DNA of 37,711 bases from Rhodospirillaceae bacterium (GTDB lineage Bacteria; Pseudomonadota; Alphaproteobacteria; Rhodospirillales; Rhodospirillaceae): the NCBI GenBank assembly GCA_019694335.1, contig JAIBCD010000029.1:1-37711 (forward strand), given 5' to 3'. Numbering within the stretch: position 1 is the first letter of the stretch; every line of letters starts with the position of its first letter. A program made the translations under genes and the position numbers. Below are positions 1-37,711 of the stretch, piece after piece. Under the pieces are notes generated by a model, which worked only from the letters and a program-made list of their open reading frames with translations, had not been told where the DNA came from and ran no database searches.

Positions 1-207
1 CGTGACCTTCTTGGTCTCCAGGTCGACCTTGACCGTTTCCACCGCCGGCTGTTTGCGGAAACTCTTCTCGATGCCGGTCACGCACATGGCGCAGACCATG
101 CCGTTGACGTTGGCGACGATGGTCTCCGCGCGGGCGGCGCCCGCCGCCACGAAAAAGTCTGCGGAAACCGAGATCAGCGTGAACGCGGCGATCAGGAGCG
201 TGCGCAT
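1..207 (-). CDS. Periplasmic heavy-metal-associated (HMA) domain protein, C-terminus cut by window edge
   Basis: The 69 visible codons begin with a hydrophobic export signal of about 30 residues (MRTLLIAAFTLISVS...). An HMA fold follows, with the metal-binding motif GMVCAMC, the GMxCxxC pattern of MerP, CopZ and the N-terminal domains of copper ATPases. Two close cysteines in such a domain bind Cu(I) or Hg(II), and the signal places the protein in the periplasm, as with MerP. The metal cannot be told from this fragment. It lies 26 bases after the stop of the secreted gene at 234-896 on the same strand and is probably cotranscribed with it. The start ATG has an AGGAT-type ribosome site within a 17-bp tandem duplication. 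The C-terminus is beyond position 1. Confidence 0.8.
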   Translation of the reverse strand, partial: MRTLLIAAFTLISVSADFFVAAGAARAETIVANVNGMVCAMCVTGIEKSFRKQPAVETVKVDLETKKVT

Positions 208-238
208 GGGCCTATCCTAAACATGGGCCTATCCTAAA
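205..238. repeat. 17-bp perfect tandem duplication over a stop/ribosome-site/start junction
   Basis: The 17-bp unit CATGGGCCTATCCTAAA occurs twice with no spacer, at 205-221 and 222-238. On the minus strand each copy carries TAGGAT followed by an ATG. The first copy met supplies the TAG stop of the gene at 234-896, and the second supplies the ribosome site and ATG of the HMA gene. The extra ATG (222-224) is out of frame with the HMA gene and reaches a stop after about ten codons. A duplication by replication slippage is the simplest explanation. Confidence 0.85.
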
Positions 239-896
239 ACTGCATGATCCAATTGAACATGAACTTCCCGTGCACACTGACGCCGCCTTCCATCATGAAG
301 GCCTTGTACATCAGCCGCACCAAGGGTGTGGCGTCGGTCCTGGGCAGGGTGGAAAAGTGATGCCCCGACAGATGCTTCTCGTCGTAACGCTCGACCTGCA
401 CCATCAGCCAGGTGTTGATGTCCTCGTAATTGCCGAGATACGGCGCGAAGCCCACGCGCGCGCGCTGCCAGGCGGATTTCTCCACGTCCTTGGCGTACAT
501 CAGCCGCCCCTCGTAGGACAGGAAGATGCGCCGGGTCTCGTAGTCCGCCAGCACGCCGGTCCACACCGCCGGCCGCATGTCGCCGCGGTCGATGGTGACG
601 CCCGCGCCGGTCATGGTGAAGATGTTCCCCTGCCCGTCCGGCAAATTCCAACGCTTGAGCAGGAGATTTATCTGCGGCCCCAGCATCACGAACGGAGCCC
701 CGCGCGTATGCTCCTGGGCGTGGAAAGCCACCGCCATGTTGGGCGCGATGGTGTAATCGACACCCACCGTCCGCTGCGAGATGTCGTTCTCCTGCATCAG
801 CATCGTCCCACCGACATAGGACACCGGCTTGGCGAAACCCGGTGAGGGTGCGCCAAGCCAAAATCCCAACAGGACGATGCCGAGAAAGCGGCTCAC
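234..896 (-). CDS. Secreted protein of unknown function (220 aa)
   Basis: I do not recognise the family. The first 22 residues form a clear signal peptide (MSRFLGIVLLGFWLGAPSPGFA). The rest has no membrane helix and alternates polar and hydrophobic residues in short strands with many Tyr, Trp and Met, as in periplasmic or outer-membrane beta proteins. Methionines and histidines are plentiful (for example MLMQEN, FHAQEH, HLSGHH), which in a gene next to an HMA protein could mean metal handling, but this is inference. The start is GTG without a clear ribosome site, chosen because it gives the signal peptide. The gene starts 18 bases after the stop of the CHRD-autotransporter gene, so the two are probably cotranscribed. 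Confidence 0.7.
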   Translation of the reverse strand: MSRFLGIVLLGFWLGAPSPGFAKPVSYVGGTMLMQENDISQRTVGVDYTIAPNMAVAFHAQEHTRGAPFVMLGPQINLLLKRWNLPDGQGNIFTMTGAGVTIDRGDMRPAVWTGVLADYETRRIFLSYEGRLMYAKDVEKSAWQRARVGFAPYLGNYEDINTWLMVQVERYDEKHLSGHHFSTLPRTDATPLVRLMYKAFMMEGGVSVHGKFMFNWIMQF

Positions 897-914
897 GCTG
901 GCGGAAACGCCGCA

Positions 915-2423
915 TCACATCTTCAGAACAAGGCGGGCTTCGATGGCGTGGATGCTCCGCCGGCTGCTCATGAAGCCCTCGTAGCCGATGGACCCCGACA
1001 GGTTGCCCGAGATCACGGCGTTGAGGTTCGCCGCCAAATGGGCCGTGTTCTTTCCGGGCGCCAGGATCAGGTTGGTGAAGGCGACGTTGGGCGACCCCTG
1101 CAGCGCGGTGTTGAAGCTGCTCGAGCCCTTGTTGAGCAGGTAGCGCCAGCCGGCGGTCAGGCCGGCGGTCACGCCGGCCGCTTCGGCCCCCATCGGCACA
1201 CGGAAATTGGCGCCGAGTTCGCCCGCGGACTCCTTCACTTTGATCTGCGGCACGATCAGGTTGACGCTGTTGGCGCCGGTTTCGGTGTAAGCGTCGACCG
1301 TGGCGGACTGGCTGTCGATCGACGCGTAAGGCGCGATGGTCGCACCGTTGTCGATGGCGAACGGCGCCGCGACCTTGGCGCCCAAGGTCCAGACGCTGCC
1401 GTTATGAGACGAGGACGCCGTGCGGTTCAGGGACGCGATATTGCGGGTGGTGGTGTACTTGCTCCAGCCGTAGCCGCCGCTCGCCGAGAACACCACGCGG
1501 CTACCCATGCCGGCGGTGACGGCGCCCTGGATCGAGGTGGTCTTGGACTTGGTGCGGCCGGCATTGTTGTCGAACTTGTCGAGGCCGTCGGCGTAACCGA
1601 CCGCGAAGGTCGCCGCGGCCTGCTGGTCGAAGCGGTAGTCCACGCCGCCCAGGATGAACGGCCGGGTCACGGTCGCGCCCGCCTGGTCGGCATAGGCTTT
1701 GTGTTTCCCGAATGCGCTGCCGCCGTCGACGAAGCCCGAGAAGCCCTCGCCGCCCGGCGTGCGGGCGAGCGCGTCGGCGTGGCTGAACAGGGAATTCTGG
1801 AAGCCCTGCATGCTCTCCACCGACTGGCGCCCTTGGGCGTAGATGGTCTTACCGTTCAGGTCTTCCAGGGTCTGGGTGCGCACCGACGCGGTCGCTTGTG
1901 CGGTGGACATCAGGACGGAATCCAGATCGCTGTTATAGCCGGCGGAAACGTCCAGGGCGTTGGCGACCCGGGTCTGCGCGCCGGTGGTGGCGGCGGTGCT
2001 GGTGAGCGCGCGCACGAGCGTGCCGCGAATGGCGCCGCCCGGATTCACCGCGGTGTGGAAATTCACATAAAGCCCAAGGTTCTTAAGGTTCACCACGTCG
2101 GCCGCCGGGATCGCCCAGGTCAGCGGGCCCACCGGGCTGGTGTAGGGGGCCACGAACGGGAAGATCACCGGGCCGTTAACCGTGCCGATGCCGCGGTGGA
2201 TGTGGCCGCCGGTGAGCGCGATGTTGATGTTGTGCGTGGCGGTGACGGTCGCCGAATTCTCGGCGTCGTTGAGGATCAGCCAGCCGGTGCCGGTGTACGG
2301 CGCTCCGGTCGGCGGATTTTCGTTCGCCTGGCTGAGGTTGGCGACATATAGCGTGCCGGCCTGCGCGCCCGACGTGACAAGAAGCGTCGCGACGGCGGCG
2401 CCGAATACATATTTGGTCTTCAT
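915..2423 (-). CDS. CHRD domain fused to an autotransporter-like beta-barrel (502 aa)
   Basis: A 22-residue signal peptide (MKTKYVFGAAVATLLVTSGAQA) leads into a CHRD domain at about 23-140. It begins GTLYVANLSQANENPP and has the family's HIHRG and GGAIRGTL segments. CHRD domains occur in chordin and in many bacterial secreted proteins, and their ligand is generally unknown. From about residue 225 to the end, alternating Gly/aromatic strands look like an autotransporter or outer-membrane barrel (for example GGVDYRF, FAVGYADG, GYGWSKYTTT). The last residues are RLVLKM, so the terminal Phe typical of BAM substrates is absent. The ATG at 2423 was preferred over an earlier in-frame start because GGGGGATCT lies just before it and it gives the signal peptide. 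The protein probably presents the CHRD domain at the outer membrane. Confidence 0.75.
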   Translation of the reverse strand: MKTKYVFGAAVATLLVTSGAQAGTLYVANLSQANENPPTGAPYTGTGWLILNDAENSATVTATHNINIALTGGHIHRGIGTVNGPVIFPFVAPYTSPVGPLTWAIPAADVVNLKNLGLYVNFHTAVNPGGAIRGTLVRALTSTAATTGAQTRVANALDVSAGYNSDLDSVLMSTAQATASVRTQTLEDLNGKTIYAQGRQSVESMQGFQNSLFSHADALARTPGGEGFSGFVDGGSAFGKHKAYADQAGATVTRPFILGGVDYRFDQQAAATFAVGYADGLDKFDNNAGRTKSKTTSIQGAVTAGMGSRVVFSASGGYGWSKYTTTRNIASLNRTASSSHNGSVWTLGAKVAAPFAIDNGATIAPYASIDSQSATVDAYTETGANSVNLIVPQIKVKESAGELGANFRVPMGAEAAGVTAGLTAGWRYLLNKGSSSFNTALQGSPNVAFTNLILAPGKNTAHLAANLNAVISGNLSGSIGYEGFMSSRRSIHAIEARLVLKM

Positions 2424-2495
2424 AGATCCCCCTGTGTGTTGACGCTCGCGGCGGTGAAGGGCCCACGATCCCGTCACAGCCGTACCTACCCAAAA

Positions 2496-3362
2496 CTATT
2501 CCGGATGCCCCGGCATCCCGGTCATGTCCGGCATTCCACCCGTCCCGGCACCGACGCCCACCGGCGGCGGCGCCGGAATCGCCAGCATGCAAGCGGCGCT
2601 GAAGTCGGCGAAGGTGCCGGAGCCCTTGATCCCTTCCATGTAACTGAGCGCGATCCCGAACGGCGCGGCGTCGGCCATCGCCACCAGCGAGCGCGCGGTG
2701 GCCGCGACCGGCGGCGACGCCTGCGCCATGACCTCGGCCATGGAGAACACACTGGCGGCGGTGGCCGCGATCACCGGCGAGTCCCAGGCCGAGACCGCGC
2801 CGGCGTTGTCGTTGAGGTAAATGCGCAAGGAGCGCGGCGCGTCGGTGCCATTGGTCACGCGCACGAAGCCGGAGATGTCGTCGCGCGCCGGGCCGCTGAC
2901 ATAGGGCAGCGACAACGGATCGGCCATCATCGCCATGCCGCAGGACGACAGGTTGCTCCAGGCGCCGCTGGCTTCCGTGCGCGCGGCGTGCTGGACATGG
3001 CCGGTGAGCCCGGAGATCACCAGCACCAGCGAACGCGGCAGGCGTTCGGCGGGAATGGGGGGATCGGACCCGGCGATCATTTCGGCGAGCGAAGCCTCGT
3101 ACGTGCCGCCGATGGGTACCGGCGGGCTGGTCCATGCGCCCAGCATCTCGCCGGTCACGGCGCTGTGGAGCATCACCGTCACGTTATGGGCGAGGCCGTC
3201 GCTATTGGAGAAGCGCAGGTAGGATTGAACCGCCGCGCCGGTGGAGAATCCGGGCATCACCAGTCCGGTCTCGGCGGCCCCTGCCGGCGATGCGGCAAAG
3301 GCGGCCAGAGCGAGCCCGAGAACTTTCAGACCGGTGAGGCCCCTGCCCCAGCCTTGCGGCAT
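2496..3362 (-). CDS. Secreted protein made of two tandem ~97-residue repeats (288 aa)
   Basis: A signal peptide of about 30 residues ends in ASPAGAA. The mature protein contains an internal duplication at about 45-141 and 163-259. Each copy holds an xRxxN strand start (YLRFSNSDG / FVRVTNGTD), a Ser-Pro after Trp (AWTSP / AWDSP), a helix with AEM or AEV, an RSLV strand and a closing Ser-x-x-Cys (Cys141 and Cys259). This looks like two immunoglobulin-like or jelly-roll modules. I recognise no named family. The tail is rich in Gly, Pro and Met. The ATG at 3362 has AGGAAAG before it, and upstream in-frame starts would spoil the signal peptide. It lies 72 bases upstream of the CHRD-autotransporter gene and may head the operon. 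Confidence 0.7.
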   Translation of the reverse strand: MPQGWGRGLTGLKVLGLALAAFAASPAGAAETGLVMPGFSTGAAVQSYLRFSNSDGLAHNVTVMLHSAVTGEMLGAWTSPPVPIGGTYEASLAEMIAGSDPPIPAERLPRSLVLVISGLTGHVQHAARTEASGAWSNLSSCGMAMMADPLSLPYVSGPARDDISGFVRVTNGTDAPRSLRIYLNDNAGAVSAWDSPVIAATAASVFSMAEVMAQASPPVAATARSLVAMADAAPFGIALSYMEGIKGSGTFADFSAACMLAIPAPPPVGVGAGTGGMPDMTGMPGHPE

Positions 3363-3574
3363 CAACGCTTTCCTACCCAATCGGCGCCTTATGCGGGTTT
3401 GGCGTGCACCGGAGCGCACAAAGAGGCCCGTACATGAAAAGACGTAGGCCGTTACAAAGTTATTCCGAAACCGAACCAATTATTGCCGACGCCGCGCGGG
3501 CGATTTTGCTAATATGTTGATACTATTTATTTTATTTGGCACTCTCGGCCCGTCGTTCCTGGGGAGGATGGTCC
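3363..3574. promoter_or_regulatory. Divergent intergenic region with an AT-rich block
   Basis: This 212-bp space separates the minus-strand repeat protein from the plus-strand amidase. Positions 3504-3540 are strikingly AT-rich (TTTTGCTAATATGTTGATAC and onward) in otherwise GC-rich DNA, as expected for a promoter of the amidase gene. I could not place a convincing -35/-10 pair at normal spacing. GGGGAGGA at 3561-3568 is the ribosome site of the amidase. Confidence 0.4.
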
Positions 3575-5277
3575 ATGGCCAAACATCACCGGCGGCTTGT
3601 CGCCGTCACCGCGATCGCGGCCTGTGCCGCCTTAGCCAGCTGCGACCGGCAGACCGCCGCGCCCCCTTTCAACGTGGCGAATGCCTCGATCCAGGACATC
3701 CAGACCGCCTTGAAGGACGGCCGGATCACCTCGCGCGAACTCACCACCCAGTACCTGGCGCGCATCGCGCTTTACGACAGCAAGCTGCACGGCGTGATCT
3801 CGGTGAACGCGCATGCGCTGGAAGAGGCCGACACGCTCGACCGCGAACGCAAGGCCGGCAAGCTGCGCGGGCCGCTGCACGGCATCCCCATCGCCCTCAA
3901 GGACAATATCCAGACCACTAATATGCCCACCTCCGGCGGCGCGCTCGCCTTCAAGGACTATGTGCCGCCCTATGACGCGACCCTGGTCAAGAACCTGAAG
4001 GACGCGGGCGCGATCATCTTCGCCAAATCGACCATGTCGGAGCTGGCCGGCGCCCTGGCCGAGCCGCCGACACCGGCCCCCGGCGGCTACAACGCCGTGC
4101 GCGGCTTCAGCTACAACCCGTTCGACCCGCGCGCCCAGGACAACGGCGAGCCGGTGCTGAGCCCGGCCGGCTCCAGCTCCGGCATCGGCGTCGCCGCAGG
4201 ATACTGGGCGGCCAATATCGGCACGGATACCTCGGGCTCGGTGCTGGGCCCCTCGAATGCCGCGATGATCGTGGGCTTGCGCCCGACGGTAGGGCGCATC
4301 AGCCGCCACGGCATCATCCCCATCACCATGGACCAGGACACCGCCGGGCCCATGGCGCGCACCGTGACCGACATCGCGATCCTGCTGGGCGCCTTGGAAG
4401 GCGCCACCCCCGACCCCGACGATGCCGCGACCGGCACCGGCAAGCCGCCGATGGACCGCAGCTACCTGCCCTTCCTCAAGGCCGACGCCCTGAAGGGCGC
4501 CCGCATCGGCATCCCGCGCACCGCCTACTACGACAAGTTCACGCCGCCAGGCGCCACGCGTGGCCGCCCGGGCCTGCTGCCCGACGAGGCGCAAGCGATG
4601 ACCGACGCCATCGCCGCCCTCAAGGCCGCGGGCGCCGAGATCGTCGATCCCGCCGATTTGCCGAGCGTGGTCGCGCAAGAGCCCGCCAAGAATGTCCTTC
4701 GCCGGATCGTGTGCGGCGACGAACTGCCCGACGACCCGGCCGACACCCGCGAGCTGTGTTCCGCCGTGCTGGGCTACGGCATGAAGCGCGATTTCAACCT
4801 GTGGCTCGCGAGCCAGGGCGGGCATGCGCCGGTCAAGAGCCTCACCGAACTGCGCGCCTGGAACACCGAACATGCGCCTTACGGCGCCATCCGCTTCGGC
4901 CAGGCCTTCATCGACCGCGCCGACCAGGACTGGGATCTCGAAAGGGACAAGGCCCGCTACGAGGCCGACCGCGCGAAAGATAAATCATATGCCGGCGAGA
5001 ACGGCATCGACGCCGCCATCACCGCCAACAAGCTCGACGCGCTGTTGATCCCCGGCGGCGGCGCCTCCTCGATCGGCGCGCTCGCGGGTTACCCCGCGAT
5101 CACGGTGCCGTTCGCCATGGTCACCAACCCGCGCGCGCCGGCCGAAGAAGCGCAGAACAAGACGCGCCCCTTCGGCCTGAGCTTCCTCGGGCCGTCGTGC
5201 AGCGAGCCCAAGTTGCTGGGATTGGCTTTCGCGTTTGAGCAAACGACCCATCGTCGGCAGACGCCGACGGCCACGCC

Positions 5278-5281
<4 letters not shown>
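3575..5281 (+). CDS. Amidase-signature family lipoprotein (568 aa)
   Basis: This amide hydrolase belongs to the amidase signature family, which uses a Lys/cis-Ser/Ser triad. The family Lys is seen in GIPIALKDN (Lys109), the Ser-rich loop in PAGSSSG (Ser200-202) and the nucleophile in GTDTSGS (Ser222). The sequence is closest to the peptide-amidase-like branch, with PTVGRISRHGIIPI and QDTAGPMARTVTD following. By my count the loop Ser to nucleophile spacing is 22, two shorter than in characterised members. The N-terminus is a lipoprotein signal with lipobox LASC (Cys23), so it is probably membrane-anchored facing the periplasm. The ATG at 3575 follows a strong GGGGAGGA. Its stop overlaps that of the convergent dehydratase gene. 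The substrate is unknown. Confidence 0.88.
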
Positions 5282-7002
<1,721 letters not shown>

Positions 7003-7014
7003 GGCATACCCTCC

Positions 7015-7752
7015 CTAGCGGCGCTTGGCCCGCTTCCACTTCCTGAAACGCATAACCTTGAGATTACGGCGCGTCCAGCCTGTGCGCGCCGCCGGCGGCA
7101 GGGTCAAGGCGGGCCTTCTCAGGCCCTTCACGTTGCCGGCGAGCACGATCGCGTTGCGTTCCGCGCCGGGGCTGTCCAAAAGGCGCACCGGCCAGCCGGC
7201 GGCGGCCAATCCTTCGGCCATCCGGTCGGCGGTCGGATCGATCTTCGTGTGCAGGCAGATATTGACCAGCACCACGCCCGCGCCCGTCAGGCAACGCCGC
7301 GCGGCCTCGCCGAGCCCCTGGCCCTTCATATGGGTCGGCATGTATTCGCCGATGAAGGCGTCGATGATCAGGATGTCGAACTTGCGCCGGGTCTTGCGCA
7401 GGAAGGCGAGACCGTCGCCGACGTGGCATTCCACCGCGGGCGGCAGGCCGAAGTAGCGCTTGGCCAGGCGGAACGACACCTTGTCGATATCCACCGCGGT
7501 CACGCGTTTGCCGGCGCGCGCCAGCATTGTGGCGAGCGTGCCGCCGCCGCAACCGATCATCAGCACGCGCTTGCCCGGCCGTTGCAGCGCGAAGCCATAG
7601 AGCGCGTGGATATAGGCGTCCAAGCTGACCCCGTCCGCGTCCACCGTGCTCTGGTTGCCGCCCTTCTGCTCGTAGGTCAGCGTGCCGTGCCGCTTGCTGG
7701 GCCGCAGCGTGATGACGCCGAATTTGGAGGGGTGCCGGAAAGGAGGGGCCAT
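7015..7752 (-). CDS. Spermidine synthase-like class I SAM-fold protein (245 aa)
   Basis: The fold is that of spermidine synthases and class I methyltransferases. It shows the nucleotide loop MIGCGGGTL (residues 65-73), the acidic strand end VDID (87-90), VGDG (111-114) and the active-site-like IIDAF (129-133). True spermidine synthases are longer, near 280-300 residues, and have a fuller N-terminal barrel. Here about 50 residues precede the Rossmann core, so it may be one of the many spermidine-synthase-like proteins without polyamine activity. The C-terminus is very basic (TRRNLKVMRFRKWKRAKRR), which could contact nucleic acid or acidic surfaces. It is the first gene of a two-gene operon with the sugar-acid dehydratase. 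The functional link between the two is not obvious. Confidence 0.75.
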   Translation of the reverse strand: MAPPFRHPSKFGVITLRPSKRHGTLTYEQKGGNQSTVDADGVSLDAYIHALYGFALQRPGKRVLMIGCGGGTLATMLARAGKRVTAVDIDKVSFRLAKRYFGLPPAVECHVGDGLAFLRKTRRKFDILIIDAFIGEYMPTHMKGQGLGEAARRCLTGAGVVLVNICLHTKIDPTADRMAEGLAAAGWPVRLLDSPGAERNAIVLAGNVKGLRRPALTLPPAARTGWTRRNLKVMRFRKWKRAKRR

Positions 7753-7832
7753 TGCCGGCCTCTTTACCCCAGGGGACGGAAGCCCGCCAGATTGCTATGC
7801 TGGCCGCCGTCGCCGGCTGACTGGAAACCTGA
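7753..7832. promoter_or_regulatory. Short divergent promoter region
   Basis: Eighty bases separate the start codons of the minus-strand spermidine-synthase-like gene and the plus-strand dioxygenase gene, so both promoters must lie here or inside the genes. No convincing -35/-10 pair or dyad was found. GGAAACCTGA just before the dioxygenase ATG is a weak ribosome site. Confidence 0.4.
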
Positions 7833-8402
7833 ATGTTCATCGAGGAATACCCCGGAGTCGTGTCCCCGGACCTGTGCCAGAAGATCATCGCCTTGTTCGA
7901 GGCCGATCCCGGGAAGAATCCCAGCGAAGTCAACCTGAGGGGCAAGGTGAAGACATCTTCGATCCGCACCGGCATGCGCCTCAAGCCGGTCGCTCCGCCG
8001 TGGCAGCCGATCCTGAAAGACCTGGCGCCCGCGTTCATCGACACCATGCGCAACTATGTCGTCAAGTACGAAGGGCTGCAGTACCTGGCCAATTCCGAGG
8101 AGCTGGTGTTCGTGGGGCCGGTGATGGAACGCGTGCAGCCCGGGCAAGGCTTCGCATGGCATATCGATCATTCCTCGGCCACCTGGCAGCGTGTGGTGGC
8201 GGGCCTGCTCTATCTCAACACGGTGGACGATGGCGGCAGCACCGAGTTCGCCGACCAGAAGCTGCATGTCAAATGCGAGGCCGGCAAGATCGCGCTGTTT
8301 CCGCCGTTCTGGACGCATTTTCACCGCGGCGTTTCGCCGGTGTCCCAGACCAAATATGTCATGGGTTATTTCTGGCAATACCCCATGCCCGCGAATACCT
8401 GA
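7833..8402 (+). CDS. 2-oxoglutarate/Fe(II)-dependent dioxygenase, prolyl-hydroxylase-like (189 aa)
   Basis: This small cytoplasmic dioxygenase uses 2-oxoglutarate, O2 and Fe(II). The iron triad is visible as His110 and Asp112 (WHIDHS) and the distal His164 (THFHRGVSP). Lys174 (TKYVMGYF) is placed to bind the 2-oxoglutarate carboxylate. YLNTVDDGGSTEF is typical of the prolyl-4-hydroxylase-like group, where the loop leads to the second strand of the jelly roll. The substrate is unknown and could be a protein side chain or a small molecule. The gene is followed after ten bases by a methyltransferase gene, so the pair may modify the same target. Confidence 0.88.
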   Translation: MFIEEYPGVVSPDLCQKIIALFEADPGKNPSEVNLRGKVKTSSIRTGMRLKPVAPPWQPILKDLAPAFIDTMRNYVVKYEGLQYLANSEELVFVGPVMERVQPGQGFAWHIDHSSATWQRVVAGLLYLNTVDDGGSTEFADQKLHVKCEAGKIALFPPFWTHFHRGVSPVSQTKYVMGYFWQYPMPANT

Positions 8403-8412
8403 GCGCGGAGTC

Positions 8413-9546
8413 ATGCAGCTCAAGCTTATCCCATACCTGCAGCAGGGCGTCCTCGATAACATCCCGACCGAACGCTACATGACCGCGTTGCGTTCGGACC
8501 TATTGGAGAAGGTCGCGCGCGGCGAAGCCGTGCCACTGGACCTGCTCGCGGCGCTCGCGGGATTTTGCCACGCGTCGGAATACGTGATGTGGGAAGCGCC
8601 CGACGATACCGCGCGCCTTGAAAAACTGGATCCCGCGCGGTCGGAAACCGAACGCCTGATGACCGGCTGCTTCAGGCCGGTCGCGCCCGAACGGTTGCCG
8701 CGCGACGAGATCGAACCACTGCGCCCCCTGAGCGATGAAACCTCCAAAGCGGTTGGCGCTCAATATGAGGAAAATCCCTATCCGCGCTGGCGCTTCCTGC
8801 CGCCCACCACGCCCCGCGACGATGCCATCGACATCCTCGTCGCCGGCGCGGGCACCGGCCAGGAGCCCATTCTGGTGGCGAAGGAATACCCGAAAGCCCG
8901 CGTCACCGCGCTGGACCTGAGCCGCACCAGCCTGGCCTACGGGCTGATGCGCGCGCGCGAGCACGACGCCGGCAATATCCGTTTCCTCCAGGGCGACATC
9001 CTGGACGTGGCGATGATCGGCCAGAAATTCGATTCGATCCGCAGCTCTGGCGTGCTTCATCACATGAAGGAACCGCTGCAGGGCCTGCTTGCCCTGAAAG
9101 GCGTTCTAAAGCACAGCGGCACCATCCGGCTTTTCCTGTATTCCGCGGCGGCCCGTTGGGGAACGCTCGCCGCCCAGGAGATGCGCAAGGCGCGCGGCAT
9201 TCCGGCAACGCCCGACGCCATCCGCGCCTTCCGCCAGGAAATTCTGGCGCTGCCCGACGACCATCCGGCCAAGACGGTATCCCAGGGGCGCGATTTCTTC
9301 TCGATCTCGGGAGTGCGCGACCTGCTTTTCCACGTGCAGGAGCACAACTACACGATCCCGATGATCGCCGACCTGGTCGCCGCCAGCGGGTTACGCCTGC
9401 TGGAGTTCGCCAACACCGCAAAGGCGCGCAAGCGTTTCGAAGACATGGGCTTCAAGGAGCCCAACGACCTCGCGTCATGGGAGAAGGTCGAGGCGCTCCA
9501 CCCCGGCACGTTCTCCGGCATGTACAAATTCACCCTCGGCTTCTAG
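8413..9546 (+). CDS. Class I SAM-dependent methyltransferase with an extra N-terminal domain (377 aa)
   Basis: Residues 1-110 form a helical domain without a recognised motif. A QYEENPYPRW segment (117-126) follows, familiar from a group of alphaproteobacterial methyltransferases often joined to TPR domains. The SAM-binding core begins at ILVAGAGTGQ (141-150), with Asp168 at the end of the second strand for the ribose hydroxyls, and GVLHHM near 213 is the post-motif III segment. The C-terminal 150 residues are probably a substrate domain. The ATG at 8413 was chosen because GCGGAG lies just before it and the gap from the preceding stop is ten bases. Longer in-frame extensions run into the dioxygenase gene. 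It is probably cotranscribed with that gene. Substrate unknown. Confidence 0.85.
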   Translation: MQLKLIPYLQQGVLDNIPTERYMTALRSDLLEKVARGEAVPLDLLAALAGFCHASEYVMWEAPDDTARLEKLDPARSETERLMTGCFRPVAPERLPRDEIEPLRPLSDETSKAVGAQYEENPYPRWRFLPPTTPRDDAIDILVAGAGTGQEPILVAKEYPKARVTALDLSRTSLAYGLMRAREHDAGNIRFLQGDILDVAMIGQKFDSIRSSGVLHHMKEPLQGLLALKGVLKHSGTIRLFLYSAAARWGTLAAQEMRKARGIPATPDAIRAFRQEILALPDDHPAKTVSQGRDFFSISGVRDLLFHVQEHNYTIPMIADLVAASGLRLLEFANTAKARKRFEDMGFKEPNDLASWEKVEALHPGTFSGMYKFTLGF

Positions 9547-9554
9547 CGCCCCGC

Positions 9555-10898
9555 TTACGCGAGGATCTCGCCGACTTCCTTGCTGGTGAGGTTGCTCTTG
9601 GTGCCCCACTGCGGCGTATTCACGCCCATGACCCTGAGCGCGGTGTAGCCGACGCGCGTGCCGGCGTCGCCCTTGAGGTCGATGTGCATGCCGGTCTTCA
9701 TCCGGCCGCCGGCGCGGCCGGCGGTGAACATGGGCATGCCGTCCAGGCTGTGGACGCGGGCATAGCCATGGTCGGTGGTGGCATAGATCAGCACGTTGTC
9801 GAGCACCGATCCGTCGCCTTCCCGAGCCTTGGCGAAGGCGTCGACGAAATAGGCCCAGGCCTCCATGTTGCGGCGGGTGAACCACGACACCGTCGGCTGA
9901 TAACCGAGCTTCTCGTCGACCGGTTCCTCGTGGGTACAGGTGTGGTGCGGCTTCTCGTAGCCGGCCTTGCTGGGATCGCCCGGGCGCGTGGTGTAGGCGA
10001 CGTTGAACACGCGGGTCTGGTCGCAGGCCACCGCCATGACCATGAGGTCGGTCATGATCTTATGGCGCTGCGTGAGCTGCTCGCTTTCCTTGCCGGGTGC
10101 CACGTCCTTCTTGGGATCGAGGCTGGCGGTATCGTGGCAGGCCGCGATCGGTTCCGGCTTGGTCAGGCGGCGCTCGAAATTGATCTCGAGCTGGCGCAGG
10201 CCGCCGAAATACTGGTCCAGGCGCTCGCGGTCTTCGGCGCCGACGGCCTGCTGCAGCTTTTTGACCTCGTCCATCACGCCCGAGAGCGCGCTTTTGCGCA
10301 CCATCAGGCGCGCGTCCGGCGCGAAGGTCGGCGCGTTCGGATCCTGGAAGTCCGGCCCGAACAGGCGGGTGTAGAAATTGAGCGGCGAGACCTCGGGCGC
10401 GTTGGGCGTGGTGCGGCTTTCGTAGGAATGCGTGCTCTTTTCCTCGCCGGTGCCGGTGACCGTCAGCGACTTGTAGCGCGTGGTGCGGCCGATCTCATTG
10501 GCGATGGTCACGTCGAGGGTTTCGCCGGGGATGTCGTTGGTGTCGCGCGGCGCCTGGCCGGTGGTCAGGATCACCCAACCCGAGTAGTGGCAGAGGTTTT
10601 CATAGGTGTCGCGGAAGGCCGTGGCATTGGTGAACAGGTTGATGTGCTTCTGGATCGGCGCCAGGGCGGCGATCTCTTCCGGCAGGTCGTAATTCAGCCC
10701 GGTTTTCTTGGGGACGAAGATCGCCTTCTGCATCCCAAGGCTCCAGGTCCAGGTTCCGAAGCGTACCGGCAGCGGTTTGCCGTCGGCCAGTGCCGTGCCG
10801 TTGCCGTTGAGGAAGCAGTTCAGCAGCGGCAACCCGACCGTGACCGCGCCTCCGTTGAGGATTCCGCGCAGCACACGACGCCGGTTGAATGCAGTCAT
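9555..10898 (-). CDS. DUF1552 protein with Tat signal, copy 1 (447 aa)
   Basis: The N-terminus carries a twin-arginine export signal: NRRRVLRG, then a moderately hydrophobic stretch ending near ALADGK. The mature part is a DUF1552 domain over its whole length. Family features include FGTWTWSLGM, PIQKHINLF, the central MVRKSALSGVMDEV with RERLDQYFGGLRQLE, ACDQTRVFN and the C-terminal TDHGYARVHSLDG. DUF1552 proteins are usually encoded beside DUF1592-type heme proteins in planctomycetes and some proteobacteria, and no biochemical role is established. The sequence resembles sulfatase/DUF1501-like proteins in that a late Asp-His lies before a glycine-rich stretch. It is a close paralogue of the product of 13005-14342 but is transcribed away from the heme lipoprotein gene, across a 372-bp control region. 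Confidence 0.88.
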   Translation of the reverse strand: MTAFNRRRVLRGILNGGAVTVGLPLLNCFLNGNGTALADGKPLPVRFGTWTWSLGMQKAIFVPKKTGLNYDLPEEIAALAPIQKHINLFTNATAFRDTYENLCHYSGWVILTTGQAPRDTNDIPGETLDVTIANEIGRTTRYKSLTVTGTGEEKSTHSYESRTTPNAPEVSPLNFYTRLFGPDFQDPNAPTFAPDARLMVRKSALSGVMDEVKKLQQAVGAEDRERLDQYFGGLRQLEINFERRLTKPEPIAACHDTASLDPKKDVAPGKESEQLTQRHKIMTDLMVMAVACDQTRVFNVAYTTRPGDPSKAGYEKPHHTCTHEEPVDEKLGYQPTVSWFTRRNMEAWAYFVDAFAKAREGDGSVLDNVLIYATTDHGYARVHSLDGMPMFTAGRAGGRMKTGMHIDLKGDAGTRVGYTALRVMGVNTPQWGTKSNLTSKEVGEILA

Positions 10899-11045
10899 GA
10901 CCTTGTATCTCCCTGTTGCGCCGGCCTCTCCCCGCCCCGAGGCAGCCTAGCCGGGCCGCATAGTGCGCTCTCCCGCGCGGGAACGCTAGATTTTCGGCGC
11001 TCCGCCGGCCCGCGGCCCCTCCGGACCGGCACAGCCAGGCAAGTG

Positions 11046-11064
11046 TAACCATCTGGCATGGTTA
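11046..11064. promoter_or_regulatory. Perfect 7-bp inverted repeat, possible operator
   Basis: TAACCAT (11046-11052) and ATGGTTA (11058-11064) are perfect reverse complements around CTGGC. The short arms, 19-bp overall length and position between divergent promoters fit a dimeric repressor site of TetR or GntR type. A T-rich run follows on the plus strand, but no plus-strand gene ends here, so a terminator is less likely. Confidence 0.5.
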
Positions 11065-11076
11065 TGTTTTATTGAT

Positions 11077-11117
11077 ATGGTCCGGCCCGCGACCGGTCGG
11101 GGCGCGTGCCGGACCAT
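11077..11117. promoter_or_regulatory. Perfect 10-bp inverted repeat, possible operator or attenuator
   Basis: ATGGTCCGGC (11077-11086) pairs perfectly with GCCGGACCAT (11108-11117). The 21-base interval contains a second small palindrome, GACCGGTC (11091-11098). It lies about 37 bases upstream of the TATAAT at 11154, where a regulator could contact polymerase. Confidence 0.45.
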
Positions 11118-11153
11118 GGGCGACGAGCGGATGAAGAACGAGTTTTTCTAAAC

Positions 11154-11159
11154 TATAAT
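11154..11159 (+). promoter_or_regulatory. Candidate -10 element for the heme lipoprotein operon
   Basis: TATAAT matches the sigma-70 -10 consensus exactly and sits in an AT-rich patch, TTTTTCTAAACTATAATG, inside GC-rich DNA. The expected -35 position (about 11131-11136, ATGAAG) does not match TTGACA, so an activator may be needed. The start codon used is 112 bases downstream. Confidence 0.45.
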
Positions 11160-11270
11160 GCACCGCGTTTTGTTTGCACCGCGGAATGGGATGCCATCTA
11201 ATTCCCTTCCGGAAACATGAACGCTGCCACGCCGGCAAAGTATGCAGGCAAAATTTCAGGTGAGCCGACT

Positions 11271-12974
11271 GTGAAGTGTTTGCGTCCCACCCCTTATGCC
11301 GCTCTCGCCGGCCTCCTGATCGCGGGCTGCAGCGCGCCCGCCCCCCACACCGGCACCGCCGCCAAAGGCACCGCCGACGCCGGCCAATCGTCGCCCGCCA
11401 GCCGCCGCCTGATCACCGAGGAGCAATATCTCAACACCATTGCCCACATGTTCGGGCCGGACATCGAGGTGATTGCCCAATTCGCGCCGATGCAACGTAC
11501 CGACGGCCTGCTGGGCGTGGGCGCGACGCAAGCCGGCGTTCCGGCCGGACAGATGGTGAAATTCCAGCGCGCCGCGCGCCAGGTGGCCGCGCAGGTCGTC
11601 AGCAGCGGCAATGTCGCGTTGCACATCCCATCGCGTCAGGATGCACTGATCCCCTGCAAGCCGGCTGACGCCACCGCGGCGGACGACGCATGCGCGCGCA
11701 TGTTCCTGGCCGGCACCGCGCGCCTGCTCTACCGCCGGCCGGTCGCGCAGGAGCGCGTGGATCAGTTCGTCGCGGAAGCCGCGAAGGCGGCGACGCTCTC
11801 GCACAATTTCTATACCGGCCTGGGGATGGTGCTCGAGGGCATGCTGCTGAGCCCGGACGTGCTGTTCATCACCGACCGGACCGAGCCGGACCCCGCCCGC
11901 CCCGGCCAGCTGCGCCTCGATGCATACTCCTACGCGTCGCGCCTTAGTTTGTTGCTGTGGAATTCCTTCCCCGACGACCGCGTCCTGAAGGCCGCCGAGA
12001 GCGGTGAACTGGCCACCGCCAAGGGCCGCAAGCGGGTTGTCGAGATGATGCTGGCCAGCCCGCGGCTCGAAGAAGGCATGCGCGCGTTCTTCGACGACAT
12101 GCTCGCCTTCGATTCGTTCGCGAGCCTGTCGAAGGACCCCGCGGCCTATCCGGGAGAAACCGGCATCACACTGACGGCGGCGCGCGAGCAGACCCTGCGC
12201 ACGATCTACTACCTGCTGGTGACCAAGAACCTGGATTACCGCGACCTGTTCACCTCGCGCACGATGCTCATGTCGCCCATCCTGGGCACCGTGTACGGCG
12301 TCCCGACCGCGCCGGGCTGGCAACCGTACACCTTCCCCGCGGACAGCCCGCGCGTGGGCCTGCTCACGCAGATCAGCTTCCTCGCGGTCAATGCGCATCC
12401 GGCGCGCAGTTCCGCCACGCGCCGCGGCAAGGCGCTGCGTGAACTGCTGCTGTGCCAGCACGTACCGCTGCCGCCGCCGAACGTGGATTTCTCCGCCCTC
12501 GAGGATCCGAACTCCGCGGCGAAAACCGCCCGCGACCGCCTGGACGTTCACCGCAAGAACCCGGTGTGCGCGGGCTGCCATCGCATCACCGACCCGATCG
12601 GCCTGGCGCTCGAGAACTTCGACGGCGCGGGCCAGTACCGCGCGGCCGAAAAGGGTGTCGCGATCGACGCCAGCGGCAGCCTCGACGGCCAGGCCTTCCG
12701 CGACCCGGCCGGGCTGGGCCAGGCGCTGCACGATCATCCGTCGTTGCCGTCCTGCCTGGTGCGGCGGGCCTATGGCTACGCCATCGGATCGCCCCTGAAG
12801 GAAAGCGATACGGAGATCCTCGCCCAGTTCACCCAGCAGTTTGCCGCGAGCGGGTATCGCTTCCGGGATCTGCTGCAGACGATCGCGCTCAGCCCGGCGT
12901 TCTACCAGGTGACCCCGGCCGCGCGCGCAACCACCAAAGAAGCAAACGCCAAGACCCAATCGCCCGCGGAATAA
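11271..12974 (+). CDS. c-type heme lipoprotein of the DUF1587/1595/1592/1588/1585 family (567 aa)
   Basis: Domains follow the family order: DUF1587-like segment with [18 protein letters not shown]1595 with RLLYRRPV and [11 protein letters not shown]1592 starting [24 protein letters not shown]1588 with [16 protein letters not shown] and the heme site CAGCH (Cys433, Cys436, His437), then DUF1585 with the late [20 protein letters not shown] single heme attached to CxxCH implies electron transfer. No enzyme activity is established for the family. The GTG start at 11271 was chosen over the ATG at 11217. It follows AGGTGAG at six bases and yields a compact lipoprotein signal with lipobox IAGC (Cys20), so the protein is probably anchored in the envelope. 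It heads an operon with DUF1552 copy 2, the PF03640-like protein and a secreted orphan. Confidence 0.88.
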
Positions 12975-13004
12975 GCGCCCGCGCGCAGTGCAGGAGTGTT
13001 CGCC

Positions 13005-14342
13005 ATGAAGCATGTAAACCGGCGCCGCGTTCTCAAGGGGATGCTGGATGGAACCGCGGTAACGCTCGCGCTTCCGCTCCTGAACCTGTTCCTGAACGGG
13101 AACGGCAACGCGCTGGCGAACGGCGAGCAGATCCCCTTGCGCTTCGGCACCTGGATCTGGGGCCTGGGCATGAACGACGTGATCTTCACGCCGAAGAAGA
13201 CCGGCGCCAATTTCGACCTGCCCGAGGAAATCGCCTCGCTCGCCCCGGTGCAGAAGCACATCAACCTGTTCACGCGTTTCAACACGTTCAAGGACGCGGC
13301 CCCGCTGATGTGCCACCACACCGGCTGGGTGATCCTGCGCACCGGCATGGCGCCCTCGCTGCAACAGGTGCGCCCCGGCGAGACCATCGACGTCACGGTC
13401 GCCAAGAAGATCGGCAGCACCACGCGCTTCCCGATCATCAGCGCGACCGCCACGGGCGACGTGCGGCACAGCTATAGTTACGAGAGCGAGAACTCGGTCA
13501 ATGCGCCGGAATTCTCGCCGGTCGGCTTCTACCGCAACCTGTTCGGCGCGGACTACCAGGATCCGAACGCGGCCGAGTTCAAGCCCGACACCAATGTCAT
13601 GGTGCGCAAGAGCGTGCTGTCGGGCGTTCTCGACGAAACCAAGTCCCTCCAGCGCGCCGCGGGCGCCGAAGACCGGGCGCGGCTGGACGAATACTTCTCC
13701 AGCCTGCGCGATCTCGAGCGCCAATTCGACCTCCAGCTCACCAAACCCGAGCCGCGCGCCGCCTGCACCAAGGTCGCCGAAATCAAGAGCGAACCGTCGG
13801 CGGGTATCGATACCGTCCAGGTGGCGCAACGCCACAAGGTGATGACCCAACTGATGGCGATGGCGCTGGCCTGCGACCAGACCCGCGTCTTCAACATGTC
13901 CTATGCGGGCGAAACCGCCGCGACAACCAAGGCTGGCTACGACAAACCGCACCACACCGCCACGCACGAGGAAGTGACCGACCCCATCCTGGGCTATCAG
14001 CCGGAAGTGTCGTGGTACACGCGGCGCGCCATGGAATCCTGGGGCGAGTTCGTGTCGATCCTGGCCAGCGTCAAGGAAGGCGACGGCACGCTCCTCGACC
14101 ACAGCCTGGTTTACGCGATGTCGGACATCTCCTACGCCAAGATCCACTCGCTCGATAACATCCCGATGTTCACCGCCGGAACCGCGGGCGGGCGCATCAA
14201 GACCGGCCTGCATCTTCAGGGCAACGGCGACCCGGGCACGCGCCTCGGCTATACGCTGATGAAAGTGCTGGGCCTGGACATCCCGTCGTGGGGCACGCTC
14301 AGCAACACCACGTCGAAGGAAATCTCCGAGATTCTGGTATAG
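13005..14342 (+). CDS. DUF1552 protein with Tat signal, copy 2 (445 aa)
   Basis: The N-terminus MKHVNRRRVLKG with a following hydrophobic stretch is a twin-arginine signal, so the protein is exported folded and may carry a cofactor or partner. The remainder is one DUF1552 domain. It aligns end to end by eye with copy 1 at 9555-10898, sharing for example RRRVL, FLNGNG, KKTG, LPEEIA, QKHINLFT, MVRKS, ACDQTRVFN, MFTAG and TSKE, and both end in EIL plus one residue. The ATG at 13005 follows AGGAG at eight bases, which fixes the start. The gene lies 30 bases after the heme lipoprotein gene, the usual neighbour of DUF1552, so the two products probably act together in the periplasm. Function unknown. 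Confidence 0.88.
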   Translation: MKHVNRRRVLKGMLDGTAVTLALPLLNLFLNGNGNALANGEQIPLRFGTWIWGLGMNDVIFTPKKTGANFDLPEEIASLAPVQKHINLFTRFNTFKDAAPLMCHHTGWVILRTGMAPSLQQVRPGETIDVTVAKKIGSTTRFPIISATATGDVRHSYSYESENSVNAPEFSPVGFYRNLFGADYQDPNAAEFKPDTNVMVRKSVLSGVLDETKSLQRAAGAEDRARLDEYFSSLRDLERQFDLQLTKPEPRAACTKVAEIKSEPSAGIDTVQVAQRHKVMTQLMAMALACDQTRVFNMSYAGETAATTKAGYDKPHHTATHEEVTDPILGYQPEVSWYTRRAMESWGEFVSILASVKEGDGTLLDHSLVYAMSDISYAKIHSLDNIPMFTAGTAGGRIKTGLHLQGNGDPGTRLGYTLMKVLGLDIPSWGTLSNTTSKEISEILV

Positions 14343-14353
14343 GGGACGCGTCC

Positions 14354-15754
14354 ATGCGCCTTCAAACGCTCCTGGTGACCGCCGCCCTGATGCCGCTCGG
14401 CTGGCAATGCCTGGCGGCGAGCCCGCGCGCCACCGAGGACTACGTACGCGTGCCGATGCCGGCGGGCGTGCAAGTCATCAACACCGAGCTGGAAGGCAAC
14501 GTGTTCGCGGACGCCAACGGACATACGCTTTACAACTGGCCCCTGAAGCCGATGCGCGTGGGCGAAGCGGGCGATCCGGCGAACAAGACCAATTGCACCA
14601 ATCAGGTTCTGCGCGAGGAAGGCGGCCATATGAGTCCCTATCCGCCGGGGCTGTTGCTGCCCGACCTGGATACCCGGCTCAGCTGCGCGCAGATGTGGCC
14701 GCCCCTGCTCGCCGACAAGGATGCGAAGCCCGTCGGCAACTGGACCATCGTGGCGCGGGATGACGGCACCCGGCAGTGGGCTTACGCCCAGCAGCCGCTC
14801 TATACGTTCAAATACGACCGCATGCCGGGCGACACCATCGGCGGCACCAAGCGCGACATGAAGCCCGGCGTGAGCGCGCGCCCCGCCGTGCGCAATCCGG
14901 TCGGTCCGCCGCCGAACACCCCGCCGGGCTTCGACGTGCTGTCGACCGTCAACGGCCGCTTGCTCGTGGGAGCCAACACCGCGCTCCGGCCGGCGCTTTA
15001 TACCTTCGACAAGGACACCGCCACCAAAACGGCCTGCACCAGCGAGGACTGCCTGCGCGAATGGAAGCCCGTGCTGGCCCCGGAACTCGCGCGGCCGACC
15101 TCGAAGGAGTGGGCGCTGATGGAGCGGTCACCCGGCGTGCGCCAGTGGGTTTTCCGCGGCAAGCCGCTCTATACCCATATCCCCGATCTGCCGTTCCGCG
15201 GGCATGGCATGAGCCTCGACGGCAGCGACGTGCCGGGCTGGCGGCCGGTTTACACTCAAACCACTCCCGAACCTCCCGGCGAACTGAAGCGTCAGGCGAC
15301 CATCGGCGGCGATGTCCTCGCCGACGGGCGCGGGCGCACGATCTATATCTACTTCTGCCAGGACGACGCCGACGACCAGTTGACCTGCGATCATCCCGAA
15401 ACCAGCCAGGTGACGCGCCTCGCGCTGTGCGGCGCCGGCGATGCCGCGCGGTGCCTCAAACGCTTCCCACTGGTCCTCGCGTCCGCGGGCGCCCAAAGCA
15501 CCAGCCGCGCCTGGAGCGTGCGGGACTACAATCCGATGACCGGACGGTTCGCCCAACCGGGCGACAAGGGCGCGGTGCGGATCTGGACCTATCGCGACCG
15601 GCCGCTTTACACGTTCGACGGCGATCCGCCGCCGAAGGTCGGCGACCGCGAACCCGGCGATGTCGAAGCCGATGGCCTCGGCCAATGGCACGGACAGCGC
15701 GACGGCTACTTCGCGTTCTGGCTCAGAGACGATTTCTACGGCCGCAACAATTGA
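14354..15754 (+). CDS. Secreted protein with three PF03640-like (Lipoprotein_15) modules (466 aa)
   Basis: A signal peptide of about 22 residues (MRLQTLLVTAALMPLGWQCLAA) is followed by three modules at about 49-160, 202-285 and 319-431. Each opens with a Gly-rich strand and (T/A)(L/I)Y, has a pair of cysteines (81/111, 228/233, 359/367) before a (W/F)xPxLA-like segment, and closes with W-x-(Y/F)-x-x-x-P-L-Y-T. This is the pattern of the secreted repeat family PF03640, whose role is unknown. The cysteine pairs suggest disulfides and therefore a periplasmic or surface site. The ATG at 14354 has AGGGGA overlapping the preceding stop, so translation is coupled to DUF1552 copy 2. A partner or electron-transfer role with the heme protein is possible but is inference. 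Confidence 0.75.
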   Translation: MRLQTLLVTAALMPLGWQCLAASPRATEDYVRVPMPAGVQVINTELEGNVFADANGHTLYNWPLKPMRVGEAGDPANKTNCTNQVLREEGGHMSPYPPGLLLPDLDTRLSCAQMWPPLLADKDAKPVGNWTIVARDDGTRQWAYAQQPLYTFKYDRMPGDTIGGTKRDMKPGVSARPAVRNPVGPPPNTPPGFDVLSTVNGRLLVGANTALRPALYTFDKDTATKTACTSEDCLREWKPVLAPELARPTSKEWALMERSPGVRQWVFRGKPLYTHIPDLPFRGHGMSLDGSDVPGWRPVYTQTTPEPPGELKRQATIGGDVLADGRGRTIYIYFCQDDADDQLTCDHPETSQVTRLALCGAGDAARCLKRFPLVLASAGAQSTSRAWSVRDYNPMTGRFAQPGDKGAVRIWTYRDRPLYTFDGDPPPKVGDREPGDVEADGLGQWHGQRDGYFAFWLRDDFYGRNN

Positions 15755-15768
15755 CGGAGGACAGTTCC

Positions 15769-16887
15769 ATGGCACGCATCAAGACATCGCTCCTGTTCGC
15801 CGCCGCCGCTCTGGCCGCCGCGCCCATCGCCTCTCACGCCGCCGAATCCCCGCTGAAGGACGGCACCATCGGCTACATCATCACCGACCTGCATTGGGCG
15901 GGATATAAGACCCCCGATGCGAAAGCGGAATGCCCGGGCGGCAAGGTCAATCCCTGGGGCCCGCGCGAGCAGTTCAAGGCACTCTACCCCGATGACGGCA
16001 AGCGCACGGTCGAGGGCACGCACCTCGCCTTCGAGATCGGCTCGTGGTTCCCCGATGCCGACACCCCGGACCGTTTTCCGTTCTATGAGGCCCAGGGCAA
16101 ATATTCGGCCGGCTTGAATCTCGACGGCAAGGTCGGACCCAACGATTTCACCAGCCCCGACGGCGAACCCGGCATCGACAACCAGCTGTTCCGTTCCATC
16201 GGTTGCGTCGAGAACTACCGTCCGCCGGAAGGCACGACCACCTTCTACGCCAACAAGGCGATCATGGAAGAGCGCTATAACCGGATGCTGATCGAGCTCA
16301 CCGGAGTCGAGAATCTCAGCAACGACAGCGACGTCACTGTCACCATGTACCGCGGGCTCGACGAACTGGTGGCCGACGCCACCGGCGACCGCTACGTCTC
16401 CGGCACCACCATGCGCATCGACGCCAAGTGGGGCAATAAGTTCGTCCAGAAGTTCAAGGGCAAGATCGTCGATGGCACGCTCATCACCGAGCCGGTGGCC
16501 TTTGGGCAGATCCCGTGGTCTTCCTTCTCGCTGCCCACCACCCAGAAGTTCCACGACATGCGGTTCCAGCTGCGCCTGCGGCCCGAGTCCGCGGTCGGCT
16601 ACATCGGCGGCTATGTCGATGTGGAGAACTGGTACTGGCAGACCATGAAGTCGGAATCGACCCACCACCAGAGCAACGGCCAGACGACCCTGAACTCGCT
16701 GTACAAGGTTCTGCGGAAAAACGCCGACGCCTATCCCGATCCGGTCACGGGCCGCAACACCGCGATTTCCGGGTCGCTCGAAGCCAAGTTCGTGCAGACG
16801 TTCATCGTCCACCCGCCCACGGACAATAAGGTCGCATCGGCGGCGACAACCACGCCCGCTTCGTCCCAGGCGCGTCACGAGCGCTAG
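15769..16887 (+). CDS. Secreted protein of unknown function (372 aa)
   Basis: I do not recognise a family. A typical Sec signal peptide ends at about residue 24 (APIASHA). The mature protein has no membrane helix. It begins with strands that include YIITDLHWAGY, has a lone Cys pair at about 46 and 144, and shows a beta-rich body with many Asp, Gly and aromatic residues. The C-terminus after FVQTFIVHPP is a low-complexity Ala/Thr/Ser tail. The ATG is set by GGAGG at 15756-15760, 14 bases after the PF03640-like gene, so it is the last gene of the heme lipoprotein operon. It is therefore probably a partner in whatever that envelope system does. Confidence 0.7.
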   Translation: MARIKTSLLFAAAALAAAPIASHAAESPLKDGTIGYIITDLHWAGYKTPDAKAECPGGKVNPWGPREQFKALYPDDGKRTVEGTHLAFEIGSWFPDADTPDRFPFYEAQGKYSAGLNLDGKVGPNDFTSPDGEPGIDNQLFRSIGCVENYRPPEGTTTFYANKAIMEERYNRMLIELTGVENLSNDSDVTVTMYRGLDELVADATGDRYVSGTTMRIDAKWGNKFVQKFKGKIVDGTLITEPVAFGQIPWSSFSLPTTQKFHDMRFQLRLRPESAVGYIGGYVDVENWYWQTMKSESTHHQSNGQTTLNSLYKVLRKNADAYPDPVTGRNTAISGSLEAKFVQTFIVHPPTDNKVASAATTTPASSQARHER

Positions 16888-16934
16888 AGAAGCGACGGGG
16901 CCGGCGGCCGGGCCGCTCCGTCCGCCTTGATCCT

Positions 16935-16972
16935 GATCGCGGCTGATGGGGGTCGCGAACCTGGCCGCGATC
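16935..16972. other. Weak dyad in the convergent gap 16888-17016
   Basis: GATCGCGG (16935-16942) and CCGCGATC (16965-16972) can pair around a 22-base loop between two convergent genes, where a shared terminator would be expected. No T-tract follows on either strand, so an intrinsic terminator is not supported. Confidence 0.25.
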
Positions 16973-17016
16973 CTGCGGGCGGAGAGATCCCGCGCCCAAA
17001 ACCAGCCTCGGCGGCT

Positions 17017-17466
17017 TTAGCGGAAGCCGGCCTTGTCCGGGCCGCTCACGGGAAAGCGCCCGCCGAACGGTGTCGCCGGCAGCCAGGGCGTTATCACAAG
17101 GGGCGCGTCGAAGACGGCGATTTCGCCGGGCCCCGTGATCGCGACTTCCTCGAGCGCGGCGTGCAGCTCGATCCCGGCCACGTTCACCCGTTCGTAAATC
17201 TTCGCGCGCGCCGCGCGCTGACGCGGCAGCATGAATTGGCTGAACAGCACGATGCCGCGCAGTGCCGGCGCCTCCTCCAACACCGCGTTCAACATCATGA
17301 AACTGCCCAGGATGGAGCCCTCGGTGGCGCTCAGCAGGTAGGGCAGGCCCTTGCGCTTGCAGTAATCGCGCACCACCAGGTTCTGGACTTTGTGGGGGTA
17401 GACCGTGCCGTTCACCGGTTGGCTGGTGATATAGCCGCGGTAGCCCCGCGCGTCGGGCTCATGCAT
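17017..17466 (-). CDS. Sporadic carbohydrate cluster protein, LIC12192 family (149 aa)
   Basis: The sequence GYRGYITSQPVNG near the start, then QNLVVRDYCKRKGLPYLLSATE and LRGIVLFSQFMLP, is the signature I know from TIGR04323. That family is named after Leptospira LIC12192 and is found in patchily distributed sugar-biosynthesis loci. Its biochemical role is unknown. No signal peptide or membrane segment is visible, so it is cytoplasmic. The start ATG overlaps the end of the oxygenase gene by eight bases (ATGCATGA), with no ribosome site of its own, so translation is probably coupled. The C-terminal 30 residues (VFDAPLVITPWLP...) are Pro/Gly-rich and may be an extension. The partner gene and the divergent aminotransferase operon place it in glycan synthesis. 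Confidence 0.85.
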   Translation of the reverse strand: MHEPDARGYRGYITSQPVNGTVYPHKVQNLVVRDYCKRKGLPYLLSATEGSILGSFMMLNAVLEEAPALRGIVLFSQFMLPRQRAARAKIYERVNVAGIELHAALEEVAITGPGEIAVFDAPLVITPWLPATPFGGRFPVSGPDKAGFR

Positions 17467-18265
17467 GCGGCAGCACCGGCATGTCGAACGACAGACCGAC
17501 CTGCGAGGCCGGCTTGATCTCGACCGGCGTGAAATAGTCGCCGAGCCTCTTGTTGGCATAGGGCGTGAACAGTCCCTTGAAGCGCATGTTGAAGCTCCAG
17601 CGCGTGGTGGCTTCGCGGTTGACGCGGTTGCCGTGCATGACCGTGGGCGTGAACAACAATACGTTGCCGTAATCGATATCGACCCAGGTCAGCTCCGGTT
17701 CCACCGCCTTGAACAGGCCTTCGATGCTCTGGCTTTCGAATTCATTCAGCCGGGCACGCCACTTGCGGTCGTTTTCAGGCGGCAGCAGGAACATGGTTTT
17801 GGTGCGCCGGCAGTCCACCAGCGGAATCCACAACACCACCTCGAACGGCGAGCATTCGGACCCCCAGGTGTCGGAGTGGAGCGGCAAGAGCGAGCTGTCG
17901 TCCTGGGGCAATTGGACGCTGAGCCCGATACTGCGTTGCATGGCCAGCTCGTTGCCGACAATGGCCTCGATCATGCGCCGCCCGCAGGCCAGATAGGCCG
18001 GCCGGAACGCCGGATCGGCCAGCAGGGCCTCCAGCACGGCGAGGCGCAAGGCATTGAGGCCGGACACCCGCACCCGCTCGTGAATGGTATCCAGGAATTG
18101 GCCTATATCCGCCGGCAGGGCGGTTTCCAGCACCCGCGCGGCGGCTTGGGCCGTCGCCAGGCGCAAGCTGTCCAAGGCCGCCCGATCCTCGGCCGGAAAA
18201 ACCACATACCCCGCATCCAGAAAGCGCGCGCCGGCCGTGTCCACGTTCCCGCTCAATCCCGTCAT
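17459..18265 (-). CDS. Sporadic carbohydrate cluster 2OG-Fe(II) oxygenase (268 aa)
   Basis: The protein matches the pattern of TIGR04324, the oxygenase that accompanies LIC12192-family proteins. The iron ligands are His130 and Asp132 (LPLHSDTWGS) and His211 (VMHGNRVN). Arg222 in TTRWSFNMRFK is placed to hold 2-oxoglutarate. FEVVLWIPLVDC and LFTPYANKRLGDYF are also characteristic. The likely reaction is hydroxylation or oxidation of a sugar or nucleotide-sugar in the cytoplasm, by inference from the neighbourhood. An in-frame GTG at 18298 is a possible earlier start. The ATG at 18265 was preferred, with AGGAC just before it, but spacing is short. It is the first gene of a two-gene minus-strand operon and diverges from the E1/aminotransferase operon. 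Confidence 0.85.
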   Translation of the reverse strand: MTGLSGNVDTAGARFLDAGYVVFPAEDRAALDSLRLATAQAAARVLETALPADIGQFLDTIHERVRVSGLNALRLAVLEALLADPAFRPAYLACGRRMIEAIVGNELAMQRSIGLSVQLPQDDSSLLPLHSDTWGSECSPFEVVLWIPLVDCRRTKTMFLLPPENDRKWRARLNEFESQSIEGLFKAVEPELTWVDIDYGNVLLFTPTVMHGNRVNREATTRWSFNMRFKGLFTPYANKRLGDYFTPVEIKPASQVGLSFDMPVLPHA

Positions 18266-18428
18266 GTCCTGGTCTACTCTTGTCCTGGCCCAAACCACCC
18301 CGTTCTTCTACCCGGACGGGGCTCCCAAGGGTAGCACGCGCCGCTTGCAAGTCGATGGTATTAGCCGCATTTTGGCCGCTTCGCGACCCGTCCCTGGGCA
18401 CCAGCAGGCTGAAACCCCAACCAACCAC
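18266..18428. promoter_or_regulatory. Divergent promoter region of the sporadic carbohydrate cluster
   Basis: These 163 bases separate the oxygenase and E1 alpha starts and must hold both promoters unless they lie in the coding regions. I found no consensus promoter and no good dyad, and the E1 alpha ATG has no clear ribosome site. Confidence 0.35.
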
Positions 18429-19400
18429 ATGACAGAGATCGCCTCCAACGACTTGCGGGCCCTTTTCCGCGACGTCTTGCGCATCCGCATGGTCGAGGAG
18501 GCCATCGCCGAGCGCTACGCCGAGCAGGAAATGCGCTGCCCGGTGCATCTGTCCATCGGCCAGGAGGCGGCGGCTGTCGGCGTGTGCGCGGCGCTCGACA
18601 AGGACGACCTCGTGGTCAGCGGCCACCGCAGCCACGCCCACTACCTCGCCAAGGGCGGGGATCTGAAGAAGATGATCGCCGAACTCTACGGCCGCGCCAC
18701 GGGCTGCACCGGCGGGCGCGGCGGCTCCATGCACCTGGTCGACCCGGCCTGCGGCTTCCAGTGCGCCCTGCCGATCGTCGGCGGTTCCATCCCCATCGGC
18801 GTCGGCCTGGCCCTGGCGCTCAAGCAGGCCCAACGGCCGCAGGTGGTGGGGATTTTCGTGGGTGACGCCACCATCGAGGAAGGCGTGTTCCACGAGAGCG
18901 CCAACTTCGCGGCGGTCCACCGCCTGCCCGTGGTCTTCGTGTGCGAGAACAATCTGTATTCCGTTTACACCCACCTTTCCGACCGGCAGCCGGACCGCCC
19001 GCTCGCCGACCTCGCGCGCGGCCACGGCATGCCCGTCTGGCGCGGCGACGGCAACGACCTGGGCCAGGTTCTCGCCCAGTCCCGTGAAGCCGTGGCCCAC
19101 GCGCGCGCCGGCCAGGGCCCCGTCTTCCTCGAGTTCACCACCTACCGCTGGCGCGAGCACTGCGGCCCGAACTACGACAACCACATCGGCTACCGGACCG
19201 AGGAGGAATTCCAGTCCTGGGTGCCCAAGGATCCGATGGCGCAACTCGCCGCCAAGCTGCGCGCGGCCGGGCAATTGACGGCGGCGGACGAGGAGCGCCT
19301 GCGCGGGGAGCTGGCGGCCGAAATCGCCGCCGCGTTCGCCTTCGCCAAGGCCAGCCCTTACCCGGACGCCGCGACCGCGGGAGACAAGATCTATGCCTGA
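18429..19400 (+). CDS. Thiamine-diphosphate-dependent dehydrogenase E1 component, alpha subunit (323 aa)
   Basis: The sequence is that of the E1 alpha chain of pyruvate, acetoin or branched-chain 2-oxoacid dehydrogenases. It has HLSIGQEA near 40, GHRSHAHYLAKG, the GGRGGSMHL loop and the ThDP/Mg2+ motif starting GDATIEEG (145 on) and ending in CENN (172-175). E1 decarboxylates a 2-oxoacid and passes the acyl group to a lipoyl E2, but no E2 or E3 gene is in the window. Here it starts an operon of two DegT aminotransferases, two nucleotide-sugar dehydrogenase-like genes and a methyltransferase. The pair therefore probably makes or transfers a two-carbon or acyl unit for a sugar. The beta subunit gene overlaps by eight bases. 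Confidence 0.88.
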   Translation: MTEIASNDLRALFRDVLRIRMVEEAIAERYAEQEMRCPVHLSIGQEAAAVGVCAALDKDDLVVSGHRSHAHYLAKGGDLKKMIAELYGRATGCTGGRGGSMHLVDPACGFQCALPIVGGSIPIGVGLALALKQAQRPQVVGIFVGDATIEEGVFHESANFAAVHRLPVVFVCENNLYSVYTHLSDRQPDRPLADLARGHGMPVWRGDGNDLGQVLAQSREAVAHARAGQGPVFLEFTTYRWREHCGPNYDNHIGYRTEEEFQSWVPKDPMAQLAAKLRAAGQLTAADEERLRGELAAEIAAAFAFAKASPYPDAATAGDKIYA

Positions 19401-20475
19401 GGCCCGCGAGCTGACCTTCACCGCGGCGATCCGCGAGGCCTTCGACATCGCCATGAGCGACGACGACGGCGTGTTCGTCATGGGCGAAGGCGTGGCCGAC
19501 CCCAAGGCCGTATTCAACACGCTGGCGGGCCTGCCGGAGAAATTCGGCAAGCACCGCGTCATGGAAACGCCGCTGGCGGAGAACGCCATGACCGGCGTGG
19601 CGCTGGGCGCCGCGCAGCTCGGGCGCCGTCCGGTGCTGGTGCACCAGCGCGTCGACTTCGCCCTGCTGTCCCTCGACCAGATCATCAACAACGCCGCCAA
19701 GTGGCACTATATGTACGGCGGCATCTACAAGGCGCCAATCGTCATCCGCCTGATCATCGGCCGCGGCTGGGGCCAGGGTGCCCAGCATGCCCAGAGCCTG
19801 GAATCGGTGTTCGCGCACATCCCGGGCCTGAAGGTGGTGATGCCCGCCTGCCCGCAGGACGCCAAAGGCCTGATGCTGGCGGCGATCACCGACGACAACC
19901 CGGTCATTTACCTCGAACACCGCTGGCTGCACGGCACCCGTGGGCCGGTGCCCGAAGGCCGCTACCTTACCCCCATCGAACAGCCGCGCATTGCCCGCGC
20001 CGGCGGCAAGGTCACCATCGCGGCCACCTCCTACATGGTGGTCGAGGCCCTGAAGGCGGCCGAGATCCTCGATATCTTCGGCTGCCAGGCGGAGGTTCTG
20101 GATCTGCGCGTGCTGCGTCCGCTCGACCCGGCCATGGTGATTCAGTCGGTGCGCAAGACCGGACATCTGATCACGGTCGATACCGGCTGGGGGAAATACG
20201 GGATCGGGGCCGAGGTGGTCGCCGCGGTCGCCGAGCAGGCTTTTTCCGCCCTGGCCAAGCCGCCGGCCCGCCTCGCCACGGCCGACTATCCCTCGCCCAG
20301 CAGCATGGGGCTGATTCCGGGGTACTATCCGACCGCCGAAGCGATCATCGGCGAAGTCTTCAAGATGGGTCTCCTGACCCAGGATGCGTTCGACGGCGCG
20401 GTCGCGGCCTTGCGCGCCCAGAAGGGCACGCTGCCGATCGACGTTCCGGATCCGAAATTCACGGGCCCCTTCTAG
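19393..20475 (+). CDS. Thiamine-diphosphate-dependent dehydrogenase E1 component, beta subunit (360 aa)
   Basis: This is the transketolase-like beta chain of an E1 heterotetramer. METPLAENAMTGVALG holds the glutamate that activates ThDP, and the family segments RGWGQGAQHAQSLE and the C-terminal domain with DLRVLRPLD and TVDTGWGKYGIGAEV are present. In conventional E1 beta the segment before AQHSQ begins with GGG; here it reads GRGWGQGAQHAQ, close to the acetoin/branched-chain type. Start and previous stop share ATGCCTGA, so both chains are translated together in equal amounts. Some 25 extra residues after the usual end (LTQDAFDGAVAALRAQ...) form a helix plus tail. See the alpha subunit for the missing E2/E3 partners. 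Confidence 0.88.
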   Translation: MPEARELTFTAAIREAFDIAMSDDDGVFVMGEGVADPKAVFNTLAGLPEKFGKHRVMETPLAENAMTGVALGAAQLGRRPVLVHQRVDFALLSLDQIINNAAKWHYMYGGIYKAPIVIRLIIGRGWGQGAQHAQSLESVFAHIPGLKVVMPACPQDAKGLMLAAITDDNPVIYLEHRWLHGTRGPVPEGRYLTPIEQPRIARAGGKVTIAATSYMVVEALKAAEILDIFGCQAEVLDLRVLRPLDPAMVIQSVRKTGHLITVDTGWGKYGIGAEVVAAVAEQAFSALAKPPARLATADYPSPSSMGLIPGYYPTAEAIIGEVFKMGLLTQDAFDGAVAALRAQKGTLPIDVPDPKFTGPF

Positions 20476-20499
20476 GCCCACTGACAAAAGGTAATCGCC

Positions 20500-21603
20500 T
20501 TGAAAGTCCCCTATTCCTATCTGCCCCAGCAGTTCGCCGATCCCAGCGCCATCTTCGAGGAGTTGAAGGCGTTCATTCCGACCGGCGACTTCACCCTCGG
20601 CAAGCCGGTGCAGGAATTCGAACGCCGCTTCGCCGCCAAGGTCGGCGCCAAGCACGGCATCGGCGTGAACTCGGGCACCGACGCCATCAAGCTCGGCCTC
20701 AAGGCCGCCGGCGTTGGCCACGGCGACGAAGTCATCACCACCGCCAACACTTTTATTGCCACGGTCGGCGCGATCAACGAACTCGGCGCCAAGACCGTGT
20801 TCGTGGACTGCGACGACACCTTCTGCATGGATGTCAACCAGCTGGAAGCCGCGATCACCCCCAAGACCAAGGCGCTGTTGCCGGTGCATTTCACCGGCTA
20901 CATGACCGATATGCGCAAGGTCATGGAGATCGCCAAGCGCCACAAGCTGCCGGTGATCGAGGACGCCTGCCAGGGCATCCTGTCCGACATCGAGGGCAAG
21001 CGCTCGGGCACCTGGGGCCAGTGCGGCGCGTTCTCGCTGCACCCCCTGAAGAACCTGAACGTCTGGGCGGATTCCGGCATCATCGTCACCGACGACGACG
21101 CCTTCGCCGACAAGCTGCGCCTGTTGCGCAACCACGGCCTCGCCAACCGCGATGAAGTGGTGCTGCTCGGCTACAACTCGCGCCTGGACTCGGTCCAGGC
21201 CATCGTCGGCAACCATCTGATCAAGGACATGGACTGGATCACCGAGCAGCGCATCAAGAATGCCGGCGTGCTCGACAACCTGTTGTCCAAGAACAAGCAG
21301 ATCCGCCTGCCGCCGCGCCCCAAGGACATGCGGCTGGTCTATCACCTGTACATCGTATTCGCGGAGCGGCGCGATGAGCTGCTGCGCCACTGCATCGGCA
21401 AGGGCATCGAGTGCAAGGTGCACTACCCGATCCCGTTGTACCAGCAGGAAGGCCTCAAGCACCTCGGCTACAAGCCCGGCGCGTTCCCGGTCACCGACCG
21501 GCATACCAAGGAGATCATCACTTTCCCCGCCCACCAGCACCTGACGGCGGAGCAGCTGGCTTATATCGGAGACACCGTCCGGGAATTCTACGCCCATGGC
21601 TGA
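20500..21603 (+). CDS. DegT/DnrJ/EryC1 family sugar aminotransferase 1 (367 aa)
   Basis: PLP-dependent enzymes of this family move an amino group from glutamate or glutamine to a keto nucleotide-sugar. The PLP lysine is Lys184 in SLHPLKNLN and the pyridine-contacting Asp155 sits in EDACQG. NSGTDAIKLGLKAAG (57-71) is the phosphate-binding start. The typical EDAAQA reads EDACQG here and the Gly-Asp-Gly after the lysine reads WADSG, so the enzyme belongs to a divergent subgroup. The start is TTG with AAAAGG eight bases before it; no ATG fits. It overlaps the second aminotransferase gene by eight bases (ATGGCTGA). The keto-sugar substrate would come from a 4,6-dehydratase or dehydrogenase such as those encoded downstream. 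Confidence 0.88.
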   Translation: MKVPYSYLPQQFADPSAIFEELKAFIPTGDFTLGKPVQEFERRFAAKVGAKHGIGVNSGTDAIKLGLKAAGVGHGDEVITTANTFIATVGAINELGAKTVFVDCDDTFCMDVNQLEAAITPKTKALLPVHFTGYMTDMRKVMEIAKRHKLPVIEDACQGILSDIEGKRSGTWGQCGAFSLHPLKNLNVWADSGIIVTDDDAFADKLRLLRNHGLANRDEVVLLGYNSRLDSVQAIVGNHLIKDMDWITEQRIKNAGVLDNLLSKNKQIRLPPRPKDMRLVYHLYIVFAERRDELLRHCIGKGIECKVHYPIPLYQQEGLKHLGYKPGAFPVTDRHTKEIITFPAHQHLTAEQLAYIGDTVREFYAHG

Positions 21604-22714
21604 ACCGGCCCGCCGCACCGTCCCCTACATCAACCTGCAGGCGCAGTTCCAGGCGGAACGCGCCGAGATCATGGCGATCACCGAACGGGTGTTCGCCTCG
21701 GGCCAGTTCATCAACGGCCCCGAAGTGAGCGAACTGGAGGCGCGCTGGGCGGCCTATTGCGGCGTCAAGGAAGCCATCGCGGTCAATTCCGGCACCGATG
21801 CCCTGATCCTCGCCCTGCTCGCCGCCGGCATCGGGCGCGGCGACGAGGTCATCACCACACCCAACTCCTTCATCGCCTCGACCGCCGCGGTCTGCCATGT
21901 CGGCGCCAAGCCGGTGTTCGTCGATGTCCTGCCCGACCAGAACATCGATTGCGACAAGGCCGCCGCCGCCGTCACCGCCAAGACCAAGGCGATCATGCCG
22001 GTGCACCTGACCGGGCGCATGTGCGACATGGACAGGATCAAGGCGCTCGCGGAACGGCATAAGCTCGTGATCATCGAGGACGCCGCGCAATCGATCGGGT
22101 CGGCCTTCAAGGGCAAGAAGAGCGGCGCGGTGGGCGACTACGGCTGCTTCTCGTGCCATCCGCTCAAGAACCTCAACGCCGCCGGCGACGCCGGGATGCT
22201 CACCACCAACGACAGCGCCGCCGCCGCGCGCATGCGGCTAGTGCGCAACCACGGCCTTGTGGACCGCAACACCGTGTTGGAATGGGGCGTCAATTCGCGT
22301 CTCGACACCCTCCAGGCGGCTTACCTGTTGCATCGCCTGGGCAAGGTCGACGAGACCGCCGCCAAGCGCCGCGCCAATGCGGACCTTTACCGCCGCCTGC
22401 TCGACCCGGCGCATGTATTCGCACCCCCTTGCCGGCCGGAGGAACTGAACTCGTTCCACACCTTCGTCGTGCAGGTGGACCGCCGCGACGCGTTGCAGGC
22501 TTATCTCGGCACGCACGGCGTGGGCACCGCGATCCATTACCCGATCCCGATCCACCTGCAGCCGGCGGCCAAGGCGCTGGGACACAAGCCCGGCGACTTC
22601 CCCGTCGCCGAGCGCCAGGCGGCGCGTATCCTGACCCTGCCCGTGCACCAGTTCCTCGCCGAGGATGACGTCCGTTATGTGGCGGGCCTGGTGAACCGGT
22701 TTTTCAAGCCCTAG
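21596..22714 (+). CDS. DegT/DnrJ/EryC1 family sugar aminotransferase 2 (372 aa)
   Basis: This second PLP sugar aminotransferase is clearly related to its neighbour but not a recent copy. Lys191 in SCHPLKNLNAAGDAG binds PLP, Asp162 in EDAAQSIGS contacts the pyridine nitrogen, and NSGTDALILALLAAGIG (64-80) starts the PLP site. The GDAG after the lysine is the usual family form, unlike in enzyme 1. The common subgroup of FdtB/QdtB-type 3-aminotransferases shares the TPNSFIAS and PVHLTG segments, so amination at C3 or C4 of a nucleotide-sugar is possible but unproven. Two different aminotransferases side by side suggest either a di-amino sugar or two amino sugars. The GGGAA before the overlapping start is the only ribosome-site candidate. 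Confidence 0.88.
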   Translation: MAEPARRTVPYINLQAQFQAERAEIMAITERVFASGQFINGPEVSELEARWAAYCGVKEAIAVNSGTDALILALLAAGIGRGDEVITTPNSFIASTAAVCHVGAKPVFVDVLPDQNIDCDKAAAAVTAKTKAIMPVHLTGRMCDMDRIKALAERHKLVIIEDAAQSIGSAFKGKKSGAVGDYGCFSCHPLKNLNAAGDAGMLTTNDSAAAARMRLVRNHGLVDRNTVLEWGVNSRLDTLQAAYLLHRLGKVDETAAKRRANADLYRRLLDPAHVFAPPCRPEELNSFHTFVVQVDRRDALQAYLGTHGVGTAIHYPIPIHLQPAAKALGHKPGDFPVAERQAARILTLPVHQFLAEDDVRYVAGLVNRFFKP

Positions 22715-22729
22715 ATCCGGAACAGACGC

Positions 22730-23731
22730 GTGAGCGAACTTACCCGCATCGCGGTGATCGGCAGCACGGCCTTCTCGGCCTCCGACTTCATCGACTACGC
22801 CCTCGAGAATCCGGGCAATACCGTCCTTGGCATCAGCCGTTCGCCGGAGGCCACGCCGGTGATGCTGCCGCACCTGCGCCACGGCACCGGCCGCTACCGC
22901 TTCGCGCAGCTGCATCTGGTCAAGGATTCCGAGAAGGTCATTTCGGCCCTCAAGGACTTCCGCCCCCACTATGTCGTGAATTTCGCGGCCCAGGGTGAAG
23001 TCAGGACCAGTTTCGACCACCCCATCGAGCACTTCGAGACCAATACATTGGCCATGGTGAAACTGACCACCGCGCTGCGGAAGATGGAGGGCCTCAAGCG
23101 CTATCTCCATATTTCCACGCCCGAAGTTTACGGCAGCGCGGCCGACGGCGCGGTGCGCGAAGGCGCGGTCATGAACCCCAGCTCGCCCTATGCGGCTTCC
23201 AAGGGCGCGGCCGACCTGTACCTCAACGTCCTCAGCAAGACGCTGGGCTTTCCGGTGACCACCATCCGCGCGTCCAATGTCTACGGCGCGCACCAGCAGC
23301 TCTACCGGATCATTCCGCGCACCGTGATCTACTACAAGCTCGGCAAGACCCTGAAACTCGACGGCGGCGGCGTGGCGGTGAAATCCTTCATCCACATCCG
23401 CGATATTTCCAAGGGCGAATACCTGGCGATGACCAAGGGCCGCGCCGGCGAGGTGTACCACCTGTCGCCGGATCGGGGCGTGTCCATCCGGCATGTGGTG
23501 GAAACTATCTGCCGCGAGATCGGCGCGGATTTCTCGAAGTTCGTCGAGGTCGGCCCGGAACGCCCCGGCCAGGACGCGGCCTACATCCTCGACTCCTCCA
23601 AGGCCCGGAGCGAACTGGGTTGGGCGCCGACCATCGGCTTTGACGAAGGCGTGCGCGGCGTGTGCCGGTGGATCGAGGCCAACTGGGACGCCATCAAGAC
23701 GATGCCCCACGACTACATTTTCGCCGAATAA
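22730..23731 (+). CDS. NAD(P)-dependent epimerase/dehydratase, extended SDR (333 aa)
   Basis: The sequence is an extended short-chain dehydrogenase close to dTDP-glucose 4,6-dehydratases and related nucleotide-sugar enzymes. STPEVYG (129-135) and Y154-x-x-x-K158 are the catalytic region, and RPGQDAAYILDSSKARSELGW is the typical sugar-binding end. Two features are odd. The Rossmann loop reads GSTAFSAS instead of GxxGxxG, so NAD binding may be altered. The STDEVYG of true 4,6-dehydratases has Pro131 for the catalytic Asp, so a plain 4,6-dehydration is doubtful. The start is GTG with a weak GGA-type site 15 bases after the aminotransferase stop. It probably epimerises or otherwise modifies the nucleotide-sugar handled by the two aminotransferases. 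Confidence 0.85.
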   Translation: MSELTRIAVIGSTAFSASDFIDYALENPGNTVLGISRSPEATPVMLPHLRHGTGRYRFAQLHLVKDSEKVISALKDFRPHYVVNFAAQGEVRTSFDHPIEHFETNTLAMVKLTTALRKMEGLKRYLHISTPEVYGSAADGAVREGAVMNPSSPYAASKGAADLYLNVLSKTLGFPVTTIRASNVYGAHQQLYRIIPRTVIYYKLGKTLKLDGGGVAVKSFIHIRDISKGEYLAMTKGRAGEVYHLSPDRGVSIRHVVETICREIGADFSKFVEVGPERPGQDAAYILDSSKARSELGWAPTIGFDEGVRGVCRWIEANWDAIKTMPHDYIFAE

Positions 23732-23745
23732 CCGGGACATACCCC

Positions 23746-24402
23746 ATGCCTTTCGCCGATGTCATGCGCCGCTACCCCAAGGCCAAGCGGAACTACGACG
23801 ACCGGGCCAAGCGCATCACCGAGGAGCAGCGCGCCATCGCGCGCCAGTTCGGCAAGGACTTCTTCGACGGCGACCGCCTCTATGGCTACGGCGGGTACAA
23901 GTACGACGGCCGCTGGAAGCCGGTAGTGCAGGATTTCGCCGATCACTACGGCCTGACCAATCAGTCCGCCATCCTCGACATCGGCGCGGCCAAGGGATTC
24001 ATGGTGCGGGATCTCATCGAACTTCTGCCCGGCGCCAACGTGCGCGGGATCGACATCTCGGACTATGCGGTGGCGAACGCCGACCCGGTGGCGAAGCCGT
24101 TCCTGCAGGTAGCCGACTGTGAGTCCCTGCCCTTTCCGGACAAGAGCTTCGACCTGGTCATCTCCATCAACACCGCGCACAACCTGCCGCTGGACCGTTG
24201 CCGCACAGCGCTCAAGGAGATGATGCGCGTGAGCCGCAAGCACGCCTTCGTGATCCTGGACGCCTGGCGCAACGACCTGGAGAAAGAGCGCCTGGGCAAG
24301 TGGAACCTGACCGCCAAGACCACCATGAGCGTGGACGACTGGATCAAAGTGTTCGGTGAAGTCGGATACACCGGCGACTGGGATTGGTTCATCTGCGAAT
24401 GA
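23746..24402 (+). CDS. Class I SAM-dependent methyltransferase (218 aa)
   Basis: The SAM site is AILDIGAAKGFM (75-86) with Asp103 in GIDIS. DLVISINTAHNL near 138 is the post-core strand. The segment FFDGDRLYGYGGYKYDGRW before the core recurs in methyltransferases of O-antigen and capsule loci, and the whole protein is small and cytoplasmic. By position it methylates a nucleotide-sugar or a related intermediate on O, N or C; the target is unknown. The ATG at 23746, 14 bases after the epimerase stop, fits the start of the family. Confidence 0.85.
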   Translation: MPFADVMRRYPKAKRNYDDRAKRITEEQRAIARQFGKDFFDGDRLYGYGGYKYDGRWKPVVQDFADHYGLTNQSAILDIGAAKGFMVRDLIELLPGANVRGIDISDYAVANADPVAKPFLQVADCESLPFPDKSFDLVISINTAHNLPLDRCRTALKEMMRVSRKHAFVILDAWRNDLEKERLGKWNLTAKTTMSVDDWIKVFGEVGYTGDWDWFICE

Positions 24403-24409
24403 CCCGCTC

Positions 24410-25267
24410 ATGAAAGTAGCGGTGATCGGCGCCAACGGGTTCCTGGGGCGCGCCCTGACCGCGACGCTGGCGCGCGAGGGCATCCCCGCGATCCGCGCTT
24501 CCCATCACGGCGCCGCCGACATACCCCTCGATTTCGAAAAGCCGTTCGACGGCCCGGTCGCCGATATGGCCGGCGCCAGCCACGCCGTGATCTGCAGCGC
24601 CATCAGCAATATCGACCGCTGCTTCGAGCACCCGGCCGAGACCGGCCGGTTCAATGTCGCGCGTACGCAGGCCCTGATCGCGGCGCTGCACGCACGCGAC
24701 ATCGTGCCGGTATTCTGTTCCAGCGACGTGGTGTTCAGGGGCGACCGCGGCGCCTATGGCGAATATGAAGCGCGGGAGCCGACGACGGTTTATGGACAGC
24801 AAAAACGCGCGGTCGAGGACTATCTTCTGGCTGGCGCACGCCCGCATCTGATCGTGCGTCTGAGCAAGCTCTACAGCACAGATGAAACGGATACCTCGCC
24901 CATCCGCCAGACCATCGCGCGACTGCGCTCCGGGCAGCGGGTGCTGGCGGCGACGGATGCGATGATCTGCCCGACCAACGTCATGGACATCGCGCAAGGG
25001 ATCGTGCGCCTGATGGCCGGCGGGGCGGCCGGTCCCTTCCACATGGGCCCGCCCCGGGACGGATGGTACACGCGCTATACCCTGGCGATGACCCTGGCCG
25101 CGCGCCTGAACGCCGAAAACCTGGTGGACGCTTGCCTGTCGGCGGACCTTCCGGTGAAGGATCCCCGCCCCCGGGATTGCTCGCTGCTCAACGACCGGCT
25201 GCGCGCGCAGACCGGCTGGCAGCCGCGTCCGTTCTCTGCCGATCTCGATACGGTGATGCCGCGCTAG
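24410..25267 (+). CDS. RmlD-like sugar-nucleotide reductase, atypical SDR (285 aa)
   Basis: The protein resembles dTDP-4-dehydrorhamnose reductase (RmlD) and related reductases. The NAD(P) loop is MKVAVIGANGFLG, the catalytic Ser lies in FCSSDVVF (102-109) and Y128-x-x-x-K132 is in TVYGQQK. The usual sugar-binding end with DCSLLNDRLRAQTGW is present. It would reduce a 4-keto sugar on its nucleotide, one of the later steps of such pathways. The start ATG follows the methyltransferase stop after seven bases and has no distinct ribosome site, so translation is probably coupled. It is the last gene of the seven-gene operon and converges with the glycosyltransferase gene after 16 bases. Confidence 0.83.
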   Translation: MKVAVIGANGFLGRALTATLAREGIPAIRASHHGAADIPLDFEKPFDGPVADMAGASHAVICSAISNIDRCFEHPAETGRFNVARTQALIAALHARDIVPVFCSSDVVFRGDRGAYGEYEAREPTTVYGQQKRAVEDYLLAGARPHLIVRLSKLYSTDETDTSPIRQTIARLRSGQRVLAATDAMICPTNVMDIAQGIVRLMAGGAAGPFHMGPPRDGWYTRYTLAMTLAARLNAENLVDACLSADLPVKDPRPRDCSLLNDRLRAQTGWQPRPFSADLDTVMPR

Positions 25268-25283
25268 AGCCGCGGCGGCGCAT

Positions 25284-26381
25284 TCATATGAATGTGCACT
25301 TGTGCCGCCCCGGCCGGGGGAACGTGAAGCTGTTGGGCCGAGGCGCCGACGACAGGGGCGTCGGCTCCCGCCATCCCTGCGTATCGCTGCTTACGTCCGC
25401 GATCCGGTCGATCAGGGCGATAAGCTCCGGCGCTCCGTTCTTGTAGAGTTTGCAGCCGCGCATCGCGAGTTCCTTGAGCACCAGCTTGTTGAGATCCATA
25501 TCGACATAGCGTTGCTGGTTGATGGTCTGGCCGCTTGCTGTCACCACGTTGATCGTCCGCGCGACATCCCGGTCCTTGAACAGGCAGTGGTCGACCATGT
25601 CCATGAGCGCCAATGGCACGTCAAAGGCCTCCGCTACCGCTGCCGGCCCCGACGGGCCGGAAAACATGAAACGCGCGCGGCTGATGGCATAGGCCTGCAG
25701 CATCGATGAGTCCGGCATGGCCGACAAATCGACGTAGCCTTTACGGGCGGGATACGGCGTCATGCCCGGGTGACCAAGGCGCACGACCTGCCCACCCAGC
25801 TTATCGAGAACATGCTCGACGCCGATCCGGAAGATAGCGGGGTCGCCGTCACGGAAGTTGACGACGGTGGGTTTCTCGTCGAAGCCCGGTTCGCGGCAGT
25901 GCATCGCGCAGAACCAGCTGTCCTTGGAAAGGCCGAGCTCCAGGAGTTGGGTCTCGCAGGCCTGCGCAATATCCGCGGGAAAGGTCAGATACGCGAACCG
26001 GTCCAGCAGGGCGAGATTGAAGGCCGCGGACATGGTCTCGGAAACGATCAAATGCTGCTCTTGCAGATTGGCCTCGAACCAGCCCTTGATGTGCTCCTGC
26101 GGCACCGGCGAGGAGCAGTTGATCAGTTCGAAACTCGGCAGCATTTCGCCGCGCGGCACCCTGAATTCATTGTGGATATTCGCGAGTTTCACCAGCTTTG
26201 ACTTGAAAGCCATGTCGTCGCGGTAGAGCAGCGTGACGATCTTGTGGTCGAAGCAGTCGGCCACCGAATTGAGGAAAAACAGGCTCGACGCGAAATCCCC
26301 GAACGATCGGGCATTGATCTGCGCGAGGATCTTCATGGGGAAGTGCGGGCTTGCCCCAAGTTTCCCCATGTGACCGTACAT
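25284..26381 (-). CDS. Putative glycosyltransferase of the TIGR04372 type (365 aa)
   Basis: The central 110 residues follow the pattern of the TIGR04372 family: FCAMHCREPGF, then NFRDGDP, VVRLGHPGMTPYPARKGYVDLS and ARFMFSGPSGPAAVAEAF near the nucleotide-sugar pocket, as in GT-B fold enzymes. Family members sit in surface polysaccharide loci and are presumed glycosyltransferases. The usual SGxSxxP is SGPSGPA here. There is no signal peptide and it is probably cytoplasmic or membrane-peripheral. The ATG at 26381 was chosen because GGAAGGA lies about eight bases before it; other in-frame starts are at 26402 (GTG), 26369 and 26336. A Pro/Ser/Arg-rich tail of about 35 residues ends the protein. 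It would add the locus sugar to a growing glycan. Confidence 0.75.
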   Translation of the reverse strand: MYGHMGKLGASPHFPMKILAQINARSFGDFASSLFFLNSVADCFDHKIVTLLYRDDMAFKSKLVKLANIHNEFRVPRGEMLPSFELINCSSPVPQEHIKGWFEANLQEQHLIVSETMSAAFNLALLDRFAYLTFPADIAQACETQLLELGLSKDSWFCAMHCREPGFDEKPTVVNFRDGDPAIFRIGVEHVLDKLGGQVVRLGHPGMTPYPARKGYVDLSAMPDSSMLQAYAISRARFMFSGPSGPAAVAEAFDVPLALMDMVDHCLFKDRDVARTINVVTASGQTINQQRYVDMDLNKLVLKELAMRGCKLYKNGAPELIALIDRIADVSSDTQGWREPTPLSSAPRPNSFTFPRPGRHKCTFI

Positions 26382-26649
26382 CGCGTCGTTCCTTCCGCAC
26401 ACCGGACGCCAGGCGCGTCCGTCCGAATGAAGCTATACTTGGGTTTCTCGCGCGGATTCAAGTTGACCCTTCCCGGCCCATACTTGAGTTTTTGGGGCAC
26501 TAAGGCTAAGAAAGCCTTGGCTATCCGTCCGCTGGATCAAGCCCGACAGAACGCCGCATGGCGCCTCCGGGCCGGAGCGCCCCGGAAGAGAGCGGGGGCC
26601 AAAATCAATCGGACCACACTCCCTTGGGCCGCTTTCAACCAGGAACGAG
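26382..26649. promoter_or_regulatory. Divergent intergenic region with a repeated 12-mer
   Basis: The 268-bp gap separates the TIGR04372-like gene (minus) and the kinase/nucleotidyltransferase gene (plus). ATACTTGRGTTT occurs twice at 26435-26446 and 26480-26491, 45 bp apart, about four helical turns, with one mismatch. A short hairpin (CTAAGGCT / AGCCTTGG with one T-G pair) lies at 26500-26520. AGGA at 26641-26644 is the ribosome site of the downstream gene. No standard promoter was certain. Confidence 0.45.
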
Positions 26650-28209
26650 ATGACTGAGAATTCTCCGCCGGTCACCGAAACGCTGCGCGCAAAAATCAAA
26701 TCTCTCAGTGACTTAGGGGCAGTCTGCGCGGATGCCAGGGCGAAAGGCCTGCGGGTTGTGCATGCGCATGGCGTGTTCGACCTGCTCCATCTCGGCCACG
26801 TCCGCCATCTCGAGGCCGCCCGGAAGTTGGGCGATCTGCTGGTCGTCACCGTCACCGCCGACAGCTACGTCAACAAGGGGCCGGGCCGCCCGGTTTTTCT
26901 CGACGGCCTGCGCTGTGAAATGCTCGCCGCCCTGTCCTGCGTCTCCTATGTCGCCGTCAACAACAGCCCGTCCGCCGAGACCGCGCTCAAGGCCGTGCGC
27001 CCCACGATGTACGTGAAGGGGTCCGATTACGCCAACCCCGAGGACGACATCACCGGCAAGATCACCGCCGAACGCAAACTGGTGGAATCCCTCGGCGGAC
27101 ACATGGTGTTCACCAATGAGATCACGTTCAGCTCCTCTCACCTCACCAACAAGTACCTCAACCTTTACGAAAAGCCGCTGCAGGAACACCTGGAATACCT
27201 GCGTGGCCGGAACGCGCTCGATTACATCACCAAAAAATGCAACGAGGCGGCCAACCTCAAGGCGCTGATCATCGGCGACGCCATCATCGACGAATACAAA
27301 TACGTCAAACCGTTGGGGCGCCCCTCGAAGGAACCCATTCTCGCGACCCAGTTCATCAACGGCGAAAAATTCGCGGGCGGCGTGATCGCGGCGGCCAACC
27401 ACCTCGCGAGCTTCTGCAAATCGGTGGATGTCATCACCGCACTGGGATTCGAGAATACCGAAGAAGAGCTGATCCGCAGCACCTTGAAGGCGAATACCAC
27501 CCTGCACGTGGTTTACCGGAAGGAAGGGCCCACCACCCTGAAAACCCGGTTCGTGGCCACCGGCTACGACATTCGCAAGCTGTTCGAAGTCTACTCCATG
27601 AACGATGCGCCCTTCGAAGGCGCCGAACTGAACGCACTCAACGCGCTGATCGAGGAGAAAATCGACAGCTACGACGTGGTTGTGGTCAACGACTTCGGCC
27701 ATGGCCTGCTCGCCAAGTCCACCATCGACCTGTTGTGCAAGCGGGCCCGCTTCCTGGCCGTGAACACGCAGGCCAACAGCGGCAACTACGGCTACAACGT
27801 CATCACGCGTTATCCGCGCGCCGACTATATCTGCCTCGACACCAATGAAGCGCGCCTGGCGACCCGCGAAAACCACGTCGACATAAACCGGATCGTGTTC
27901 GAGCAGCTGCCGTCCATGGTGGCCTGCGAGAAGTTCATCGTGACTCTTGGCAAGCGCGGCGCCGTCGCGTGGGACAAAAAGGACGGCGCCACGGAGGTTC
28001 CCGCGCTCACCTCCACCATCGTCGACACCGTCGGCGCGGGCGATGCGTTCTTCGCCGTGACCGCGCCCTTCGCCGCGCTGGGCGTGCCCATGGCGATCCT
28101 GGCCTTCCTGGGCAATGCCGCTGGCGCCATCAAAGTCGGCATCGTCGGGCACCGCTCGTCGGTGGAACGGGTTCCGTTCCTGAAGTTCATCACCGCCTTG
28201 ATGAAGTAA
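26650..28209 (+). CDS. HldE/RfaE-like bifunctional protein, nucleotidyltransferase then PfkB kinase (519 aa)
   Basis: Residues 1-165 are a cytidylyltransferase-like domain with HGVFDLLHLGH (His47 and His50 of the HxGH motif). The C-terminal part from about 225 is a PfkB/ribokinase-fold carbohydrate kinase with VDTVGAGDAFFA (Asp465 as catalytic base). HldE of E. coli phosphorylates heptose 7-phosphate at C1 and then makes ADP-heptose, but its kinase comes first and the transferase last. Here the order is reversed and about 60 residues join the domains. The enzyme probably activates a sugar phosphate to a nucleotide-sugar. No gmhA or gmhB is seen, so heptose is not certain. It starts at ATG with AGGA five bases upstream. 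Confidence 0.85.
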   Translation: MTENSPPVTETLRAKIKSLSDLGAVCADARAKGLRVVHAHGVFDLLHLGHVRHLEAARKLGDLLVVTVTADSYVNKGPGRPVFLDGLRCEMLAALSCVSYVAVNNSPSAETALKAVRPTMYVKGSDYANPEDDITGKITAERKLVESLGGHMVFTNEITFSSSHLTNKYLNLYEKPLQEHLEYLRGRNALDYITKKCNEAANLKALIIGDAIIDEYKYVKPLGRPSKEPILATQFINGEKFAGGVIAAANHLASFCKSVDVITALGFENTEEELIRSTLKANTTLHVVYRKEGPTTLKTRFVATGYDIRKLFEVYSMNDAPFEGAELNALNALIEEKIDSYDVVVVNDFGHGLLAKSTIDLLCKRARFLAVNTQANSGNYGYNVITRYPRADYICLDTNEARLATRENHVDINRIVFEQLPSMVACEKFIVTLGKRGAVAWDKKDGATEVPALTSTIVDTVGAGDAFFAVTAPFAALGVPMAILAFLGNAAGAIKVGIVGHRSSVERVPFLKFITALMK

Positions 28210-28311
28210 ACGACACGAAATAGGCGGTGACTCGTTAAGGTCTTCGCGATAGCTTTTCGCGATGTCCGGTCGCGTCGAAAAATCAGTCAACCTATTGAAA
28301 AGAATGTAAAA

Positions 28312-29310
28312 ATGGCCTCAAAAACCCGCAACGTGATGGTCACCGGCGGCGCCGGTTACGTGGGCGCGCGCCTGGTTCCGCGGCTGCTGGCGGAGGGCCA
28401 CGGCGTCACCGTGCTCGACCTCTACATGTTCGGCGACGACGTGCTGGACGAGGTGAAGGACCACCCACGCCTGCGCCAGATCAAGGGCGACCTGCGCAAC
28501 ATCGAAACCGTGAAGCAGGCGCTCCAAGGCTGCGACACCGTCATCCACCTCGCCTGCATCTCCAACGACCCGTCATTCGAGCTCGACCCCACCCTCGGGC
28601 GCTCGATCAACTTCGATGCCTTCCGCCCGCTGGTTCAGGCCGCGAAGAAGGCCGGCGTCAACCGGTTCATCTATGCCTCGTCATCATCGGTCTACGGCGT
28701 GAAGGCCGATCAGAACGTCACCGAGGACTTGGCGCTCGAGCCGCTGACCGACTACTCCAAGTTCAAGGCCATGTGCGAGACCGTTCTGGAAGAAGAACGC
28801 GAACCCGGCTTTGTCACGCTGACCATTCGGCCCGCGACCGTGTGCGGCTATTCGCCGCGCCAGCGCCTGGACGTGATCGTCAACATCCTCACCAGCCATG
28901 CGGTCGTGAACGGCAAGATCAAGGTGTTCGGCGGCGCGCAGCTGCGCCCCAACCTGCACATCGAGGATATGGTCGACCTCTATCTGCTGTGCCTGCAGCT
29001 GCCGGACGAAAAGATCGACGGGCGCATTTTCAACGCCGGGTACGAGAACATCAAGGTCTCCGACCTGGCCGAGCGCGTGCGCGGGGTGGTGGGCGATGTG
29101 GCGGTGGAAGTGCTGCCGACGGACGATCCCCGCTCCTACCACGTATCGTCGGCGCTCATTCAGCGCGAGCTTGGCTTCCAGCCCAAGCACACGGTGGAAG
29201 AGGCCATCCGCGACCTGGTGAAGGCCTTCAAGGACGGCCGGCTGCCCAACGCCATGACCGACAAGCGCTACTACAACATCAAGACCATGCAGTCGATCAA
29301 GCTGACCTAG
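28312..29310 (+). CDS. NAD-dependent nucleotide-sugar epimerase/dehydratase (332 aa)
   Basis: This extended SDR has an intact cofactor loop (VTGGAGYVG, residues 10-18), Ser124 in YASSSSVYG and Y148-x-x-x-K152. RPATVCGYSPRQRLD and the C-terminal DKRYYNIKTM are segments I know from epimerases of LPS and capsule loci. It would epimerise, dehydrate or oxidise a nucleotide-sugar. A 102-bp space separates it from the kinase gene, so it may have its own promoter. The ATG is preceded by AAAAGAATG without a clear ribosome site. Its stop lies in a 16-bp tandem duplication, and the gene is convergent with the FkbM gene. Confidence 0.87.
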   Translation: MASKTRNVMVTGGAGYVGARLVPRLLAEGHGVTVLDLYMFGDDVLDEVKDHPRLRQIKGDLRNIETVKQALQGCDTVIHLACISNDPSFELDPTLGRSINFDAFRPLVQAAKKAGVNRFIYASSSSVYGVKADQNVTEDLALEPLTDYSKFKAMCETVLEEEREPGFVTLTIRPATVCGYSPRQRLDVIVNILTSHAVVNGKIKVFGGAQLRPNLHIEDMVDLYLLCLQLPDEKIDGRIFNAGYENIKVSDLAERVRGVVGDVAVEVLPTDDPRSYHVSSALIQRELGFQPKHTVEEAIRDLVKAFKDGRLPNAMTDKRYYNIKTMQSIKLT

Positions 29311-29330
29311 CCCGAAGCTGACCTAGCCCG
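29299..29330. repeat. 16-bp perfect tandem duplication at the end of the epimerase gene
   Basis: AAGCTGACCTAGCCCG occurs at 29299-29314 and again, directly joined, at 29315-29330. The first copy encodes the last residues and the TAG stop of the epimerase; the second lies in the convergent gap before the FkbM gene. It resembles the 17-bp duplication at 205-238, which also covers a TAG stop. Confidence 0.85.
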
Positions 29331-29337
29331 CGGGCGT

Positions 29338-30186
29338 CTACGGCGTCAGCAGGACCGCGAGCTCCTCCGGCGAGCGCGTGGTCAGGAGATGATTGAGCCC
29401 CCGGTCGTCGTCAGCGGTTGTCACCGGCCTCAATTCCTCGCGCGGCGCCAACGAACGGCCTTTTTCGTCGATAAAGAAATAATTGTATCCGAGGGGCTTC
29501 GTCATCGCATTGATGAGGGCGCAGGCATCCTGATTGAACGTTTCAAGGATGATGTCGGGCTTTCTCTGCAGAAGGCTGGGCATTCCCTTGAAAACGCCGA
29601 TCTCGGCCCCCTCGACATCGATCTTCATGACCGGCTTGCCTCCGGGGTCCATACCGGCCGTCACCGTGTCCAAGGAGGCGACCACCACGACCAGCTGCGT
29701 CAATTTGGCTGCGGGCACATCGTACCGGTTGGGCTTGAGCTGGCCACCCGACGAGATGTGCCCCGGGGCCTTCTGGAGCCACGCAAAATGAGAGAAACCC
29801 TCATCGGCGCCGACCGCCACGCGGCTGATATGCATGTTCTTCACGCCATTGGCGAGCATATTGACCTGGAGGCGTGCGAACCCATCCGGGTTTGGTTCGC
29901 ACGAGATGATCGGCACGTCCTCACGCAGGGACGCGGCGATCAGGCTGTATTCGCCGCAGCGTGTGCCGATGTCGAAGATCGAGGTCGCGTCACGGACCAG
30001 CTTCGACCAGACGTAAGTCGAATGCGGCTCGTATTCCATGCCCAGCAGCTGAAATCCGCAGATGCCGCAGTCGCCATGGTTGGTGAACATGACGAACGGC
30101 GGGCAATTGAACTGCGTGATATCGACATAGCCGAACTGCAGTTCACCGCTGGCTTGCAGTGCCTCGATGTCCTTTTTTAGACGCAT
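29338..30186 (-). CDS. FkbM-family methyltransferase (282 aa)
   Basis: FkbM-type enzymes O-methylate sugars and other small molecules, and many are encoded in O-antigen and capsule loci. The SAM site is SIFDIGTRCGEYS (69-81) followed by EPNP (97-100), and the hallmark MKIDVEGAEIGVFKGM lies at 187-202. The family's usual DVGANxGxxS reads DIGTRCGEYS, an unremarkable change. The protein is cytoplasmic. A RIME1-like double palindrome with a terminator separates it from the upstream radical SAM gene on the same strand, so it probably has its own promoter. The target could be the locus sugar. Confidence 0.87.
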   Translation of the reverse strand: MRLKKDIEALQASGELQFGYVDITQFNCPPFVMFTNHGDCGICGFQLLGMEYEPHSTYVWSKLVRDATSIFDIGTRCGEYSLIAASLREDVPIISCEPNPDGFARLQVNMLANGVKNMHISRVAVGADEGFSHFAWLQKAPGHISSGGQLKPNRYDVPAAKLTQLVVVVASLDTVTAGMDPGGKPVMKIDVEGAEIGVFKGMPSLLQRKPDIILETFNQDACALINAMTKPLGYNYFFIDEKGRSLAPREELRPVTTADDDRGLNHLLTTRSPEELAVLLTP

Positions 30187-30200
30187 CTGGGTTCCGGGAA

Positions 30201-30307
30201 CTAGAGCATGTTAGGCCGAAGTGGAAACCGGTTCGGCCGCTCAACATGCTACCAAACAAAAACCTAGAGTGTGTTTCCGATTCAAAGAATCGGAAACACA
30301 CTCTAGG
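30201..30307. repeat. RIME1-like intergenic element, two palindromes (107 bp)
   Basis: The first palindrome (30205-30250) has an 8-bp outer stem AGCATGTT/AACATGCT and a 7-bp inner stem GGCCGAA/TTCGGCC around AGTGGAAACCGG-like sequence. A short ACCAAACAAAA linker follows, then a second perfect palindrome with 21-bp arms (30263-30283 and 30287-30307) around AAA. Both begin CTAGAG. The size near 108 bp, the two palindromes joined by AAACAAA and the AGTGG-AACCGGTT core match RIME1 elements of Rhizobium relatives as I remember them. Only one copy is in the window. Confidence 0.75.
30258..30307 (-). terminator. Intrinsic terminator of the radical SAM operon
   Basis: Read on the minus strand, the perfect 21-bp hairpin of 30263-30307 is followed at once by TTTTTGTTTGG (30262 downward). 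The TAG stop of the radical SAM gene (30303-30305) is inside the upper arm. The stem plus five consecutive T bases is a strong intrinsic terminator, here supplied by the second palindrome of the repeat element. Confidence 0.8.
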
Positions 30308-32216
30308 CCACGATCTTGGGCTTGCGCCGGCGATAGAGCTTTTCGATGTCGCGGTCGAGGGTGGCCGGGATCTCCGCCCGCAACCACGCCGGAGCCTGGG
30401 TGATGCCCGCCAGAACGAACATCTCGGGGAACTGGTTGGCCCGGTCGCGCCAGTAGGGCGATTCCTCGGCGAGCGTGATGAACCGGTCGCGGTAATGATC
30501 CGCCTTGGCGCGGTCGCCGGCACTGCGATAGGCGTGCGCCAGGGTCGCCGCCATGGAGGCGTCGTAGGGATAGCCGGCGTGGATCGATTCCAGCCAGTGG
30601 ATGAGCTTGCTGAGATTGCCGCCCGGCTTGAAATTGAGATTGCGCAGGAAATTGCAAACGAAGTTGAAGGCGAACCAGATCTCCTTCTGCTGCTCGCGGT
30701 CCGGCACCACGTCCTCGGGCAGCGAGAACACATCCCAACCCGTGCGCAGCACCGGAGCGTTGGGATCGAAGTTATAGCCGAATTCGCCGCGATCGACCGC
30801 GCGCGCGGGGTTCAACAGCTTGGAGTAGCCCTCTTCTTCGGTGCGGCTGTCGCCCAGCGACTGGAACACCGAGAACATGTCGGTACCCTTGAGCGGCTGG
30901 CAGATATAGAAGCTGGACCAGTCGTATTCGAGCTCGCAGGCGAAATCGAAGCTGTCCATCATCTGGCCGAAGGTCTCGTTCGGGAAGCCGATGATGAAAT
31001 TGGCGCTGACCAGAACCTCGGGATACTTGGCGAACAGCTTGCGCTTCACCCGCAGCTTGGGCTTGGTCGTGGGCTTCTTGATGACATGCAGCATCTCCTC
31101 GTTGCCGGATTCAATGCCGATCTTGAATGCCTTCAAGCCCGACTTGACCATCCACTCCATGACGTCGTCGTCGATGGCGACCGCGATCAGGCCGTTCTGC
31201 GCGGTCCATTCCAGGCCCGGCACCTGCTCGGCGATGCCCTTGAACAGTTCAACGGCGCGCTTCGGATCCCACAACAGGTCGTCATCCAGCCAATCGATGT
31301 AGCGGATGCCCTTTTCCTGGACCAGGAACTTGATCTCGTCGATGACGTTCTGGACCGTGCGCTGACGGATGCCGAAACCGTTGAAGTTGCGGACCGTGCA
31401 GAAGGTGCAGCGCGCGCGGCAGCCGCGATTGCTGAGCGCGGTCGCGAACGGCTTGTCGGAACCGACATAGCGGGAAAACGGCCCCAGCGAGCCGTAGCGG
31501 TTATAGCTGGCGATGTCGATCAGGTCGTAGACGCCGGTGATGTCGAAATCCATCGGCACTTCGCTGGGCGCGGTGCCGAATTCATAGACCTCGCCGTCGT
31601 GCAACACCGCCGCGCCCACGGGAATTTCGGCGGCGCTGCCGGCCAGGCAGTTGCGCAGCATGGCCGCGAACTGGGTTTCGCTTTCCTTACGGAAAACGAT
31701 ATCGCACAAGCCGTCGCGCAGGATTTCCTGGTAATCGTAGGTCGCTTGAACGCCACCGGTCATGACCGCGAGGTTCGGGAATTCCCGCCGGACGAAATCG
31801 CTCACTTCCTTGAAGCACGACTTGGTGGTGCCGAACATATAGGTGATGCCGACAATCGGCGCGGCGCAGCTGGTGATCGCTTCGCGCACCAGATCCTGCC
31901 AGACGAGATACTGGAAATTCTCGTCGTCGTTACTCAACCGCAGGAGTTCCTGGTTGAGGTCGATGAGATGGATCTTGATGTCGGGCGCGACTTCGCGCGC
32001 GGCCGCCGCGATGTAGAGCAGGCCCATCGGCGGGAAATTGAAGTAGCCGCCGCGCCGGGCCGTGTTCACGTCGAAGACGTTGCCGGGAACCAGCGGCGGC
32101 TGGATCAGGACCAGCTCACGCGGCCCGGCCAGGCGGAACTTCTCCATGAAGGCGCCCAATACGGCGCGGTGCGTATCGGCCTTCTTGTCGATTGTTGCCA
32201 TGGCGGAACGGGGCAT
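30303..32216 (-). CDS. Cobalamin-binding-domain radical SAM protein (637 aa)
   Basis: The N-terminal half (about 35-220) is a B12-binding-like domain of class B radical SAM enzymes, with LIQPPLVPG, GLLYIAAAAREV and MTGGVQATYDYQEILRDG. The radical SAM core has the [4Fe-4S] site Cys266-x3-Cys270-x2-Cys273 (NRGCRARCTFC) and later GLKAFKIGIESGNEEML and FIIGFPNET segments. The last 100 residues have TPR-like helices (ATLAHAYRSAGDRAKADHY). Such enzymes methylate unreactive carbons or rearrange carbon skeletons in natural products. In a glycan locus a C-methylation or ring change of the sugar is possible. The ATG at 32216 has AAGGAT about ten bases upstream. It is the last gene of the minus-strand operon and ends at the terminator. 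Confidence 0.85.
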   Translation of the reverse strand: MPRSAMATIDKKADTHRAVLGAFMEKFRLAGPRELVLIQPPLVPGNVFDVNTARRGGYFNFPPMGLLYIAAAAREVAPDIKIHLIDLNQELLRLSNDDENFQYLVWQDLVREAITSCAAPIVGITYMFGTTKSCFKEVSDFVRREFPNLAVMTGGVQATYDYQEILRDGLCDIVFRKESETQFAAMLRNCLAGSAAEIPVGAAVLHDGEVYEFGTAPSEVPMDFDITGVYDLIDIASYNRYGSLGPFSRYVGSDKPFATALSNRGCRARCTFCTVRNFNGFGIRQRTVQNVIDEIKFLVQEKGIRYIDWLDDDLLWDPKRAVELFKGIAEQVPGLEWTAQNGLIAVAIDDDVMEWMVKSGLKAFKIGIESGNEEMLHVIKKPTTKPKLRVKRKLFAKYPEVLVSANFIIGFPNETFGQMMDSFDFACELEYDWSSFYICQPLKGTDMFSVFQSLGDSRTEEEGYSKLLNPARAVDRGEFGYNFDPNAPVLRTGWDVFSLPEDVVPDREQQKEIWFAFNFVCNFLRNLNFKPGGNLSKLIHWLESIHAGYPYDASMAATLAHAYRSAGDRAKADHYRDRFITLAEESPYWRDRANQFPEMFVLAGITQAPAWLRAEIPATLDRDIEKLYRRRKPKIVA

Positions 32217-32278
32217 TGCGGTGGCTATCCTTCGGACTTAATGGTTATTAACCGTATCATATCTCTGTGGATACCGGG

Positions 32279-33100
32279 TCAAATTTCGCCCTTTTGGGCC
32301 GCGCGATAGACCGCCATTCCGGCATCGAACGACAGCCCCAGGGTCAGGCCGCCGTCCACCACCAAGGTCTGGCCGGTGATATACGCCGCCGCCTCCGAGC
32401 ACAGAAAGACCGCCGCGTGACCGATATCGAGGCCGGTTCCCGCCCGCTTCAGCGGAATCACCCGGTCGGTGACCGCCTTGCTGGCCGGGTCGTCGGTGAA
32501 TTTGGTGCCCTCGTCGCGGTCGACGATCCCGGGGCACAGGCAATTGACCCGGATGCCGCGCGGTCCCAATTCATGCGCGAGATAACGGGTCAGGTGCACG
32601 ACCGCGGCCTTGGCGGCGTGATAACCGCACGAGCCATGGGAGATCGTGAACGCCACCACCGAGGCGATATTGAGCACCACGCCATGCCCGGAGCGCGCGA
32701 GATGCGGCAGTGTCGATGCGATCAGGTGCGTCGGCGACCGGAGCATGATGTCGTGCTCGATGTCCCAGGCCGCGAGGCTCTCGGGGAACGCCTTCCGGTT
32801 GCGGTCCATCGGGCGCACATTGTTGACGAGGATGTCGAGGCTGCCCAGCTGCGCCACGGTCGCGGCGACCGCCGCATCCGTTTCCTCCGCGCGCGTGACA
32901 TCGGCTTTCGCGAAGATCGCCTTGCCGCCCTTGGCGGTAATCGCACGCGCGAGCGCTTCGCCGCGCTCGGCCTGAAGATCGATGAGCGCGACCGCGGCAC
33001 CGGCCTCGGATAGCCGACGCGCCAGCACGGCGCCGATCCCTTGCGCCGCCCCGGTGATCAGCGCGACGCGGCCGTGCAGTCCAAAGACGGATTCGGTCAT
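32279..33100 (-). CDS. Short-chain dehydrogenase/reductase, classical SDR A (273 aa)
   Basis: The cofactor loop is TGAAQGIG (16-23), and Ser147, Tyr160 and Lys164 (CGYHAAK) form the catalytic set. The structural NNAG reads NNVR at 93-96, a variant often seen in SDRs with altered substrate pockets. The C-terminus after DIGHAAVFLCSEAAAYITGQTLVVDGG has an unusual extension ending QKGEI. An NAD(P)-linked oxidation or reduction of an alcohol/keto group is expected. Its start overlaps the stop of SDR B by four bases (ATGA), so both are translated together and could act in sequence on the same intermediate. Confidence 0.85.
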   Translation of the reverse strand: MTESVFGLHGRVALITGAAQGIGAVLARRLSEAGAAVALIDLQAERGEALARAITAKGGKAIFAKADVTRAEETDAAVAATVAQLGSLDILVNNVRPMDRNRKAFPESLAAWDIEHDIMLRSPTHLIASTLPHLARSGHGVVLNIASVVAFTISHGSCGYHAAKAAVVHLTRYLAHELGPRGIRVNCLCPGIVDRDEGTKFTDDPASKAVTDRVIPLKRAGTGLDIGHAAVFLCSEAAAYITGQTLVVDGGLTLGLSFDAGMAVYRAAQKGEI

Positions 33101-33798
33101 GATGGCTGCCTCGCCGGCCGGAGTTCGACGATCGTGGGCAGAACGCGGGCATCAAAGCTCAACACGTCCGCCACGGCCTTCGCCACATCCTCGGGGATGA
33201 GCTGCCAGGGCTGAACCCCGACGCCCGCGAATTCGGTCGCAACGATTCCGGGCAGGATGCTCGTGACCCGCACGCCGTGACGGCGCAGGTCGAGGGCCAG
33301 CGCTTCACTGAACCCGAGCAGGCCGAATTTCGATGCTGTATAGAAAATGCTCTGCGGATTGGGATTGCGGCTCGAGCGGCTGCCCATGTTCACGATATGC
33401 CCACCGCTCGCCTTGAGCGCCGGCAGCGCGGCGCGGCAGACGTTGAAGACACCCGTCAGGTTTGTGTCGATGGTGTCGTGCCATTGCTGGACCGTGAGAT
33501 CCTCGAAGCTGCCGAGGTGACCGACGCCGGCATTGTTGATCACGATATCGAGACCACCCCAGGCGTTCACGGCCGCATCCACCATCGCGGTCACGTCGTC
33601 CAGGCTGCGCACGTCGCAACTCCGGCCCATGACCTTGGTCCTGTCGCCGCCGAGCCGCGCGACCGCGGACTCGACGTCCGTGCCATGGCGGGCGCAGACC
33701 ATGACCCGCACCCCCAGATGCACCAGATGCGCGGCAATCGCGAAACCGATGCCGGTGCTGCCGCCGGTGACAATCGCCGCCTTCCCCGCGAAATCCAT
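33097..33798 (-). CDS. Short-chain dehydrogenase/reductase, FabG-like SDR B (233 aa)
   Basis: A complete classical SDR: TGGSTGIG (11-18), NNAG (88-91), Ser140 in NMGSRS, Tyr153 and Lys157 (FYTASK). It resembles 3-oxoacyl-ACP reductases and sugar or polyol dehydrogenases; the substrate is not clear. Short end RPARQPS is compact, without a tail. It lies 15 bases after the stop of the acetolactate-synthase-like gene and has GAAG near the start; the ATGA overlap with SDR A follows. Together with the ThDP enzyme it could reduce a carboligation product. Confidence 0.85.
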   Translation of the reverse strand: MDFAGKAAIVTGGSTGIGFAIAAHLVHLGVRVMVCARHGTDVESAVARLGGDRTKVMGRSCDVRSLDDVTAMVDAAVNAWGGLDIVINNAGVGHLGSFEDLTVQQWHDTIDTNLTGVFNVCRAALPALKASGGHIVNMGSRSSRNPNPQSIFYTASKFGLLGFSEALALDLRRHGVRVTSILPGIVATEFAGVGVQPWQLIPEDVAKAVADVLSFDARVLPTIVELRPARQPS

Positions 33799-33813
33799 GA
33801 TCTTCAGAGGCTC

Positions 33814-35604
33814 CTAATCGACCGTACGTGAGGCGGGCAACGGCGGGACATCCATGTTCTTGAGGAACTCCTCGCGGTCGATCAGCGGCTTGGCGTCTTC
33901 GATGGCGCGGCCGGCCTTGAGCATGGGAACGATGCGCTGATCGGGGCTGATATCGATGTTGATGAGCGCGGGACCGTCGGCGCTCAGCGCCTCGGCCACG
34001 CGCGCCTTCATGCCGCGATGGCCCATGATCGACACCGTCTTGAGGCCGAAGGCCTTGGCGATTTTCGCGTAGTCGGGATCCGGCATGCCGGTGTCGGCGC
34101 GCGAGGCGGCGTAGTGCGAGTCCAGCCAGTCGTCCTGGGTCTGCTGGATGATCCCGTAGCTGTGGTTGTTGAACACGAAGATTTTGATCGGCAGTTTGTG
34201 GTGGGCGATGGTGCCCAACTCGCCCATGTTGACCTGCATGCCGCCGTCGCCGATGAGGCACAGCACCCGGCGTTTGCCGCGCGCGAAACACGCGCCGATG
34301 CTGGCCGGGAGGGCATAGCCCATCGGCGTATTGTTGAACGCCGAGAATGCCCGCTGGCCTTCCTTGAAGGGAAAGCTCTGGAAGGTCTGGATCAGGTTGG
34401 CGCCGGTGTCCGTCACAAGGAGGTCGTCGGCGGCCGCTTCGGCCCCGAGCGCCTGGAGGAAAACATAGGGATTCACCGGGTTGTTCTGGCGCCGGTAGGA
34501 CGGATCGCATGGCGGATACTGTTTGCGCCACTGGCGGATGCGGCGATGCCAGGGATCGATATTGCCGACCTCGATCCGGTTGGACATGCGCTCGATGACG
34601 CGAAAGAAGGTCCGCACGTCGGCGCGGATCGGAACGTCGATCTCCATGCCCTGGCGGGCGAATTTCCCCAACTCCCCGGCATCGATATCGACCACGATCT
34701 TGCGCGCGGCGCGCGCGAAGGTGCCGGCGGGCGTGCCGGTGGCGTGGGTATCGAGGCGCGAGCCGATCGAAAAGATCAGGTCGGCGTTCTGCACGGCGAA
34801 ATTGCCGCGCCGGGTCGCGGTCACGCCGAAGCTGCCGACATTGAGGGGATCGTCGCTGGCGAACATGTCCATGGTTGCCCAGGTGGGCGCCACCGGAACC
34901 TGCAGGCGCCGCACGAGCTTCAAAGCCTCGGCTTCCATCCGGGCGATGCGGATGGCGTTGCCGAGCACGATCACCGGCCGTTTGGCCTTGGCGAGCAGCG
35001 CGAGCGCCCGCTCCACGGCGAGGCCCACCTCGCCCTCGTTCTCTTCCACGGCCGGCGGCGTGAAAGACGCAAGCGCGGCGGGATCGACATCCACGCGCTG
35101 GACGTCGTCGCAGATATCGATCAGCACCGGACCGGGCCGCCCCTCGCGCGCGAGGTAGAGGGCCTTCTCCAGCTCGAAGCGGATATTCTTGGCGTCGTCG
35201 ACCAGCACCGCGTACTTGGTGATCGGCTTCACCATCTCGACGTGAGGCGCTTCCTGGAACCCCAACTGCCGCACGCCCGGGGCGTGGTGTTTGAGGCGGA
35301 AGGTGGAAACCTGCCCGGTCACGAAGATCGCGGGAACGCTGTCGTAATAGAGATTGGCGATGCCGGTCATCAAATTGGTGAAACCGGGGCCGGTGGTCGC
35401 GAACGCCGCGCCCAGGCCGTTGACTCGTGCATAGGCGTCCGCCGCCATCGCCGCGCCCTGTTCGCCCGCCGTGCAGACGTAGGCGATGTCGCTGCGCCGC
35501 GCGACGCTGTCGATGACATGCGCGATGGCGCCGCCGGTGACGACGAACACATGCTTGACGCCGTGCTCGGCGAGAAACGTCGCGACGTAATCGGAAACTT
35601 TCAT
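33814..35604 (-). CDS. Acetolactate-synthase-like thiamine-diphosphate enzyme (596 aa)
   Basis: The three-domain layout is that of acetohydroxyacid synthase large subunits. Glu48 (AGEQGAAMAADAYAR) activates ThDP, a central FAD-domain-like region runs about 190-350, and the ThDP/Mg2+ motif begins GDGG (452-455) and ends at FNN (478-480). IlvB proper usually has a tighter match, and an IlvN small subunit is not present here. The location in a sugar locus suggests a carboligase of the YerE kind, which adds a two-carbon unit from pyruvate to a keto sugar in yersiniose synthesis. That is inference from context. Its ATG overlaps the end of the SDR-like gene (ATGA), so translation is coupled. Confidence 0.82.
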   Translation of the reverse strand: MKVSDYVATFLAEHGVKHVFVVTGGAIAHVIDSVARRSDIAYVCTAGEQGAAMAADAYARVNGLGAAFATTGPGFTNLMTGIANLYYDSVPAIFVTGQVSTFRLKHHAPGVRQLGFQEAPHVEMVKPITKYAVLVDDAKNIRFELEKALYLAREGRPGPVLIDICDDVQRVDVDPAALASFTPPAVEENEGEVGLAVERALALLAKAKRPVIVLGNAIRIARMEAEALKLVRRLQVPVAPTWATMDMFASDDPLNVGSFGVTATRRGNFAVQNADLIFSIGSRLDTHATGTPAGTFARAARKIVVDIDAGELGKFARQGMEIDVPIRADVRTFFRVIERMSNRIEVGNIDPWHRRIRQWRKQYPPCDPSYRRQNNPVNPYVFLQALGAEAAADDLLVTDTGANLIQTFQSFPFKEGQRAFSAFNNTPMGYALPASIGACFARGKRRVLCLIGDGGMQVNMGELGTIAHHKLPIKIFVFNNHSYGIIQQTQDDWLDSHYAASRADTGMPDPDYAKIAKAFGLKTVSIMGHRGMKARVAEALSADGPALINIDISPDQRIVPMLKAGRAIEDAKPLIDREEFLKNMDVPPLPASRTVD

Positions 35605-36434
35605 GGCCGCGCAACCTCGGAAGGAGTCCTTGCGTCCGGAATCCAGTCGTTGAGTCTTCGCCGCAACTTATACATGTCACCGGTCTGGTGCAATTTGTCG
35701 GCCAGGCGCGCGTCGGTCCACGCATCGTGCGCGGCGCTGATATTGCGGCCACCGACCACCGATTTGGGCTGGCCGATGATCCAGTCGAGGCAGTCGATCA
35801 CCCGGCCCACCTGAACGAACGCCCCGCTGTCCAATTTCTCCCGGGTCCGCGCCAAGGCCGCGCCCGCGCGTTCGCCGGCATCCAGGGTCTGGCGGTGGAT
35901 CTTGGTGTCGACCCAGCCCGGCCCGACGATGACGATGCGGGCGTCCGGCAGTTCGGCGTCCAGCAGTTCGCACAGTTTGATCAAGCCGAGCTTGCCGACG
36001 AGTTCGGCCGAGAAATTGACCGGGGCGTCGTTCACGCCGGCGCCGGCGAACAGGATGATGACCGGACTTCCACTCCGGCGGCGGGTCGGCAGCAGCGCGT
36101 GGATCGTCCGCGCATGGCTGACCAGGTTCAATTCCACCGACGCCGCCCAGGCATCGATATCCGTCGTCTCGAACGGCCCGATCGGTTCGAGCGTCGCGGC
36201 CGCGAGCAGCGCCACGTCCCAATTGGCCGGGAGCCGCGCCCCCACCTGCTTGAGCGCGGCGGCGTCATCCAGATCGAGTTGCTGAAGAGCGGCGCCGGCG
36301 TCCACTAGCTCCCGGACCCGCGCGCCTTCCGTGCGATAAGTGCCGGACACCGCCCAGCCCCGTTCGAGCCAGCGGCGGGTGGCCGCGTGCGCGATGTCGC
36401 TCGATGCACCGATGACGACCACGGTCTTAGTCAC
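35601..36434 (-). CDS. SDR-fold protein lacking the catalytic Tyr (277 aa)
   Basis: A Rossmann start IGASSDIAHAATRRWLERG and the overall layout show the short-chain dehydrogenase fold. The catalytic set is missing: the Tyr-x-x-x-Lys site reads ELVGK (Glu144, Lys148), and the usual active-site Ser strand reads FAGAG. The protein may therefore have lost redox activity and serve as a binding or scaffold protein, or use another mechanism. GLIKLCELLDAEL after the Lys is a segment I know from sugar-locus SDRs. The start is GTG with GGAG about ten bases upstream, 50 bases after the radical SAM gene. It overlaps the ThDP gene by four bases. Confidence 0.75.
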   Translation of the reverse strand: MTKTVVVIGASSDIAHAATRRWLERGWAVSGTYRTEGARVRELVDAGAALQQLDLDDAAALKQVGARLPANWDVALLAAATLEPIGPFETTDIDAWAASVELNLVSHARTIHALLPTRRRSGSPVIILFAGAGVNDAPVNFSAELVGKLGLIKLCELLDAELPDARIVIVGPGWVDTKIHRQTLDAGERAGAALARTREKLDSGAFVQVGRVIDCLDWIIGQPKSVVGGRNISAAHDAWTDARLADKLHQTGDMYKLRRRLNDWIPDARTPSEVARP

Positions 36435-36484
36435 GAGAAACGCTCCGCATCACCCTCGCCTCTCCGACCCGCCCGGGGCCGGCC

Positions 36485-37711
36485 TCAAGAATAGAGCTGC
36501 TTGGGTATGATAGGTTCGAGGGCCGTATAGAGGTCCGGCCGGTTATAGAGCTCGCGGAACGACTTCGGCCCGTCGTAATCCGGGAAGAACCGGGTGAATA
36601 CGTTGATCGAATCCTGAATGGCCGCATCCAACTCGTCCATGGTCATGCCGACCATGCCCGCATACTTGCGGCGGCGTTGCTCGGTCGAGAAATTGATGCG
36701 GATCCAGTCGTAGGAACGGATCACGCCCAATTCGTACTGATTGAACTGCCCGGTGCGGAACAGGCCGACGGTACGCTTGATGACGCGGTTGATCTGATCG
36801 TGTTCCGTGAAGCCATGGTCGCGCGCCGCCGCGCGCATCAGCCGCGTGCCCACCAGCGGGGTAGCGATGGAGAACACGCTGTAGTCGATCTCGGGATGGG
36901 CCTCGGCGAATTCCAGCGTGGTCAGGATGTCCTCGCGCGTTTCGCCCGGCAGGCCGATGACGAACAAGCCCATCAGCTCCATGCCGAGCTTCTGCACCCA
37001 CTTGGCGACGTTGCTGTGGTGCTCGACCGTCGAATGGATCTTGCCGACGACTTCCTTCAGCACGCGGTTGCTGCCGGTCTCGAACGGCGCGATCACGCGG
37101 TACATCCCGGTGTCGCGCATCGCCGACAAGGTATCCCAGTTCATCACCCAGAGGGGCATGCCCTGTCCGATGAACCAGTCGAACTTGAGGTTGCGCCGGG
37201 CGATTTCGTTGGTGAAGGTGAAGACGTCCGCTTCGTTATGGGCGAACAGATCGTCGAAGAAATGGATTTCCTTTATGCCTTGTTCCAGCGCCTGCTCGAT
37301 CTCGGCGATGATCCGCTCGGGCGCCTTGCGGCGGTATTTCTGGCGCGGACCGCGCAAGTGGGACACGCTGCAGAACGCGCAGCGCAGAATGCAGCTGCGC
37401 GAACCCATGATGTCGCGGTAGTGCGGGCTTTTCTCGGGGTAGCGGATCTTGCCCTTCTCGAGGACGGTCGCGTAACCCTCGACGTGCGTGGCGTCCAGGA
37501 TGCCGTAGGCCGGCATGGCGATGTCGGCCAGATCGACTTCGGGATATTTGTCGACCACCACCGGCTTGCCGTCCTGGCCGCGGTAGGCCACGCCCGGCAC
37601 GCCCGACAGATCGCCGCCTCCGGCCAGGATTTCCAGCAGCTTGCCGACCGCGAGATCGACTTCGCCCCGGATGGAGTAGTCGCAGACGCCTTCGCCCACG
37701 GCCTTGCCGGG
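36485..37711 (-). CDS. Cobalamin-type radical SAM protein, N-terminus outside window (408 aa visible)
   Basis: The visible part starts inside the end of a B12-binding-like domain (VCDYSIRGEVD... pattern of the last strand and helix). The radical SAM core follows: the [4Fe-4S] cysteines are at visible residues 107, 111 and 114 (SRSCILRCAFCS), with IHFFDDLF, GMYRVIAPFETGSNRVL and LFVIGLPGET further on. This is the organisation of cobalamin-dependent radical SAM enzymes. It differs from the protein at 30303-32216 and has no TPR-like tail. The frame is open to the end of the window. It is the upstream gene of the minus-strand operon that includes the SDRs and the ThDP enzyme, so it likely modifies the same glycan precursor. 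Confidence 0.85.
   Translation of the reverse strand, partial: PGKAVGEGVCDYSIRGEVDLAVGKLLEILAGGGDLSGVPGVAYRGQDGKPVVVDKYPEVDLADIAMPAYGILDATHVEGYATVLEKGKIRYPEKSPHYRDIMGSRSCILRCAFCSVSHLRGPRQKYRRKAPERIIAEIEQALEQGIKEIHFFDDLFAHNEADVFTFTNEIARRNLKFDWFIGQGMPLWVMNWDTLSAMRDTGMYRVIAPFETGSNRVLKEVVGKIHSTVEHHSNVAKWVQKLGMELMGLFVIGLPGETREDILTTLEFAEAHPEIDYSVFSIATPLVGTRLMRAAARDHGFTEHDQINRVIKRTVGLFRTGQFNQYELGVIRSYDWIRINFSTEQRRRKYAGMVGMTMDELDAAIQDSINVFTRFFPDYDGPKSFRELYNRPDLYTALEPIIPKQLYS

Follow-up and report, generated by a model that had tools for sequence, protein, structure and literature searches.

A carbohydrate cluster that appears to have replaced one carbon-adding enzyme by one of another kind

The stretch of DNA analysed here (the window; 37,711 nucleotides from a Rhodospirillaceae bacterium) carries a sugar cluster that, compared with its relatives, is a hybrid. 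It keeps the pair formed by a 2OG-Fe(II) oxygenase and a LIC12192-family protein, a pair that is usual in loci with a split transketolase (TK), and has genes for E1 alpha and beta and two DegT aminotransferases instead of TK. It looks as if one kind of carbon-adding enzyme has given way to another, E1 alpha/beta being, on present sequence comparisons, a substitute module that we find chiefly where the oxygenase pair is missing. The reading we favour, with a probability of roughly 0.55, is that this locus supplies a surface glycan with a branched amino sugar, nucleotide-activated and formed via two-carbon branching by E1.

Gene content of the locus

All nine genes claimed in a preliminary description for positions 17017–25267 were found, and NCBIfam and Pfam profiles confirmed their families. 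On the minus strand lie the LIC12192-family protein (A; 17017..17466, likely start 17466) and the oxygenase (B; 17459..18298, likely start 18265 or 18298). Both sporadic carbohydrate cluster models match above their curated cut-offs: TIGR04323 scores 118.1 bits against protein A (cut-off 55; profile positions 1–106 of 122) and TIGR04324 276.7 bits against the oxygenase (cut-off 150; positions 3–246 of 248). Residues H141, D143, H222 and R233 of the oxygenase showed no variation across 36 sequences; by analogy we take the first three to be the HxD...H iron triad and R233 to be the 2OG arginine. No Pfam family matched protein A. Its AlphaFold model (pLDDT 89.7) yielded serine recombinases as the top four Foldseek hits in the PDB (probability 1.00, query TM-score 0.47–0.63, best E-value 1.9e-3 and thus none at E ≤ 1e-3), with other folds from rank 5, so the predicted fold may resemble a serine-recombinase catalytic domain. 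Homology to resolvases was considered and found no support at the sequence level: PF00239 was missing from the Pfam matches (E ≤ 5) of 31 LIC12192 members, and hhalign of LIC12192 against a three-sequence resolvase profile gave a probability of 0.4. A plasmid search with the oxygenase as query gave no match, an IMG/VR search gave no confirmed match, and a literature search on LIC12192 and the sporadic carbohydrate cluster found no paper.

A divergent intergenic region of 163 bp (18266..18428, assuming that the oxygenase starts at the internal Met) separates this pair from seven plus-strand genes, which from their coordinates overlap by 8 bp or lie 7–24 bp apart. The proposal that the genes form one functional set stands, but with two divergent transcription units the locus is not a single operon. 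E1 alpha (18429..19400, likely start 18429; PF00676, 216 bits) carries the motif YRWREHCGPNYDNHIGYR and retains the ThDP motif GDA...NN; its tail motif is unlike that of human E1 alpha. E1 beta follows at 19393..20475 (PF02779, PF02780). Neither subunit reaches the listed NCBIfam cut-offs for pyruvate dehydrogenase (alpha, 283 and 197 bits with cut-offs of 394 and 411; beta, 301 and 294 bits with cut-offs of 321 and 454). A scan of 19 proteins at 17–37.7 kb (NCBIfam n = 19, Pfam n = 11) turned up no E2, E3 or lipoyl protein; in the left part of the window, one protein was scanned. In a tree, the sugar-type E1 betas group together in a single clade, to which three E1 betas encoded by the same genome do not belong (support 0.995). 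The DegT pair is present in 9/9 loci of the window's subclade (support 0.99) and in 0/9 loci of the sister clade, three of these truncated; the clade containing L084, the only other oxygenase locus with a sugar-type E1, adjoins more distant DegT and SDR genes.

The remaining plus-strand genes of the nine encode the paralogous DegT/DnrJ aminotransferases E (20500..21603; PF01041, 343 bits; closest PDB sequence 3uwc, 393 bits) and F (21596..22714; PF01041, 379 bits), an extended SDR (G; 22730..23731; PF16363, 155 bits), a SAM methyltransferase (H; 23746..24402, start read from the translation; PF08241, 62 bits) and a poorly conserved RmlD-like reductase (I; 24410..25267; PF04321, 120 bits; best relative 34%). 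The altered cofactor loop reported for SDR G is real, with GSTAFSASD replacing the usual glycine motif, and is more precisely a family trait: GS(N/T)(A/S)FS stands at this place in 12 of the 16 relatives listed, the window and two duplicate loci counted, and is lacking in four.

The preliminary description closed the cluster at 25267, which proved too narrow, as 26650–29310 and 33814–36434 hold parts of the same conserved set. The first interval encodes, on the plus strand, what we regard as the pathway core: a fusion of a nucleotidyltransferase and a PfkB sugar kinase (K; 26650..28209; PF01467, PF00294) and an extended SDR (L; 28312..29310; identity to relatives up to 77%). K is HldE-like with the domain order reversed, and scores below the TIGR02198 and TIGR02199 cut-offs (HldE equivalog 150 against 521 bits). 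The second encodes, on the minus strand, an acetolactate-synthase-like ThDP enzyme of the YerE/JanthE kind (Q; 33814..35604; GDG...NN motif at residue 452; best PDB sequence 8rph, 354 bits) and an SDR paired with it (R; 35601..36434; 52% to L249/L274, which are from one genome). Relatives of Q adjoin E1 in four loci (L249, L263, L266 and L269), and on this gene context Q is part of the same set as E1 and the core. Proteins J, M, N and S are auxiliary in appearance; J is a TIGR04372 glycosyltransferase (25284..26336, minus strand; 71 bits, cut-off 45) and N a B12-binding radical SAM protein (30303..32216, minus strand; NCBIfam matches all below cut-off) with relatives at 33–38% in several oxygenase loci.

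Transketolase and E1 across related loci

Gene presence was scored with profile models built for this analysis, using thresholds that we set: a TK locus has either subunit above 200 bits, an E1 locus has alpha above 300 or beta above 200 bits, and the E1 models were widened with L235–L271. The oxygenase set of 105 distinct loci was assembled from all above-cut-off matches of several searches plus 80 of 206 further relatives. The LIC12192 protein is present in 98 of these loci and a split TK in 77. The window is like them in that the two marker genes are adjacent in a sugar cluster, and differs in having E1 alpha/beta instead of TK. Sugar-type E1 alpha/beta occurs in only two of the 105, the window and L084, so the pairing is not a general one, and the rarity that the preliminary description had itself named as a refutation is largely borne out. 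Distant fused E1 proteins were found in two further loci, L069 and L081; L069 has TK as well, which counts against our model.

Among 39 E1-anchored loci (a set that omits five E1 alpha matches of 334–345 bits, two of which, L298 and L311, entered via K), none has TK and 37 are devoid of the oxygenase/LIC12192 pair, some of them beside the same core genes. K is above threshold in only nine of the 39, so the core link covers part of the E1 family.

The K-anchored sample comprised 57 loci; 385 genomes of the class were covered, and 52 of them contributed. TK was found in 30 of these, E1 in 13, both in none and neither in 14, eight of the latter being shorter than 15 kb (hypergeometric P = 8e-6 for the exclusion, kinship not corrected for). 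On the K tree of 43 loci as it stands, parsimony counts at least nine changes of TK/E1 state. Genes that we labelled APH-like kinase (no Pfam match) and HAD-like (HAD/NT5C below cut-off) accompany TK in 17/30 and 16/30 loci and E1 in 0/13, as expected if phosphosugar handling were needed by TK only. DegT genes, on the other side, are above threshold in 4/30 TK loci and missing from 6/13 E1 loci, both of which count against the model. Overall, comparison shows a core (K, L and related SDRs, with a GmhA-like gene in some relatives) that combines with either the TK or the E1 module.

The window itself draws on both kinds of locus. For A, B, K and L the closest relatives lie in TK-type loci, for Q and R in E1-type loci; E1 alpha and beta have theirs in E1-type loci by definition and were excluded from this evidence. 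Close relatives L078 and L079 hold B, A, K, L, G and H together, and L249/L274 has the run K-L-E1a-E1b-G-R-Q-H; the window holds the union of the two gene groups, without TK. In the genome that carries the window, nothing is closely related to the C-terminal subunit of TK, the best match being at 30%. Methyltransferase H is closest to loci holding neither module, which counts against the model.

A putative branched-sugar pathway and alternative readings

In the favoured pathway, K would activate a sugar phosphate and SDRs would generate a keto sugar. E1 alpha/beta would decarboxylate pyruvate and pass the acetyl carbanion to the ketone of that sugar, creating a two-carbon branch with no need for E2. 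The DegT pair may then introduce amino groups at the branch ketone, at a second ketone or at both, H would methylate, and the oxygenase with the LIC12192 protein would hydroxylate or oxidize the sugar. TK-type relatives would install a hydroxyacetyl branch at the same position. That TK and E1 are both ThDP carboligases adding a two-carbon branch to an activated keto sugar is the best reading of the gene exchange; alternatively, their acceptors could differ, with K and L in common by coincidence. The earlier interpretation is partly supported: an amino sugar whose two-carbon unit comes from E1 remains the best reading, while an E1-made acyl unit is unlikely because no E2 or lipoyl protein turned up among the 19 proteins scanned at 17–37.7 kb.

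Precedent comes from branched antibiotic sugars. The sources, in the parts that bear on this point, describe E1-type enzymes that add pyruvate-derived C2 branches in aldgamycin, kibdelomycin and paulomycin (PMC12247030, section 7; PMC4802897), and the same section 7 has the kibdelomycin branch transaminated. The window shares the gene context that marks alphaKADH2 enzymes (AviB1/AviB2, Plm8/Plm9, KbDH-alpha/beta), an E1 pair in a sugar cluster with no E2 found nearby, and is likened to them on that context; those enzymes act in antibiotic pathways, whereas the window has an HldE-like K core and belongs with glycan-looking loci. The split transketolases of miharamycin and amipurimycin resemble those of the window's relatives, with split genes beside sugar SDRs, the window itself having none; section 9 of PMC12247030 gives 13 split transketolases that putatively act on ketones, every one of them from Streptomycetes and none yet assayed in vitro. 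Q resembles the YerE/JanthE carboligases of yersiniose A, its best PDB match 8rph being JanthE according to the part of PMC12188165 concerned, and differs from them in sharing one gene set with E1 alpha/beta. K has the domains of HldE from the ADP-heptose pathway (GmhA, HldE, HldD), but in reversed order and far below equivalog cut-offs, and ThDP and DegT steps are added.

An alternative to branching is chain extension: here the ThDP enzyme would build a longer ketose phosphate, which a GmhA-like enzyme isomerises and K activates, giving an octose- or heptose-like sugar, with E1 producing a 1-deoxy analogue. The normal products of TK are ketose phosphates, many relatives have a GmhA-like SIS gene (our label; SIS_2, 50 bits) between K and L, and K resembles the HldE kinase and nucleotidyltransferase domains. 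However, a pyruvate-derived 1-deoxyketose is not isomerisable to an aldose, so an E1/TK swap before the isomerase step is impossible; the GmhA-like gene is above threshold in 16/30 TK loci and 1/13 E1 loci (with weaker matches in several E1 loci) and is absent from the window. We consider chain extension unlikely.

We are also doubtful that the window is a glycan island, a row of unrelated sugar operons each with its own product, in which E1-DegT and oxygenase-LIC12192 serve separate pathways. The divergence of the pair from the E1 operon, the rarity of their co-occurrence in both locus sets and the auxiliary look of J, M, N and S would fit such an island; the groupings in L078/L079 and L249, and the window's union of both without TK, argue against it. 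It is most improbable that E1 alpha/beta belongs to a housekeeping dehydrogenase for 2-oxo acids or acetoin and adjoins sugar genes by chance, since the Pfam E1_dh match with its ThDP motif and the 45% identity of E1 beta to another E1 beta of the same genome are outweighed by its own clade, recurrent in sugar clusters, the sub-cut-off PDH scores, the divergent tail motif and the lack of E2, E3 and lipoyl proteins among the 19 proteins scanned at 17–37.7 kb.

As for the product, bradyrhizose, for which PMC4743980 in the part concerned gives an 11-gene operon in photosynthetic strains and puts a name to one gene, was considered for the Bradyrhizobium loci L186 and L187 and provisionally set aside, as those loci carry an aminotransferase pair. 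Flagellin genes occur in 8/105 distinct oxygenase loci and a TPR/GT41 glycosyltransferase is above threshold in 11/105. NeuB was found in 9/12 genomes searched, including 6/7 chosen as flagellin-adjacent, and because it is so widespread among them we do not claim the sugar as a flagellin glycan.

Meaning for branched-sugar biosynthesis

E1-type and TK branching enzymes are mainly known from antimicrobial natural products, in the account given by the relevant part of a 2025 review (PMC12247030). Against this background, a fuller reading, which we offer tentatively and think rather less probable than the pathway itself, would make split TK and E1 interchangeable C2-branching modules within a single conserved pathway that supplies nucleotide sugars for cell-surface glycans, in Alphaproteobacteria and also outside this class. 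Exchanging TK for E1 would turn a hydroxyacetyl into an acetyl branch, transaminated to aminoethyl in the window's lineage, with LIC12192 as a resolvase-fold partner of the 2OG oxygenase. The 77 TK-bearing oxygenase loci, together with the repeated and exclusive exchange for E1, offer an independent genomic argument for shared chemistry, and the same loci supply many split-transketolase candidates outside Streptomyces. The loci and the exchange also place the little-known LIC12192 and 2OG oxygenase families in the context of a pathway. The apparent exchange hints at what the carbon-adding enzyme does and makes the branched-sugar idea testable.

Marker pair, fold and gene layout in the window

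The nine genes placed at 17017-25267 by the preliminary description were present, with the families it gave, and the two models proposed for checking its marker pair both matched over cut-off: the LIC12192-family protein scored 118.1 bits against TIGR04323 (cut-off 55) and the 2OG-Fe(II) oxygenase 276.7 bits against TIGR04324 (cut-off 150). This pair diverges from a seven-gene E1 operon whose members overlap by 8 bp or are spaced by 7-24 bp. For the LIC12192 gene the most likely start is 17466, in overlap with the oxygenase stop; for E1 alpha it is 18429. We confirmed that the cluster reaches past the boundaries first given for it. The SDR at 22730-23731 (G) has GS(N/T)(A/S)FS where the usual glycine motif would be, a trait conserved in 12 of the 16 relatives listed; YxxxK was not found in two of them, from the neighbourhoods L266 and L269. 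Two other window proteins (30303-32216 and 36485-37699) belong to radical SAM families of B12-binding type; the former has relatives (33-38%) among the oxygenase loci.

The marker pair has a sporadic distribution, yet is not rare: TIGR04323 was present in 7 of 398 genomes of the phylum, and TIGR04324 exceeded its cut-off in 24 of 297 genomes of the order and in 29 of 385 of the class. Scanning one genome per species yielded 206 oxygenase relatives, and the best 80 were retained. Most of these come from Rhodospirillales-like bacteria, including Azospirillum, Reyranella and Bradyrhizobium; Microcoleus, Geothrix, Chitinophaga, Myxococcales, Elusimicrobia and Gammaproteobacteria contribute a few. 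Loci L109 and L110 contain the nearest relatives of the window oxygenase.

A structure model of LIC12192 built from 31 sequences was predicted with confidence (pLDDT 89.7, pTM 0.83). In the PDB its four best fold matches, all at probability 1.00 and with E from 1.9e-3 to 5.3e-3, were catalytic domains of serine recombinases; different folds followed at rank 5 and below. By eye, S15 is the serine lying closest to the recombinase nucleophile, and 24 of the 31 sequences retain it. Neither Pfam nor a small profile comparison gave sequence support for this kinship. The predicted model offers a lead, that LIC12192 may be a recruited resolvase fold.

Split transketolase and E1 as alternative modules

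Clustering of neighbours revealed a conserved set comprising an SDR, K (a nucleotidyltransferase-PfkB kinase fusion), a GmhA-like SIS protein, the extended SDR L, a HAD-like protein, an APH-like kinase and a split transketolase (TK), sometimes with a DegT pair, followed by the oxygenase, the LIC12192 protein and a methyltransferase. The GmhA-, HAD- and APH-like labels were assigned in this analysis, and a Pfam search with the APH-like kinase gave no match. In L079, TK has PF00456 in one gene and PF02779 and PF02780 in the next. Using models built here, 137 loci were reduced, at 97% identity, to 105 distinct oxygenases. LIC12192 accompanies 98 of them and TK (either subunit), the usual partner, 77; two have sugar-type E1 (the window and L084) and 26 have neither module. 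The pairing of E1 alpha/beta with the markers is an exception and not a conserved feature. Distant fused E1 proteins occur in L069, alongside TK, and in L081 (region 2526-6693), where a fused alpha-beta protein of 650 residues adjoins a DegT pair, with a divergent oxygenase; no LIC12192 gene was found in L081.

K served as bait so that the sample would be anchored on neither module; it drew 57 matches from 52 of the 385 class genomes, and the analysis covered the window plus 56 fetched regions. TK was observed in 30 of these loci, E1 in 13, neither in 14 and both in none (P = 8e-6 for no overlap if independent, kinship ignored). Across the K tree (43 informative loci), parsimony requires at least nine changes of module state, where shuffled labels gave a mean of 11.4 and a minimum of 7, so one ancestral split would not account for the pattern. 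What the comparison shows is exchange and linkage at the level of genes. The APH-like kinase was over threshold in 17 of 30 TK loci versus 0 of 13 E1 loci, and the HAD-like protein in 16 of 30 versus 0 of 13. The window's own genome held no close relative of the TK C-terminal subunit, the best match being 30%, in a 656-residue frame.

Sugar-type E1 loci and the mixed affinities of the window

Querying the class with the two E1 alphas yielded 44 matches of at least 334 bits, the next being at 316, and the top 39, including the window and L084, were examined. None contained TK, and only the window and L084 had the oxygenase pair. Over threshold were K (9), L (8), G (8), the methyltransferase (12) and the DegT pair (7), with weaker matches commoner, so the core is common to part of the sugar-type E1 family. 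Four loci, L236, L255, L257 and L298, repeat the order E1a-E1b-DegT-DegT; L240 has a gap between E1b and the DegT pair, while in L243 and L247 one DegT gene flanks E1 on each side.

The 40 sugar-type E1 betas group as a single clade, apart from three E1 betas of the same genome (support 0.995). All nine members of the subclade that includes the window (support 0.99) have the DegT pair, which in L242 lies about 10 kb off and is visible in the overlapping L306. The pair was seen in none of nine in the sister clade, where L250 and L262 stop at E1b, the contig of L265 is 9.3 kb long and L274 has a weaker DegT match (192 bits) about 10 kb away. A second E1 clade (L084, L235, L241, L244, L246, L248, L251, L252, L256 and L258-L260) has more distant DegT and SDR genes nearby, weak TPR/GT41-model matches in some loci and flagellin-like genes near in L252; it possibly represents another branched-sugar or nonulosonate pathway.

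Judged by closest relatives, the window is a hybrid of TK-type and E1-type loci. Its LIC12192 protein, oxygenase (76% to L109), K and L (77% to L079) are closest to TK-type loci, as is G (to L112), while the acetolactate-synthase-like enzyme Q (33814-35604) and its paired SDR, R (35601-36434), are closest to E1-type loci. The methyltransferase H is closest to L111 and L113, both without TK and E1, and the DegT proteins resemble both types. Since L249 has the run SDR10-K-L-E1a-E1b-G-R-(gap)-Q-H, and the E1 loci L263, L266 and L269 likewise contain relatives of both Q and R, the window's Q and R join the set. The best PDB sequence for Q was 8rph (354 bits), which is JanthE, a YerE-like enzyme (PMC12188165).

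Candidate chemistry and role

E1-type enzymes are reported to put pyruvate-derived two-carbon branches on keto sugars (PMC12247030; PMC4802897; PMC4753412), examples being paulomycin Plm8/Plm9 and avilamycin (PMC4802897). The resulting branch ketone can be reduced, methylated or oxidized, with transamination described in kibdelomycin (PMC12247030). For the split-gene transketolases of miharamycin and amipurimycin, hydroxyacetyl addition to a keto sugar has been proposed and is described as pending (PMC12247030). The step shared by TK and E1 would be the addition of a two-carbon nucleophile to a keto sugar, and their exchange on one core fits such a step. Placement upstream of the isomerase is less likely, because a 1-deoxyketose cannot be isomerized to an aldose. 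The donor, acceptor, position and product in this scheme are inferred.

In L083, L090, L095, L097, L103, L117 and L139 the sugar genes adjoin a TPR/GT41 (FlmG- or OGT-like) glycosyltransferase and flagellin genes, which suggests that the glycan may decorate flagellin in those lineages; NeuB, too, occurs in most genomes checked for this link. The exceptional pairing of E1 with the markers exposes an apparently swappable carbon-branching step.
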